In this document: positions 1 through 45,034 of the stretch, one piece after another
Layout of the letters: the number at the start of each line of letters is the position of its first letter
Numbering within the stretch: the first letter of the stretch is position 1
Virus record (IMG/VR): IMGVR_UViG_3300020202_000112
Coordinates: 1 to 45,034 of that record
DNA length: 45,034 nt
Reading direction: 5' to 3' (one strand)
Origin: a virus
Position numbers and translations under genes: made by a program
Notes under the pieces: generated by a model
Told to the model about the DNA's origin: nothing
Seen by the model: only the letters and a program-made list of their open reading frames with translations
The model's database searches: none

Positions 1-1063
1 TACGACAGCGCGAAGACCAGGGCGAGCGGGCATTGAACAGCGCATTAATGGCCTTGTTTGGATTGCCAGCAACCACGTCCTGCGGGCCAAGGCGCAGCAT
101 GAAATCGTCCAGCTTGTCTACAATGATACCAGCAAGGCGGCGCTCGTCGGGCTCTACGCTCTTGCCGACACTCTGGGTCACACGGCGTAGAACCTCAAGT
201 TCGCGCAAAGAGACTGGCCCACCCTCCACTTCAACAAGGCGCTGTAATGCGCTCGCGGCCTTGGGGTGAATACGGTAGTCAAGCCCTTCTCGTTGCGCAG
301 TCTGCAAAATGTCCTGCACAGCATTGGAATAGGACGGCTGAGAGACCACCAGCCCGGACTGGTCCGCTTCCTTGTATGCCTGATTTGCCGATCGGCGGAT
401 GGCATCCATGGAGGGAGCGGTGTTCTTCGGGCGGGTGACGGCATTGACCGTCTTGCCGATGACCTTGCCGACCACTGGAGCGCCGGCCCCAAACGCAGCG
501 CCAAATTTGCCGCCGCTCTTGGCCTTCTCTAGACGATCTTCCTGCCCCTGCCCTGAGCCATAGCCAGCGATGGCACCATACCCAGCGCCAACGCCTGCGC
601 CCTTGACGGCTTTTGTCGCGAGATTGCCACCCTTGAAAGCGAGACTAGCAGGCACCTTGCCCGTCATGAGCGCGCCGCCAACCTCTGCGCCAAGGGTCTG
701 GCCGGGGAATTGCTGGCGCGAGGCGTCCAGTTTGGCGCGCTGTTGCGCAAGAGCCTGGTCGTAGTTTTCACCTATGCTTGTCGGGCCCTCTCCAGTGATG
801 AGATTTTTCGCGGCATGCAGCGGCGCACTGGCGCCCGCCACGATTTCATCGCCAAAGCCAAGCAACGCGCCTTCCAGAACGGCAGGGCCCGGGTCATCAG
901 CACGAACGCGCGAGCCTGGAGCCTTGTCGCCCTTCGCGCCAATATTCGGCGTCTGCACATCGGCGCTCATTTCAGGTGGCTGTTGCTGTGCCTGGGCCAT
1001 ACGCATGCGCGCATTGGCCATGGCAATCGCCTTCTGCTTCTCAAGGCTTAGTTCTGTTGCCAC
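1..1063 (-). CDS. Probable internal virion / DNA-ejection protein, N-terminal part (crosses the window junction)
   Basis: An open frame runs leftward from a GTG at 1061-1063 to the window edge without a stop. On the circular molecule it continues at 45034 and ends at 44355, for about 531 residues. The GTG lies inside the last codons of the preceding virion gene (16 nt overlap) and follows an AGAGAGGG ribosome site. The protein begins MATELSLEKQKAIAMAN, has Ala/Gly-rich stretches (LGAEVGGALMTGK; GAGVGAGYGAIAGYGSG) around residues 110-160 that could act as amphipathic or membrane-active segments, then a charged helical region. No catalytic motif was found. Its place at the end of the virion operon, after two other low-complexity virion proteins, suggests an ejection or internal protein of a podovirus particle. 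That role is inference. The family was not recognised. Confidence 0.7.
   Translation of the reverse strand, partial: MATELSLEKQKAIAMANARMRMAQAQQQPPEMSADVQTPNIGAKGDKAPGSRVRADDPGPAVLEGALLGFGDEIVAGASAPLHAAKNLITGEGPTSIGENYDQALAQQRAKLDASRQQFPGQTLGAEVGGALMTGKVPASLAFKGGNLATKAVKGAGVGAGYGAIAGYGSGQGQEDRLEKAKSGGKFGAAFGAGAPVVGKVIGKTVNAVTRPKNTAPSMDAIRRSANQAYKEADQSGLVVSQPSYSNAVQDILQTAQREGLDYRIHPKAASALQRLVEVEGGPVSLRELEVLRRVTQSVGKSVEPDERRLAGIIVDKLDDFMLRLGPQDVVAGNPNKAINALFNARSPWSSRCR
22..147. repeat. 126-bp exact overlap, left copy
   Basis: Positions 22-147 are identical to 44909-45034. The repeat lies inside a coding frame that is in phase on both sides, so it is most simply the overlap left by circular closure of an assembly. 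Positions 1-21, outside the repeat, do not match 44888-44908. They encode a diverged version of the same protein stretch (SPWSSRCR against SQWSKLKK). Confidence 0.9.
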
Positions 1064-2226
1064 AGCGCCCTCTCTTCGGGTGTCATGTGCTCCCAGACGT
1101 TCGGGTCAACATCGGGTGGAGCGGTCTCCGCACCTCCCGGCATTGGAGCATAAGAACCGCCCGCCTCATTGGCTTGGGCAATCTTGTTGTCCACTATGGT
1201 CTTCATCATCTGGCGTAGATTGCCAGAGGAGGCCTTAGCGCGGCTGGCGGGGTCAGCACCTTCCGCTCCGAAGAGCTGCCCCGCCATTGCGCCCCAATTG
1301 TCAGGATTAAGCCCGCTCGGGTCATAGAGCATCTGATTCATAAGATCGAGGTCAGGCCCGTTGAGGACGCCCAAGTTATACAGCTCCTTCAGCTGAAGTT
1401 GGATGTTTCGGCGCTTCTGCGCAACAGCGTCAGTCTCTTGACCGGGCACGAACGTATAGCCGGACCGCTCAACCAATTTCTCATAGTCCGCCAATTCCTT
1501 GTCGAGCGTGGCATAGGATTGCTTGGCCTTGATCACGTCGCCTTGAATAGCAGCCGGGACAGTCTGCTGTTTCGAGCCCGCTGCGCCGAGATCCTGGCCC
1601 AAAGTGCCGGTTTCAGGATCAAAGGCATAAATGCGACCGTTCACCTCGCGGGTCTGGAACGGCGTCTTGCCCTTCGCGTTGAATAGGGCCGTCATCGCCT
1701 TTTCAGGATCGCCAGCGCCTAGCCAATACTGCGCCTGAAACCTCTGGGCCGGAGAAAACTCCATACCGGGCTGTCCACCGCCACCAGCCTGCGCAGGCGC
1801 GAATGTCGGAGGGGTGTCCGGTGTTGCTCCTGGCTGGTTCGGCAATGGCCCCATTGCTTCCATTGGCGCAGCACCAGGCATTCCGCCGCCCTGCAAAAGC
1901 GCCTGAAGCTGAGCCGTCATTTTCTTGCGGTTCTCGCGCTCCTCTTGCGCGTCTTGCATCTGGCTTTGCACTTGCTGCGCCCACAACCGCTTGGTTGAGT
2001 TTTCCAGCCCCTGCTGCTTCATGTCGCGGAAGGCACCGCCAAGGGCCTGCATGGGCCTCTGATGCGAGTTGGCGAGCATGTTTGCGCCCAACTCGACATA
2101 GGGCATGCCTGATGCCATCTCCGGCGACATGCCGGGGGGAGGCGCCAGACCAAAGGGATTCTGCGCTTGTGTCAGAGCGCTATTAAACCCCTGCCCGGCT
2201 TGGCTGAGAAAATCATAGAGTCCCAT
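1048..2226 (-). CDS. Virion-associated protein, probable internal/ejection protein
   Basis: The predicted product has 392 residues and starts MGLYDFLSQAGQGF. Residues about 70-110 form a Gln/Glu/Lys-rich helical stretch, residues 110-155 a Pro/Gly/Ala linker, and the second half is helical and charged. No enzymatic motif, signal peptide or convincing membrane segment is visible. A short motif near the N-terminus (NPFGLAPPPGM) vaguely resembles the QPFGF-PPQL motif at the ends of two other proteins in this operon. The gene lies 10 nt after its upstream neighbour and overlaps the next gene by 16 nt, so it is translated within the late operon. The role is inferred from position among podovirus tail and ejection genes. 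Confidence 0.75.
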   Translation of the reverse strand: MGLYDFLSQAGQGFNSALTQAQNPFGLAPPPGMSPEMASGMPYVELGANMLANSHQRPMQALGGAFRDMKQQGLENSTKRLWAQQVQSQMQDAQEERENRKKMTAQLQALLQGGGMPGAAPMEAMGPLPNQPGATPDTPPTFAPAQAGGGGQPGMEFSPAQRFQAQYWLGAGDPEKAMTALFNAKGKTPFQTREVNGRIYAFDPETGTLGQDLGAAGSKQQTVPAAIQGDVIKAKQSYATLDKELADYEKLVERSGYTFVPGQETDAVAQKRRNIQLQLKELYNLGVLNGPDLDLMNQMLYDPSGLNPDNWGAMAGQLFGAEGADPASRAKASSGNLRQMMKTIVDNKIAQANEAGGSYAPMPGGAETAPPDVDPNVWEHMTPEERALWQQN

Positions 2227-2236
2227 CTATCGCCCC

Positions 2237-3103
2237 TTAGAAGATGCTGCCCAAGAGACCGAGCCCGCCGCCAAGCAGTGCGCCCGGCAGACCACCCACA
2301 CCAAAGCCAGCCAAGCCGCCGCCTAGCGCGGAGGTAAACAGGTTGGGACTTGCCGCCTTCTGTGTCGTCGTCTGCGAGCCCCCTACCGCACCATTGAGAA
2401 GCCCCAGGTTCTGGCTGATCCAGTTAAAGTCCTTGTTGGCGTTGTAGTTGTATTTGTCCACATTCGCATCAATGAGCGCTTGGTTGTGCTGATCAAAGCC
2501 CTGCCCGGCGAGGCCCAGATTATTGATGTCCATGTAGTCTTGGTTTGCGAGGTCATTTGCATAGAGACCCGCCTGGATCTGCCTCTGCCGCTCATCGCCA
2601 TAATTCTGGTAGGCCATGTTTGAGGTGATGTCGCCTACGGCGCGGGAGAGGTCGGTCGCTGCCCCCTGGCGCGCGTCAATCATGGAATTTGAGCCATAGC
2701 GGCCGGCAGCGGAAAATGTGCTGTCAAGTCCCGGCGCGATATTCTTCATGTAGTTGTCAATGACTGGACGCGTCGCTGCGTCCATAGCGCTGCGCAAATG
2801 CGGGTTGCTGTTGGGGTCTAGAAACTGGCCCGAGAGCGTGTTCTGCGCGCTTGTCTGCGCTGCTCGCGTGAGTGGAGACCCCGCCGTCGCCCGTTGCGCC
2901 ATAGCATCAAGCGCACCTGTGGTATAGCCCGACATCGGCGCCACGGTTTGTCCGGGATAATAACCGGGCGCACCTCTCTTGTAGAGAGTCGAGAGGTCTT
3001 GATAGCCACCCTTCAGATAGGGCTGGACGCCAGACCACGGCTCGCTTGTTGTGGTTTGCCTGGCGTCGTTATCGTCGCCGCCCTTGCCGCCACCGATGCT
3101 CAT
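2237..3103 (-). CDS. Virion-associated protein with glycine-rich C-terminus, probable ejection/tail protein
   Basis: A 288-residue product with an acidic, Gly-rich N-terminus (MSIGGGKGGDDND), a central helical region rich in Ala, Asn, Gln and Tyr, and a C-terminal Gly/Leu/Ala segment from about residue 255 (GALLGGGLGLLGSIF). That C-terminus could insert into or perforate a membrane, as expected for an ejected internal protein. The gene starts 1 nt after the stop of the acetyltransferase-like gene. Similar proteins sit beside P22 gp10-like genes in many alphaproteobacterial phages, but I do not know an experimentally assigned function. Confidence 0.72.
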   Translation of the reverse strand: MSIGGGKGGDDNDARQTTTSEPWSGVQPYLKGGYQDLSTLYKRGAPGYYPGQTVAPMSGYTTGALDAMAQRATAGSPLTRAAQTSAQNTLSGQFLDPNSNPHLRSAMDAATRPVIDNYMKNIAPGLDSTFSAAGRYGSNSMIDARQGAATDLSRAVGDITSNMAYQNYGDERQRQIQAGLYANDLANQDYMDINNLGLAGQGFDQHNQALIDANVDKYNYNANKDFNWISQNLGLLNGAVGGSQTTTQKAASPNLFTSALGGGLAGFGVGGLPGALLGGGLGLLGSIF

Positions 3104-3104
3104 C

Positions 3105-3608
3105 TCAGTGTTCCTTAAGATCGTAAACCATGATCAAGATGCCCTCTGGCGTCTTGCCGTATTCATCGAAGCCGAGAAGCCTCATCCATCCCTTGCGGCC
3201 ATAGCCCACTGCATGGGTGCAGCCGTTGGCGCGGCCCCATTCCTTCAGCAATCGCCAGATCGGGAATACCCAGCCCCGGAAGTCTCTCCCGCCAACCAGC
3301 GGTACTTCCATGAAGCGCTTGCCGGGATGCTCACGCGACGTCGTTACTTCAGTAAGGATCGCGCCGGCGCATTCGTGTTTTTCCACATCCCAAGCAATCC
3401 ACAATTGCGCCCGCTTTGCCAGGAGATCGGAGAACACTTGCCGCTTGCTCTTCGGCCTTCTGACCGGTACGCGATCAATCGCCTTCTTCAGCAGCGGCCA
3501 TGCCACTTCCCAGATCACCGGCACATTGCACTGGGGAACGCCCTCAACAATGAAATCAGGCAACGCGGTAATAGTCGGTTCCGTCGCTGCGATATTGGCG
3601 AAAGTCAT
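3105..3608 (-). CDS. GNAT-like phage protein
   Basis: Up to 167 residues. The second half (WRLLKEWGRANGCTHAVGYG then RKGWMRLLGFDEYGKT) resembles the end of a GNAT acetyltransferase fold, a type common in podovirus virion operons (T7 gp13 has a related fold). No clear acetyl-CoA loop (Q/RxxGxG/A) is visible, so it may be structural rather than enzymatic. The ATG at 3608 overlaps the upstream gene by 53 nt. A TTG at 3566 that overlaps the upstream stop would give a shorter and perhaps more natural start. The reading frame is well supported, the exact N-terminus is not. Confidence 0.65.
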   Translation of the reverse strand: MTFANIAATEPTITALPDFIVEGVPQCNVPVIWEVAWPLLKKAIDRVPVRRPKSKRQVFSDLLAKRAQLWIAWDVEKHECAGAILTEVTTSREHPGKRFMEVPLVGGRDFRGWVFPIWRLLKEWGRANGCTHAVGYGRKGWMRLLGFDEYGKTPEGILIMVYDLKEH

Positions 3609-3918
3609 ACTGTGTCGGCATCGAGGCTGTTACCGAGCCTTCGATGTTCCCTGATTCAGGATCAATGGTGAGCGTGTTCGCCCCTGCCGTCTTGCGCACA
3701 ATGGCAAAGGTGACGCCGATCGCCGTATCTGCGTTTGCGGCGGGCAGCGTGATCGTGACGTTGCCGCCCGATGTATCGACAAACCAGGTCTTGTTGCCCT
3801 GCCCGTCATACATGACCTGCTGACCGCCTTCGGTCGCGAAGATCACGCTACGATCAGCTATCTGCGCCTCAGTGCTGGGCCTGTTGTTTGCTGGGCGGCC
3901 CGTGAACACTCTGTCCAT
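3556..3918 (-). CDS. Small virion protein, probable tail-associated
   Basis: A 120-residue product with alternating beta-type sequence (GNVTITLPAANADTAIGVTF; NTLTIDPESGNIEG) and a C-terminal DGTDYYRVA. This sequence style is typical of short beta-rich tail or fibre-associated domains. Its ATG overlaps the stop of the gp10-like gene by one base (TGATG), so translation is coupled. It may be a small accessory of the tail hub. No specific family could be named with confidence. Confidence 0.7.
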   Translation of the reverse strand: MDRVFTGRPANNRPSTEAQIADRSVIFATEGGQQVMYDGQGNKTWFVDTSGGNVTITLPAANADTAIGVTFAIVRKTAGANTLTIDPESGNIEGSVTASMPTQYDFRQYRSDGTDYYRVA

Positions 3919-5378
3919 CAGCGCACACCCTCGCGCACAGCATCAACGTCAAAGCCAATTGCGCGTTCAAAGCCGCCAGATATGTCCATCCGCACCCGCT
4001 GGAAGCGGCCATTGGAGCGCACGGGGCATATGCCGCTACTGTTCATTGACGAAGCAGAGCCGTAGCTGACGGAATCAATCAGGCGGTCACGCTTGCCGAC
4101 ACGCGCCGTTATGGTGGTTGAGCTGTTGCCCTGGATCAGCGGCCTGATGGCCCTGACAAACGCCCGCGCATCCGGGAAAATCTGTGCCTCGCCTGTTATG
4201 AACGTGGCTGTCTTTGCATCTCCGTCAAAATTGATCTGCTGATGGTTGGTATTGAAAGCCGACAGAATAGATGCGCCGCCTGCCCATACTTCACTGTCGA
4301 GCGAGAATGGCAGCGCATCCAGGCTGCTTGAAATCGCATCCAGCCCTTCCAGGGTGTAGCCAGGCGACAGGCTGTAGAACACCAGCTCCACTGTCTGCTC
4401 AACCCTGCTCCAGCGGTTGGCAACCCATGAATAGAGCAGCATCCGGTCAGGCGTTCCGTCAGTCGAAGCAGTTGACGGGTAGGAGAACACATAAAGCTTG
4501 TTCTTGACGTCGATGACGGATGTGATGCGATGCTTGTATGAGACGTTCAGATCATCAATGAGAAAGCCATCGACCTTCTCATCCCCGATTGGAACGGAAG
4601 CGTTCCCGTCGAAGGCATAGAAGCCCTTCTCCGACAGATAGAAGGTGACATTCTGGAAGCGCGACACAGAACCCGAGGCAAAGCAGCCTATGCCCGGAAC
4701 AACTTGGTCGAAACGAAAAATCAGCGGCGAGCCCACATAGGACGCGCGCCAAACATCCTTGTCGGTCAAGATGGCCGCGAAGTCACCGCCTGTTATCCCC
4801 CTTACAACCGAACCGGAGCCCGGCAAGTCCTGAAAGTCAGACTGCTGCGTGACATTGGCTGTCCAGCGCAGCGGGTTGTTGATCTGGCACCATTGCACCC
4901 TGTTGGCGTTGCCGGAGATATTGCCGACCATAACGAAATCGCGCACGGTCGCGATGTGATGGGCGATCGGGGCGGAAGCGGATGCGCTCTGGTCGCGGAA
5001 GCGTGTCGATGAGCCCAGCGTGAACACCTGCATGGCGTCAGTGCCATTGACGCCCAAGAAGGTGTTGCCGAAGGTCTCGAACTCCCAATGTTTCTCGACC
5101 GGCATGGTATAGGTTGCCGTTCGGGTGACATTGGTCCAAGTGGCAGCGCTCTCCTTGTAGAGGTTGGTAAGCGTTCCGGCGAAGGTGTGAACCGTCGCCA
5201 TTGTGTCAAGCGTCGATCGCGCCCCAACGACCCGATCTGAAATGGATGAGGAGTATGCCGTTGCTCCCGAGAAGGGGCCATAGGAGCCCCTGTACGGTAT
5301 GCAGTTAAGCGCCTCCTCCAGCTCGCCATTCATCAGGTCCGGCGTGTCCGGCTTAAGCTCTCCCAGCAATATGCGCAT
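3918..5378 (-). CDS. P22 gp10-like packaged-DNA stabilisation / tail hub protein
   Basis: A 486-residue product. The N-terminus (MRILLGELKPDTPDL, then ALNCIPYRGSYGPF) matches the start typical of the P22 gp10-like family, whose members plug the portal-adaptor channel after packaging and form part of the short tail hub. The body is beta-rich with repeated short strands (about residues 60-300), as expected for the propeller-like hub of that family. It lies directly downstream of the hydrolase gene and upstream of small tail genes, in the usual P22-like order. Assignment is by recognition of the N-terminal pattern and by context, not by alignment. Confidence 0.82.
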   Translation of the reverse strand: MRILLGELKPDTPDLMNGELEEALNCIPYRGSYGPFSGATAYSSSISDRVVGARSTLDTMATVHTFAGTLTNLYKESAATWTNVTRTATYTMPVEKHWEFETFGNTFLGVNGTDAMQVFTLGSSTRFRDQSASASAPIAHHIATVRDFVMVGNISGNANRVQWCQINNPLRWTANVTQQSDFQDLPGSGSVVRGITGGDFAAILTDKDVWRASYVGSPLIFRFDQVVPGIGCFASGSVSRFQNVTFYLSEKGFYAFDGNASVPIGDEKVDGFLIDDLNVSYKHRITSVIDVKNKLYVFSYPSTASTDGTPDRMLLYSWVANRWSRVEQTVELVFYSLSPGYTLEGLDAISSSLDALPFSLDSEVWAGGASILSAFNTNHQQINFDGDAKTATFITGEAQIFPDARAFVRAIRPLIQGNSSTTITARVGKRDRLIDSVSYGSASSMNSSGICPVRSNGRFQRVRMDISGGFERAIGFDVDAVREGVR

Positions 5379-5381
5379 GGC

Positions 5382-7763
5382 TCAGGCCCATGAGCCCCAG
5401 AGGAAGGGCGGCGCAGTTCGCTGGGCGAGCTGCGGAGGAGCAAAGCCGAAGGGCTGCTGTGACGGCGGCGTGGTCTCCCAAGGCAGCTTTCCGACTGCGG
5501 TTTCCTCTGACTTCTTGTCGTCGCGGCGCTTGCCGGTGCCATTGTTGCGCCCGGCAAAAGCCATGCGGTCGCTGGCATTGTCCCTTGTTGCTTGGTGCCG
5601 GGCTCTAGCGGCCATCGTGGCGGGGCTGGGCGGCACAAGGTACGGCGCCCAATCGAATGCCTGCTGTAGCTTTCTCTTTGTCTCGGGAGATAACGGCTCA
5701 GTGATGCCGGGTATGGACGGCAAGCTTGGGATAGACCAACCGCGAGAAGGAGGTGCTTGTGCAACCGTAGTCGGCGCTTGCGGTGCCTGAATGCTGCTGA
5801 GCGGGTCATATTCCGCTACGCGCTCCATCGGATCTTCTTCGGGCTGCGCTGTTGCGAGCCCATCCGCAGGAAGGCCGGAAGCCTGTCCTGCATAAGGCCC
5901 TTCACGCGCTGCTATCGGACCCACGAAACCGTTATTGGTCGGGACTTGAATGCCCGAGAGCGGGTCATAGCTGCCCGGCCCAGGCGGGCCGCCGTAGCCG
6001 GTCGGATTTGGCAATCCCTCTCTCGCTAGGCCCGGATTGAACGACATGCCGGTTGATTGCCAGCCGACAGGCCCGGTCGGGGCATAATTCGTGTCATATG
6101 GGTTGCGAGCGATCTCCTGGCTGACGTCCCATGAGGAAAGCGCCTCATTGGATTCAGGCAGCCGGTCCTGCATCTTGCCCGCCTGTAGCGTCCCCGCCAC
6201 GGCAGCCATTGGGCTCTGATAGCCTGCCATGCCCATCGCGGATGGAGCTTGGGGCATGCCAGAAAGGCCAGTCATCGGGCTTTGATACCCGCTCATATTC
6301 ATGTTGGACGGGGCTTGCGGCATCCCGGTTAGACCGGCCATGGGGCTGTTATAGCCGGCCATGTTCATGTTGGGCTGGGCAGCCGGAAAGCCCGTAGGCG
6401 CTTGCGGTTCAGGCCGTGCCGGCGTCAGGCTTGCCATGCCGCCGAGAAAGCCGTTGACTTGCTCGCGCGGAGTCGGGATCTCGCTTGCTCCCATTTGCGG
6501 CTGTTGTGCTTGGAGGGCGGCGATGCGTGATGCCAGATCACCAGCGTTGGCAAGTGCAGGCATTTGAGGATTGGCTGGTGTGAGTGTTCCAAAGCCGCCT
6601 GGCGAGCCGAGCACCTGATTGCGAGCGGCCGCAACTGTGCTCCCCATAAAGTCCGGGTTGCTGAAGCTGTGCGCCCCATAGGGCGTGGCTCCAGTGCGTC
6701 CCCATGAAGGGTTGGCAATATCGGGATTGTGGTAGTGCGTAGCGTTCTGGACGGCCTCTGGCGCATTTTGCAGACTGCCGTAGGGCGACATGCCAGAGGC
6801 AACTGCCGCCAGAGCGTCGGCATATCCGGGCGTCCCCGGCCTTGCGTTTATGTAGCCTGCGTTTCTTACGCTTGGCACCCGAATGCCATTGGCATCATAG
6901 GCCGCCAGCATCCCCATCGGATCGGTCGTGTATTGCGCATCGCGAAAGGCGGGATTAGCCGCCGCAAGATCCATGCGATTGAACATGGAGCGGGCGGCGG
7001 CGGCTTGCTGGTCGGGCGGAAGCCCGCCGACCTCGCCCACCATCGTCTTTGCCATCTGGTGCAGGGCAGCGACGGTCCGCGTGGGATCGAGCCCGTAACG
7101 CTCTGCCATAGCGAGACCAAGCGAAGTGGCCGTTCGCTGAGCCGCTTGCGGCGTCGAGAGACCGCCTGGTCTTGTGCCTTGGGTTACGCCAGGGCCACGC
7201 GATACTGCCCTTGCTTGGGCAGCAAGCGACTCTGGCGAACGGCCAGACATATAATTGCCGCCCATGCGGGCCGCGTTGCGGGCGTTGGCCTGCGCGACTG
7301 CCGCCGCAGCCATAGCACCAGCATTAAGCCCGCCCTTCGGCGTTCCCTTCGGGCCGGAATACCCGCCATTGCTGCTTGTCTTGCCCCCAGACGCCGCTGC
7401 TGCGGCTCTGGCAGCATTATTCAGGCCGCCTGCCGGTGTGCCTTTTGGCCCCGAATAGCCGCCCTTGCTGGTATTGCCAGTGGTGCTACCGCCCTTCACA
7501 CCTCCGGTTTGGCTGGAGGCAGCACCCATCTTTCCCGATGAGACGCCCGCGCCACCCTTGGAGGTATTGCCAGTGGATGCACTGGCGCCACCCTTCACCC
7601 CGCCAGTCTGTGACGAGCTGGCGCCCATTTTGCCGCCGCTAGATTGGCTGCCTTGATTTTGCGAGCCGCTTGGGGTGCCGCTCTTCGCCGCTGCCGACTT
7701 CGCCGCAGCTGAAGAGCCGGCCGGTTTCCCGCCTGCCATCTGGTCAGCTTTATCGAGGGCCAT
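5382..7763 (-). CDS. Repeat-rich virion protein with SleB-like cell-wall hydrolase domain
   Basis: A 793-residue product in four parts. Residues about 40-150 are Gly/Ser/Lys repeats (GKMGA-SSQTGGVKGG-GNTSKGG, twice; SGPKGTPxGGLN, twice). Residues about 225-376 look like the SleB hydrolase fold: a Glu in MVGEVGG (E244) at the place of the catalytic Glu, then ATHYHNPDIANPSW and GAHSF, which match the conserved C-terminal signature. Residues 465-529 are three 22-residue repeats. The last 34 residues carry the LPWET...QPFGF.PPQL.QR motif shared with the protein at 8778-9101. A likely role is local peptidoglycan cleavage during DNA entry. The gene starts after AAGGTG and is separated from its upstream neighbour by a plus-strand cassette. 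Confidence 0.82.
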   Translation of the reverse strand: MALDKADQMAGGKPAGSSAAAKSAAAKSGTPSGSQNQGSQSSGGKMGASSSQTGGVKGGASASTGNTSKGGAGVSSGKMGAASSQTGGVKGGSTTGNTSKGGYSGPKGTPAGGLNNAARAAAAASGGKTSSNGGYSGPKGTPKGGLNAGAMAAAAVAQANARNAARMGGNYMSGRSPESLAAQARAVSRGPGVTQGTRPGGLSTPQAAQRTATSLGLAMAERYGLDPTRTVAALHQMAKTMVGEVGGLPPDQQAAAARSMFNRMDLAAANPAFRDAQYTTDPMGMLAAYDANGIRVPSVRNAGYINARPGTPGYADALAAVASGMSPYGSLQNAPEAVQNATHYHNPDIANPSWGRTGATPYGAHSFSNPDFMGSTVAAARNQVLGSPGGFGTLTPANPQMPALANAGDLASRIAALQAQQPQMGASEIPTPREQVNGFLGGMASLTPARPEPQAPTGFPAAQPNMNMAGYNSPMAGLTGMPQAPSNMNMSGYQSPMTGLSGMPQAPSAMGMAGYQSPMAAVAGTLQAGKMQDRLPESNEALSSWDVSQEIARNPYDTNYAPTGPVGWQSTGMSFNPGLAREGLPNPTGYGGPPGPGSYDPLSGIQVPTNNGFVGPIAAREGPYAGQASGLPADGLATAQPEEDPMERVAEYDPLSSIQAPQAPTTVAQAPPSRGWSIPSLPSIPGITEPLSPETKRKLQQAFDWAPYLVPPSPATMAARARHQATRDNASDRMAFAGRNNGTGKRRDDKKSEETAVGKLPWETTPPSQQPFGFAPPQLAQRTAPPFLWGSWA
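6177..6371 (-). repeat. Three 22-residue in-frame repeats
   Basis: Residues 465-529 of the hydrolase protein contain three tandem units of the form xMxMxGYxSPMxxLxGMPQAPS. The units are about 66 bp and have drifted at the DNA level while keeping the protein pattern, which suggests selection on a flexible spacer. Copy number could vary between relatives. Confidence 0.85.
7320..7637 (-). repeat. Glycine/serine/lysine-rich in-frame repeats
   Basis: Two copies each of a GKMGA-SSQTGGVKGG-GNTSKGG unit and of a SGPKGTPxGGLN unit encode a low-complexity N-terminal arm of the hydrolase protein (residues about 43-148). A disordered, positively charged arm fits packing with DNA inside the capsid, but that is inference. 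Confidence 0.8.
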
Positions 7764-7810
7764 GCTTTGTTCACCTTGAAAAAGTCACAGTCAGAGGCAA
7801 TCTCTTGCCC

Positions 7811-8149
7811 ATGCGGAAAGTGTTGATAGCTTTGGCTTTGGTGTGCAGTGCGACGAGTGCGGCTGCGGTCCCGGCCCCCCAATATTGCTCGGGGAAGGAT
7901 TCGCGGCTCACTTACTCGGACGATGGATTGACGATGCTTATCCGTACCGGCTCACGGACAGAGCGGTTTACGATGTTTGGCTCAGTCGGTAGCGGTCTGA
8001 ACGGCACCGTGTTCAAAACCCGCAGCGGCGGCCAGGAAGTATTGCGCTATGCGACGGTGGTAATCGACTCCAACCCGGGCCACGAAGTCAAACAAGACGT
8101 TCTGATCTTCCGCGACCGCGTATTCTGGCCCTGCTCTAAAACGAAGTAG
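7811..8149 (+). CDS. Secreted small protein, probable moron
   Basis: A 112-residue product on the strand opposite the surrounding late operon. It begins with a clear Sec signal peptide (MRKVLIALALVCSATSAAA, cleavage likely near AVPAPQYC). The mature part has two cysteines (PQYC and FWPC) that could form one disulfide, and beta-type sequence between them. The gene overlaps the end of the minus-strand adaptor gene by 14 nt and lies 47 bp from the divergent start of the hydrolase gene. A TTGAAA element with a poor -10 lies upstream. Insertion between late genes, reverse orientation and a secreted product fit a moron expressed in the lysogen, for example for envelope change or superinfection exclusion. 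The family was not recognised. Confidence 0.72.
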   Translation: MRKVLIALALVCSATSAAAVPAPQYCSGKDSRLTYSDDGLTMLIRTGSRTERFTMFGSVGSGLNGTVFKTRSGGQEVLRYATVVIDSNPGHEVKQDVLIFRDRVFWPCSKTK

Positions 8150-8774
8150 GCCTGATCTTCCCCGAAGAGTTGCGCTGGTTGGTCTTGCTCTTGAGATCTG
8201 AATAGGCGCGCTGCTCGGCAATGGCCTGTGCCGTAGCCATGGCTTCATCCTTCAGGATATTCAGGTAAATATCCCACTTGGCCCTTGCCCGGATGAGATT
8301 GCGCGCGTCTGAGAACCAAGAAGCCGAAGAAGAAGCCGAATAAGACGCAGACGCCGCGCTGGACAGATCAATCAGCCCATCAAGGATGAGCGTGTAATTC
8401 TGGTCTGCCTTGCTGTCGAACTGTATCTTGTCGCCATACACGGCAAATTCGGTCGGCAGCGACGGCGACACTCCGTCCTGCCGCGCCATGATGAAATGAT
8501 AGTCCCTCTGGATCATATCGAAGTCATTGTTGGTCGAAAGATTGACCCTGAGACGGTCGATTTCCAGATAGCGGTTCGGAAGCGTACTCATCGCGATGAA
8601 GGCAACGCTAGAGGACAGCGTTACCGAGGCGCGATAGCTCTCATTGAACCAGAAGCGCTCGTTCTTATAGGCGTCGATCGCATCGACCACGGCGGTCTCG
8701 ATCTGGGTGGATAGGTCAGACCTTTCCAGATCATCTGCGATCTTCGCCAGTAATGTGGTTTTTGTTCCGGCCAT
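8136..8774 (-). CDS. Head-tail adaptor-like protein
   Basis: A 212-residue, mostly helical product (LLAKIADDLERSDLSTQI; AVVDAIDAYKNERFWFNES) with a Ser/Ala stretch near residues 140-152 (SSAASASYSASSSASWF) and a charged helical C-terminus. The N-terminal pattern and size fit the phage adaptor proteins that bind below the portal (P22 gp4 / SU10 adaptor type). It is placed between the head genes and the gp10-like hub gene, as expected. The call rests on pattern and gene order. Confidence 0.65.
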   Translation of the reverse strand: MAGTKTTLLAKIADDLERSDLSTQIETAVVDAIDAYKNERFWFNESYRASVTLSSSVAFIAMSTLPNRYLEIDRLRVNLSTNNDFDMIQRDYHFIMARQDGVSPSLPTEFAVYGDKIQFDSKADQNYTLILDGLIDLSSAASASYSASSSASWFSDARNLIRARAKWDIYLNILKDEAMATAQAIAEQRAYSDLKSKTNQRNSSGKIRPTSF

Positions 8775-8777
8775 TGG

Positions 8778-9101
8778 TCAGAACCCGCCCCATTGCCACG
8801 GCGGCAGATTCCTTTGCACCAACTGCGGCGGCACAAAGCCGAATGGCTGTTGCGGCTGCTGGGGTGTCGGCGCTCCGGTTTCCCATGGCAATCTCGGACC
8901 GCCACCACCCGGATTGTTGTTCGGGCCCTGCCCGCCTCCGCCGCCCTGCGGACGCTTGTTGAACAGGTTACGGATGCGGTTAATGATCTCTTCGCGGCGG
9001 TCCATTCCTGCAAAGTTCTGTTGCGGCTGACCGCCTACTTCAGGCACTTGCGGGTGTGGAGATGCAGGCCTCTGAGGAAAGTTCGACCACATTTTGGACA
9101 T
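8778..9101 (-). CDS. Small proline/glycine-rich virion-operon protein with LPWET/QPFGF C-terminal motif
   Basis: A 107-residue product. Residues 1-30 are Pro/Gln-rich, residues 33-50 form a short basic helix (RREEIINRIRNLFNKR), then a Gly/Asn/Pro linker and a 37-residue C-terminal tail with LPWET, QPFGF, PPQL and QR in order. The same ordered motif ends the 793-residue hydrolase protein encoded two virion genes downstream, although the DNA has diverged. The protein could be a linker or docking partner that uses the same binding site. No known family was recognised. The start overlaps the upstream small zinc-finger gene in another frame. Confidence 0.7.
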   Translation of the reverse strand: MSKMWSNFPQRPASPHPQVPEVGGQPQQNFAGMDRREEIINRIRNLFNKRPQGGGGGQGPNNNPGGGGPRLPWETGAPTPQQPQQPFGFVPPQLVQRNLPPWQWGGF

Positions 9102-9205
9102 GCCTTCGGGTTGGGTTTTGTTTCAGCTTCGCGCTTTTCCATGGAGCGCAGAGCGTTCATGGCGCGGCGGCGCATGGCTTGCGGCGGAATTAATTGGTCC
9201 TTCAT
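9035..9205 (-). CDS. Small C2HC zinc-binding protein
   Basis: A 56-residue basic product with a single zinc-ribbon-like motif (ACPKCGRTFLRGLHLHTRKC), Cys-Cys-His-Cys in order. The ATG overlaps the stop of the glycosyltransferase gene by 4 nt (ATGA), which decides the start over the longer upstream frame. It also overlaps the next gene by 67 nt. A nucleic-acid-binding role is possible but untested. Confidence 0.6.
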   Translation of the reverse strand: MKDQLIPPQAMRRRAMNALRSMEKREAETKPNPKACPKCGRTFLRGLHLHTRKCLK

Positions 9206-9999
9206 GCCGCCTCTAACGTTCGCCACACGCCGATCGACCGAGCCATTGCCCGCCATTCATCGAAATAGGGCTCGGTCGCATTGCGCAGATGCTTGAACCA
9301 AGGCCCGCCCGTGGTCATGTGGACCGCCAGCGGCTCGCCTTTGGTTGTGCCGTCTATCCAATTCCAGCGATGGTCAACGTCCCCGATCTCATTGTCAGGC
9401 ACCCAACCAAAGCCGTGAAGCCATGAGCCGGGTTCGTTATTCACCGCCTCGACGGTGAGCATCTTGTTGGTTGGATGCTCGCAATTGAACAGCATGAAGG
9501 ATGACCAGTTCTTGCGGAAATACTTCTGCTGCACCTGGCCGTCCATCTTGACTTCGGATTTCGGCACATAATCCTGTTTGCACACATTCACCGCCATATC
9601 GGCGTCAATGTTCTGGACTAACTTCTTGATGTCGGCGCGGAACAGCCAGTCGCTATCGACAAACAGCGCATAGCCTTTCCATTGGCACAGCGCCGGGATG
9701 AGAAAGCGGGTGAATGAGAACTCCGTCGAGAACGGCTTGCCGTCCACATTATCAATCTTCTGTGTCCCTTCCGTATGCCACTTGCGGCGATAGAGGCCGG
9801 CGTGTCTCAGCGCGCGCTCATCGAGCATCTGCACATGGAGCGGAAAGGTTGAATGGCGCAGTAGTGAGACCTTCGCCACCTCATAGGCTTCCGGCTCGCG
9901 TGAGTCATAGCCGATGAAGACGGGCAGAATGTCTATATTGGCCTTGTGAACCAGTTTGATCTGGTTTACGGCGTCATAGATCAATGCGCTACCAGCCAT
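9202..9999 (-). CDS. Glycosyltransferase (GT-A type)
   Basis: A 265-residue product. It has the YDSREPEAYEVAK start, an STEFSFTRFLIP segment and a DSDWLFRADI motif that supplies the DxD metal/sugar-nucleotide site expected in GT-A glycosyltransferases. The ATG at 9999 overlaps the methyltransferase stop by 19 nt and is preceded by AAAGGA. A longer frame upstream is an overlap with the methyltransferase gene and is not used. It sits with a methyltransferase and a TPR glycosyltransferase, so the three probably modify one glycan, on the virion or on host surface polysaccharide. Confidence 0.8.
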   Translation of the reverse strand: MAGSALIYDAVNQIKLVHKANIDILPVFIGYDSREPEAYEVAKVSLLRHSTFPLHVQMLDERALRHAGLYRRKWHTEGTQKIDNVDGKPFSTEFSFTRFLIPALCQWKGYALFVDSDWLFRADIKKLVQNIDADMAVNVCKQDYVPKSEVKMDGQVQQKYFRKNWSSFMLFNCEHPTNKMLTVEAVNNEPGSWLHGFGWVPDNEIGDVDHRWNWIDGTTKGEPLAVHMTTGGPWFKHLRNATEPYFDEWRAMARSIGVWRTLEAA

Positions 10000-10496
10000 G
10001 TGGTGTGCTTCGTCCTTTCTGCGGGCTTGACCTGCTCGACAACGAACCCGGCCTTGGTGAATTGCTCCACCCACCATTCCGGGCTTTCGAGGATGAGATG
10101 CGCGTTGCGCCCGTCTGACAGTGTTTGTGTCGATGGGGTGAGGGCCATCCGCGCAAAGATGCAGTCGGTTGTCAGCCGGCGAAGATCGGCCAGCACATCG
10201 GCCAGGCACTCCGGCTCGACATGCTCTAGAACATCGCCGCAAACAACGACAGGATGGGGCTCGGGCGCAGTATCCAATCCTTTGATACAGGGGTCATAGT
10301 TGGTCACTTGGTACGCTGGCCCGAGAGCCTTTGAGAGGGTGCATTTTCCACATCCGTAATCCAAGATGCGTTTGCGCCCCCAATCTGAAACTTGTCTTAC
10401 CTCGTTGCGAGTTGCTGCGCCGGAGGTGCCATAGCGCTCCGATCGCTCATGCAACTCGGCATTGAGGCGTTTGTATTCTTCGGTAATGGTTGCCAT
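9981..10496 (-). CDS. Class I SAM-dependent methyltransferase
   Basis: A 171-residue product with motif I ILDYGCGKCTLSKAL (residues about 43-57), an acidic post-motif (YDPC) and GDVLEHVEPECL, which is the usual arrangement of small Rossmann-fold methyltransferases. The target is not evident. Because it is flanked and overlapped by two glycosyltransferase genes, O-methylation of a sugar is the most economical guess. The ATG at 10496 shares one base with the stop region of the upstream gene. Confidence 0.8.
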   Translation of the reverse strand: MATITEEYKRLNAELHERSERYGTSGAATRNEVRQVSDWGRKRILDYGCGKCTLSKALGPAYQVTNYDPCIKGLDTAPEPHPVVVCGDVLEHVEPECLADVLADLRRLTTDCIFARMALTPSTQTLSDGRNAHLILESPEWWVEQFTKAGFVVEQVKPAERTKHTTWLVAH

Positions 10497-11962
10497 TATG
10501 CAGCCCTCGCCAGCTTGCGAGACCGCTTGACAACTTCATGCTCAGCCCTGCGTAAAACCGGACCCCAATCGCCTTCCTCGCTCTGGCGCAGCATTTCGAC
10601 AGAGCCATAAAATGGGTTTGGCCCCCTCACTCCATAGCGCCAGGCCACCATCTTTGGTGTCAGGCACAGTGTAGGAAGCCCTAGGGCTCCACACAGATGC
10701 AGGAACGAGGTATTGACCGTGACAATCAGATCCATCTCAGATGCGAGCGCGGCAGTCTGGTCATAAGACGCGATCGCATCGCCCCAATGATGGATAGGAA
10801 TGCCCAGCTTGTTGCCAACCTCTGCGCATTCATCAGCGGCCCAATCGTGATACTGGAAGCTGAAGAAATGGCAGTTGGGTATTTTCAGAATGTCCGCCCA
10901 TTGCTCTAGGCGGATTGAGCGCTTGTCTATGCGGGTTGCTTTGAGCCCGCCACACCAAGATATGCCGACCTTGAGGCCGGTGAAAGGCCGCAGAAGCCCC
11001 TGCCCCTTGGCCCTGAGATGGTCATTGGCCTTGAGGTAGGAGACTTTGGGGAAATCGTCGTTGTTTTTGCGGAACCACCTGCCGAGACTGCCCATCGGGA
11101 CGAAGGCATTGACTTTGTGATTCGCGATCCAGTCGAAGGGCTCATCGAGCCCGCAAGTTGGGTAGACCGCTTCTGCTTGGGGGAATGCGTCACGAAACAG
11201 GTTCTCCAACCGTTTGTCGCAGTCTATCACAACTCGGCACTTCTTGAAAAGGTCAGGAAGCATTGAGGCGAACATGATCTCATCGCCTACGCCCTGCTCA
11301 CCATAGCAGATGACTGTTTGTCCCTCCGTCCCGTCCCATGGCTTTAGCCCGCCATAGGTCTTGAGCTTCCTTTCCATGGCCTTGTATGTGGCCGGCAGGA
11401 ATGCAACCTCGTCGTAAAGCTTGAAGCCCTGTTCCCAATCTCCGGCTTCGAGATGAGCAAGGCCCTTGTTCCAGAGTGCGGAGCGGTCTTGCGGATCGAC
11501 CTTCAGCGCTTCATCGCACCAGTATATGCACCTGTTGGGCTGGCCGGCGTTGATATAGAGCCCAGCCATGCCTGAGAGAGCCCAGGCTTTGTATTGATTG
11601 ATACCGCGCTCGTTGTAGATCGGCTTCGCTTCAGCAACCTCTATGGCCTTCTTGAAGCACTCAGCGGCTTTGTCGTCCTTGTGCTCGCCCTTATAGGCGA
11701 CACCCAGGTTTACCCATGGCGCTGCATCATTGGCGCCGCAGCGTATCGCCTCATGATAGAGGGCGATTGCGAGACCATTGCGGTCAAGCCTTGAACTGAC
11801 GACAGCTAGGCCGAATAGTATCGCCGGATGGCCCGGCCATCGGCTCAGGGCTTGGTTGTAATGACGCTCCAGATCAAGATACTGTTCCGGTGTCGATCGC
11901 GGATCGACTGCCAGTCTGCCGCTTGCCTGTTCAAGGTGCGTCAGGACTTCCTCAAGCGTCAT
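10496..11962 (-). CDS. TPR-repeat glycosyltransferase (GT9/GT41-like)
   Basis: A 488-residue product. The N-terminal half has TPR-type repeats (AIRCGANDAAPWVNLGVAYK; KVDPQDRSALWNKGLAHLEA), and the C-terminal half resembles the GT-B nucleotide-sugar binding half of TPR glycosyltransferases (VKVGISWCGG; DLIVTVNTSFLHLCGALGLP, then an ending around CLTPKMVAWRYG). The gene has a good ribosome site (GGAGGG) and follows a strong intrinsic terminator, so it is probably expressed below the level of the capsid gene. A glycosyltransferase inside a head-to-tail gene order suggests glycosylation of a virion or surface component. Confidence 0.8.
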   Translation of the reverse strand: MTLEEVLTHLEQASGRLAVDPRSTPEQYLDLERHYNQALSRWPGHPAILFGLAVVSSRLDRNGLAIALYHEAIRCGANDAAPWVNLGVAYKGEHKDDKAAECFKKAIEVAEAKPIYNERGINQYKAWALSGMAGLYINAGQPNRCIYWCDEALKVDPQDRSALWNKGLAHLEAGDWEQGFKLYDEVAFLPATYKAMERKLKTYGGLKPWDGTEGQTVICYGEQGVGDEIMFASMLPDLFKKCRVVIDCDKRLENLFRDAFPQAEAVYPTCGLDEPFDWIANHKVNAFVPMGSLGRWFRKNNDDFPKVSYLKANDHLRAKGQGLLRPFTGLKVGISWCGGLKATRIDKRSIRLEQWADILKIPNCHFFSFQYHDWAADECAEVGNKLGIPIHHWGDAIASYDQTAALASEMDLIVTVNTSFLHLCGALGLPTLCLTPKMVAWRYGVRGPNPFYGSVEMLRQSEEGDWGPVLRRAEHEVVKRSRKLARAA

Positions 11963-11972
11963 CAGCCCTCCA

Positions 11973-12006
11973 TAAAAAGAAGCCCCGGCAGTTTCCCGCC
12001 GGGGCT
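11973..12006 (-). terminator. Strong intrinsic terminator after the capsid genes
   Basis: On the minus strand AGCCCCGGC and GCCGGGGCT form a perfect 9-bp stem with an 8-nt loop, followed by TTCTTTTTAT. It lies between the decoration-like gene and the TPR glycosyltransferase gene. It should limit read-through from the highly expressed capsid segment to the downstream late genes. Confidence 0.88.
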
Positions 12007-12012
12007 GTTTTG

Positions 12013-12447
12013 CTACTGATCCATCACGTAGCGGACGAACAGGGTCACGGACAAAGAAGCCGTACCCGAGGTCGTCGCACCATTGACGGTCAGGGTCATC
12101 GTGGCATGACGCGGGTAGTAATCGTCCGAGACCGAGAGCTTGTAGGGCAAGCCGTTGGTCTTGACGAAGGACGCCTGGGTCGGGCTGAAGGTAGCCGACC
12201 CATGCACCGCGCCTTGCGAGGTGTAGTCATTGCCGATCTGGAAGATGAATGTTCCATCGACAGATTTGCCGATCAGGCGAACGTCCGTAACCGTCGCACC
12301 ATGCGGGATCTTGATGTTGTTGAACTTAATCACGTCGCCGTCCGAGAGGGACGCCGAAGTGACATAAGTCTGAACACGTTCCACCGCTCCGGTGATCGAG
12401 ATACGGGGCTGCTGCGGTTCGGCTGCGTTTGCGTTAATGGTAGCCAT
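12013..12447 (-). CDS. Head decoration-like protein
   Basis: A 144-residue beta-rich product (RISITGAVERVQTYVTSASL; ATMTLTVNGATTSGTASLSV) encoded 21 nt after the major capsid gene with a good ribosome site (GGAGACATGAAACATG). Its size, fold style and position directly after an N4-gp56-type capsid gene suggest a capsid decoration or minor head protein. I cannot tie it to a characterised member. Confidence 0.68.
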   Translation of the reverse strand: MATINANAAEPQQPRISITGAVERVQTYVTSASLSDGDVIKFNNIKIPHGATVTDVRLIGKSVDGTFIFQIGNDYTSQGAVHGSATFSPTQASFVKTNGLPYKLSVSDDYYPRHATMTLTVNGATTSGTASLSVTLFVRYVMDQ

Positions 12448-12468
12448 GTTTCATGTCTCCTTTCACGC

Positions 12469-13548
12469 TCACGGTGCCGTCGCGTAGGTCGGGATCAGGA
12501 TGGTGCCGAAGTCGATCGAATTGAACTTCGTCTTCTTGCACCCCATGATCGTCTGGACCGACACGCCGAACTGACGCTCGTAATCGAACACGTCTTCGAT
12601 GTATTTGGGCTCTTCCGAATAACCCTGGCCCCAAGCGCATGCCAAAGCCTGCGCACCGCAGAACACGGCGCGCCGGATATTGGCATTCGTTGAGATGGGC
12701 TTGTTCGTGTCGCCCGGCAGGCGTGTCCATTCATGGAGCACGACACCGTTATAGACGCCCAAGGCACCCGTGAAGATCGGGTTATCCTCCACCGCACCGC
12801 CCTGCATGGCCGCCTTTTGAATGTCGAGCCACTGGCCGGAATTGGTGCTGGTCCGCATAGAGCGCACCTGATCGGGATGCAGGAAGCAAACATAATAGCG
12901 GTTGCTTCCGACAGTGATCGGGCGGATCAGCGGAGAGGCAGTCTTGGCAATGTTCACCGCACGATCGAGAACGGTGAGGTTGAACGTTTGAGAAGCCGAG
13001 ATCGAGGCCTCCGAGGACGTTCCGGTGTCACCGTCGCCGTAGATGATACGGCGCGCCGAACCAGTGCCGGTCGAGGCAGCAAGAGCGGCGTTATTGCCGG
13101 TGTAGATCGTGTCCGACTGATCCGTGTAGCCAGTCAACTGATTGGCCGCAGCGGTATCGATGCGCTCGGAATACCAGTCCTGGATAGCCAGGCGGGCTTC
13201 CTCGCGCACGGAGAACGGAACACGCTGCGCATCAATGCGGGTCTTCACCCGGACTGCATGCGCAAGGTCGTTGATAAAGAGCGAGTCGTTATAGACTGTC
13301 AGGGCTTCTTCATTGCCCTCCAGCATATCGTTCTCGGTTGCGCCGCGACCAGAGAGCTGGACACGGAGCGGAATGGTGATTTTGTCACCCGCGCCTTTGC
13401 TGGTGTCATCGAAAACCTGAATGAGGCTATTGGACGACTTGCCCATAAACTTATAGGCCATCGTCTCTTTAAGAGCCTCACGCGCGATCTTCTTCGACCA
13501 CAGCTTAACGGCAGACGGATGGTTCACCGGGAAATCGGTGGCAGCCAT
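12469..13548 (-). CDS. Major capsid protein, N4-gp56 type
   Basis: A 359-residue product. Diagnostic stretches include GRGATENDMLEGNEEALTVY, the following SLFINDLAHAVR, and QRVPFSVREEARLAIQDWY, which match the N4-gp56 (DUF4043) capsid family, an HK97-fold group. The C-terminal part (YIEDVFDYERQFGVSV) is also typical. The start follows TAGGAGACAGCG. It is located directly after the scaffold gene, as usual, and before a small decoration-like gene and a strong terminator. Confidence 0.93.
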   Translation of the reverse strand: MAATDFPVNHPSAVKLWSKKIAREALKETMAYKFMGKSSNSLIQVFDDTSKGAGDKITIPLRVQLSGRGATENDMLEGNEEALTVYNDSLFINDLAHAVRVKTRIDAQRVPFSVREEARLAIQDWYSERIDTAAANQLTGYTDQSDTIYTGNNAALAASTGTGSARRIIYGDGDTGTSSEASISASQTFNLTVLDRAVNIAKTASPLIRPITVGSNRYYVCFLHPDQVRSMRTSTNSGQWLDIQKAAMQGGAVEDNPIFTGALGVYNGVVLHEWTRLPGDTNKPISTNANIRRAVFCGAQALACAWGQGYSEEPKYIEDVFDYERQFGVSVQTIMGCKKTKFNSIDFGTILIPTYATAP

Positions 13549-13713
13549 CGCTGTCTCCTAAATGTGGTTGATGAGGGTCGTGGTGGTTTCCGTTGTTGAC
13601 GCAGATCGGAGTGCGAGACGCCCATTAGAGGTTGGCGGCACCTTGTGGCCTTAACGCCGGCTCAAGCGAAGCGCCCGTTAAGGACGGCGGCTCCTATGGT
13701 TCCGAACTCAGCT
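13549..13713 (-). promoter_or_regulatory. 165-bp intergenic region with an 8-bp stem hairpin upstream of the capsid gene
   Basis: Between the scaffold stop and the capsid start. CCTTAACG (13649-13656) and CGTTAAGG (13676-13683) form a perfect inverted repeat with a 19-nt loop. No T-run follows on the minus strand, so it is not an ordinary terminator. It may be an mRNA-processing or stability element that raises capsid mRNA, or a leader hairpin. I see no convincing -35/-10 pair and no ORF in this gap. Confidence 0.5.
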
Positions 13714-14625
13714 TCAGTTGCGGAACAAACTGGATGAATGCCCTGCGGTCTTTGCAAGCTTGTCCCAAGCGGCATCGAAAGCAGCGCCCTTGAGATTAGC
13801 CATGTCAGCGATGCTCATGTCATTCTGCGGTGGCTTTCCGCCAGCAGAGATTGATGTGGCAGCGGCAGCCTTTTCGTTGAGCTTCTGCACCTGCTCAGCC
13901 GGAGGCGGCGGATCAGGTTGTTTACTCTTCGGTGCATAGCCGCGCGCCTTGGCATAGCCCAGGATCACTTCGGCAGGATTGCGGCCATTCATGAATGATG
14001 TGCGCGCAAGATGCAGTTCTTCTGCCTTAATGGTCTCGTTGGCGGCCAATGGATTCATGCCCATGGCCGTCAGCTCGCCCAAGCGGCTCTGGACGAGATA
14101 GTTATAGGCGTCTTGGAACGACGAGTCCGTGGTTACAGCTTGGCGAATTGTGCCGAGATAGGCGGTCTTGACCTGCTCGACTTCGCTTGCCTGGCGCGCG
14201 CCGTCTTCAAACTGCCGCAGCTTCTGCTGTAGGCCCTGAATGACGGTGAATGGGTCTGTGCTCGGGTCAGCGTCAAGCGGATCGAAGGCCTGTTCTTCTT
14301 GCGGGGGTGCTTGAATCTGCTGCTGGAGGCCCTTGAATGCCTCCATGAGGTTCTGGAAGTCCTGCTCGCGCTTCTTGCGCTCCTCACGCTCGGCATGAAG
14401 AGCGGCGATCGGGACAAACTTGTCGGGCTCTTTCTCTTTCGGCTCTGCCGTCGCGGCGGCGGGCGCTTGCGGAGCGTCTGCCTCTGCCTGCGGCGCGGAT
14501 GCTTCCGGCTCAAGAGCGGGCTCTGGCGCAGGCGGTGCAGCCTCAGCAGGCTTTACTTCCGCTTCTGCAACTTTCGCTACTTCTGCGGCGAAATCGGTAT
14601 CAGACTGAGTGCCGAAAATGCTCAT
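13714..14625 (-). CDS. Capsid scaffold protein
   Basis: A 303-residue product: MSIFGTQSDTDFAAEVAKVA, then an Ala/Pro/Glu-rich acidic region (residues about 20-65), a coiled-coil segment (AALHAEREERKKREQDFQNL and onward), and a helical basic C-terminus. This composition and its place between portal and major capsid genes are standard for scaffold proteins. The ATG at 14625 overlaps the upstream stop as ATGA and follows AGAAGGAC, so the longer frame from 14676 is not used. Confidence 0.85.
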   Translation of the reverse strand: MSIFGTQSDTDFAAEVAKVAEAEVKPAEAAPPAPEPALEPEASAPQAEADAPQAPAAATAEPKEKEPDKFVPIAALHAEREERKKREQDFQNLMEAFKGLQQQIQAPPQEEQAFDPLDADPSTDPFTVIQGLQQKLRQFEDGARQASEVEQVKTAYLGTIRQAVTTDSSFQDAYNYLVQSRLGELTAMGMNPLAANETIKAEELHLARTSFMNGRNPAEVILGYAKARGYAPKSKQPDPPPPAEQVQKLNEKAAAATSISAGGKPPQNDMSIADMANLKGAAFDAAWDKLAKTAGHSSSLFRN

Positions 14626-14816
14626 GAATTGTCCTTCTTGTAGATGCCAAGCTCCGCCATGGCCGCTTGCATACAATTGTGAATGAAGCCTGACATTGAA
14701 TCAGAGCCGCTAGGCTCAGGCAGGCCGTGCTTTCTGGCAATTTTCTTCAGCTCAATGACGTAGGGTTGATCATCAGTATGCGTGGTCGGTTTGATAGGAT
14801 GTCCGAAAATTGACAT
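14622..14816 (-). CDS. Small protein between portal and scaffold
   Basis: A 64-residue product starting MSIFGHPIKPTT after GAGGAGCGTGA, 10 nt downstream of the portal gene, and coupled to the scaffold by ATGA. Its first five residues, MSIFG, are the same as those of the scaffold protein that follows. Two cysteine/histidine positions (IHNCMQ, HTDD) are not arranged as a known metal site. Function unknown. Confidence 0.72.
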   Translation of the reverse strand: MSIFGHPIKPTTHTDDQPYVIELKKIARKHGLPEPSGSDSMSGFIHNCMQAAMAELGIYKKDNS

Positions 14817-14826
14817 TCACGCTCCT

Positions 14827-16878
14827 CTAGTTCGCGCTCACCTGCTGCTTTGAGGGCTTGGGCTTCTTCGCGTTGATGATGGTGGCCTGTGCTTGCGCAT
14901 TGGCCTTCATAGTCTCATTGCGGTTCTGGAACTGGGCGCGCTCTTGCTCTATCTGCATCTCGAAAACGAAACGCTCGCGCTGCATCTGCATCTCGGCGGC
15001 GGCTTCCTCACGCTTGAGCTGAAGGGCAAGCGCTGCCTTCTCACGCTCAATCTGCATGCTCTGCTGGGCTTCAACCTGTTTAAGCTGAAGCTCCTGTTCC
15101 TTAGCCATGGCCTGGATTTTCACCTTCTCCATTTCTGGATTGGGCGGGGGGCCTTGCTCGGCCTTCTGCTTCTGAATCTCCTTGTATTTCTCCATGAAGG
15201 ACTCAGGCAGCGGGCTGTATTCTAGGATGAGGCCCATTTCCTCCGGGCCAACACGATCGCCCACGATGGGGAGAAGCGTGTTCATCACGGCCCAAGTGGC
15301 TTCCTTTTGGTTGGGAGCGCTTGAGCCTTGGTCCACAATCACGTCATATTCGGCGACTTCTGGCGAGGCCCAGTTCTGTACGAAGGGCTGGTACTTGTCG
15401 CCCTCATCCGTGGTGATGCGAATAAGCCGGCCATCCTGCATGTAGTTCTGCATGAAGTAGAGCCAGCAGCGACCGGCCATCTTGCGATAGCGGCGCAGCG
15501 AGTCGAACAATGGGGCAAGCAGCGTGACTGCGCTTTGCTTGCGCTGGTATTCCAGGACGCCTGCCTGCTCGCGATCGGCCATGCCCAGCAGCTCTTGATT
15601 GACGCCGGACACGTCGCCGAAAGACTGGTTGGCATATTCCAGAAGCTTGTCGAGCCCCGCCGGCAGCTGCGAGACAGGCTTGGGCAAGAGTTTCGGATGC
15701 TGGCCCAATGTTCCGGGCTTAACCCATGTTATTGCGTCAGCCCGCGCCCAAGTGGCCTCGAATTTAGACACGTCATCAACCGCGTCTTTCTCCAGGATCA
15801 CACCGCCCTTGGCGTTGGAGTTGATGATATGCAGGATCTGGCTAAGCCATTTATTGGACCACTGCTGCGGGTCCATGAGCAGGCGCATAAGGCCGAACCA
15901 ATGGCCCTTGTTACGGTCCCTCATGCCGGTGATGCAGTGATAGGTGAAGCCCTTGCGATAGGGGGATTTCTCCTCCTTCACCATCTCAGAGCCAACCCAG
16001 AACTCGCGCTTATAGACGGTGCGCTTTTTCTTGGCATGGGGCGCACCCATTCCGATCAGCGCATCAAATTCCGCCTTGTTCTTGCTGTACTCCTCTTGGC
16101 TAAGCTCGATCTTCTGGTTGTTGAGCGGGTTAGCTATGATATGGACGGTTTCTTTCTCAGAGAACTGGTGCTCAATGACGGGAATGCTGCGATGGCTCTC
16201 ACCAGAGCTGCCGTCGCCACGATAGCGGTTCTTGTGGTCGATGCGCTTGGGGTCTTCGTCGCCTACTTCGTCATCGGCCCAGATGTCGTCCGAGATAAGC
16301 GAGCCGTCCCAGTCCGGGAAGATCGCCTTCACCTCGTCCCGGCTCATCCACTTCTTGCGGATGATGTAGCGGGCATCGGCCAGGTTGGGCTTCTTGCTGC
16401 TCGGGTCCCAGAGCATTTCAAAGGGATCAATTCGCTCGCGAATCAGATCATATTCCGGGTTCTGGTCGTCGCTCAGCCGGTCCTCAGTCCAGCCCATGCC
16501 GCAGATGCAAGTATCCCTGAAGGCGTCCGATTCCTCATATTCGGCATCGCAACCGTCGCGGAAGAAATTGGACGCATTGGTCAGAAGCTCATTGACCTTG
16601 GCATCGCCCTGAGTGCGCGGGATATAGCGGGTTTCCTGCCGGTTATTGACCTCATAGCCGATGACCGCGTCGATCAGAACCTTGGAGCGATTGAAGGTGA
16701 TGGGCGGCCTTAGCTGCTCCTCAAGTATTTGCCGGTCCTGCTCGTCCCATTGGTCATTGGCATAGAAGGCAAAGCATTTCTTGGCTTCCGAACGCCATGC
16801 AGATGCGTGAGTGCGCGCGGCTTGGTATCGGGCCCTGAGTCTTTCCAGCCCGCTATCAAGTTCAGTGTCTTCGGCCAT
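14827..16878 (-). CDS. Portal protein, P22 type
   Basis: A 683-residue product. The N-terminal region (AFYANDQWDEQDRQILEEQL; RPPITFNRSKVLIDAVIGYE) and the DPFEMLWDPSSKK motif are characteristic of P22-type portals, and the length fits. The C-terminal 130 residues form a long Gln/Glu/Lys coiled coil (MEKVKIQAMAKEQELQLKQV and onward), comparable to the barrel helix of this family. It is the DNA-entry ring of the head and sits between terminase and scaffold genes. The reverse strand contains a long open frame (15328-16713) that I regard as a shadow. Confidence 0.93.
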   Translation of the reverse strand: MAEDTELDSGLERLRARYQAARTHASAWRSEAKKCFAFYANDQWDEQDRQILEEQLRPPITFNRSKVLIDAVIGYEVNNRQETRYIPRTQGDAKVNELLTNASNFFRDGCDAEYEESDAFRDTCICGMGWTEDRLSDDQNPEYDLIRERIDPFEMLWDPSSKKPNLADARYIIRKKWMSRDEVKAIFPDWDGSLISDDIWADDEVGDEDPKRIDHKNRYRGDGSSGESHRSIPVIEHQFSEKETVHIIANPLNNQKIELSQEEYSKNKAEFDALIGMGAPHAKKKRTVYKREFWVGSEMVKEEKSPYRKGFTYHCITGMRDRNKGHWFGLMRLLMDPQQWSNKWLSQILHIINSNAKGGVILEKDAVDDVSKFEATWARADAITWVKPGTLGQHPKLLPKPVSQLPAGLDKLLEYANQSFGDVSGVNQELLGMADREQAGVLEYQRKQSAVTLLAPLFDSLRRYRKMAGRCWLYFMQNYMQDGRLIRITTDEGDKYQPFVQNWASPEVAEYDVIVDQGSSAPNQKEATWAVMNTLLPIVGDRVGPEEMGLILEYSPLPESFMEKYKEIQKQKAEQGPPPNPEMEKVKIQAMAKEQELQLKQVEAQQSMQIEREKAALALQLKREEAAAEMQMQRERFVFEMQIEQERAQFQNRNETMKANAQAQATIINAKKPKPSKQQVSAN

Positions 16879-17088
16879 TTACTTGCGCTTTTTAAACTCA
16901 ATGCCGATGAGCCTGATTTCTTCTGGGTACTGGAGAACAGCCCTCATCATGATGTGATTCTCCAGCAGCGCTGTGCGAATCGCCTCATACGCCTCACCAG
17001 AGACGTTGATGGTCATGTCATCTGTGCGGGCACCAACACGCTCAAGAGCGTACCTGAGATCAGCTACAGCCTTGATGAGTTCCATCAT
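16879..17088 (-). CDS. Small helical protein upstream of portal
   Basis: A 69-residue product, MMELIKAVADLRYALERVG at the start, with a basic tail (EFKKRK). The start at the ATGATG (17083-17088) is chosen because TAAGGAGCCCAAGA lies just before it. An upstream in-frame ATG at 17145 falls inside a duplicated piece of the terminase 3' end and is unlikely to be used. The stop lies directly before the portal ATG. Function unknown. Confidence 0.68.
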   Translation of the reverse strand: MMELIKAVADLRYALERVGARTDDMTINVSGEAYEAIRTALLENHIMMRAVLQYPEEIRLIGIEFKKRK

Positions 17089-17101
17089 TCTTGGGCTCCT
17101 T

Positions 17102-17148
17102 ATGCGCTCATGTATGATCCGACGCGATGCTGTCTGTCGCGCCATCTG
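17102..17148. repeat. 47-bp exact repeat, copy 1 (relic of terminase 3' end)
   Basis: Identical to 17351-17397. In the frame of terminase this copy would also encode the C-terminal residues ending SYMSA, then TAA. It is separated from the real terminase end by one small gene, so it marks a duplication or recombination junction. Confidence 0.93.
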
Positions 17149-17352
17149 TCACTTCCAGACCTTTATTTGTGGCTCTTTGCCCTTCTCAGCGGCATAAAGC
17201 CTGCCGTCTGGCAGTTCCCAAGCATCAATCGTTGCGGTGTCTAGCTCTGGCCGCCGCAGCCACGCCAACTGATGGGGCCGACAGTCGATGATTGTTGGCT
17301 CTTCCCATTTGGTTGGGTCCAGCATCTTTGACCAAGAAACCGTTGCCATCAT
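17149..17352 (-). CDS. Small protein inserted after terminase
   Basis: A 67-residue product (MMATVSWSKMLDPTKWEEPT at the start, IKVWK at the end), Trp-rich. The start ATG overlaps the terminase stop as ATGA, which I prefer over an upstream in-frame ATG that lies within terminase. The gene is flanked on both sides by the 47-bp repeat and ends at the edge of copy 1, so it appears to be a mobile or recombined cassette. Function unknown. Confidence 0.65.
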   Translation of the reverse strand: MMATVSWSKMLDPTKWEEPTIIDCRPHQLAWLRRPELDTATIDAWELPDGRLYAAEKGKEPQIKVWK

Positions 17353-18665
17353 GCGCTCATGTATGATCCGACGCGATGCTGTCTGTCGCGCCATCTGCGT
17401 CCGCTGTAGCGGGGAATATCGGGCGGTATTGCTGCTTCGGGCTCTATGCCCATAGCGAGATAGCGAAATGCATCCGCGTCATGGGAAGCCCAGTCATGCA
17501 GAGGCGTCGGCTTGAAGGTCCGCTTGTTCTCGTCGTATTCGCGGCGATACTGCTTCAGAGCCTCCAAGCCGCCCTTGCACGGTTCCTTATTGAATCGGCA
17601 AGTCGGTAGTATGATGCGAACCGCGTTGATGCCGTCCTGCACGGGAACAGGAGGAAGAACCTTCCAGTCCCAGTTCGGCGCCATTGTGCGCAGCGAATCT
17701 AACCTGTTCCTTGCGTTTACCCAGCCATCAGCCCGGTTCACGTCGTGCGGCAGAATATGGGTGGCGTAGGTGTAAGGCTTGCTCTTGAGCACTCCGACAT
17801 AATGGGAGGCTTCCTGGCCGCGGGTAGCGTAATGGTCGATGATGTTCAGCCAGCCCGCATGCCGCTGGGCGAACCAGATTGAGGTCTCATCCTTTGTCGT
17901 GCCAATGTCCCAGCCGGTGAAGACTGGAAGGCTCGGATTGTGCGGAAATGACCCTATTCTCCCGTCACGCTCTGCCGTTTCCAGCAAGAGGCCGTAATAG
18001 GCACCTTCGATAGCGGCTTCAAAGCTGCATTCATATTCCTGCGCATATTGCGCCTCGCTCATGAGCTTCTGAGCGCTGAGCAATTCTTCGGGGGCGACGA
18101 GCTGAGTTTCAGAAGCCCTGAGCATGAGTGCAAACCACTCAGGGTCCGTCTTGGCTTGCTCGTAAATGTCGTAAAACTCGTTATGCCCCTTCGGCGTCCC
18201 GATGATGGTTAGCTTGCCTTGACGATCTGAAAGTGCTGGTCGGATAACTTCGGGTAGGAACCTTGGCCGCATGTCTGCGTATTCGTCCAACACGCAGTCG
18301 TCCAAGTAGATGCCTCTGAGCGCGTCCGGGTTATCAGCGCCGTAAAGTCGAAAACGTCCCCCGTTAGGAAAGTCGATTCTAAGCTCTGACTCGTTTGCGG
18401 TAGCCCCCGGAACTGCCAAGCCGTATTCTTTGGCATACGACCAGGCGACATCTTTAGCCTGCTTATGCAGTGGAGCGATGTAAGCCGTTCGCGGATTAGG
18501 GCGCGGGCAACTGAGAGCCGATCGGATCTGCTCATTGACTGTCGCTACCGTCTTCCCTGCCCTGCGATGGGCTACAATGACGCGCCAGCGCTTCTCCGTT
18601 TCATGATACCCAAGGAACTGCCGGCGAGGAGCGTAAGGAATTACGACTCGCTGGGTTTCAGCCAT
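17349..18665 (-). CDS. terL: Terminase large subunit
   Basis: A 438-residue product. Walker A is in VAHRRAGKT (residues 31-39), Walker B in CVLDEYADM with D127/E128, and a coupling motif in IIGTPKG (about 154-160). The nuclease half has GWDIGTTKDETS with D253 and a late acidic site HDADAFRYL. All parts of a packaging ATPase and headful or site nuclease are present. It is preceded by the small terminase gene, overlapping by 25 nt. The last codons are duplicated downstream (47-bp repeat). Confidence 0.95.
   Translation of the reverse strand: MAETQRVVIPYAPRRQFLGYHETEKRWRVIVAHRRAGKTVATVNEQIRSALSCPRPNPRTAYIAPLHKQAKDVAWSYAKEYGLAVPGATANESELRIDFPNGGRFRLYGADNPDALRGIYLDDCVLDEYADMRPRFLPEVIRPALSDRQGKLTIIGTPKGHNEFYDIYEQAKTDPEWFALMLRASETQLVAPEELLSAQKLMSEAQYAQEYECSFEAAIEGAYYGLLLETAERDGRIGSFPHNPSLPVFTGWDIGTTKDETSIWFAQRHAGWLNIIDHYATRGQEASHYVGVLKSKPYTYATHILPHDVNRADGWVNARNRLDSLRTMAPNWDWKVLPPVPVQDGINAVRIILPTCRFNKEPCKGGLEALKQYRREYDENKRTFKPTPLHDWASHDADAFRYLAMGIEPEAAIPPDIPRYSGRRWRDRQHRVGSYMSA
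17351..17397. repeat. 47-bp exact repeat, copy 2 (functional terminase 3' end)
   Basis: This copy encodes the last residues of the large terminase. With copy 1 it flanks a small gene, so homologous recombination between the copies would delete exactly one 249-bp unit and leave the terminase intact. Confidence 0.93.
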
Positions 18666-18922
18666 TCAAAGGTGACTTTCAATGGGCGCTCAGGATCAGA
18701 GCCGAGATTGACGTCCTTTGGCACCAAATCCGCCACGATCTTCATGTAGGTTTCGGGCTTGGTGGCGCGCACCGTTTGGATGACCGTCTCGCCATTGGCC
18801 TCGAAATCACTCGCAAGGGCCTTCAAGAAGTCTTCGGCTATCTTGTTCTTGGAGCCAGGTGGCCGGCCAGGACCACCGTTATTTCCCGTTAGAAAACGGC
18901 CCTTGTCGTCTTTCGCTGGCAT
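18641..18922 (-). CDS. terS: Terminase small subunit, DUF5681 type
   Basis: A 93-residue product with the DUF5681 start (GRFLTGNNGGPGRPPGSKNK) and a helical body (IAEDFLKALASDFEANGETV). Proteins of this family lie next to large terminases and probably bind the packaging site. The ATG at 18922 shares a base with the upstream stop (TGATG). A GTG one codon earlier is possible. It overlaps the large subunit gene by 25 nt. Confidence 0.8.
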   Translation of the reverse strand: MPAKDDKGRFLTGNNGGPGRPPGSKNKIAEDFLKALASDFEANGETVIQTVRATKPETYMKIVADLVPKDVNLGSDPERPLKVTFEWLKPSES

Positions 18923-19086
18923 CACTTCCCGTGCGAGCTTTTCGGATCGCCCTCGCGACGGGTGCCGCTCTTTTTGCCATCGGAATAGCCGACCTTGATG
19001 GAAGGCGCGGCTGTCTTGGAGGTGGAATTGCCAATTGAGTACTTAGTGGACATGCCGCCCTTGTTGCCGGCTGAATAACCAGTCAT
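18922..19086 (-). CDS. Short leader gene of the late operon
   Basis: A 54-residue, Gly/Ser/Lys-rich, basic product (MTGYSAGNKGGMSTKYSIGN at the start) preceded by AAAGGAACC. It is the first gene after the leader terminator and is coupled to the small terminase gene (TGATG). Low complexity makes a folded domain unlikely. It may bind DNA or be packaged. Not recognised. Confidence 0.6.
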   Translation of the reverse strand: MTGYSAGNKGGMSTKYSIGNSTSKTAAPSIKVGYSDGKKSGTRREGDPKSSHGK

Positions 19087-19108
19087 ATGCAGGTTCCTTT
19101 ATGTCATG

Positions 19109-19140
19109 AAAAAACCCGGCAGCCGTGGGCGGGCTCCGGG
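19109..19140 (-). terminator. Leader terminator in front of the late operon
   Basis: On the minus strand CCCGG-AGCC, a 7-nt loop, GGCT-G-CCGGG form a stem with one bulged G, followed directly by TTTTTT. It sits about 20 bp downstream of the predicted start of transcription from the promoter at 19164-19192 and before the first late gene. That is the arrangement of a late promoter controlled by antitermination. Confidence 0.8.
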
Positions 19141-19163
19141 CGGAAAATCGGTAACTGCATTAC

Positions 19164-19192
19164 GACATACCCTAACCCGGTTTAGGTGTCAA
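19164..19192 (-). promoter_or_regulatory. Predicted late promoter with palindromic operator in the spacer
   Basis: The minus strand has a perfect -35 (TTGACA, 19187-19192), a 17-bp spacer and a weak -10 (TATGTC, 19164-19169). The spacer contains the near-palindrome CCTAAACCGGGTTAGG (19171-19186), 7 of 8 half-site positions matching. The operator fills the spacer, so a bound regulator would block or remodel polymerase here. A weak -10 with a strong -35 fits an activated promoter. Confidence 0.62.
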
Positions 19193-19197
19193 GGGGG

Positions 19198-19467
19198 TCA
19201 GCCGAATATCTGTTTAAACAGGCTAACTTGCTCAAACGGAGCTGAGTGCGTTACGGCGCTGAGCGGGTCATCTGGCCTAGGTGGGCCGCCTGAAGCGTCG
19301 TCCATTTCCTTCTGAAGCTCGTAATATCGCTTTCTGGCCTTGTAGAAGGCAATATCAGCGGCTTCCTGTTCTTCCCGCGTTCGGCCATGTGCGTTTGCGG
19401 CCGCCAAGTTCATGTAGTACGCCTTGGCTGCCGCAAGCTCTGGCGCGATTTGTTCAATGGTCCTCAT
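19198..19467 (-). CDS. Small protein before the late promoter
   Basis: An 89-residue, helical, charged product (MRTIEQIAPELAAAKAYYMN at the start). Its ATG overlaps the upstream stop as ATGA. It is the last gene before the predicted late promoter. There is no recognisable domain. Confidence 0.68.
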   Translation of the reverse strand: MRTIEQIAPELAAAKAYYMNLAAANAHGRTREEQEAADIAFYKARKRYYELQKEMDDASGGPPRPDDPLSAVTHSAPFEQVSLFKQIFG

Positions 19468-20060
19468 GCTGCTCTCCTCTCCGCCACATGTGGCATCTTA
19501 TCATAAATCCGATTCAGGCCCTCTCGCAAAACGCCCATCTCTGCCGGGGTGAGCGGGAATAGCGTCTCGTCGCGCTCGCAGACGCACACCTGCCAGACGA
19601 TCTCAAGGGCGCTCGGCATCTTGCATTTGACGAGCTGGTAGTTGATGCGATCCACCTCTTTGAGGGCGTCCAGGTAGAGATAGGCCTTGGCTTGGCCGAT
19701 GACAGGCTTGTCTCCGCCCCTGCCCCGAACACGGTTCGGATCAAGAGCGACCGGCGTCGGGCTTCCCAGCCCCGCTGAGAGCATGAATACCCGCATGGTC
19801 TCTGCGAAGTCGTTGCCAGCCATCAGGAAGTGCATGGCCTGCTGTTTGTTGGCCCCCTTGTAATCGGGCACCAGAGAGCGGATGAGGCGCCCCAAGGTGT
19901 ATCCCGCCTCCGTATGCTTGGCCTCGCCCTCGCTGACGCCGAACACCCGCTGGCGGGCTTCCAAGGCCACCTTGCGGGGATCTTCCTCCTTCTGGGGCTG
20001 TCGCTTGCGCCCATTGGGGTAGCGATTGCCGCCAGATTTGCGCCGTCCCGCTTTAGACAT
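19464..20060 (-). CDS. Basic helical protein, candidate late regulator
   Basis: A 198-residue product. The first 30 residues are strongly basic (MSKAGRRKSGGNRYPNGRKR), followed by helices with Lys/Arg/Glu and the pattern VCVCERDETLFPLTPAEMGV and a C-terminal LNRIYDKMP. No catalytic motif is visible. Phages with this gene order carry similar proteins just upstream of terminase. Because it is encoded immediately before a promoter-terminator leader of the late operon, it is a good candidate for an antiterminator or late activator, but this is inference from position. Confidence 0.6.
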   Translation of the reverse strand: MSKAGRRKSGGNRYPNGRKRQPQKEEDPRKVALEARQRVFGVSEGEAKHTEAGYTLGRLIRSLVPDYKGANKQQAMHFLMAGNDFAETMRVFMLSAGLGSPTPVALDPNRVRGRGGDKPVIGQAKAYLYLDALKEVDRINYQLVKCKMPSALEIVWQVCVCERDETLFPLTPAEMGVLREGLNRIYDKMPHVAERRAA

Positions 20061-20062
20061 GG

Positions 20063-20302
20063 CTATTTTCCTTCTTGCGAAATTGGAGGCTCAGGAAGGG
20101 GCATCCAGTGGGTCACGCCAAAGCATGGAAATGATTTATGGGTCCATGCCTCGTAAACACCACCCGCATTGTCAAACTCGCCCCAATAACCAGAGAAAAC
20201 GTGGCGCTCATCGTCAAGCAGAAGGACGACCCCCCACTTCGGCGCAGTCTCTATCGGTTGCCACACACCTAGTCTTGGGCTAGGGAAATCATCTCCGATC
20301 AT
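20063..20302 (-). CDS. DUF551-like small protein
   Basis: A 79-residue product with the two hallmarks of this group: WQPIETAPKWG near the start and THWMPLPEPP at the end. It is one of four such genes in the window. The function of the family is not known to me. The start overlaps the previous stop by 4 nt. Confidence 0.78.
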   Translation of the reverse strand: MIGDDFPSPRLGVWQPIETAPKWGVVLLLDDERHVFSGYWGEFDNAGGVYEAWTHKSFPCFGVTHWMPLPEPPISQEGK

Positions 20303-20550
20303 TGGGGGTGTCCTTCAAAATAGGCGCGAATCGCTTTTGCTGCGGCCTCTTCGGCGCGTAATTCTTCAATGGTTCCGCCATCGACATACTTGCCAAACGC
20401 TAGGCAGTTGATGACCGAGGAGTACCGCAGGGCCGCCTCCCGACCGAGCGTTTTGCGACCGAGACACCACGAGCACTTGGTGTTGTTAAGGCCTAAGAAC
20501 GTGCCCCGCCCCCTACATGACGGGCATTTGATCCTGCGACGGGACTTCAT
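20299..20550 (-). CDS. Small DnaJ-type zinc-finger protein
   Basis: An 83-residue product with CPSCRGRGTF and CSWCLGRKTL near the N-terminus, two CxxC-type knuckles like those of the DnaJ cysteine-rich region, followed by an acidic helical tail. It is coupled on both sides by ATGA overlaps. Two related genes occur on the plus strand. Confidence 0.7.
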   Translation of the reverse strand: MKSRRRIKCPSCRGRGTFLGLNNTKCSWCLGRKTLGREAALRYSSVINCLAFGKYVDGGTIEELRAEEAAAKAIRAYFEGHPQ

Positions 20551-20846
20551 TTGCCATCCTTCTCCTGAGAGACGAGAGAGCTGATGGCGGTGGCAATATG
20601 CCGAGCAACGAACTCACCGTCAAAGTCGTTTTCTTCCCAGCATTGATCCCGGCGATCACTCGCCACCTTCGCGCAAGCTTGAACTACATCTGGCAGGATG
20701 GCTTGGAGACAGGCGCGGGTGTGGTTGCGATAGTTGTCCTTAGTAAGGATGGATGCGTCTTGGTCCCAACAAGGAGGGTTCTTGAACTGTGATTCAAACA
20801 GCGCCCTAGCGCCCTTCTCGATAAGATCGTCTGTGAGGAGGGTCAT
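20547..20846 (-). CDS. Hypothetical phage protein
   Basis: A 99-residue product, MTLLTDDLIEKGARALFESQ at the start, with a helical pattern. The start is coupled to the upstream stop (ATGA). Sequence style resembles short phage proteins of the early region. No domain recognised. Confidence 0.68.
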   Translation of the reverse strand: MTLLTDDLIEKGARALFESQFKNPPCWDQDASILTKDNYRNHTRACLQAILPDVVQACAKVASDRRDQCWEENDFDGEFVARHIATAISSLVSQEKDGK

Positions 20847-21088
20847 GCAGAGTCCCCGCCTAAAGAGCGGATCAACTCAGCGGCTCTTCGGCCGGCTTGC
20901 TCGCGGTCCTTCTCCTCTTGCCCATTCTTGTCGTACCACTTGGCAATACCCCTAAAGCCTATACGAAAATCCTCCGGGAGGTCGCGCCAATCGGGAGCCT
21001 CCATAAACCCTTGGCAGAGATAGAAGTGCACCATGATGTCCATCGCCTTGGCATTGAGCGGGTCCTTCATGTCGAGAGTGTCACTCAT
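20843..21088 (-). CDS. Hypothetical phage protein
   Basis: An 81-residue, acidic product with several Trp/Phe residues (YLCQGFMEAPDWRDLPEDFR). It is coupled to the next gene by ATGA. No known domain recognised. Confidence 0.65.
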   Translation of the reverse strand: MSDTLDMKDPLNAKAMDIMVHFYLCQGFMEAPDWRDLPEDFRIGFRGIAKWYDKNGQEEKDREQAGRRAAELIRSLGGDSA

Positions 21089-21115
21089 CTTTTCTTCCTC
21101 CTTGAGGATTGCGGG

Positions 21116-21655
21116 TTAGGCGGCTTGGGATGGCTCTAGGACACGCGCTCGCACTGGTTTCTTCGCCGGCCAGATAGACGTTGCCGGCCTAACAATTGGC
21201 TTCCCGAGCAGCTTGCGAATGTATGCCTTGACCTGCGGCGTCGGCCGGAACCATTCGCCGTGAATGCTCCAGGGCGTCAGGTCATGCTTGACCTTCAGCT
21301 CCAATTCGTAGCCACCGCTGACAGTCCCGAGCGTTTTGATGATGTGCGGGCAGTTGAGCTGAATCTGGTTCATCCGCTGGCGCATGTTTGAGAAAACCAC
21401 GCCAACCTTGATCGGGCCATCGGGCACACACTGGACGAAATAAACCCGAGCCTCATGTCCGCGCTGGCGAAGATCGGAGACCTTCACGGCCCCGCTGGAA
21501 ATCGTCTCAATGCGCTTCGCCAGTTCCGGCCCGGCAAGCTGATAGCCCTGCTCAATGCGCGACACACTGCCGGCGCTCGTGCCTAGTATTTTCGCCAGCT
21601 CACGGTGCGAGCAATTGCAACGCAAACGCCAAGCCTTCAAAGGGTGTTCGGTCAT
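21116..21655 (-). CDS. HTH-XRE / GIY-YIG-like fusion protein
   Basis: A 179-residue product. Residues about 5-58 form an XRE helix-turn-helix (HRELAKILGTSAGSVSRIEQ). Residues about 70-155 resemble a GIY-YIG nuclease of the T5orf172/MUG113 kind: VYFVQCVPDGPIKVGVVFSN, then an Arg-rich helix and a terminal GEWFRPTPQ. Here the canonical tyrosines are VYF and KVG, a pattern also seen in that subgroup. The C-terminus is basic. The fusion could tether a nuclease-like fold to an operator, either as a regulator or as a targeted endonuclease. It follows the DUF1376 gene in the same operon. Confidence 0.72.
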   Translation of the reverse strand: MTEHPLKAWRLRCNCSHRELAKILGTSAGSVSRIEQGYQLAGPELAKRIETISSGAVKVSDLRQRGHEARVYFVQCVPDGPIKVGVVFSNMRQRMNQIQLNCPHIIKTLGTVSGGYELELKVKHDLTPWSIHGEWFRPTPQVKAYIRKLLGKPIVRPATSIWPAKKPVRARVLEPSQAA

Positions 21656-21657
21656 GC

Positions 21658-22173
21658 CTAACCTCTCGCCTTCATCAAGGGGGTTTCCAGCAGGTGCGTC
21701 ACGTCTCGTTCCTCGGCAACCTGTAGGGAAGAAGGTTTATTCTTATTTGTGACTATGGCATCGTGCGGCGCTGCTCTGGGCATGCTTGGTGCATGCGTGT
21801 TGCTCGCTTGAAGCAAGCGCCTTTTACCCCACAACTCATTTGCCGCCTTCCGAGCCTTCTCAGTCTGTCGAGCACTGTTCTCGACTGCGATATTCATCTC
21901 GACCTGGAGCCGCTTCTGGGTGATGAGGCGCTGCCCTTCTGAGCCATAGATGGTCAGATATGGCGATAGGGCCTCCTTGTAGCGCAACCAATTGCGGCGG
22001 CTTACGCCAAGACGTCGGGCGTTCTTAGCGTCGTCGTCGGGCAGCGTCCCGCCCGCCTGCCACATGTGCAGAAGCACGAGCAGATATGCGCCGTGCTCTT
22101 CCACGGACAGATCCGACGTGTCCTTGAGATAGTCGCCGGGCCAGAAGCGCATGAATGGAAGGGCCTTGCTCAC
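21658..22173 (-). CDS. DUF1376 protein, probable replication-associated
   Basis: A 171-residue product with the signature FWPGDYLKDTSDLSVEEHGA followed by YLLVLLHMW, diagnostic of DUF1376 (YdaU-like). Members occur at the position of replication-initiator genes in temperate phages. There is a winged-helix-type stretch (NARRLGVSRRNWLRYKEALS), and the C-terminal 45 residues are low-complexity. It is the only candidate replication protein here. Confidence 0.82.
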   Translation of the reverse strand: MSKALPFMRFWPGDYLKDTSDLSVEEHGAYLLVLLHMWQAGGTLPDDDAKNARRLGVSRRNWLRYKEALSPYLTIYGSEGQRLITQKRLQVEMNIAVENSARQTEKARKAANELWGKRRLLQASNTHAPSMPRAAPHDAIVTNKNKPSSLQVAEERDVTHLLETPLMKARG

Positions 22174-22625
22174 TGGAACGGAACCTCATACTTGGTGCGC
22201 TTCATTCCCCGGGGCAGATAGGCTCTGACCGCATGACCCTCGCAGTAAGGAGAGCCGTCGCCTGGCGTCCTGTTGCAAAAACGATGTGGCCCTTCTTGCG
22301 TGACTGGCCATTTACAGCCCGTACGCTCATCGAAGGGAACAGAGCCTTCCAGGGTATCTGCAAGCGGCTTAGGCTTTGGCCTCGAATAGACGAGCTTGAT
22401 TATCCGCTCTCTCGGCCGGCGTGACGGTATGCGGGTGCCTTTCGGGCGCTCATGCTCCTTGAGATTGATGCCCTTCTGTCTCAGCCTGTGGGCACGGCCT
22501 ATGACCGAATTGCGCGTAACAGTGCCGCCGATTGCCGCCGCAATAGTGCTCGCTGACTTACCCTCTTCCCATAGCTTGATGAGTGTTGCGTCCTGATCGA
22601 CAGTCCATGAGAGCTTGGCCATCAT
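22170..22625 (-). CDS. gcrA: GcrA-family cell-cycle transcription regulator
   Basis: A 151-residue product. It has the GcrA N-terminal DNA-binding pattern (LSWTVDQDATLIKLWEEGKS, then VTRNSVIGRAHRL) and the C-terminal sigma-binding-type Cys motif (GCKWPVTQ, FCNRTPGDGSPYCEGH). In Caulobacter, GcrA binds sigma-70 and responds to methylated GANTC sites to drive S-phase genes. The phage copy is complete and coupled by ATGA to its neighbours. It sits in an operon with an adenine methyltransferase-like gene, which fits a role in adjusting host cell-cycle transcription or linking phage transcription to methylation. Confidence 0.88.
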   Translation of the reverse strand: MMAKLSWTVDQDATLIKLWEEGKSASTIAAAIGGTVTRNSVIGRAHRLRQKGINLKEHERPKGTRIPSRRPRERIIKLVYSRPKPKPLADTLEGSVPFDERTGCKWPVTQEGPHRFCNRTPGDGSPYCEGHAVRAYLPRGMKRTKYEVPFQ

Positions 22626-23002
22626 ACCAGCCCCAGGATCTGGCCGGCCTCATACGCCGGGTATCGCTTGGTCCTGGTCAGCCACTTGAAATCTCGCTTC
22701 AGGTGGTCTGGCACATGGAAGCCGCGCCTAAGATCGAATGCTGCTCCCTGCTTTTCGCGGAACTCAGGGTCAGCCCATAAGCGCTTTGCAGCAATAGCGC
22801 GACGCTCCTCAAGCGTCATGGACTTGAGGCCCATTTGACGCTTCAGCATTTTGTTCTCGCGTTCGAGGGCCTTGAGCCGGCGCAGCGTGGCCTTGCGTCC
22901 GCGAAGGCGGTGGAGCTGGGCCAAAAGCCGTTGGTTGGCGCGCACAAGGATTTCTATGCGCTCGGCGGTGCCAATAGGGTGAAGCTCACGATACTCCGTC
23001 AT
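22622..23002 (-). CDS. Coiled-coil phage protein next to GcrA
   Basis: A 126-residue basic product. Residues about 18-60 form a coiled coil (RLKALERENKMLKRQMGLKS), followed by TLEERRAIAAKRLWADPEFR and a conserved-looking tail (RDFKWLTRTKRYPAYEAGQI). The ATG at 23002 overlaps the previous stop as ATGA, which rules out the longer upstream frame. No function recognised. Confidence 0.66.
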   Translation of the reverse strand: MTEYRELHPIGTAERIEILVRANQRLLAQLHRLRGRKATLRRLKALERENKMLKRQMGLKSMTLEERRAIAAKRLWADPEFREKQGAAFDLRRGFHVPDHLKRDFKWLTRTKRYPAYEAGQILGLV

Positions 23003-23172
23003 TCTGGCACCTCCATGCGGTATTTGCTGTCCGGTCCCGGCTGGATATGCGGGACATAGGGGAGCGTCGGCAGCTCGGCCGAGATGAACTGGTTTCGCCA
23101 CTTGGGCTCCTCGACTAGGCGCTTCTGTTTTTTCCATTTGCATTCATTGGAGGACAGGGAGAGAGGAGTCAT
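22999..23172 (-). CDS. Small protein, 57 residues
   Basis: Starts MTPLSLSSNECKWKK and ends SKYRMEVPE, with KRLVEEPKWRNQ in the middle. It is coupled by ATGA at both ends, which is the main support for the frame. Not recognised. Confidence 0.6.
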   Translation of the reverse strand: MTPLSLSSNECKWKKQKRLVEEPKWRNQFISAELPTLPYVPHIQPGPDSKYRMEVPE

Positions 23173-23699
23173 GCTGCTTGCCTCGCATAAAATTCAGCGG
23201 GGACGTTTCCGGGCTTGTCGAAGAGGTACCAGGCGCAGTTGTCCTTCGCGTCCATGGTGGATCCTTCAATCCATTTCAGACGCCCAATCGCTACGATACG
23301 GCGCAGCCTGTCTTTGAATGGGATCGCTTGCTTTGTGTATTTCCAGTCTGCGTCGAACAGCAGCCACGTGGGCGCCTGGTCCGAGAGATGCACAATCAGT
23401 TGATGCAAGAGAGGTCGATGCCAAGGCGGGTTGGTGATAAACTTGAAGTTCTTGGCATGGACTCGCAGAGTAAGCGCATTGGCCGACAGAATATCGGGGC
23501 GCCTTGGCTCGATGTCCCAAGCATCGAGGCAATCATGTCCGGCCGCCGTCAGCTGGTCCAACAAGGTACCGTCGCCCGCGCAAGGCTCGATAAAGCGAGT
23601 CTGCGGCTCCAGGTGAGCGAGCAAGGGAGGAACCGCACGGGGATCCCATGTGCGGTAATAATCCCGTTCTCTCCGCTCGAATTTGGAGCGCTTCCCCAT
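23169..23699 (-). CDS. DNA adenine methyltransferase-like protein
   Basis: A 176-residue product. It carries FIEPCAGDGTL as motif I (SAM binding) and FITNPPW as the amino-group motif IV (N/DPPY/W), the hallmark of N6-adenine or N4-cytosine DNA methyltransferases. The protein is short and has no obvious target-recognition domain, so specificity is unclear. It lies in one operon with GcrA, an HPPC-motif protein and a nuclease-like gene. There is no sign that it recognises GANTC, so a link with GcrA is only a suggestion. Confidence 0.78.
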   Translation of the reverse strand: MGKRSKFERRERDYYRTWDPRAVPPLLAHLEPQTRFIEPCAGDGTLLDQLTAAGHDCLDAWDIEPRRPDILSANALTLRVHAKNFKFITNPPWHRPLLHQLIVHLSDQAPTWLLFDADWKYTKQAIPFKDRLRRIVAIGRLKWIEGSTMDAKDNCAWYLFDKPGNVPAEFYARQAA

Positions 23700-24020
23700 C
23701 TACGCCGCCACCTTTCGCCCGCTGTTATCAGGGAGGGAGGATGGAGAAGCGCCCCACAGCTTCAGGGCCTTCAGCGCATCATCAACGTCGCGCAGGATGT
23801 AGAAATAGGCCCCGCGCCACGTTACGCGAAACTCCTCTTGCGACTTGGTGAGCTTGCCCTTGCCGGTCTTGATCTCGACCAGATGGGTCTGCCTGCGATA
23901 GCCGACCAAAAGGTCCACGGGCCTATCAAGGCGGACGACGGAGCATCCAGCCTTTCTCAGCGCATCGACTATGTCAGCTTCTGCCTTATCGCGCTTGTTC
24001 TTGTATACGCGGAGAGTCAT
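23700..24020 (-). CDS. PD-(D/E)XK / VRR-type nuclease
   Basis: A 106-residue product with the core VDLLVGYRRQTHLVEIKTGK, giving the D, E-x-K catalytic arrangement of the PD-(D/E)XK superfamily, preceded by an AEADIVDALRKAGC helix typical of VRR-NUC or Holliday-junction-resolvase-like phage proteins. The stop of the upstream gene overlaps its start. Role could be junction resolution or a nick/modification partner. Confidence 0.72.
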   Translation of the reverse strand: MTLRVYKNKRDKAEADIVDALRKAGCSVVRLDRPVDLLVGYRRQTHLVEIKTGKGKLTKSQEEFRVTWRGAYFYILRDVDDALKALKLWGASPSSLPDNSGRKVAA

Positions 24021-24670
24021 GCGGCCTCCTGTGCTGGCTTGCTGGCAGAGCGGGCAATGCTCAAAAGGAGATCGCGAAATTCGATAGGTGTGCGCGAGCG
24101 GTGATCCTTCTTGAACTTGCCGCCAATGCGGCCCGTCATTCCGCTGCGCCTCGCCTTTTCATAGCCGTAGCGCTCAACCGCAACCGGATCGAGCCGCTGG
24201 CCTGAATGACCCCATCTGAGACTTGGAAGCTCGACAGAGTGCGCGTAGAGCCAAGTCCCCTTGCGCCCCGAATGGCCGTAATGCCCCTGCTCCACATAAC
24301 AGGTCCAGCCGCCCACCCAGTCAGCTCGCACCCATCCGCCGTAGCGCGGCGGCTCGTTAAGGCCAAACCAGCGCCACGCATTTGAGGCCTCCGGGTGCTC
24401 CAGGACGCCGCCGAAATTGCGAACGGCGACCAAGGCCATATGAAAGCAGCCACCGTCATTTCCGAGGCGATACTTCGTCTTATCGGGCTTGAGAGGCGAG
24501 CCGAACCACATGCGGCCCCAGCGCTCACAGGGCGGATGCGCAACGACAGGATAAGGACCAGCATATTCGCGCGCGTCCCTGGCTTTGTCCCAAGGATCTA
24601 CGTCCGGCAGGCCGTAATAAACACCGCCAGTCTCCACGAATAGCGCTGCTATCCTCTTTCCTTCTCCCAT
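24017..24670 (-). CDS. Phage protein with HPPC motif, possible methyltransferase-like enzyme
   Basis: A 217-residue product. Visible features are FVETGGVYYGLPDVDPWDKA and VVAHPPCERWGRMWFGSP. The HPPC loop resembles the PC catalytic loop of cytosine-modifying enzymes, but no clear SAM-binding motif I is present. Proteins of this kind are widespread in phages and uncharacterised to my knowledge. It is the first gene of a four-gene overlapping cluster with a nuclease-like protein and an adenine methyltransferase. Confidence 0.65.
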   Translation of the reverse strand: MGEGKRIAALFVETGGVYYGLPDVDPWDKARDAREYAGPYPVVAHPPCERWGRMWFGSPLKPDKTKYRLGNDGGCFHMALVAVRNFGGVLEHPEASNAWRWFGLNEPPRYGGWVRADWVGGWTCYVEQGHYGHSGRKGTWLYAHSVELPSLRWGHSGQRLDPVAVERYGYEKARRSGMTGRIGGKFKKDHRSRTPIEFRDLLLSIARSASKPAQEAA

Positions 24671-24763
24671 TTCAATCCCTGTCGGTAGTCTTTGCTTTTC
24701 CTTGTTTCAGTTAAAGCGAATGAAGGAAGCTCCAATTCCTTCAGACGCTAGGAACTCATCCTC

Positions 24764-25186
24764 TCAGCCCACTTCATCAATCGTCGGATTGTCTTGTGCA
24801 GGAGGTCGCGCAGCGATCTTCGCAAAATCTTCCTCGCCGTAGAGCGCCTTGTATCTCCCTCTGAGGGTTTCGAGTTCTTGGGCGATCCGCTCGTCATGCT
24901 TCCTCTCAGCCTCTCGAATCTTGTCGGCTATGTCGGCCGGTATGCGCCGCCATTCGCGGTACCAGAGCCTTTTTGCTTCGTTGAAGGTCACGCCTGACCT
25001 TCTTGCCACGCGCCCCAGGACCGACTTGATGCTTTCCCCCGGCTCGCCTGGATAGGCCAACCGTTTGACGCGGAACTGCATCTCGTCGGCTATGCTGTCG
25101 ATGCTACTCACGGTCTTTCTCGCGTTCGGAAGAATTTTCTCTCTCTCGGACGGATTTTCTCGAACCACAGAACATCTCCATGTCAT
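24764..25186 (-). CDS. Charged helical DNA-binding-like protein, start uncertain
   Basis: Up to 140 residues. The conserved-looking core (SIKSVLGRVARRSGVTFNEA, then KRLWYREWRRIPADIADKI) has a helix-turn-helix style and is followed by a charged coiled coil. Alternative starts are ATG 25081 and GTG 25111. The latter overlaps a 25-residue upstream frame (25104-25181) as GTGAGTAG and could be coupled to it. The upstream DNA contains tandem 17-bp near-repeats (25125-25161). Similar proteins in alphaproteobacterial phages are regulators by position only. Confidence 0.6.
   Translation of the reverse strand: MTWRCSVVRENPSEREKILPNARKTVSSIDSIADEMQFRVKRLAYPGEPGESIKSVLGRVARRSGVTFNEAKRLWYREWRRIPADIADKIREAERKHDERIAQELETLRGRYKALYGEEDFAKIAARPPAQDNPTIDEVG
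25125..25161. promoter_or_regulatory. Tandem 17-bp near-repeats, 20-bp period
   Basis: TTCGGAAGAATTTTCTC (25125-25141) and CTCGGACGGATTTTCTC (25145-25161) match at 14 of 17 positions and are spaced by 20 bp, two helical turns. They lie between two divergent genes and resemble regulator-binding direct repeats. If the ATG at 25186 is used they are coding, so the call is tentative. Confidence 0.4.
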
Positions 25187-25229
25187 GTTCAATTCCGCCA
25201 AGAGTTGAACCACTGACAAGGAGACCGGG

Positions 25230-25424
25230 ATGCCTAAGGTGATTTGCTTTTTCACCAGAAAGAAATGGCGAGGGGCGTCGCGTAGCGACGTGCAGCCCTC
25301 GCAAGTTGCGGCGCGGTTGGGGAGTTGCGTCGTCTTGGACGGGCAACAGCGCCGGGGAGGAAACAGTTTTGAACCAGTCGGATTGATTGCCGAGCGCATT
25401 ACGCGCCGGCTGCAAGCGCGCTAA
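25230..25424 (+). CDS. Small basic protein, divergent from the regulator gene
   Basis: A 64-residue basic product (MPKVICFFTRKKWRGASRSD at the start). It has a good ribosome site (CAAGGAGACCGGG) and ends 22 nt before a 7-bp hairpin that lies between it and a convergent minus-strand operon. That hairpin is an independent argument that transcription ends here. Product unknown. The sequence is Arg-rich enough that an artefact remains possible. Confidence 0.42.
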   Translation: MPKVICFFTRKKWRGASRSDVQPSQVAARLGSCVVLDGQQRRGGNSFEPVGLIAERITRRLQAR

Positions 25425-25446
25425 GCCCCAACCCCCGCGCGCTGCG

Positions 25447-25478
25447 AGGCCCATCGCTGTGTGTGTGGCGGTGGGCCT
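25447..25478. terminator. Hairpin between convergent genes
   Basis: AGGCCCA and TGGGCCT form a 7-bp stem, extended by CGC/GCG after one mismatch, with a TG-repeat loop. It lies exactly between the stop of the plus-strand gene at 25424 and the stop of the minus-strand operon at 25481. No long T-run follows on either strand, so it may be a weak or Rho-assisted terminator. Confidence 0.45.
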
Positions 25479-25480
25479 AC

Positions 25481-25558
25481 TCATTTGAGAAAACTCGCAA
25501 TGAAAAACATGCTCAAGAGGATTAGGCAGAAGAGCGCCACCGGATCGACCGAAATCAT
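25481..25558 (-). CDS. Tiny membrane peptide, 25 residues
   Basis: MISVDPVALFCLILLSMFF at the start, ending ASFLK: one transmembrane helix and little else. Its ATG overlaps the previous stop (ATGA). It is the last gene of the leftward immunity operon. Short single-helix proteins in this position sometimes act in exclusion or as toxins, but nothing specific can be shown. Confidence 0.45.
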   Translation of the reverse strand: MISVDPVALFCLILLSMFFIASFLK

Positions 25559-25752
25559 TTCACGATCCTCAAGCCATATGACGGAGGGCAATGGATGGTG
25601 GTCTCTGCGGCGAGGATTTGTTCCTCCTCCATCAGCGCCTTGCGGAGCTTGCTGGGGTATCTGTTGGCGATGAAGTGCTTGAGCCAACCAATCATCCAGA
25701 AGATGAAGCCGAGCGCCATGAGATGGAGAATGACGGTGTATAGGCTAGGCAT
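25555..25752 (-). CDS. Small membrane protein
   Basis: A 65-residue product with one transmembrane helix near the N-terminus (VILHLMALGFIFWMIGWLKH) and a charged cytoplasmic tail. Its ATG overlaps the upstream stop by 8 nt. It belongs to the leftward immunity operon. Role unknown. Confidence 0.62.
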   Translation of the reverse strand: MPSLYTVILHLMALGFIFWMIGWLKHFIANRYPSKLRKALMEEEQILAAETTIHCPPSYGLRIVK

Positions 25753-25915
25753 TGGGAGGCTCCGGGAGTGGCATCCAGTGGGTGGCGTTTCTCGAACCAT
25801 ACCGCGCATGCCAATGCGGGCTGTCGTAGTGCCAAGCGGCCCAAACCTCTTTGGAATTGGCGGCCAAGAATCCGCCTTCCTTCGGCGCTGTCTCTATCGG
25901 CTGCCACTCGCTCAT
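25745..25915 (-). CDS. DUF551-like small protein
   Basis: A 56-residue product with MSEWQPIETAPKEGG at the start and THWMPLPEPPNA at the end. It is one of four similar genes in the window. Coupled to the previous gene by ATGA. Confidence 0.75.
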   Translation of the reverse strand: MSEWQPIETAPKEGGFLAANSKEVWAAWHYDSPHWHARYGSRNATHWMPLPEPPNA

Positions 25916-26199
25916 GCTTGCCTCATCACAGGAAATGTTGAGGGCGATGAAAGTGGGGAGGCGTGGCTAAAGCTGCCATGCGCCTCCCCGTCTGGCGTCC
26001 GCCCGCCAGGTAGCCTACTCGCAACACCAGCCCGGTCGTTGTTCTGTCTTACGGAGGCGTCTGTGCCTCCAGCGTTTCCGGGTTCGACTCTAGTTGCTTT
26101 CGCTTCGGGATTGAGCGAGGGCGGATCTGTTTCGGGGATGGTGGGGAGTGATCCGCCCTCTTCCGCCTGGGGTGGGGCGGAAATTGTGTTGTTGCTCAT
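25912..26199 (-). CDS. Low-complexity protein downstream of the HTH repressor
   Basis: A 95-residue product rich in Pro, Ser, Gly and Glu (MSNNTISAPPQAEEGGSLPT at the start), with no folded domain visible. Support comes from ATGA couplings at both ends. It could be an antirepressor-like or disordered modulator. This is speculation. Confidence 0.5.
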   Translation of the reverse strand: MSNNTISAPPQAEEGGSLPTIPETDPPSLNPEAKATRVEPGNAGGTDASVRQNNDRAGVASRLPGGRTPDGEAHGSFSHASPLSSPSTFPVMRQA

Positions 26200-26411
26200 G
26201 CGGCACCGCGCATGCGCCAGAGATGGTCGGGGGCTTCGATGCCTTCCTTTTCGAGGAGGTCGCGGAGCGCGATATAGGTATGGGCCGGGAACTTCCCCTT
26301 GACGCGCCAATGACTGATGACTTGCGGTCGGACGCCGATCTTCTGCGCTGCCGCAGATGTCCCACCAAGGGCGTCGATTACATCGCTGGTGGAGTCAAAG
26401 GAGGATTGCAT
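26196..26411 (-). CDS. Cro/YdaS-like HTH regulator, candidate repressor
   Basis: A 71-residue product with one helix-turn-helix (GGTSAAAQKIGVRPQVISHW, residues about 16-35) and a short helical tail, the size of Cro or YdaS-type proteins. It lacks any dimerisation or LexA-like protease domain. Its promoter (TTGCCA, 17 bp, TATATT at 26418-26446) carries an operator in the spacer, so it is probably autoregulated. The -10 lies 6 bp from the ATG, so the transcript would be leaderless. It heads the leftward operon. Confidence 0.8.
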   Translation of the reverse strand: MQSSFDSTSDVIDALGGTSAAAQKIGVRPQVISHWRVKGKFPAHTYIALRDLLEKEGIEAPDHLWRMRGAA

Positions 26412-26417
26412 ACGCAG

Positions 26418-26446
26418 AATATAACAAAACTTTGTATTGCTGGCAA
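26418..26446 (-). promoter_or_regulatory. Leftward immunity promoter with operator
   Basis: Minus-strand -35 TTGCCA (26441-26446), 17-bp spacer, -10 TATATT (26418-26423). The plus-strand sequence ATAACAAAACTTTGTATT (26421-26438) overlaps it, containing ACAAA-AC-TTTGT as a short palindrome. A second, longer palindrome (TTTGTATTGC / GCAATATAAA, 26431-26452) has one mismatch. The arrangement allows a bound repressor to cover both promoter elements. Confidence 0.65.
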
Positions 26447-26480
26447 TATAAAATTTCGGGGATAGATTATGTCAGGGCAT

Positions 26481-26496
26481 TGGATAATGCTATCCA
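26481..26496. promoter_or_regulatory. Perfect palindrome upstream of the plus-strand HTH gene
   Basis: TGGATA-ATGC-TATCCA, six-base perfect arms. It lies 7 bp before the TTGGAGG ribosome site of the gene at 26517. It is unlike the AACAAAA-TTTGTATT operators, so a second regulator, perhaps the gene product itself, may bind. I could not place a convincing promoter for this gene. Confidence 0.45.
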
Positions 26497-26516
26497 TATG
26501 AAATTGGAGGCATTTT

Positions 26517-26792
26517 ATGAATCTTCGCCCCGTTCCTGAAGAGGTCGGAGCCCGGTTGCGCCTACTGCGCCAGGCCCTGGATCATGACCGGCAGACGTCC
26601 ATGGTCGCCTTCCTGGGCAAGCCCATTACTGTCCAGCATTGGAATAACTGGGAGCGCGGGAGAAGCGTCCCCTCAAGCGCGCAGGCCCGTCATATTGCGA
26701 TGAAAACTAGGGTAACGGTGGACTGGATCTATTGGGGCGAGCGGGCCGGCCTCCCGGTCCAGATCGCCGATCTTCTGGACAAGGCCGCCTAG
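26517..26792 (+). CDS. XRE-type HTH protein
   Basis: A 91-residue product. It has an XRE-like pattern with a helix-turn-helix around residues 24-55 (MVAFLGKPITVQHWNNWERG, then RSVPSSAQARHIA) and TVDWIYWGE afterwards, a stretch often found at the end of this domain. No C-terminal peptidase domain. Strong ribosome site TTGGAGG, 6 nt before ATG. It is divergent from the Cro-like gene, so the two may form the lysis-lysogeny switch. Confidence 0.72.
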   Translation: MNLRPVPEEVGARLRLLRQALDHDRQTSMVAFLGKPITVQHWNNWERGRSVPSSAQARHIAMKTRVTVDWIYWGERAGLPVQIADLLDKAA

Positions 26793-27082
26793 TCACCACG
26801 TCGAATTACATTTAAAATCCGTTCTTTCTCCACGAAGTCGTTCACGATCCTTTGAACGTAGTCGAGAACTCTTTTTGCCTCAGCCGGGTCTTCCGGCAAC
26901 ATTGAGACCAATTGCACCGCCTGAAGCCGCAGCTCGCGCTCTCGCTTCGAGCGGCCTTGACCACTGGGCATTGGGGCCGCCTCCTGGTTTATAGCAACCA
27001 TCGCGGAACCTATTTCCTCCACATTAACCCTTGGCGATTCACAGGGGTTCCGCCTCCCCCCGAACGTCAGTATTTCAGCCAT
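26789..27082 (-). CDS. Helical protein in the immunity region
   Basis: A 97-residue product (MAEILTFGGRRNPC at the start) with a charged helical C-terminal half (LVSMLPEDPAEAKRVLDYVQ). It is oriented opposite to the early operon and its 3' end overlaps the XRE gene's 3' end by 4 nt. A possible promoter (TTGCTA, 17 bp, GATATT) lies about 40-70 bp upstream. It could be the maintenance regulator, but no HTH is visible. Confidence 0.62.
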   Translation of the reverse strand: MAEILTFGGRRNPCESPRVNVEEIGSAMVAINQEAAPMPSGQGRSKRERELRLQAVQLVSMLPEDPAEAKRVLDYVQRIVNDFVEKERILNVIRRGD

Positions 27083-27267
27083 TTTTGCCGTCCCTCCCCC
27101 CCAGCCTCAGGGGCATTTGAATATCCCCTAAAGTCAAGAACATAGCAAGTCCATTATTGGGACAGCATAACGAACGTTTTTAAAGAAAATAACAAAAGTT
27201 TGTATTTCGTGCTTGCAAAAATACAAACCGCGTGTATACTGCTCTCATCCTAATAAGGAGCGAGCAA
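27083..27267 (+). promoter_or_regulatory. Early promoter/operator region
   Basis: The plus strand has TTGCAA (27213-27218), a 16-bp spacer and a strong -10 TATACT (27235-27240), then TAATAAGGAG before the first early gene. A perfect 10-bp inverted repeat, GTTTGTATTT (27198-27207) and AAATACAAAC (27219-27228), overlaps the -35 and spacer. The left part ATAACAAAAGTTTGTATT (27189-27206) matches the operator at 26421-26438 at 17 of 18 positions, so one repressor should bind at both promoters. No ORF is supported in this gap. Confidence 0.78.
27244..27261 (+). repeat. 18-bp ribosome-site repeat, copy 1
   Basis: CTCATCCTAATAAGGAGC, identical to 27595-27612. Both copies end in AAGGAGC before an ATG and contain TAATAA stop codons, so a translation-initiation cassette has been duplicated. 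Confidence 0.9.
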
Positions 27268-27456
27268 ATGAACCCCTTCACCCCCGTCAGCACAGGAAAG
27301 TCCTTCCGGATCAGGCAGTATCTGGGAACGGGCACCTCGTCGGTTGTCGAGAGCAACCAGTTCTTTGCCACGAAGGAAGAGGCGCAAGCCGCTGCCGACC
27401 GTGCGAACAGAGGCGACAAGTCGGGGCTCACCTTCGGGATGTACGCGGATGACTGA
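27268..27456 (+). CDS. First early gene, small hypothetical
   Basis: A 62-residue product (MNPFTPVSTGKSFRIRQYLG at the start, an EEAQAAADRAN helix near the end). It has a strong ribosome site AAGGAG and is the first gene after the early promoter, so it is probably expressed immediately and strongly. A compact beta-beta-alpha pattern is suggested. Function unknown. Confidence 0.72.
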   Translation: MNPFTPVSTGKSFRIRQYLGTGTSSVVESNQFFATKEEAQAAADRANRGDKSGLTFGMYADD

Positions 27457-27604
27457 ACCCAGTGCCGCCGATGTTCTAAAGATGCTCGCCGTTCTGGAGC
27501 GCAAGCTTAACGACGAGGGCCTGTATGTCCGGGCAAACACGGCGGCGCTCGCAATCGAACTGATCCAATCGCTTATGGCGAAAGCCAGTCCACCCTCATC
27601 CTAA
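27449..27604 (+). CDS. Small helical early protein
   Basis: A 51-residue product (MTEPSAADVLKMLAVLERKL at the start), mostly helical. The ATG overlaps the previous stop (ATGACTGA). The frame upstream of the ATG is a shadow of the first gene. Not recognised. Confidence 0.6.
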   Translation: MTEPSAADVLKMLAVLERKLNDEGLYVRANTAALAIELIQSLMAKASPPSS

Positions 27605-27612
27605 TAAGGAGC
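27595..27612 (+). repeat. 18-bp ribosome-site repeat, copy 2
   Basis: Second copy of 27244-27261. It overlaps the end of the second early gene and supplies the ribosome site of the third. Confidence 0.9.
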
Positions 27613-27619
27613 AAGAGCA

Positions 27620-27778
27620 ATGACCCGCTACGCTGTAGTCAAGATCGCCGGATTGAATAAAGGCACCATTCGCAGCGTGCACCGAACCTGGGGTGCGGCT
27701 TGGCGATCCTGCCCCGCGACCTTTTTTACTGTGATGAAGGTTAAGCGTTCTCTCAAGGTTGGGGAGTGCGTGGCGTGA
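27620..27778 (+). CDS. Small basic early protein
   Basis: A 52-residue basic product (MTRYAVVKIAGLNKGTIRSV at the start; TVMKVKRSLKVGECVA at the end). It follows the duplicated AAGGAGC ribosome site and is coupled to the next gene by GTGA. Not recognised. Confidence 0.6.
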   Translation: MTRYAVVKIAGLNKGTIRSVHRTWGAAWRSCPATFFTVMKVKRSLKVGECVA

Positions 27779-28092
27779 AGATCCCAGAACACCTGCAAAG
27801 ATTAGACGGGGGAGATTACTCGCCCCGCGTACTGGAACGTCCAAACATCCACAAGAAACTGATTTACTACGCTTGGACCCCGACATGGGAAGGCCCCGCC
27901 CGGGCCGATTACAGCGCAGCGGCAGCCGATTTGGCCCACGCCAAGTGTGATCGCTGCAACGGCAGCGGCTACATCGCAATCAGCGTGTACTTCCCGATGA
28001 ACTATCGCGGCCCTGGCCCGGTGCCGGAAGACGCTAAGGGCGTCACCGAGCGCGTGTGTGATGAGTGCAGCGGAAGCGGGAAACTGCAATGA
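27775..28092 (+). CDS. Small DnaJ-type zinc-finger protein
   Basis: A 105-residue product with two CxxCxGxG motifs (CDRCNGSGYI and CDECSGSGKL). The GTG at 27775 overlaps the previous stop as GTGA. This is the cysteine-rich module of DnaJ without the J domain. Related small genes occur at 20299-20550 and 33844-34059. Confidence 0.75.
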   Translation: MKIPEHLQRLDGGDYSPRVLERPNIHKKLIYYAWTPTWEGPARADYSAAAADLAHAKCDRCNGSGYIAISVYFPMNYRGPGPVPEDAKGVTERVCDECSGSGKLQ

Positions 28093-28113
28093 CCCACTTC
28101 GTCTCACCAAGAC

Positions 28114-28172
28114 TGCCTCACATAAGAGGCAAATCCGTTCAGGGCGCAGAAAATGCCTCACATAAGAGGCAA
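28114..28172 (+). repeat. Two identical hairpin repeats, 40-bp period
   Basis: TGCCTCACATAAGAGGCAA occurs at 28114-28132 and 28154-28172. Each copy is a perfect hairpin (TGCCTC, 6-nt loop, GAGGCA). The segment between the zinc-finger gene and the next recognised start is about 120 bp and codes for no convincing protein. The pair could be RNA hairpins in the early transcript or tandem operators. Confidence 0.75.
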
Positions 28173-28212
28173 GCCTTGCAGCCAATTCCTAACCCCATTT
28201 GGAGCACGGAAT

Positions 28213-28341
28213 ATGATCGCAAGCCACATCTGCATATTCGGCCTGTGCGGCTACACGCTGATTGGCGCTGTTCACGGCATTGCTGTTGCTGGCGCGGCGG
28301 TTCTATTCGCAGCCCTTTTCGCGCTTTGGCGGCGCTCATGA
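28213..28341 (+). CDS. Small membrane protein
   Basis: A 42-residue product with hydrophobic segments (ASHICIFGLCGYTLIG and GIAVAGAAVLFAALFALW), one or two membrane passes. The ATG at 28213 follows GGAG at a usable distance. A longer in-frame start at 28153 lies in the repeat and is less likely. Function unknown. Confidence 0.5.
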   Translation: MIASHICIFGLCGYTLIGAVHGIAVAGAAVLFAALFALWRRS

Positions 28342-28422
28342 CCCCTTGGCAACTTGCCCGCGCCAAGGGTGTGAACCTCCCGTGATCCCCCATCCCCAAG
28401 CACATTAGAGGGAAGAGAAGAG

Positions 28423-28545
28423 ATGAATAAGGACGCAAGATTTTATTGCATTGATGTCTTCGGGGAGCCGCCGCCCCCAGAGAGCTTGTGGCCCGCTCTT
28501 CTCGCTCTGTTCGCCGCAAGCCTGCCTTTTGGTCTGCTCTTCTGA
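28423..28545 (+). CDS. Tiny membrane protein, 40 residues
   Basis: MNKDARFYCIDVFGEPPPPE followed by a single hydrophobic helix ending GLLF. The ribosome site is GAGGGAAGAGAAG. The good site and clean codons support expression. Role unknown. Confidence 0.55.
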   Translation: MNKDARFYCIDVFGEPPPPESLWPALLALFAASLPFGLLF

Positions 28546-28558
28546 GGTGGAGGATGCA

Positions 28559-28885
28559 ATGAAATTGAAATCAACCCCTGGGCCTTGGTGGCTAGTCGCA
28601 ACCGATGATCGCCACCTTTCTGTGCATGGAACGATGGAAACGGGCGCGATATTCGCCGGGATTGCGCGCTGCCCAATTGATGATGGCAGTGACGAGGAGC
28701 TGAACGCTAACGCCAATCTGATAGTCGCCGCGCCTGATCTGTATGAGGCGCTGGAAGAGGCGATGCCCTTCATAGACGACGCCTTGGACGTGGTCGAGTT
28801 CATGAGCGAGAGCGTTCTCACTGAGAAGTGTCGAGAGGCTGTACGCCTCGCCCGCACCGCCCTCAAGAAAGCCCGAGGCGAATAG
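28559..28885 (+). CDS. Conserved phage protein (TPGPW type)
   Basis: A 108-residue product. It begins MKLKSTPGPWWLVATDD and has NANLIVAAPDLYEALEEA, a combination common to many small phage proteins of unknown function. Ribosome site GTGGAGG. The frame upstream of this ATG is not coding. Confidence 0.75.
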   Translation: MKLKSTPGPWWLVATDDRHLSVHGTMETGAIFAGIARCPIDDGSDEELNANANLIVAAPDLYEALEEAMPFIDDALDVVEFMSESVLTEKCREAVRLARTALKKARGE

Positions 28886-28947
28886 CGATGCCGTGGGTTC
28901 GGTCACTCTCCCCCTATCTCACCCAAACGAAACAGAGGGAAATCACA

Positions 28948-29316
28948 ATGCTATTCCCTGATCGCGTTTACTTCCATGTCTGCAACATCGGCAAGTTCGG
29001 TTTGGTCATTCGCGAGCTGACAGTCTGCGAAGCGGGCGACATCGAGAAGGCCGCTCAATCCGTCGATGACGACACGGTTGGGTTCTTCCTTCTTGAGAAC
29101 GGCAAGATCACCGATGAAAGCGAGGCCGTGGCGCTCAAGTGGATGAAGCTTCACGGTGATGAAGTTGAGTTTGACGGCAACGATGAGCCGCTAGTTCCAG
29201 ACTTCATCCGCAATCACGCCAGAGAACAACTAGACGAACTCTATGGCGAATTAGAGACGGCGCGTTCCGAGCACTACCAGGCGCAGCGCGATTACTACAG
29301 AGGATTGGGAGTGTGA
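28948..29316 (+). CDS. Acidic early protein
   Basis: A 122-residue acidic product (MLFPDRVYFHVCNIGKFGLV at the start) with a C-terminal helical region (HAREQLDELYGELETARSEH). The ribosome site is AGAGGG, 8 nt before ATG. No domain recognised. The 60-bp gap upstream holds nothing clear. Confidence 0.7.
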   Translation: MLFPDRVYFHVCNIGKFGLVIRELTVCEAGDIEKAAQSVDDDTVGFFLLENGKITDESEAVALKWMKLHGDEVEFDGNDEPLVPDFIRNHAREQLDELYGELETARSEHYQAQRDYYRGLGV

Positions 29317-29317
29317 C

Positions 29318-29500
29318 ATGCGCGGCCTTCCTCCTCATGAACTTGTCGAGTCCGCCCTGTTCTCCTCCATCTGCGATGTCAGGCAGCACATGAGAGAGTT
29401 TGCAGGCGATCCGGTCTTGCTGTGCCTTCTCAATGAACATGCCGACACGCTGAGAAAGACGGTCGAAGAATTGAACCAGATGAAGGTGGACCATGTTTGA
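29318..29500 (+). CDS. Small helical early protein
   Basis: A 60-residue product (MRGLPPHELVESALFSSICD at the start). It starts 1 nt after the previous stop and overlaps the recombinase gene by 8 nt, so it is within a tightly packed operon. Not recognised. Confidence 0.65.
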   Translation: MRGLPPHELVESALFSSICDVRQHMREFAGDPVLLCLLNEHADTLRKTVEELNQMKVDHV

Positions 29501-30206
29501 GACCAGCCAAACCACGGCCAAGCTCGATGCAGCTCTAGCAAAAGCGCAGGGCGAAATTGAGGCTGCGGCAAAGGATAAAGTCAATCCCGCATTCAGATCC
29601 AAGTATGCGGACCTGACCGCCGTGTGGGCGGCGATCCGCCCTGCCCTGTCAAAGAACGGCGTGGCCGTCACGCAATGGCCCATGCACTCGGAGGACAACC
29701 GGCTTCACCTGGTTACGCGCCTCGCTCATGACGGCGAATGGATCAAGTGCGAGTTCTCCATCCCGGTCGATAAGTCCAACAGCCATGGCTACGGCAGCGC
29801 CGTTACTTACGCGAAACGCTTTGCGCTGGCGGCTGCGGTTGGCGTCGTGGCTGACGAGGACGACGACGGCAATGCGGCGGCTAAATCCGCTCCGAAGAAC
29901 GGCAACGGCAAGCTCGGCCTCAGTGCATCCGTGTATGAGCCCGACGAGCGCACACAAGACACCCCGTTCAATGACCTTAACGGCGTACAGGGCAAGCCCA
30001 AATACAAGGGCGGCACCAACAAGGCGCCGGCTGAATATCTGTTCCTCGAATCCGCGATCCGCGCGCAGAGGACATTAGAAGACCTTCAGATGTGGGGTGA
30101 CAATCCGATCAACAAGGCGGCGATCAATGCGCTGCCGGCAGAGTGGATACCCCATATCCGCAATGAGTATCTGGACAGGCTTCATGCTCTGAAGGAGGCG
30201 GCATGA
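29493..30206 (+). CDS. erf: Erf-family single-strand annealing protein
   Basis: A 237-residue product with Erf family signatures: AAKDKVNPAFRSKYADLTAV near the start and SHGYGSAVTYAKRFALAAAV in the middle, the latter followed by an acidic linker (DEDDDGNAAA) and a C-terminal helical module. Erf proteins anneal single strands during recombination and circularisation of the phage genome. No matching exonuclease is recognisable nearby, although the VRR-type nuclease or host enzymes could supply ends. Confidence 0.9.
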   Translation: MFETSQTTAKLDAALAKAQGEIEAAAKDKVNPAFRSKYADLTAVWAAIRPALSKNGVAVTQWPMHSEDNRLHLVTRLAHDGEWIKCEFSIPVDKSNSHGYGSAVTYAKRFALAAAVGVVADEDDDGNAAAKSAPKNGNGKLGLSASVYEPDERTQDTPFNDLNGVQGKPKYKGGTNKAPAEYLFLESAIRAQRTLEDLQMWGDNPINKAAINALPAEWIPHIRNEYLDRLHALKEAA

Positions 30207-30370
30207 CAAAGTGGCTCCTGATTGTCTTTATCACCAATGCTCAGCCTCAAGTCATCTTGATGGATGACGAGTCAGCATGTGTTAACGCCCGCGTCCAGCT
30301 AAACGAGCAGTTTCGGGGCCGCGTCGAGGGCTTCTGGCATACCGTATGTGTTCCCGTGGCCACGCAATGA
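30203..30370 (+). CDS. Small hypothetical protein, 55 residues
   Basis: MTKWLLIVFITNAQPQVILM at the start gives a short hydrophobic N-terminus that could be a signal or anchor, with two cysteines further on. It overlaps both neighbours by ATGA. The family is not recognised. Confidence 0.55.
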   Translation: MTKWLLIVFITNAQPQVILMDDESACVNARVQLNEQFRGRVEGFWHTVCVPVATQ

Positions 30371-30789
30371 AAGACAAGCGCCCCATAAGAGCCTACCGAG
30401 GCCGTGGCAAGGCGCTTGCGCTGTTCCCATATGGCACCGCTGATATAGCCAGCTTCGAGGCCCTGAAGCCCGGCGAGCCCGTCGAGATCACGATAAAGCA
30501 AAGGCGGTCCCTGCCCCAGCTCCAAGCCTACTGGTCGATGCTGCAAAGGGTTGTCGAAGCCACTGACGCATTCCCGACCGCTGAGAAGCTTCACGAGGCT
30601 CTCAAGATGGACCTCGGCTACACGACCCCGCTCAAGACGCTATCCGGCGATGTTTTCCTTGTGCCGGATTCCGTTGCTTTCAACAAAATGTCCGCGCCCG
30701 ACTTCCGAGACTACTTCAAAAGGGCAGAGAAGCTTCTGGCAGAGAAGTTCGGGATAGACGTTCACGAGCTAAGAAAGGAGGCAGCCTGA
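30367..30789 (+). CDS. NinB/DUF1367-like recombination accessory protein
   Basis: A 140-residue product. The segment VEITIKQRRSLPQLQAYWSM resembles the RSLPQNxxYW element of NinB or DUF1367-type phage proteins, which lie in recombination regions and are thought to bind DNA. It is placed two genes after Erf. The assignment is by motif and context only. Confidence 0.6.
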   Translation: MKDKRPIRAYRGRGKALALFPYGTADIASFEALKPGEPVEITIKQRRSLPQLQAYWSMLQRVVEATDAFPTAEKLHEALKMDLGYTTPLKTLSGDVFLVPDSVAFNKMSAPDFRDYFKRAEKLLAEKFGIDVHELRKEAA

Positions 30790-30790
30790 C

Positions 30791-31054
30791 ATGGCTTTCT
30801 TCATTGGACAGAAGGTGGTCTGCATCAGCGACGATTGGGAGCACACGACCGATCCATCGCGCAAGCCAGAAGTCGTGAAGGGCGGCGTTTATGTCATTCG
30901 AGGAGTCCACGATTATGGCTACCCGTCTTTGACTTTTGAGGGGCTCAGGTGCTTCTACCATCAAGGAGCCTTCCGCCCCATTGTCGAGAAGAAGACCGAC
31001 ATAGCGATTTTCACCGCCATGCTCACGCCCAAGAAAGTGAAAGCGGATGCGTAG
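30791..31054 (+). CDS. Conserved small phage protein
   Basis: An 87-residue product ending EKKTDIAIFTAMLTPKKVKA after GAFRPIVE. This tail is common to a small protein family in phages of alphaproteobacteria. The fold looks SH3-like (VVCISDDWE, GGVYVIRGV). Function not known to me. Confidence 0.72.
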   Translation: MAFFIGQKVVCISDDWEHTTDPSRKPEVVKGGVYVIRGVHDYGYPSLTFEGLRCFYHQGAFRPIVEKKTDIAIFTAMLTPKKVKADA

Positions 31055-31364
31055 TGTCCGCGCCGAGTTCTCTAAGAAGACATGCGAGCAAGCGTGGGAG
31101 CGAGCCAATGGATGCTGCGAATATTGTCATCAGCCTTTCGACGGACGAAGGCCGGATTACCATCACCACCTCCCTGCCGCGCTTGGAGGCGATAACAGCC
31201 TGGGCAACTGCCGTTGCATCTGTCCGGCTTGCCACCGTCGAGTCACGAAAGAAGAAGACGGGCCAAGGATTGTGAAGGCCAAGAGCATTGAAGAAAAGCG
31301 GGCTGGACTGAGAAGGTCAAAGGTGAAGATCCGGTCCCGTGGGTTTGAAAGGAAATGGGCATGA
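31047..31364 (+). CDS. HNH endonuclease
   Basis: A 105-residue product with a complete HNH motif: CEYCHQPF (zinc ligands), PDYHHHLPAALGGDN (catalytic His) and CPACHRRVTKEED (second zinc pair and final His). Small stand-alone HNH enzymes occur as nicking or packaging-associated nucleases and as homing enzymes. The gene overlaps both neighbours and is followed by a second HNH-type gene. Confidence 0.85.
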   Translation: MRSVRAEFSKKTCEQAWERANGCCEYCHQPFDGRRPDYHHHLPAALGGDNSLGNCRCICPACHRRVTKEEDGPRIVKAKSIEEKRAGLRRSKVKIRSRGFERKWA

Positions 31365-31858
31365 GAGAGCAACCAGTATCACAGGCGTGTTTAAAAGCAC
31401 TTTTGGATTATGACCCCGATACCGGCATCTTCGTGTGGAAGGCGAGCCGGCCCTGCGGGGTCAAGCAAGGCCAAATCGCCGGTTCTATTGGCAATAGAGG
31501 CCACCGCATGATTTCCATAAACGGTGCGTCACACTTGGCCCATCGGCTTGCGTGGCTATATGTACATGGTGAATGGCCACCGGCACAGATTGACCATATC
31601 AATGGTCGCAGATCGGATAATCGTATCGTCAACCTTCGCCTAGCTACGCCAACTCAAAATAATCAAAACAAGCGCCACTGGAAAACGGTTGGCTTCAAGG
31701 GTGTACGATTCCGGCCTCAGACAGGAAATTGGCAGGCGCGCATCACGGTAGGCGGCAAGACTAAATCGCTTGGTAGCTACCCGTCGCCAGAGGCCGCTCA
31801 TGCCGCTTATGCAGCGGCTGCCTACGAACACTTCGGTGAATTTGCCAGGGTCTCTTGA
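31361..31858 (+). CDS. HNH endonuclease with AP2 DNA-binding domain
   Basis: A 165-residue product. Residues about 50-95 carry an HNH core (HRLAWLYVHGEWPPAQIDHI, then NGRRSDNRIVNLRLAT), and residues about 100-160 an AP2-type domain (GFKGVRFRPQTGNWQARITV, then GSYPSPEAAHAAYAAAA). This fusion is characteristic of phage HNH-AP2 homing endonucleases. The start is placed at the ATGA overlap. It sits in the middle of an early operon of unrelated small genes, as expected for a selfish insertion. Confidence 0.85.
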   Translation: MREQPVSQACLKALLDYDPDTGIFVWKASRPCGVKQGQIAGSIGNRGHRMISINGASHLAHRLAWLYVHGEWPPAQIDHINGRRSDNRIVNLRLATPTQNNQNKRHWKTVGFKGVRFRPQTGNWQARITVGGKTKSLGSYPSPEAAHAAYAAAAYEHFGEFARVS

Positions 31859-31900
31859 GACAATGCCCCGTCAGAAGTTCAAGCAAAGGAGATTCGGATA

Positions 31901-32311
31901 ATGGATAACTGGTTTTTGCTTTATCTGTTGACGCGATTGGATGCAGTCAATGGACTGTCATTCCCGCTCATATTCCTGCCTAGCCTGTTTACCGTGGGGG
32001 CAACAGTCTATGCCTTCTTCCCAGTCGAGAAGTACTCCTGGACAACAAAAGAGGACGTAGCACTCGCGGAAACGCGCCGCACCACGCTTCTCGGATGGCG
32101 CAACAAGTTTGCTGTGCCGCTCCTAGTGATCGGGACGCTCATAGCCGTCTTCCTGCCCTCCAAGAATGATGTGTTTTTCATCGTCGGCGGCTCTGCACTG
32201 ATCGAGGCCGCTCAGAGCGACACAGCCAAGCGCATCGGCAGCAAGTCTCTGGAAGCCGTCGAAGCCTGGCTTGACCAGAACATGCCGAAGAAGCCTGCGC
32301 CGCAGTCATGA
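31901..32311 (+). CDS. Membrane protein, two predicted helices
   Basis: A 136-residue product with hydrophobic helices at about residues 18-38 (LSFPLIFLPSLFTVGATVYA) and 68-86 (FAVPLLVIGTLIAVFLPSK), a third weaker segment, and a basic Pro-rich end. Ribosome site AAAGGAG. Located between HNH and excisionase genes. It could be an exclusion protein expressed with integration genes. That is a guess. Confidence 0.68.
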   Translation: MDNWFLLYLLTRLDAVNGLSFPLIFLPSLFTVGATVYAFFPVEKYSWTTKEDVALAETRRTTLLGWRNKFAVPLLVIGTLIAVFLPSKNDVFFIVGGSALIEAAQSDTAKRIGSKSLEAVEAWLDQNMPKKPAPQS

Positions 32312-32356
32312 CCTCCATATCCAGAGACGACCCCGTGCCGGTGGAGAAGGGCTAGG

Positions 32357-32740
32357 ATGAGCGAGATTCCGGTAGGGATGGATGAAGCGGCCCGGCATCT
32401 TGGCATGTCGCGCCGGACCTTGACGGAAGTGCTCAAGAGGCATCCATACTATACGCGGGGCGGCCGGGCGAACGTGTTCTATGCCGCTGATCTTGCCAAG
32501 CTGCGGCATGCCCTGAGGGAGGAAACATGGCAGAAGGCAAATTGTATACCCTCTACCGCCGAGCTGGCAGCCCCAATTGGTGGTTTCACACAAAGCCTCC
32601 CGGCTTTAAGCGAATCCGACGAAGTACTCGCCTATCTGATCGCAAAAAAGCAAAAGAAGTCGCGCAGCGGATCGCGGCCAAGCTCTGGAAACGTTATACC
32701 GATGGCGAGCAAGTCTCGCTCACATTCTCAGAGGCAGTGA
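32357..32740 (+). CDS. Excisionase-like HTH protein overlapping integrase
   Basis: A 127-residue product. Residues 5-55 are a MerR/AlpA-like HTH (MDEAARHLGMSRRTLTEVLK, then YYTRGGRANVFYAADLAKL), the usual form of recombination directionality factors. The C-terminal 70 residues, rich in Ser, Arg and Lys, are encoded over the first 214 nt of the integrase in another frame. Comparable HTH genes with a Ser/Arg tail overlapping integrase are common in this kind of phage, so the overlap is probably genuine. Confidence 0.68.
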   Translation: MSEIPVGMDEAARHLGMSRRTLTEVLKRHPYYTRGGRANVFYAADLAKLRHALREETWQKANCIPSTAELAAPIGGFTQSLPALSESDEVLAYLIAKKQKKSRSGSRPSSGNVIPMASKSRSHSQRQ

Positions 32741-33591
32741 TGCTGTACGAGGGGGCGGGAAAGCCGGACACCTATCTGATCCCGCTCACGCGCCATTTCA
32801 GCGGGCGTAAGGTCGTCTCAATTACTGCTGGCGAGATCAGGGCAGCGGCGCAGGAACTGTATCCCGGCGCGTCTCCGGCGACATGGAACCGGCAGGGCAT
32901 CGTCCCGGCGCGGGCCGTCATCAACCACTGTGCCGAGTTGGGCAAGTGTCCTTATATCAAGGTGAAGCTGTTCAAGGAGTCCCCGCCTGCCAAGCGCGCC
33001 GTGAACGAGGCGTGGGTGAAAGCCTTCGTCGCCAATGCCGAGAACCCGCGTATTGCGGCAATCGAGTTCATGATGTGGATTACGGGCGCCCGGATCAGCC
33101 AAGTTCTTTCCCTGACATGGGAGGATGACATTCGCCTGAATGAGGCTATGGCGAAGATCCCGGCGGCCAAGGGCTTCCCCGAGCGATGGGCGCATTTGAC
33201 GCCAGAGATGGTCGCAATGCTGGCGAACCTCAACAGCAAGCGCGACAAGGACGGCAACCGCGTTGGCTTGGTCTTTGACTACGCCCACCGCTGGTCGATC
33301 TACAAGCCGTGGCGGGCCACATGCGAGCGAGCGGGCATTCCCTATATCCAGCCGCACCAAGCCGGCCGACATTCATTCTTCACTGAGACGATTGCCCGGA
33401 ACAAGGTTGACGCGAGCACGGCAGCGAAGCTCGGCGGCTCCAAGAGCCCGCATATCCTGTTCAAGACCTACGTTCACACTGAGGATGACACACGCTCTGT
33501 GATCGAAGATGTTTTTGGCACGAAACGGTCACAGCGGCCCAAAAATGCTAGCAAAAAATCGGCAAATATGGTAGGAAAGACAAATGCTTAA
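32527..33591 (+). CDS. int: Tyrosine integrase
   Basis: A 354-residue product. The catalytic set is visible: R189 (ITGARISQVLSL), K215, H277 and R281 (PHQAGRHS), H309 and the nucleophile Y315 (LFKTYVH). An N-terminal arm-binding part (residues 1-60) and a core-binding domain (61-165) precede it. Ribosome site GAGGAAAC. Partial tRNA-Thr sequence that should be attP lies 20 bp downstream, the normal int-attP arrangement. Confidence 0.93.
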   Translation: MAEGKLYTLYRRAGSPNWWFHTKPPGFKRIRRSTRLSDRKKAKEVAQRIAAKLWKRYTDGEQVSLTFSEAVMLYEGAGKPDTYLIPLTRHFSGRKVVSITAGEIRAAAQELYPGASPATWNRQGIVPARAVINHCAELGKCPYIKVKLFKESPPAKRAVNEAWVKAFVANAENPRIAAIEFMMWITGARISQVLSLTWEDDIRLNEAMAKIPAAKGFPERWAHLTPEMVAMLANLNSKRDKDGNRVGLVFDYAHRWSIYKPWRATCERAGIPYIQPHQAGRHSFFTETIARNKVDASTAAKLGGSKSPHILFKTYVHTEDDTRSVIEDVFGTKRSQRPKNASKKSANMVGKTNA

Positions 33592-33843
<252 letters not shown>

Positions 33844-34059
33844 ATGGGGAACGGGATCGACATCACGTCCGCTCCAGAAGAACTCCGCGACTGCGCCATG
33901 TGCGGGGGAACTGGCTACTTGGTTGCGCGCGTCACCGTCTATGAGCATGGCTGCGGCTTTCCACACGACGACACGGACGAAAGGCCCTGTCCGCATTGCG
34001 GCGGCTTTGGACACATTGTCACGACCTGCGAAGGAGACTCAAATGAGCGCGTGGATTAA
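33844..34059 (+). CDS. Small DnaJ-type zinc-finger protein
   Basis: A 71-residue product with CAMCGGTGYL and CPHCGGFGHI, two CxxCxGxG motifs, as in the genes at 27775 and 20299. Ribosome site GGAGGGTGAGTG precedes the ATG. It is the first gene past attP and may be expressed with accessory genes of the lysogen. Confidence 0.75.
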   Translation: MGNGIDITSAPEELRDCAMCGGTGYLVARVTVYEHGCGFPHDDTDERPCPHCGGFGHIVTTCEGDSNERVD

Positions 34060-34288
34060 GATCGAAAGCGGACCAGACGAATCCGTTGCTCCTTGGGACG
34101 GCAAGCCGGTCCTGATCTGCACCGACCATAAATGGTGCAATCGCGTTCACCGCGCGATCTGGACTGATGCGGTTCATGGGCACGGCATTCACGGCTGGGC
34201 TGTGGAGGACTGCAAATTCGGCCCATACGCGCTGCGCGGTTACATGAACGTCACCCACTGGCAGCCGCTACCAGAAGCGCCCGCATGA
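34043..34288 (+). CDS. DUF551-like small protein
   Basis: An 81-residue product. It begins MSAWIKIESGPDESVAPWDG and ends VTHWQPLPEAPA, the DUF551 pattern. The ribosome site AAGGAG precedes the ATG, which overlaps the previous gene by 17 nt. It is one of four related genes in the window. Confidence 0.75.
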   Translation: MSAWIKIESGPDESVAPWDGKPVLICTDHKWCNRVHRAIWTDAVHGHGIHGWAVEDCKFGPYALRGYMNVTHWQPLPEAPA

Positions 34289-34331
34289 CCCTCCCCCATT
34301 CCCCGCCCCAGAGAGAAGGAGTGAAATAAAC

Positions 34332-34517
34332 ATGAGCGATGAAAGGCCCCCGCATGTTCAAAACCCGGACGGCTGTACGCCTGAGAATCGAGCCCTTCTG
34401 GATTGGGCGGCATGGAAGGGTGATGGTCCTGCGCCCGCGCATTGGTATGCGGTTAATTCGGATACCGGAGAAAGAACGAAGGTCTACCGTTCCTATTCTG
34501 ATTATTGCGACGACTGA
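34332..34517 (+). CDS. Small hypothetical protein, 61 residues
   Basis: MSDERPPHVQNPDGCTPENR at the start and a C-terminal RTKVYRSYSDYCDD. The ribosome site is AGAAGGAG at a longer than usual spacing. Acidic and soluble. Not recognised. Confidence 0.6.
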   Translation: MSDERPPHVQNPDGCTPENRALLDWAAWKGDGPAPAHWYAVNSDTGERTKVYRSYSDYCDD

Positions 34518-34569
34518 CCCCTACCCCTGACCCATGCGCTACCCCGGCATTCAAGAATGGAGAAAGAGA

Positions 34570-34866
34570 ATGACGCCTGAGCGGATAAGAGAGATCGCCG
34601 AAAGCCACGCAAAGCGCTCAGGCCTGCGGATTGAGGACGAAACAGCTAAGCGCCTGGCCCATGCCATCCGCATCCTTGAGGAGGCGGGCATAATCCTCAT
34701 TGATCCGAAAGAGGAGCCATCGACCGGAGATCGGTATGCAGCGGGCGAATGGTCGCGCCGCAACTATGAGGCTTGGCTAGAGGACCATCAAGCCTGCGCC
34801 GCCTTGCAGCGAAGAATAGCGGCTATCGAGTCCCGCGCCTCCCAACAGAAGGAGCCCCGCACATGA
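34570..34866 (+). CDS. Small charged protein
   Basis: A 98-residue product (MTPERIREIAESHAKRSGLR at the start, a Trp/Asp/His-rich C-terminal region). I chose the ATG at 34570, after GGAGAAAGAGA, over an in-frame ATG at 34534. Coupled to the next gene by ATGA. Not recognised. Confidence 0.62.
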   Translation: MTPERIREIAESHAKRSGLRIEDETAKRLAHAIRILEEAGIILIDPKEEPSTGDRYAAGEWSRRNYEAWLEDHQACAALQRRIAAIESRASQQKEPRT

Positions 34867-35633
34867 CGGAAGCAGCAATAGCGCTTAAAAACTGTCCGTT
34901 TTGCGGCGGGACCGATATTGCCGTTGTCCCGGCAGAAGACGAGCCAGACTACGATAGCGATTACCCGATAGTTGCAGCTTGCATGGACTGTTCGGCCAAT
35001 GGGCCATTTGGCGAGTTTAAGAGTGGGGCTGACGCCATCGCCGCCTGGAACGCCCGCGCCGCCTCCACTGCGGGGGAGGGGAAGGAGGAAGAAGGGTGGC
35101 TCGCTGAGTTGCGGAGTGGCGTTTTGGACAAAGACGGACCGTCATGGTGGCAAATAGACCCAACGGAAGAAGATGGCGGCGGGTGGACAAAAGACGCAAG
35201 CCGCGCCCTGCGTTTTGCCAGAAAAATTGATGCCGAGAATTACATATATGACATGGGATGGACGGAGGTTGTCGCTACTGATCACATTTGGAGCATGGGA
35301 CGAAGCAAACCCGCCACCCCCGTTCCTGTAGAAGCAGAGGGAGGGGGACGACTGGAAGCCTGGGACACGCTTCAGAACGCCGCAACCCTGCTCGAACTGC
35401 ACAACCTACCAGCGGTCGCAGCGGCTGTTCGTCGTACCGCCGCCCTCATAGAATCGCAGGGGAAGCGCATAGAGGAGTTGAGAGAAGCGCTGGAGCCGTT
35501 TGCGAAGGCAGCGAGCCATTACGATACCTTCCCATGGCCAGAAACCGGCTACATCGGCGTTTATCTCAATTTCCACAGCCCAGAAATCACAGTTGGCGAT
35601 CTCCGCCGCGCCCGCTCTCTCTGTGAGTCCTAA
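34863..35633 (+). CDS. Lar-like zinc-ribbon protein with C-terminal extension
   Basis: A 256-residue product. Residues 10-60 have a Lar-type zinc ribbon (KNCPFCGGTDI, CMDCSANGPFGE, ADAIAAWNARA), the pattern of restriction-alleviation proteins. A middle region contains GWTEVVATDHIW, and the last 60 residues (IEELREALEPFAKAASHYDT onward) form a module seen at the end of many phage proteins. The fusion suggests a protein pieced together from common phage modules. Confidence 0.72.
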   Translation: MTEAAIALKNCPFCGGTDIAVVPAEDEPDYDSDYPIVAACMDCSANGPFGEFKSGADAIAAWNARAASTAGEGKEEEGWLAELRSGVLDKDGPSWWQIDPTEEDGGGWTKDASRALRFARKIDAENYIYDMGWTEVVATDHIWSMGRSKPATPVPVEAEGGGRLEAWDTLQNAATLLELHNLPAVAAAVRRTAALIESQGKRIEELREALEPFAKAASHYDTFPWPETGYIGVYLNFHSPEITVGDLRRARSLCES

Positions 35634-35674
35634 CCCTTCCCGCGCCTTCCTATGCGTGGCATGATGGAGCTGAG

Positions 35675-35848
35675 ATGAGCGATTGGCAATTGATTGATAC
35701 GGCACCCAAGGACAAGGATATTCTTTTGGCCGGGCAGTGGCTCTCCGGGACTTGGGACTTCCATGTCGGGCGCTACTTGGTCTCACGGTGGCCGTTTGTT
35801 GGTCAGGGCCAGCCGACGCACTGGAAAGAGCTTATACCGCCCACCTAG
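35675..35848 (+). CDS. DUF551-like small protein
   Basis: A 57-residue product. MSDWQLIDTAPKDKDILLAG at the start and THWKELIPPT at the end match the pattern of the three other copies but with a diverged C-terminus. The ATG lies in TGAGATGAGC after GGAGC. Confidence 0.65.
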   Translation: MSDWQLIDTAPKDKDILLAGQWLSGTWDFHVGRYLVSRWPFVGQGQPTHWKELIPPT

Positions 35849-35880
35849 CCCTTCTCCCCTCCCCGTGGCATGCTCATCCC

Positions 35881-36075
35881 ATGCCCCGCTATACCGAAAT
35901 CGTCTATGTCAAAGATCGCCCCTTCAACAGGAACATCAGAGTATACATTGATGCACCGGAAGGAGTGAATGTAACGAATCTGGAAGAGCTGGCGCAGAGA
36001 TGTTGGGATTCGCCTTTGAAAAAGATCACGGTCGGGAAAGTGACTGTGAGAGCGGAGAAATTGAAGCGAGGTTAG
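35881..36075 (+). CDS. Small hypothetical protein, last gene of the plus-strand operon
   Basis: A 64-residue product (MPRYTEIVYVKDRPFNRNIR at the start), basic. Its ribosome site is poor. It is convergent with and overlaps by 4 nt the minus-strand gene ending at 36072. No terminator is visible between the two. Confidence 0.5.
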   Translation: MPRYTEIVYVKDRPFNRNIRVYIDAPEGVNVTNLEELAQRCWDSPLKKITVGKVTVRAEKLKRG

Positions 36076-36449
36076 CGGAATTGTGCCGTGATGCTGTTCG
36101 GGTTTTTGTCGATGGAGGCATTGTCCCGCTTGTCAACACGACCCGATCTGACTGTGCGGCGACCCGGCGACCCGGCATCATCGGTCCCCTCGAAATGGGC
36201 GTCTGGATGGCGCGGTAGCATGAACTCGATCATGGCGAAGTTGGCGACATCCACCAGATATTCGGTGTTTCCCGTCTCGGCATATTTTTCGAGACGCATC
36301 ATCAGGGAGCTGACTGCGTCCACCTTGTGCGGAAAGCCATCTGAAATGGGACCGTACTTGTAGAAGCTGACCGTCATGGCGTTTTTCATGAGGTCAATGA
36401 AACGCTCGGAAAACTCAGTGGACAGGATCTTGTCGATGTCGCTCATCAT
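36072..36449 (-). CDS. Conserved phage protein
   Basis: A 125-residue product. The core FSERFIDLMKNAMTVSFYKY and GNTEYLVDVANFAMIEFMLP is a pattern found in phages of many hosts, of unknown function. The C-terminal 35 residues are variable. It is the last gene of the leftward operon that starts near 38230. Confidence 0.75.
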   Translation of the reverse strand: MMSDIDKILSTEFSERFIDLMKNAMTVSFYKYGPISDGFPHKVDAVSSLMMRLEKYAETGNTEYLVDVANFAMIEFMLPRHPDAHFEGTDDAGSPGRRTVRSGRVDKRDNASIDKNPNSITAQFR

Positions 36450-36484
36450 CGCTCCTTATAGCATAAATCCGTCCACGGACGAAA

Positions 36485-36688
36485 TCATTTGTTCGCTTCG
36501 CAGATCAAAATATTGGCATATTCCTTGGCTATGGCCTTCATCTCCATGAGCGTCTGTATGCTCTGCTCGTGGTCGGCCTTGGCCTTCTGGTGCTCCGCTA
36601 TCATGCGGTCAATGTCCGTCAGGATGGTCTCGTTGATGCGCTTAAGGTTGTTGTTGAGGGCGATTTGATAGTTGGACTTGCTGTTCAT
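36485..36688 (-). CDS. Small coiled-coil protein
   Basis: A 67-residue product with a nearly continuous helix (NLKRINETILTDIDRMIAEH, QKAKADHEQSIQTLMEMKA). Its ATG overlaps the metallophosphoesterase stop by 4 nt. Possibly a partner of that enzyme. No known family. Confidence 0.66.
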   Translation of the reverse strand: MNSKSNYQIALNNNLKRINETILTDIDRMIAEHQKAKADHEQSIQTLMEMKAIAKEYANILICEANK

Positions 36689-37908
36689 AAGCCCCCCACC
36701 GTGCGGACCTGCGGGCTCACAGCCCCGTGCTTCGACCAGCTATTGGTCTGCGGGCTCTCATAGTAGTGCCGCTTGAAATAGCGCCACAGCGTGGGCGTGA
36801 AGCCGATGATGGCCCCTGTGTTCGGATCCTGCTCAAGCGCGACCATGGCCCCGCCTACATGGGCCTCCAGGCTCTTCTTGCGCATGAATGGGGTCTGGTC
36901 CTGGGTACAGCCCGTCTGGAGATACCAGACGTTTCTCACAAGGCCAGCGTCCATCTTGTGATAGTGGCCGTAAAGGGCGACGGCTGGCTTCTCACCGCCC
37001 TCATAGCTTTCAATGATCTTCTGCGGCTTGTAGGAGAGCGCATAGGCCGATCCGCCACCTGGATGCACCACGGCCAGGATGGCTTTAGCGCCCGTATTGG
37101 CGTTCACCAGCTCGACATGGGCCTCCATATAGCCCAGATCATGCCAGTTGTGGCCATCGGCGCGCATGACGTTCTCGGCATACTTGCCAACGTCGATGCC
37201 TTCTCTCTGGGCATACCAACCTTCGTGGTCGTCGCCGGTCACGGCATAAGTGGGGAAATCGAATTTGGGGAAGACGGAGGACATGAGCCTAAGCTGTTCG
37301 TCCATGCCGTGGGCAACGATGTCATAGCGGTTGAAGTTGGCCTCACCGTCTATCCAATTGCCAGTGTTGAAGACGCATTGGACGCCTGCTTTGGCGTAGC
37401 GCTCATAGACGCCGGTAAGCACATCCTCTCGGAAGTACTTCGAGCCTATGTGCTGATCGCCGCAGGCGCCGAACAGGAAGGTGTTGTCGGGCCGGGAAAG
37501 GAGCTGGACCTTGGCGCCCGTGACATAGGCCGCCTGCGCAGCCTGCCGTGGTATCTGCCAGGCATTGTCGGAGCGGACGACATTGTAGCCGTCAGCCGTC
37601 AGTTGGTCGATCGATGCTAGGATGGCATCGGGGCTGGAGCCCGTAGCTGCCATGAGGTCAGACAGGCTTGCGGAGCGCTTGGAAATTATAGCCCGGATGC
37701 CAGCGGCTATGTCGGGCTTTGGCAGTTCTGGTTGGGGAGCCAAAACCGTTGGCTTCATGCCTCGCTTTTGTGCATCCCGGAGGGTGTGTCGAAAGGATGC
37801 TTCTGGCATCCCCGCCGCGACTGCGGCGCGAAGAATGTTGCCGCCGTGCATCGCCAGCATGTCGATAGCTCGCTGACAAAGCTCATCAGGACGCGGTTTA
37901 GCGGCCAT
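36685..37908 (-). CDS. HTH plus calcineurin-like metallophosphoesterase
   Basis: A 407-residue product. Residues 1-120 contain a helix-turn-helix (NILRAAVAAGMPEASFRHTL) and a winged-helix-like segment. Residues 145-390 carry metallophosphoesterase motifs: GDQHIG (D151, H153), TGNWIDGEA, TGDDHEG (D227, H228), VVHPGGG (H282) and GHYHKMD (H315, H317). Substitutions of the canonical GNHE by GDDHE and of GD by NTGNW should be noted. Such phage enzymes may act on DNA ends or nucleotides. The HTH suggests DNA targeting. A long plus-strand frame across it is a shadow. Confidence 0.85.
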   Translation of the reverse strand: MAAKPRPDELCQRAIDMLAMHGGNILRAAVAAGMPEASFRHTLRDAQKRGMKPTVLAPQPELPKPDIAAGIRAIISKRSASLSDLMAATGSSPDAILASIDQLTADGYNVVRSDNAWQIPRQAAQAAYVTGAKVQLLSRPDNTFLFGACGDQHIGSKYFREDVLTGVYERYAKAGVQCVFNTGNWIDGEANFNRYDIVAHGMDEQLRLMSSVFPKFDFPTYAVTGDDHEGWYAQREGIDVGKYAENVMRADGHNWHDLGYMEAHVELVNANTGAKAILAVVHPGGGSAYALSYKPQKIIESYEGGEKPAVALYGHYHKMDAGLVRNVWYLQTGCTQDQTPFMRKKSLEAHVGGAMVALEQDPNTGAIIGFTPTLWRYFKRHYYESPQTNSWSKHGAVSPQVRTVGGL

Positions 37909-37978
37909 GGAGTCTCCTTGCCGTTATACTCAGTTCGCGGATTGGGGATAATTCGTAGTGGGGTTACGATTGCGCCGA

Positions 37979-38230
37979 CTATTTCAAATGGACGCGGCGG
38001 ATTCCGGCGCTCCAGAGGGCATCACCTATGATGCGCTCGGCGCGAATGACATCGGCCTCCGATGCGTCGGGGAAGGACAGATGCACGCCCTCATGAACGA
38101 GGGTGTAGAGCCATTCCTTGGCCTTCTGGCGGGGCTCTATTTCAATACGGTTATCATCGAAGAACGCGAGGCCAGTGGCCTTCTCGCGCTTTAGCTTGCG
38201 CTCGATGACGGTCACTTTTTTGCGCGGCAT
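37979..38230 (-). CDS. Small HEXXH zinc metallopeptidase-like protein
   Basis: An 83-residue product with YTLVHEGVHLSFPDASEADV, an HEXXH site followed by an acidic residue, and a C-terminal RIIGDALWSAGIRR. Small proteins of this plan are common next to phage late or lysis genes. Substrate unknown. It is the first gene downstream of a palindrome (38239-38253) and heads the leftward operon with the metallophosphoesterase. Confidence 0.75.
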   Translation of the reverse strand: MPRKKVTVIERKLKREKATGLAFFDDNRIEIEPRQKAKEWLYTLVHEGVHLSFPDASEADVIRAERIIGDALWSAGIRRVHLK

Positions 38231-38238
38231 GACGTTCC

Positions 38239-38253
38239 CGTATTTAAAATACG
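38239..38253. promoter_or_regulatory. Palindrome CGTATTT-A-AAATACG upstream of the HEXXH gene
   Basis: Seven-base perfect arms around one base, 8 bp upstream of the ATG at 38230. The half-site AAAATACG also occurs at the ribbon-helix-helix promoter (42078-42089). A TATTTT -10-like element overlaps it but the matching -35 is poor. The 38254-38376 stretch holds no ORF that I can support. Confidence 0.55.
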
Positions 38254-38376
38254 CGATAGTTGTGGTAGGGTGATGGGGCTGGCGGCGGATGCCTACAGGT
38301 GGGGCGATGGCGTAACGGCGCTACACGCGACCAAAGCACCGCACTGAAAGGTGAAATTCGCTGTTGCGTCGCCAGC

Positions 38377-38589
38377 TCATTTCCTTCGCTCTGCCTTAGT
38401 GCAGTGCTTCTTCCAGCGGGAGTTATGACGGTCTATCTGGCGAAGGGATTCTTCCGTCATCCGGTCAAGCTCTGCCCGATCAAGTCGGATGATCTTAGTC
38501 TGCTGGCAGAAGTCAGATATGGCGGTTGGCCTGTCATCGCAGAAGAAGACGACAAGAAACCCAAAGCATACCGTGCTATAGAGCTTCAT
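38377..38589 (-). CDS. Rz1-like spanin subunit
   Basis: A 70-residue product. It has a hydrophobic N-terminus (YSTVCFGFLVVFFCDD), then FCQQTKIIRLDRAELDRMTE and ESLRQIDRHNSRWKKHC, the pattern of Rz1-like or P2 LysC-like outer-membrane spanins. The cysteine in the hydrophobic stretch could be the lipoprotein site. Its start overlaps the Rz-like gene as ATGA. Confidence 0.68.
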   Translation of the reverse strand: MKLYSTVCFGFLVVFFCDDRPTAISDFCQQTKIIRLDRAELDRMTEESLRQIDRHNSRWKKHCTKAERRK

Positions 38590-38816
38590 CGTGCATCCTC
38601 CCTCAGAGAATCCTTGATCTGCTCAAGCGACATGGCGTCTCGCTCTGCGTCTAGGGCTTCTGAGATTTGCAGCCGCTCGGCTATTGATGCGAGCTGCTTT
38701 GCTATCTGCCGGTCTTCGCCTGCTCCTAGGAGCTGCTGCGAGCGGACAATGTCGGCAATCTTGTCCGCTACAGACAGCAATAGTCGAAGAATGGTAAGCC
38801 AGGTCAATTCCACCAC
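38586..38816 (-). CDS. Rz-like spanin subunit
   Basis: A 76-residue product with an N-terminal hydrophobic stretch (VELTWLTILRLLLSVADK) and a long charged coiled coil (AKQLASIAERLQISEALDAE), as in inner-membrane spanins. It is upstream of and coupled to the Rz1-like gene. The start codon is GTG (GTGGTG, 38811-38816), overlapping the upstream zinc-finger gene by 13 nt. Confidence 0.62.
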   Translation of the reverse strand: MVELTWLTILRLLLSVADKIADIVRSQQLLGAGEDRQIAKQLASIAERLQISEALDAERDAMSLEQIKDSLREDAR

Positions 38817-38935
38817 TCCGTCTTATCGCAACGATCACAAACCCGACGAACCCCCCCGAATGGGTCATCCATGTCAGGCTCGCGCGGATCGTCCCACTGA
38901 TGGCCGAACCAGAAGCAGAGAAACTTCCGCCACAT
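38804..38935 (-). CDS. Small zinc-binding protein in the lysis block
   Basis: A 43-residue product: MWRKFLCFWFGHQWDDPREP, then CDRCDKTEWWN. The Cys and His residues (C, GH, CDRC) suggest a metal site. The ATG overlaps the holin stop (TAATG). Similar short C..H..CxxC proteins are common in phages. Confidence 0.62.
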   Translation of the reverse strand: MWRKFLCFWFGHQWDDPREPDMDDPFGGVRRVCDRCDKTEWWN

Positions 38936-39105
38936 TATGCCGGCTTCTTCTTCACATAGTACGACCACAGAGCCGCAGCGAGCACCGCGCCGCCGCCCGC
39001 AATGGCAGTCCATGTTTCAGCGTCGAAAACGCCCTTGGTGGCGAAATAACCACCAGCAGCAGCAATGATCGTGCGGACGAGTCCGCCGAACTGTTCACCA
39101 GTCAT
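38935..39105 (-). CDS. Holin, Pam3-gp28 type
   Basis: A 56-residue product with two hydrophobic segments around a short loop (VRTIIAAAGGYFATKGVFDA; IAGGGAVLAAALWSYYV) and a basic tail (KKKPA). Sequence pattern and position next to spanins and endolysins fit the Pam3-gp28 holin family. Too short for an automated 60-residue cutoff but well supported by context. Confidence 0.75.
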   Translation of the reverse strand: MTGEQFGGLVRTIIAAAGGYFATKGVFDAETWTAIAGGGAVLAAALWSYYVKKKPA

Positions 39106-39137
39106 GTTTCAGTCCTTTCAGATGATGCCTGAGACCG

Positions 39138-39779
39138 TCAGGCGCGGGTTAGTCCCGGTCGGTAATCGTCGCCGGGGAATAGCTCTGCCATGCGCTGCTC
39201 AATCGCCTTGTCCCACCATTCTTTGGGGCCGATGTTTCCAGGGCACGGCTTGAAGGCGCGCGGCTCTTCGCGGTGATATTTCAGGTTCTGCGGAGTGGGC
39301 TCATGGCCGATCATTGCATAGAGTGCTGCGGCGGCAGTCACTACCAAGTCGCGCTGCCCGTCGCTCAAGGTCTCTCTGGTGAAGTCCCCGACGATCTCAA
39401 TTCCCCAATAGGTGGCATTGAACGACTTGGCATGGGTGCCCTTCCGCCATAGGGGGGTCGCTGTCCATATCTCCTCACGGTCGATGAACAGGTGCGGCGA
39501 TGCCTTAAAGCCAGCGTTGGCCCACCGGGGCATCATGTTGGCTATGCGCTGGACCTCATCAATGCCACGCTTGGGCTTGTCCTCATCCCATGTCTTGAGA
39601 TCGGGCTGGGCCGTGCAATGCAGGACGACACCGCGCGGACGCCATGCGCTCATCTTCTTCGCGGCAATCTCTTCCGTGAAGTAGATGAACTGAGCCGGGG
39701 TGAAGCCCTGCACTTCAAGATTGATCCCGCCGTAAGAAAGCTTCCTCGGCTTGTAGAGCACGGAAACCGGCTTTATCAT
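39138..39779 (-). CDS. Endolysin, N-acetylmuramoyl-L-alanine amidase type
   Basis: A 213-residue product. Zinc-binding and catalytic signs of the amidase-2/PGRP fold are VVLHCTAQPD (His), ATYWGIEIVGDF (core strand) and YHREEPRAFKPCPG (His ... Cys). No signal peptide, so a holin is needed for export. It is coupled to the muramidase gene by ATGA, giving a pair of cell-wall enzymes with different bond specificity. Confidence 0.88.
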   Translation of the reverse strand: MIKPVSVLYKPRKLSYGGINLEVQGFTPAQFIYFTEEIAAKKMSAWRPRGVVLHCTAQPDLKTWDEDKPKRGIDEVQRIANMMPRWANAGFKASPHLFIDREEIWTATPLWRKGTHAKSFNATYWGIEIVGDFTRETLSDGQRDLVVTAAAALYAMIGHEPTPQNLKYHREEPRAFKPCPGNIGPKEWWDKAIEQRMAELFPGDDYRPGLTRA

Positions 39780-40336
39780 TTTGCCTCTGCCATCTTCAAT
39801 GCGCGCTCGCGAACAGTGTTGATGCGCTCAGACCATATCGCCCCCCAGGTCTTGCCCGTCTTGAGATTGGCAACCTTCTTCCAGGTGCGGAAAAGCCGGT
39901 ACTTGGCAATTCGCGCCTCACAAAAGGCTTCGATGAGCTTGGGCACGTCGCGATGGCGAGCGGCCCAACGGGTGCGCAGCCCGAAGTGGCCGTCTACTGG
40001 TTCATGCTTTAAGGCTGTTTGGAGCACCTTAATTGCGCCCGTGACACCGCCGAGAATTGCAGCATCAAGGACGCAGTAGTCTATGCCAGCGGGCAACTCA
40101 TCGAAGTGGATAGGATCAAGATACTGTGCGCCGTAGATCTCTTCGGCCTCCACTCGTTCCATCGCCTTGAGGTCTGACCATGTCGGCTCTGGCTTGCCGT
40201 GGAGCTTTCTCCATGCCTGGAAAACAGCAAAGGTGACACCCATATTGACGGCACCGCCGCCCTCTTCCGCCCGTTCGGCATAGCCGCCTTCATGACGGAA
40301 GATGTAGTCGAGAGCTGCCTTGCGGTTCTCTTTCAT
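39776..40336 (-). CDS. Endolysin, GH108 muramidase type
   Basis: A 186-residue product with the GH108 start (YIFRHEGGYAERAEEGGGAV, Glu of HEGGY catalytic) followed by NMGVTFAVFQAW, and a peptidoglycan-binding C-terminal half (GAIKVLQTALKHEPVDGHFG). GH108 enzymes cut the glycan backbone. Two endolysins in one cassette, muramidase then amidase, is unusual but not unknown. Confidence 0.88.
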   Translation of the reverse strand: MKENRKAALDYIFRHEGGYAERAEEGGGAVNMGVTFAVFQAWRKLHGKPEPTWSDLKAMERVEAEEIYGAQYLDPIHFDELPAGIDYCVLDAAILGGVTGAIKVLQTALKHEPVDGHFGLRTRWAARHRDVPKLIEAFCEARIAKYRLFRTWKKVANLKTGKTWGAIWSERINTVRERALKMAEAK

Positions 40337-40430
40337 GCGGTATGGTCCACAGTTGGTAAAAGACGAATGCGGTGAAGATCGCGGTCAGGCTGTGCCAAAT
40401 CCATGAAATGGTGCGAAAGTGGCGCTTCAC
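40290..40430 (-). CDS. Small membrane protein between protease and muramidase
   Basis: A 46-residue product (MKRHFRTISWIWHSLTAIFT at the start) with one transmembrane helix (SLTAIFTAFVFYQLWTIP). The GTG at 40430 overlaps the protease stop as GTGA. It extends into the muramidase 5' end in another frame. A second holin or antiholin is conceivable. Confidence 0.5.
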   Translation of the reverse strand: MKRHFRTISWIWHSLTAIFTAFVFYQLWTIPHEREPQGSSRLHLPS

Positions 40431-41425
40431 TGCGCCACCTTCTCAATCATGCGCTGGAAGACGGCGGACCATGACGCATAGTCCATGGTGATGACTTCGT
40501 TTTCGCCGCCGATGAGAGGGGCGTGGCCCTCCCATCCGTCACCGCCAGCGAACGCCACCGGGTGAACGACGCGCGTTCCTTCGTGCGATGCCTTCTTGTC
40601 CGCCTTCTTCTTCGCGCGATCAGCCTTGCATTCCTCATACCCGACTGCCGAACGGTCATGCACAGAGGCGAAGCAGTTCTTGGTGAGAAGCGCCTTTACA
40701 TGAGAAATGGGAACAGCGAGCCCGATGAAGGTTGCGCTACGGCTACCGGCAGCAGGAACGCCGATCAACTCGCCACGCCCGTTATAGAGCGCGCCGCCTG
40801 AATTGCCGCCGAATGTTCCGCCCGAATACTGGATGTAATCGCGCTTGTCGTCGCCGCCCACTTCGAGCTGGCGATGCAGAGAGGAAACAACGCCCTCCAC
40901 TACTGTCGCCTCAAGCATCATGGGATTGCCGACGATCCACACACGCTCGCCGCGCACGATGGCGGTCTGGTCCGCCATGGGCGGGGTCAGAGTAAATGGA
41001 ATCGACGTCTGCTTGATCTGGATAATGGCAAGGTCGTTCTTCTTGTCGTAGCCGACGATCTCTGTGTCATATGAAGTCGAGCCGACCTTGGCGAAACCGT
41101 TATAGTGGTTCTGCGCCACCGGAACGTCTTCCAGTTTTTCGCGCATGACGGTGCTGACTTCGCCATCTTCGTTGGTCTCTTCGACTTCGCGTGAGGAGAT
41201 CTTATCGCTGACGCAGTGATGGTTGGTGAGTATGAGGCGATGCTGGACCGAGATCAGCGTACCCGAGCACTTGTCATCGACAATGAAGTTCGTCTGGTCG
41301 ATGAGACGGTTCATTGACGCAATATCCCAAGCTTTCGCTTCCTCCGCTTTGGCTCCGATGTTGGCAAGGAGGGCGAGAATACCGACCAGGCATGCGAGCC
41401 CGATCAGCCAGTGCTTGGCTTTCAT
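40427..41425 (-). CDS. Secreted trypsin-like serine protease
   Basis: A 332-residue product. An N-terminal hydrophobic segment (WLIGLACLVGILALLANIG) serves as signal peptide or anchor. The catalytic triad is visible: H70 in LTNHHCV, D131 in KKNDLAII and S209 in GGNSGGAL. A Lys-rich segment (AKKKADKKAS, about 271-280) follows the domain, then a C-terminal extension of about 50 residues. Chymotrypsin-fold proteases with signal peptides are rare in phage lysis regions. It could act on envelope proteins during lysis or be a lysogenic-conversion factor. Confidence 0.85.
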   Translation of the reverse strand: MKAKHWLIGLACLVGILALLANIGAKAEEAKAWDIASMNRLIDQTNFIVDDKCSGTLISVQHRLILTNHHCVSDKISSREVEETNEDGEVSTVMREKLEDVPVAQNHYNGFAKVGSTSYDTEIVGYDKKNDLAIIQIKQTSIPFTLTPPMADQTAIVRGERVWIVGNPMMLEATVVEGVVSSLHRQLEVGGDDKRDYIQYSGGTFGGNSGGALYNGRGELIGVPAAGSRSATFIGLAVPISHVKALLTKNCFASVHDRSAVGYEECKADRAKKKADKKASHEGTRVVHPVAFAGGDGWEGHAPLIGGENEVITMDYASWSAVFQRMIEKVAQ

Positions 41426-41464
41426 GGGATGTTCCTATGTTGGGGGGTGAGTGTGGGTAGGCAC

Positions 41465-41587
41465 TTAGACAGGCAGCCACGACAGCGGGAAATAGCCATC
41501 GCGGTAGAGAAGAACGACAAGGGCAGCGCCAGATAAACAAAAGGCGGCAAGAATGCCGCCTAGTGCGAGGATCTGGTTATATGCCAT
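41465..41587 (-). CDS. Tiny membrane protein, 40 residues
   Basis: MAYNQILALGGILAAFCLSG at the start, one transmembrane helix and a short tail (DGYFPLSWLPV). Ribosome site GAGGACACCCG. It lies between the ClpP-like gene and the protease gene, in the same direction. Role unknown. Confidence 0.55.
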   Translation of the reverse strand: MAYNQILALGGILAAFCLSGAALVVLLYRDGYFPLSWLPV

Positions 41588-41596
41588 CGGGTGTCC

Positions 41597-41986
41597 TCAT
41601 GAGCATTGTCGAACAAGACGACGAAGCTCTGCGCCGCGAAGTGTGATGGCTCTAGAGGTCAGCCCGCCCCTTGACCTGATCCATGAGCGGATCGCAGCGG
41701 GATAGCGGCCCATAAGCCACTGCCCGATACGCCCGTTGTGCTTCCCTGCCCCGAAGGGAGCATGGAAGGTCAAGGACGCATTCGGGCCGACACAGGTTGA
41801 CGAATAGGCCAGAGCCAATGTGCATGCGCTCTTGCATGAGCCCATGATGCGGATGGGCTTCTTCGCATGCTGAAAGCGCTTGGCGTATTGAAAGACATAG
41901 CCGCCGTTGTCGTTGTGAACTGTGATGGCGGCGGAAGGCGAAGACAAAGCGAGAGCGGCAACTGCCGCGAGAGCAGCAATTCTCAT
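41597..41986 (-). CDS. Secreted protein with ClpP-like core
   Basis: A 129-residue product. A typical signal peptide (MRIAALAAVAALALSSPSAA) precedes a segment with SCKSACTLALAYSSTCVGPN and ASLTFHAPFG, a pattern like the Ser-x-Ala-Cys-Thr site and HAP stretch of periplasmic ClpP-like proteins widespread in alphaproteobacteria. The Ser and His needed for a ClpP-type site are present, the usual Asp is unclear. The ATG at 41986 is preferred to the GTG at 42043, which lies in the promoter. Probably a periplasmic enzyme or moron. Confidence 0.68.
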   Translation of the reverse strand: MRIAALAAVAALALSSPSAAITVHNDNGGYVFQYAKRFQHAKKPIRIMGSCKSACTLALAYSSTCVGPNASLTFHAPFGAGKHNGRIGQWLMGRYPAAIRSWIRSRGGLTSRAITLRGAELRRLVRQCS

Positions 41987-42042
41987 GTCCGAAATCCCTG
42001 TCCTGGTCGGAAAGCTAGGGCTTGAAAGAATCCCTAAGCGCA

Positions 42043-42089
42043 CGTATAATATGTATTAACAAATTTTCATTGTCAACACATAAAATACG
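42043..42089. promoter_or_regulatory. Divergent promoters with inverted-repeat operator
   Basis: The minus strand has TTGACA (42071-42076) with CATATT at 17 bp or TATTAT at 19 bp, pointing to the ClpP-like gene. The plus strand has TTAACA (42056-42061) and TAAAAT (42081-42086), pointing to the RHH gene whose ATG begins 5 bp later. An inverted repeat, CGTATAATATGT (42043-42054) and ACATAAAATACG (42078-42089), matches at 10 of 12 positions and covers both -10 regions. Autoregulation by the RHH protein is likely. Confidence 0.68.
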
Positions 42090-42090
42090 A

Positions 42091-42264
42091 ATGCCACAAG
42101 ACAAGAAAAAGGACGATATTCTTCACATGCGAGTGAGCGCCGACTTCTGGCAGCTCGTTGACGATTGGCGAAGAGAGCAGCCAGACATCCCGGTGCGATC
42201 CGAGGCCGTGCGCCGCATGGTTAGGATTGCAGCGGAAGCAGCCGCGAAAGGAAAGAAGCGATGA
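42091..42264 (+). CDS. Ribbon-helix-helix-like regulator
   Basis: A 57-residue product (MPQDKKKDDILHMRVSADFW at the start). DILHMRVSADFWQLVDDWR is a plausible strand and first helix of a ribbon-helix-helix fold, and RSEAVRRMVRIAAEAA a second helix, with a basic tail. The start lies so close to the predicted -10 that the message may be leaderless. It is divergent from the lysis-side genes and may repress them and itself. Confidence 0.7.
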   Translation: MPQDKKKDDILHMRVSADFWQLVDDWRREQPDIPVRSEAVRRMVRIAAEAAAKGKKR

Positions 42265-42356
42265 CCACCGAAACCGCCCTGCTCATCATCTTCGGAGCCC
42301 TCGCCCTATTGGGCTGGGGATATGCGATCTATCTCGGGAGCTTTGTCCCGCTCTAG
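42261..42356 (+). CDS. Tiny membrane protein, 31 residues
   Basis: MTTETALLIIFGALALLGWG at the start, then AIYLGSFVPL: essentially one transmembrane helix. It overlaps the RHH stop by ATGA, so it is co-translated. The 3' end overlaps the holin-like gene on the other strand by 4 nt. Confidence 0.5.
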   Translation: MTTETALLIIFGALALLGWGYAIYLGSFVPL

Positions 42357-42526
42357 CTTCGCTTCCTCACCATCCTGACAAGGGTCAGAATGCCGATACC
42401 CAGTCCGACGATCGGCGCAAGTAAAGCCGCCACTTGCGACACAGCCTGCAATGGTTCAAGCCACCACCAGGAGCTGATTAGAGTGCCCGATAGAAAAAGC
42501 TTCGCCGCCGTTCCCTCGCTCATCAT
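42353..42526 (-). CDS. Small membrane protein, holin-like
   Basis: A 57-residue product: MMSEGTAAKLFLSGTLISSW, Trp-rich, then a strong C-terminal helix (VAALLAPIVGLGIGILTLVR) and a basic end. Its ATG overlaps the tail-assembly stop as ATGA. It is the last gene of the late operon. A second holin or pinholin is a reasonable guess. Confidence 0.55.
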   Translation of the reverse strand: MMSEGTAAKLFLSGTLISSWWWLEPLQAVSQVAALLAPIVGLGIGILTLVRMVRKRS

Positions 42527-42906
42527 TTCAGCCTCGCCTTGACTGAGGCAACCAGCGCCTCGCGCTGCGCTTTGATTTCCGCTGCCACCGCCGCGTCCAG
42601 CTTTCGCTTCTCGTCAATTGTGGCGGCCTTGACCGGATCAACGGTGATCTTGCCGTTGCTGAGCGTCCATGCGTTTCTATGGGCGCGGTCCTGTGGAATG
42701 TCAGCGGGCTGGATGATGCTCCATGACATCCCGCCAAAGCCGGACTTGGTTAGTTCGGCCTCGATGTTCTCTGATGTGGCTTCGCGCACATCGCCTGGAT
42801 CATCCGGGTTGCGCTTCACCAGCGTTACAAACTGCATGACCGCTACGCTGCCGTCAGGTTGGGAAATCGCAACGAATACGACTTCGGGCTTTCCTTTGTG
42901 AGTCAT
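42523..42906 (-). CDS. Tail fibre assembly-like protein
   Basis: A 127-residue product. The sequence IPQDRAHRNAWTLSNGKITV followed by DPVKAATIDEKRKLD is typical of the C-terminal part of fibre assembly or connector proteins that follow tail fibre genes. It starts 1 nt after the fibre gene stop. Probable chaperone. Confidence 0.75.
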   Translation of the reverse strand: MTHKGKPEVVFVAISQPDGSVAVMQFVTLVKRNPDDPGDVREATSENIEAELTKSGFGGMSWSIIQPADIPQDRAHRNAWTLSNGKITVDPVKAATIDEKRKLDAAVAAEIKAQREALVASVKARLK

Positions 42907-42907
42907 C

Positions 42908-44191
42908 TTATTGGTCTCCCAGGCCCATGACAGACCATGAAGCTGGGTCCGTCAGAACGGGCGTATCGTCGCCGCTGTTACATTCAACTAGGATGGTCCC
43001 GGCAGCGATGCCTCCGCTTCTGACCGTTCCATGGAGTTGGTTCGCCCTGTCTTGCGTTGTGTTCGGCCGCTGGATGGTCAGCTGGGGCGCCCAGTTGGCT
43101 GATGAAAAGTCGGTTGCTATGGTGACGGTAAGTTGTCCCGTAGCCGTGTCCGTTATACTGGTGACATTGTATGACGTCTGAAGCGTTGGGGTGCCGGCGC
43201 TCACCGTCACGTAAGCCCAGAATTTGGGATGGCCGGGATGATATTGTTGGACGCCGGGAGACACCGCCTGCTCTGTTGCTGACGCTGATTCCATGGCGCT
43301 CTGATTGGCAAAGCGCAGAGCCTCTATGACGTACCAGCGGCTGTCGGTTGCGTCATATCTCAGTTTAACGCCGCAATGGCGTGGGATGGCGAAAGACACA
43401 TCGCCAGGGGTGTAAAACCGGTTTGCCGCTGTAGAACTGGCGCTATCGGACGCGAGCGTCAGCGTGAAAGACGTGTTGACGTTCATCAGCAGAACAATGC
43501 GGCCATCGGCACCACCAGCCAAGCCAGTGATGGTACGGTTGGCGTCAGACGATACACGGATGGTCGATGCCGTGGCGTGTCCGGTTGGGGCGTAGTCGTT
43601 CTGGTCCGCCGTGATCGCATCGGTGATGTCGCCTGAGAGAGCGAATGCGCCGGCTAGAGATACCGAGGCGCTGACAAAGAGATTGCTCGCCATTGTGACG
43701 GGCGCGCTGAATGACACAGATGCGCCAAAGCCCTGCGTTCCCGTCCAGGAGTTATTGCCAGTCAGAGACGGCGTGTTCAGATTCTTGTCATAGGCGCTCG
43801 AAACCGCTGCGATCGACATCGAAGCCGACAACGAGCCCGAATCCTTGGTGATCGTGACGGTGGTTTCGGCCGTGAAGGAAGCCGATGTGATCGTGCCATA
43901 GACGGTCGCAGATCCGCCCGTGAGCCGGACGCGCCTGTTGGCGGTATAGTCAGATGTCTGATCGCCAGCCAGCTTGAATGTGGTCTGTGAGGCAACCGAG
44001 GCCGTAGCAGAGCATTCCACCCAGCCCCATTCATCGGGACGGTAAACGCGGCGGATCTGCGCCATTTCCTCGCGAGAGGAGTTGTTGACGGTCGAGGGTG
44101 CCTGGCCTTCCTGCCAGTTGATGGTGTTGGCCCCGCCAGCGACAGAAGCGTTGCCGCTGGCCGTCTGAGACCATTTTCTAAGATTAGGCAT
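42908..44191 (-). CDS. Tail fibre / receptor-binding protein
   Basis: A 427-residue product. The N-terminus (NTINWQEGQAPSTVNNSSRE then EMAQIRRVYR) is a common virion-attachment module in podoviruses of alphaproteobacteria. The middle is low-complexity, Ser/Ala/Thr beta-type (SASVSLAGAFALSGD). The C-terminal part (QYHPGHPKFWAYVTVSAGTP, then SYNVTSITDTATGQLT) is a known fibre tip type. Host specificity should lie in the C-terminal half. Confidence 0.88.
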   Translation of the reverse strand: MPNLRKWSQTASGNASVAGGANTINWQEGQAPSTVNNSSREEMAQIRRVYRPDEWGWVECSATASVASQTTFKLAGDQTSDYTANRRVRLTGGSATVYGTITSASFTAETTVTITKDSGSLSASMSIAAVSSAYDKNLNTPSLTGNNSWTGTQGFGASVSFSAPVTMASNLFVSASVSLAGAFALSGDITDAITADQNDYAPTGHATASTIRVSSDANRTITGLAGGADGRIVLLMNVNTSFTLTLASDSASSTAANRFYTPGDVSFAIPRHCGVKLRYDATDSRWYVIEALRFANQSAMESASATEQAVSPGVQQYHPGHPKFWAYVTVSAGTPTLQTSYNVTSITDTATGQLTVTIATDFSSANWAPQLTIQRPNTTQDRANQLHGTVRSGGIAAGTILVECNSGDDTPVLTDPASWSVMGLGDQ

Positions 44192-44230
44192 GTCATTGAT
44201 CCCGAAAGGAAAAGGCGCTATCTTGCGCGA

Positions 44231-44521
44231 GTGCGAAAAATCCCCGTCAGCCGCCGCACCTATTACGGCCTCTGTGTCCTGCTCTTTGCTCTAGCGATGT
44301 GGGGCTATGGCGAGTTTCTGTCGTGGTCCTTCGCCGCCTATGGCGATTGGACGCTTATTGTCCTGCTATTCTGGTTTCTGGTAGCCGCCGCATGGGACGC
44401 TCGCGAGGCCCGTTCAACATCTCGCCCGCGAGCCCAGATTGAGTCAGGAGAAGCTGTTCCGTCGCCTTCTGGGCGAAATCGCTCTTGGGACTTACTAAGG
44501 CGGGGCCGCCACGCCGGATAA
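44231..44521 (+). CDS. Two-helix membrane protein, probable moron
   Basis: Up to 96 residues. Two hydrophobic helices (YYGLCVLLFALAMWGYGEFL and GDWTLIVLLFWFLVAAAWDA) and an Arg-rich tail encoded over the antisense end of the ejection-protein gene. Just upstream are TTGATC (44196-44201), a 17-bp spacer and TATCTT (44219-44224), so transcription would start at or next to the GTG at 44231, giving a leaderless message. Its opposite orientation within the late operon resembles the cassette at 7811. Whether the C-terminal tail is real is uncertain. Confidence 0.55.
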   Translation: MRKIPVSRRTYYGLCVLLFALAMWGYGEFLSWSFAAYGDWTLIVLLFWFLVAAAWDAREARSTSRPRAQIESGEAVPSPSGRNRSWDLLRRGRHAG

Positions 44522-45034
44522 GATGATCCAGCATATCGACATTGCGCTTGGTTAGATGGGTTGCGCCTTGACGGGCAAGGAGGCCAGCCGCAGGGAGAAA
44601 CACTGCCCCTACTGGCCCGCCCATCGCAAAGCCAGTGCCGCCGCTCAGGGCTGACGAGACAACCCCCGTGGGAGCGAACTTACCGAGCATGCGCATGGCA
44701 TTCTCGACAGGGCCACCGCGCGCAACGCGCTTGATCGCTGCCTGCTCTGCTGCGGTAAAGGTGCGCATGAGTTTCTTGTTCTTTGCCAGCGCGCGAAACT
44801 CGGTGCGGATGGCGTTTTCAAGCCCAGAGCCGGAGAACTGAGGAGCGCTGGTCTTGGCGCGCTCCATCATCTCTTGGATGGTTTCCGACTTCTTCAGCTT
44901 CGACCATTGCGAGCGGGCATTGAACAGCGCATTAATGGCCTTGTTTGGATTGCCAGCAACCACGTCCTGCGGGCCAAGGCGCAGCATGAAATCGTCCAGC
45001 TTGTCTACAATGATACCAGCAAGGCGGCGCTCGT
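44355..45034 (-). CDS. Probable internal virion / DNA-ejection protein, C-terminal part
   Basis: This is the continuation of the gene that starts at 1063. It enters at the right window edge and stops at 44355. The C-terminal part has a long charged helical stretch followed by a Gly/Ala-rich hydrophobic segment (GGTGFAMGGPVGAVFLPAAG), which could be a membrane-interacting hairpin, and a basic tail. An internal ATG at 44987 could in principle start a shorter product, but no ribosome site supports it, and the frame is open upstream through the 126-bp overlap into the left edge. The 3' end is covered by a plus-strand reading frame (44231-44521). Confidence 0.65.
   Translation of the reverse strand, partial: ERRLAGIIVDKLDDFMLRLGPQDVVAGNPNKAINALFNARSQWSKLKKSETIQEMMERAKTSAPQFSGSGLENAIRTEFRALAKNKKLMRTFTAAEQAAIKRVARGGPVENAMRMLGKFAPTGVVSSALSGGTGFAMGGPVGAVFLPAAGLLARQGATHLTKRNVDMLDHLIRRGGPALVSPKSDFAQKATEQLLLTQSGLAGEMLNGPRERPMRRLPETRIAGQ
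44909..45034. repeat. 126-bp exact overlap, right copy
   Basis: Second copy of positions 22-147. Joining the two copies gives a circle of about 44,887 bp and restores one uninterrupted virion gene. A genuine short terminal redundancy cannot be excluded from sequence alone, but the repeat has no feature of a packaging end and sits in the middle of a gene. Confidence 0.9.

Follow-up and report, generated by a model that had tools for sequence, protein, structure and literature searches.

A C-terminal tail shared by two unrelated virion-operon proteins of a P22-type podovirus as a possible docking tag for virion cargo

Why should two unrelated proteins encoded in one virion operon end in the same peptide? 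The question is raised by the 45,034-base IMG/VR virus record IMGVR_UViG_3300020202_000112, which was analyzed at its full length and is called the window below. It is probably an almost complete genome with an assembly join because its ends overlap imperfectly (positions 15–147 and 44902–45034 are 98.5% alike). The window contains a P22/LUZ24-type virion operon on the minus strand. The large terminase (gene position 17349–18665) and portal protein (14827–16878) were assigned by sequence appearance and position, with no family search. The major head protein (12469–13548) matched PF13252 (E = 4e-76) and phrog_334, the tail adaptor (8136–8774) matched SU10_adaptor (E = 6.9e-7), and the 288-aa DNA ejection protein (2237–3103) matched phrog_4287 (E = 8.6e-22). 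The nozzle, or tail stabilization protein (3918–5378), was attributed to phrog_3287 (E = 1.8e-75) and resembles the solved nozzles 8zkk/8zkm (E about 1e-28). A putative scaffolding protein (13714–14676) was named only from its position between portal and coat, and it had no family match in Pfam or PHROGs.

The two proteins in question, both encoded on the minus strand, are a SleB-like protein of 793 aa (5382–7763), whose gene lies directly upstream of the nozzle gene, and a protein of 107 aa (8778–9101); the adaptor gene sits between them. Glycosyl/methyltransferase-like genes and a gene for a 73-aa Zn-ribbon-like protein are listed between the major head gene and the 107-aa gene. The tails comprise 34 C-terminal residues in the SleB-like protein (LPWETTPPSQQPFGFAPPQLAQRTAPPFLWGSWA, 5385–5486) and 37 in the 107-aa protein (LPWETGAPTPQQPQQPFGFVPPQLVQRNLPPWQWGGF, 8781–8891), as the preliminary description had placed them. 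A within-window BLASTP search aligned them with 61% identity over 36 columns (E = 6.7e-10). The alignment pairs 34 residues, of which 22 are identical, and contains a single 4-residue indel. The motifs follow the same order in both tails, and the spacing, also described as the same, is so except for this indel, which falls in the P/Q linker that connects LPWET with QPFGF. With the 107-aa protein as a query against the record, the SleB-like tail was found at E = 4e-10. The Smith–Waterman score of the two tails was 131, against a mean of 45 (sd 6.7, maximum 82) in 1000 shuffles, and composition-preserving shuffles ruled out a low-complexity artefact as the source of the tail and core similarity. 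Beyond the tail, the two proteins are unrelated.

The DNA of the tails differs, again in agreement with the preliminary description. The aligned codons are identical at 67 of 102 positions, codon choice differs at 10 of the 22 identical residues, and about half of the identical residues at which synonymous variation is possible show such variation. The dN/dS ratio was estimated at about 0.17 from only 34 codons, with synonymous sites nearly saturated (dS = 1.7). Because of the differently coded residues and the low dN/dS, the shared peptide appears to be under selection at the protein level. Synonymous divergence near saturation, taken together with this ratio, points to an ancient copy or to convergence, with the peptide retained since. 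The tail peptides are probably disordered, as judged from modeling.

The SleB-like protein consists of a low-complexity N-terminus, a SleB/Hydrolase_2-like region (about residues 205–385; 6609–7151), Pro/Met repeats, a basic linker and the tail. The name comes from a sub-threshold, partial C-terminal Pfam match of this region to SleB/Hydrolase_2 (PF07486; 15.5 bits against a cut-off of 27, E = 0.028), and its MVGE...NRM...THYHNP...HSF pattern looks right by eye. The whole 793-aa protein gave no match in Pfam, and a single-sequence AlphaFold model of the region had a pLDDT of 44.5, which made it unusable for a fold search. The 107-aa protein has a disordered N-terminus, one helix, a Gly-rich linker and the tail. 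AlphaFold2 without an alignment gave a mean pLDDT of 61 for this protein, with the helix at residues 35–48 and the remainder at low confidence.

The same tail had been expected in other phage proteomes. This prediction failed because, among everything searched, the full LPWET...QPFGF tail is unique to this phage. A tblastn search with the tail against 50,697 phage records gave nothing significant, and the best hit of a tail profile in 76 genomes from the host order of the relatives was partial and non-significant (E = 0.027). Degenerate DNA patterns run against 2.9 million IMG/VR viral contigs returned 5 matches for WET..QPFGF and 2 for PFGFxPPQL, all judged to be due to chance. They were rejected as true carriers on account of stop codons or a wrong frame around the match, and contig L047 was rejected since the rest of its ORFs have a eukaryotic or giant-virus-like appearance. 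Rhizobium, Bradyrhizobium, C72C1, Methylophilales and Manatee Spring phages showed no comparable shared tail. For the 107-aa or 793-aa protein as a whole, homologues were found neither in phages, viral contigs, Pfam and PHROGs nor in Reyranella/Vineibacter prophages. The LPWET tail is also missing in the relatives whose nozzles are 59–62% identical to that of the window, namely L003, L004/L020 (a Vineibacter terrae prophage), L005/L021 (a Reyranella sp. CPCC 100927 prophage) and L010. A search of the open-access literature found no description of the motif.

What recurs in the nearest relatives is a shorter core, FG-x-[LMAV]-x-P, in N-terminal or C-terminal position on many virion-operon proteins that are not related to one another. 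This core is the modular form of the putative tag, and in the window it is extended to LPWET...PFGFxPPQLxQR...PPxxWG. In 65 curated proteins with hand-picked start codons, taken from the window, L003, L005, L020, L010 and L064, the pattern FG.[LMAV].P occurred 21 times against 1.3 expected, one match cut by a contig end being left out of this final count. Seventeen of the 21 matches lie no more than 35 residues from a terminus, where about 0.3 would be expected. When all 400 dipeptides were placed in XY.[LMAV].P, FG ranked first with these 17 terminal matches, and the next best dipeptide had 8. With the window and L003 as the discovery set, the hold-out phages (L005, L020, L010 and L064) gave 10 terminal matches against 0.16 expected; note that this same clade served to define the motif, and that some discovery proteins have homologues in the hold-out phages. 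Removal of paralogues left 12 terminal matches against 0.27 expected. In 79 more distant ejection-protein loci, the sole broad negative control, the core was not enriched, which marks the motif as clade-specific. Thus, the observation of a shared tail is real and extends past the preliminary description, in the form of a short core belonging to this clade and not of a widespread long tail.

Among the carriers of the core are an ejection-module protein, the two tail proteins of the window (SleB-like and 107-aa) and swappable effectors; their location in the virion is inferred from gene order. The ejection-module protein (392 aa; 1048–2226, minus strand) is encoded downstream of the ejection protein and of the nozzle; the genes of the two tail proteins lie upstream, on either side of the adaptor. 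A weak NPFGLAPPP relative of the tail had been noticed in this protein. It is present at residues 23–31 (2134–2160), and its position is conserved; homologues carry the core near residue 22–25. Residues F25, G26 and P29 are retained in L010 (QPFGSMSPP) and L005 (QTFGAMMPMP), and F-G...P belongs to only 12 invariant columns in the alignment with these homologues, which are 22–32% identical. The L005 homologue contains a transglycosylase region. The SleB-like protein has a further, non-terminal copy of the core, GGFGTLTP (6576–6599, minus strand). The core is missing from the 288-aa ejection protein and from a protein of ~530 aa split across the record ends, both of which are likely internal proteins.

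In the relatives, three unrelated types of effector have a common C-terminal tail, FGxLxPxxLxEER: HExxH-containing proteins, a 369-aa ART-like protein and a DUF3626 protein. The 369-aa ART-like protein had no Pfam match and was named by similarity to its neighbors; the effector set of the relatives also shows a sub-threshold match to ART-PolyVal in an ART-like protein. The DUF3626 protein has a shifted tail variant, TFGALMGPALLDEENR, with a QFGLMAP match upstream of it. Other proteins of the relatives start with M[AT]DPFG[TA]LxP (MADPFGTLAP, MTDPFGALLPP) or with MAEWWELLQLDPFGTLAP. Profiles of the window tails and the effector tails matched each other only at non-significant E-values, and their best matches were motif carriers. 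None of the ART-like, DUF3626 or HExxH effectors is present in the window.

Docking, cleavage and packaging had all been proposed as roles of the tail. A docking or packaging tag is the best-supported reading because the core recurs on the termini of unrelated virion-operon proteins, and we give about an even chance to the tail being a terminal tag for loading cargo into or onto the virus particle. Such a tag, carried on a flexible linker, would bring cargo to the virion during assembly, with the head as the most likely destination, and all tags would bind the same site on an assembly protein. This protein would probably be scaffold or coat, in line with the P22 ejection proteins. The putative scaffolding protein of the window is accordingly named here as a candidate receptor. 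Candidate cargo in this phage would be the SleB-like cell-wall hydrolase, the 107-aa accessory protein and the 392-aa ejection-module protein; the additional blocks LPWET and PPxxWG would extend the docking site in this phage, and the relatives would load interchangeable host-modifying effectors via the same tag. Somewhat more tentatively, we suggest a general cargo-loading code in this clade of P22-type podoviruses, in which one modular tag, placed at either protein end, could load the virion, inside or outside, with interchangeable enzymes and host-modifying effectors. Three published precedents would all agree with a terminal tag on swappable cargo. In P22, scaffold is needed for the incorporation of ejection proteins, and coat shells formed without it lack gp7, gp16 and gp20 (PMC8402733). 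In T4, a 10-residue sequence is enough to package foreign proteins (PMC9026906), and phage ART and peptidase effectors were predicted to be packaged and injected virion cargo (PMC5512222).

Scaffold or coat is favored as the receptor. Its main competitor is the adaptor ring, given that nozzles of the wider family often begin with PFGExxPD or FGxFLPD, which resemble the core (FG.[LFWMI].P in 26 of 88 distinct N-termini; 33 of 88 with L or F before G). The tag might mimic this N-terminus, bind the adaptor/portal ring and so place the hydrolase and the small protein on the tail tube, where a cell-wall hydrolase is plausible; the tail-coding genes also lie on either side of the adaptor gene, each stopping 3 bases ahead of a start codon, that of the adaptor or that of the nozzle. 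We consider such tail-side docking unlikely, since the window nozzle begins with MRILLGELKPD and has no PFG, the solved nozzles, which can be aligned only beyond about profile position 80, do not show what the nozzle N-terminus binds, and head cargo is the better-known role of ART-like effectors. A little less probable again is that the tail was copied by duplication or recombination and kept without a docking role, for instance as a solubility or linker segment, which would suit its P/Q/G-rich context. Protein ends have indeed been copied in the wider family. In a more distant prophage (L167 in G216), two paralogues located between adaptor and nozzle that are ~46% identical overall have an identical 29-residue C-terminus, and three proteins around the nozzle share a near-identical N-terminal module with DPFGWDSLPG, after which two of them diverge. 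In L149–L152, two adjacent proteins after the ejection protein are ~80% alike over their 66 C-terminal residues and different before them. Synonymous divergence in these ends is lower than in the window tails, and therefore recent copying is part of the story; the window tails, however, combine near-saturated synonymous sites with a low dN/dS, and the core recurs terminally in unrelated proteins.

The tails might instead contact each other or a third cargo, with the 107-aa protein serving as chaperone or competitor and so governing how the SleB-like protein is loaded. The long tail version is limited to these two proteins, and the 107-aa protein has little beyond helix, linker and tail, but relatives possess the core without any 107-aa counterpart, and we regard this explanation as improbable. 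Still less probable is a translational-coupling or ribosome-binding element copied before two structural genes. The geometry TGA-NNN-ATG is identical at both junctions, TGA-CCA-ATG between the 107-aa and adaptor genes (8772–8780) and TGA-GCC-ATG between the SleB-like and nozzle genes (5376–5384), and TGGGGC occurs in both tails shortly before the start codon, which could explain the common final W-G. Because both tails end at such a junction before a structural gene, part of the W-G ending could reflect ribosome-binding constraints. The similarity, however, extends about 100 bases upstream, is most pronounced in the protein sequence and includes synonymous changes as well as an indel that keeps the frame, and the core is also N-terminal in relatives. 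The remaining proposed role, a signal for removal of the tail during maturation, receives the lowest probability, a very slight one. A prohead protease is not known from P22-type phages; no gene for one was seen between portal and coat, no cleavage consensus was recognized in the tail, and the sole trypsin-like ORF (40427–41425) has a signal-peptide-like N-terminus and adjoins the lysis genes. Precedents for such cleavage are the propeptides of T4 (PMC9026906) and those of giant phages (PMC7411985).

Scaffold is a known requirement for the packaging of accessory proteins in P22-type phages, and no portable packaging signal for these proteins was found in the literature consulted. If the docking tag is real, a short sequence moving between unrelated cargo would allow fusions to test directly how packaged proteins are chosen. 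Hitherto unknown packaged effectors would be recognizable from their sequence alone, and the tag could be put to use in filling P22-like particles with proteins.

Several known systems can be compared with the proposed tag. In encapsulins, short cargo-loading peptides bring enzymes into an HK97-fold shell, as described in PMC8346489 and PMC11866011; these are bacterial nanocompartments and not phages, the shell gene here encodes a phage major head protein, and the comparison implies no relation in sequence. The polyvalent and Alt-type effectors (PMC5512222) resemble those of the relatives, which likewise have ART-like, DUF3626 and HExxH-containing proteins beside virion genes, although as single-effector proteins, several with a common terminal tag, and not as long multi-domain chains. 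The P22 proteins gp7, gp16 and gp20 belong to the same virion architecture as here (P22/LUZ24-type adaptor, nozzle and ejection module) and are cargo that needs scaffold to enter procapsids; in contrast to the tag proposed here, the accessible text of PMC8402733 reports no common tag for them, and the binding regions mapped there are N-terminal parts of 314 residues in gp20 and about 130 in gp7. The T4 capsid targeting sequence (CTS) of IPI, IPII, IPIII and Alt is likewise a short terminal sequence on otherwise unrelated internal proteins (PMC9026906), and the carriers described here, with a cargo status inferred from gene position, show the same pattern. The CTS, whose role fusions have proven, is N-terminal, about 10 residues long and cut off by the prohead protease gp21, whereas the proposed tag of this P22-type phage clade is Pro-rich, known from sequence, C-terminal in the two window tails and N-terminal in some copies of the core in relatives. 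In T4, the cargo turns over and the tag persists (PMC9026906).

Two adjacent proteins encoded after the ejection protein in locus L149 (10666-11298 and 11302-11976), and also in L150-L152, have C-terminal 66 residues that are about 80% alike and preceding parts that are different. They add another example of proteins with a tail in common. In the more distant prophage L167 (G216), an N-terminal module of approximately 60-110 residues was found to be almost identical among the proteins flanking the nozzle gene (3-890, 11478-12347 and 13193-13423), and the C-terminal 29 residues (SSKETLVRRGDQVYRVGGKRGSRGSFYSD) were identical in two paralogues (2548-4128 and 6892-8451). In the wider family of homologues of the window nozzle (3918-5378), the N-terminus is often PFGE[WYF]xPD or FGxFLPD, and these frequent N-termini resemble the cargo core motif.

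In the window, the SleB-like protein contains internal repeats of the GYxSPMxGLxGMPQAP type (6190-6450), two small neighbouring ORFs (16879-17145 and 17149-17394) have a common N-terminus, MARQTASRRIIHER, and two further small ORFs (20063-20302 and 25745-25915) share WQPIETAPKxG...THWMPLPEPP. An ORF for a trypsin-like protease with a GNSGG motif and a signal-peptide-like N-terminus (40427-41425) adjoins lysis-type genes (39138-40336). The record ends repeat each other (15-147 versus 44902-45034; 133 bases, 98.5%) and split one long ejection-module gene; the window probably represents a complete genome, joined imperfectly.

An N-terminal region (LPRETQSSLRPWGEMLNPLEWTPGAAVRDT...) is common to the likely effectors of the relatives L005 (1981-6177), L003 (5698-7368, 11493-12602 and 15334-16491), L004/L020 (1862-3154, 8117-9193 and 17671-18483) and L064 (1847-2938). 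In L005, a 59-residue piece of a methyltransferase-like protein is present twice with 100% identity (3297-3500 and 5976-6692), a trace of recent duplication within the effector region. The middles of the likely effectors vary (HExxH-containing, DUF3626 and ART-like), and several of these proteins have one common C-terminal tail. This layout, namely a shared N-terminal region, variable middles and a common tail on several proteins, resembles that of polymorphic toxins.

Follow-up and report, generated by a model that had tools for sequence, protein, structure and literature searches.

The window analysed here, i.e., the whole stretch of 45,034 nucleotides of IMG/VR virus record IMGVR_UViG_3300020202_000112, is a temperate phage with an integrase, an ERF recombinase and a podovirus-like terminase large subunit (TerL); Cro-like and GcrA-family genes are also encoded. 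Because GANTC sites are strongly depleted in the window (78 vs. approximately 199 expected) and the family of its 198-aa protein is found predominantly in Hyphomicrobiales (36 of 397 genomes vs. 2 of 385 in a class-wide sample), the host is taken to be an alphaproteobacterium and probably a member of the Hyphomicrobiales. The early operon, which ends with the genes for the 198-aa protein and an 89-aa open reading frame, lies upstream of a putative late switch on the same strand, and portal and major head protein genes follow downstream of TerL, again on that strand. The features of the region, in the direction of transcription, are:

22170-22625, minus strand: GcrA-family protein of the early operon (PF07750, E 2e-19, 70.7 bits against a cut-off of 26.9, residues 6-143)
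21116-21655, minus strand: XRE-type helix-turn-helix protein; C-terminal half matches phrog_8130 and phrog_4284
19464-20060, minus strand: 198-aa protein, candidate late antiterminator (phrog_15385 family; distant DUF6456 match)
19198-19467, minus strand: 89-aa open reading frame between the candidate antiterminator gene and the promoter
19187-19192, minus strand: -35 element TTGACA; TTGAC occupies this position in family loci as well
19186-19170, minus strand: 17-nt spacer CCTAAACCGGGTTAGGG between TTGACA and TATGTC
19171-19186, minus strand: imperfect 16-bp palindrome CCTAAACCGGGTTAGG inside the spacer (7 of 8 pairs match), a candidate binding element
19164-19169, minus strand: -10-like element TATGTC, a poor match by E. 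coli standards
19109-19141, minus strand: intrinsic terminator in the late leader, from the fold (hairpin 19141-19114, T6 19114-19109)
18922-19086, minus strand: 54-aa open reading frame, the first late gene; also present in relatives L026, L027 and L031
18641-18925, minus strand: terminase small-subunit-like protein in the TerS position (weak DUF5681, phrog_8771)
17349-18665, minus strand: TerL

All of the parts listed for this site in the preliminary description, namely TTGACA, a spacer, TATGTC and an intrinsic terminator with a T6 tail ahead of the first late gene, were found on the minus strand within 19109-19192. When the minus strand is folded, the hairpin at 19141-19114 has the arms GCCCGGAGCC and GGCT-G-CCGGGT with a loop between them and a predicted energy of -14.8 kcal/mol, and its T-run lies 78 nt after TTGAC; a ribosome-site-like AAGGAA and then the ATG at 19086 follow on the 3' side of T6. 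An element rule that required TTGAC and, 60-100 nt further on, a hairpin of -8 kcal/mol or lower with a T-run found a single occurrence on both strands of the 45-kb window, which is this site. A standard promoter and terminator scanner called neither at 19109-19192, which is attributed to a -10 hexamer that does not end in T and to a bulge in the stem. The alphaproteobacterial -10 consensus of the Caulobacter type is GCTANAWC, compared with TATAAT in E. coli, and GGTATGTC is closer to the former. With a start site approximately 7 bases past the -10, the terminated RNA would be approximately 45-50 nt long, and GTAATGCAG, directly 3' of the -10, could serve as a candidate -10-like pause element.

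The window 198-aa protein matches phrog_15385, a family lacking an assigned function, over residues 6-60 only (E 5.5e-6, 27 bits); the same profile is matched by all 26 members of a diverse family alignment, with a best E of 7e-82. The N-terminus of the family is conserved and strongly basic (GRKRKxGxR). Homologues (orf198) occupy the same place in Rhizobium phages and Hyphomicrobiales prophages, where the candidate regulator gene is among the last of the early operon and 5' of the late genes, as it is in the window. Directly 3' of many family genes, a TTGAC promoter, a leader and then a G+C hairpin with a T-run are found, with the TGA stop of the family gene often located inside TTGACA.

The promoter and terminator layout beside the 198-aa family is conserved, beyond chance. 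Under the element rule, 22 of 66 family loci outside the Rhizobium cassettes (window included) carry the element within -40 to +460 of the orf198 stop, a count that represents fewer than 22 independent cases because some loci are related (e.g., L106/L109/L113 and L181/L182), and that was made after the layout had been spotted. Chance expectation was 0.3, calculated over 1.08 Mb of these loci, with none on the reverse strand; this background is overstated, since some of its matches (L115, L117, L144) lie 3' of a family gene and resemble true elements. By the same strict rule the element is missing in the other 44 loci, and it is missing in all 17 Rhizobium chromosomal cassettes. Only L195-L205, from two viral scans, were collected after the count, and in these later viral loci the automatic rule finds the element in 6 of 11 (L198 being a copy of L138), with TTGAC at the same place and a weaker terminator in most of the remainder. 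Across the family, the promoter-then-terminator order recurs with a TTGAC-to-terminator spacing of 69-96 nt, and late genes follow the element. In L115, whose protein is 41% identical to that of the window, genes intervene after orf198 and the element stands immediately before terS-terL, as in the window. A tandem pair of promoter-terminator elements was seen downstream of the candidate antiterminator gene in L181, L182 and L196.

At the nucleotide level, CCCGGAGC...GCTGCCGGG is common to the window terminator and those of L115, L182 and L196, and the window leader GTATGTCGTAATGCAG is similar to GAATGTCCGTAATGCAG of L169. Rfam gave no match at the 19109-19192 site. Viral contigs searched directly with the DNA of the element returned 0 matches, and megablast against phages likewise found no match to it: what is kept is the layout rather than the sequence.

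The preliminary description had also proposed a palindromic operator within the spacer. The palindrome is indeed present and its sequence is unique, nothing related to it recurring in the window, but it stands at chance level (p = 0.08 vs. shuffles of its own spacer) and is not kept in the loci whose proteins are closest to that of the window (L115, L182, L195, L196); it is also absent from relatives L002, L026, L027, L031 and L050. In total, 14 16-mers with 7 of 8 palindromic pairs occur in the window, as expected for 45 kb; given this chance-level frequency, the palindrome is therefore unfit to carry the argument. Spacer palindromes were additionally found in L169 (p 0.002) and L132 (p 0.018), and in none of the closest relatives. 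A different spacer motif, AAATCA, recurs in 14 of 38 family spacers (0 of 2,000 shuffles), with the enrichment confined to other subgroups and the motif absent in L115, L182, L195 and L196.

One member of the family marginally matched Pfam DUF6456 (PF20057). An hhalign comparison of the orf198 family with DUF6456, for which proteins were gathered by a genome profile search (among 14 control genomes only Caulobacter vibrioides matched), gave 95.7% with an E of 1e-8 over 110 columns, within an overall range of 93.6-96.5% that includes the phage-type members (95.6%) and the six-member window subfamily (93.6%). Controls, consisting of reversed DUF6456, 20 column-shuffled versions and five other families, reached at most 0.3%, and the Rhizobium group alone gave 1.9%. 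The common core reads LGRL..I...QYxAG. The Pfam DUF6456 model had no hit on the window 198-aa protein, the best family score being 17.9 bits and below the cut-off of 26.3, and the Pfam phage antiterminator models also had no hit on it. The two families thus appear to be related distantly, by profile-level homology at the superfamily level. We infer that GafZ carries DUF6456, because GafA homologues are so annotated (PMC9638019), GafZ is equivalent to the C-terminal portion of GafA (PMC11150451) and the model matches in Caulobacter. Caulobacter GafZ has been shown to be an antiterminator, with a near-perfect palindrome as its site between -10 and -35 (PMC11150451).

An AlphaFold2 model of the 198-aa protein, built with 17 sequences, is nearly all helical (pLDDT 77.8, pTM 0.67); an earlier AlphaFold model from a thin alignment (pLDDT 47) was set aside. 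With VIA-align, three entries of the phage-21 Q protein (Q21) ranked 1-3 of 351 chains over approximately 100 residues, at Z values of 5.3, 4.9 and 4.9 that exceed the next (3.5) and are below the level safe for helical proteins. Foldseek against the PDB gave no significant match to the model (best E 0.97), a viral fold search placed uncharacterised phage proteins on top with none at E < 0.001, and a PDB sequence search with the protein yielded chance-like hits only. The predicted placement of the fold near Q21 is suggestive only.

Several described systems have a comparable arrangement. Lambda Q, AlpA and GafZ each bind in the interval from -35 to -10, join polymerase at the promoter and escort it through terminators (PMC6606751, PMC7969949, PMC11150451), and the window palindrome occupies the same position as the lambda QBE, the AlpA ABE and the GafZ ZBE. 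The operator in the spacer had been presented as a departure from Q-type logic, a distinction that falls away since Q, AlpA and GafZ themselves have binding elements located in the -35 to -10 interval (PMC6606751, PMC7969949, PMC11150451). GafZ and GafA, the DUF6456 regulators of gene transfer agents (GTAs) in Caulobacter and Rhodobacter, resemble the 198-aa family in profile and are likewise alphaproteobacterial, whereas the 198-aa protein is phage-encoded, smaller, equipped with a basic N-terminal tail and below the Pfam cut-off; additionally, the window terminator is inside the leader and that of GafZ comes after the first gene. The lambdoid Q proteins (lambda Q, Q21) have, as in the window, their gene just before the late operon and a promoter followed by a leader terminator, with their own binding element between -35 and -10, and Q21 is ranked first by the predicted fold; in contrast, the 198-aa protein is without Pfam-detected sequence similarity to them and the Z values are only 4.9-5.3. 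AlpA of Pseudomonas aeruginosa has its element in that interval too, with an intrinsic terminator approximately 54 nt past the start (PMC7969949), and differs from the window protein in being a bacterial cell-lysis regulator.

Combined, the Q/AlpA/GafZ layout suggests that the 198-aa protein is a Q-type late antiterminator acting at this switch, a reading from sequence to which we assign a probability of roughly 70%. The preliminary description had put forward such a switch with the 198-aa protein as its regulator, a proposal supported by the layout beside the same gene family in many prophages and by the distant kinship to an antiterminator domain. Host RNA polymerase would start at TTGACA-17-TATGTC and, without help, would halt after approximately 45-50 nt at the leader terminator; the early operon would yield the 198-aa protein, which would load onto polymerase at this promoter and render it terminator-resistant, such that it could read through the terS, terL, portal and capsid genes. 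Promoter activity, termination, loading via the DNA between -35 and -10, and antitermination are each predicted from the arrangement of these elements.

A related arrangement is found in viral contigs L026, L027 and L031 (TerL approximately 70% identical), which have a NusG-like protein (PF02357, 1.5e-6 in L026) in the orf198 slot, followed by very similar late genes. The same slot in phiLM21 holds phiLM21_p034, annotated as a NusG-like antiterminator, and no locus was found with both a NusG-like and an orf198 protein. The NusG-like systems belong to an unrelated protein family, and their late leader, TTCCCGGCC...GCATTGCGT...GCCGGGA, is common to L026 (3752-3850), L027 (7250-7345) and L031 (7240-7330) and differs from the window leader; it might serve for recruitment, as RNA or as DNA. 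The simplest reading is that one antiterminator was swapped for another in this slot.

An alternative concerns how the 198-aa protein would be recruited. An antiterminator brought in by leader RNA in the manner of N, Put or LoaP, with its basic N-terminus binding the nascent leader, would agree with the conserved, strongly basic N-terminus, with a second small hairpin before the terminator in many leaders (e.g., TCAGACTATCGTCTGA) and with the conserved leader that relatives with the NusG-like protein have instead. However, the extra hairpin is weak in the window leader, the recurring AAATCA lies upstream of the start site, and the DUF6456-type GafZ loads at promoter DNA (PMC11150451); RNA recruitment is therefore considered unlikely, while retaining some weight. 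The site could also be a plain border between transcription units, where the terminator ends the early operon, the promoter is under ordinary control and their order is accidental. Every phage has an early-late border, and the site is the gap between both gene blocks; at such a border, however, the terminator is expected 5' of the promoter rather than approximately 16 nt past the start site, and both the promoter-then-terminator order and the 69-96 nt spacing are repeated throughout the family, making this explanation improbable.

Two further explanations assign control to other phage proteins, and both are judged to be very improbable. If the palindrome were the operator of a phage repressor, either the Cro-like protein (26196-26411) or the XRE-type protein (21116-21655), a protein bound between -35 and -10 would block polymerase and keep the late promoter silent until induction, and the phage does encode XRE/Cro-type proteins; the palindrome is nevertheless single and at chance level, and the leader terminator would be left unexplained. 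The product of 21116-21655 had also been named as a possible regulator of the site, a suggestion that gained no support: it is XRE-type, and nothing ties it to 19109-19192. By eye, its C-terminal half looks like a T5orf172/GIY-YIG-type domain.

GafZ acts with a partner, GafY, and the GcrA-family protein (22170-22625), whose gene was overlooked in the preliminary description, is a possible partner at the late promoter and a better candidate for this role than 21116-21655. The known GcrA target is GANTC, and control of the late promoter through GcrA and GANTC was rejected, as no GANTC occurs between 18649 and 19511. In the remaining rival explanation, the GcrA-family protein would be the main late activator, acting via sigma, and the 198-aa protein would have some different function; GcrA works as a cofactor of sigma-70 (PMC7403470), and GcrA-like genes neighbour orf198 homologues in the Rhizobium cassettes as well as in several prophages, yet many orf198 loci have no GcrA-like gene nearby and the GANTC target is missing as described. 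Searching phages by tblastn with the GcrA-like protein as a single query sequence gave no match.

To our knowledge, little has been established about how alphaproteobacterial phages control their late genes. Within the open-licence literature searched, no report was found of the family's role, of the cis layout in Hyphomicrobiales or of the link to GTA regulators; relative to that literature, antitermination of this kind is already known, and the role of the phage family, the cis layout and the GTA link are the new part. The chances appear evenly balanced that phrog_15385 comprises widespread alphaproteobacterial phage late antiterminators, with the DUF6456 GTA regulators as domesticated members of the same superfamily, loading between -35 and -10 like Q. 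If true, a function would be provided for a family present in 36 of 397 Hyphomicrobiales genomes, the late promoters of many such prophages would become predictable from sequence, and phage late control would be tied to the antiterminator in charge of gene transfer agents.

The Rhizobium chromosomal cassette (L007-L021, L023, L086, L087) is a conserved pairing of a GcrA-like gene with a 198-aa homologue; no obvious late phage genes and no promoter-terminator element were seen in the copies inspected, and these cassettes are perhaps domesticated. In the window itself, an Rfam tRNA match at 33594-33658 on the minus strand (30.7 bits, barely above threshold), where ARAGORN called no tRNA, lies directly after the integrase gene (32527-33591); this tRNA-like match is possibly the attachment site.
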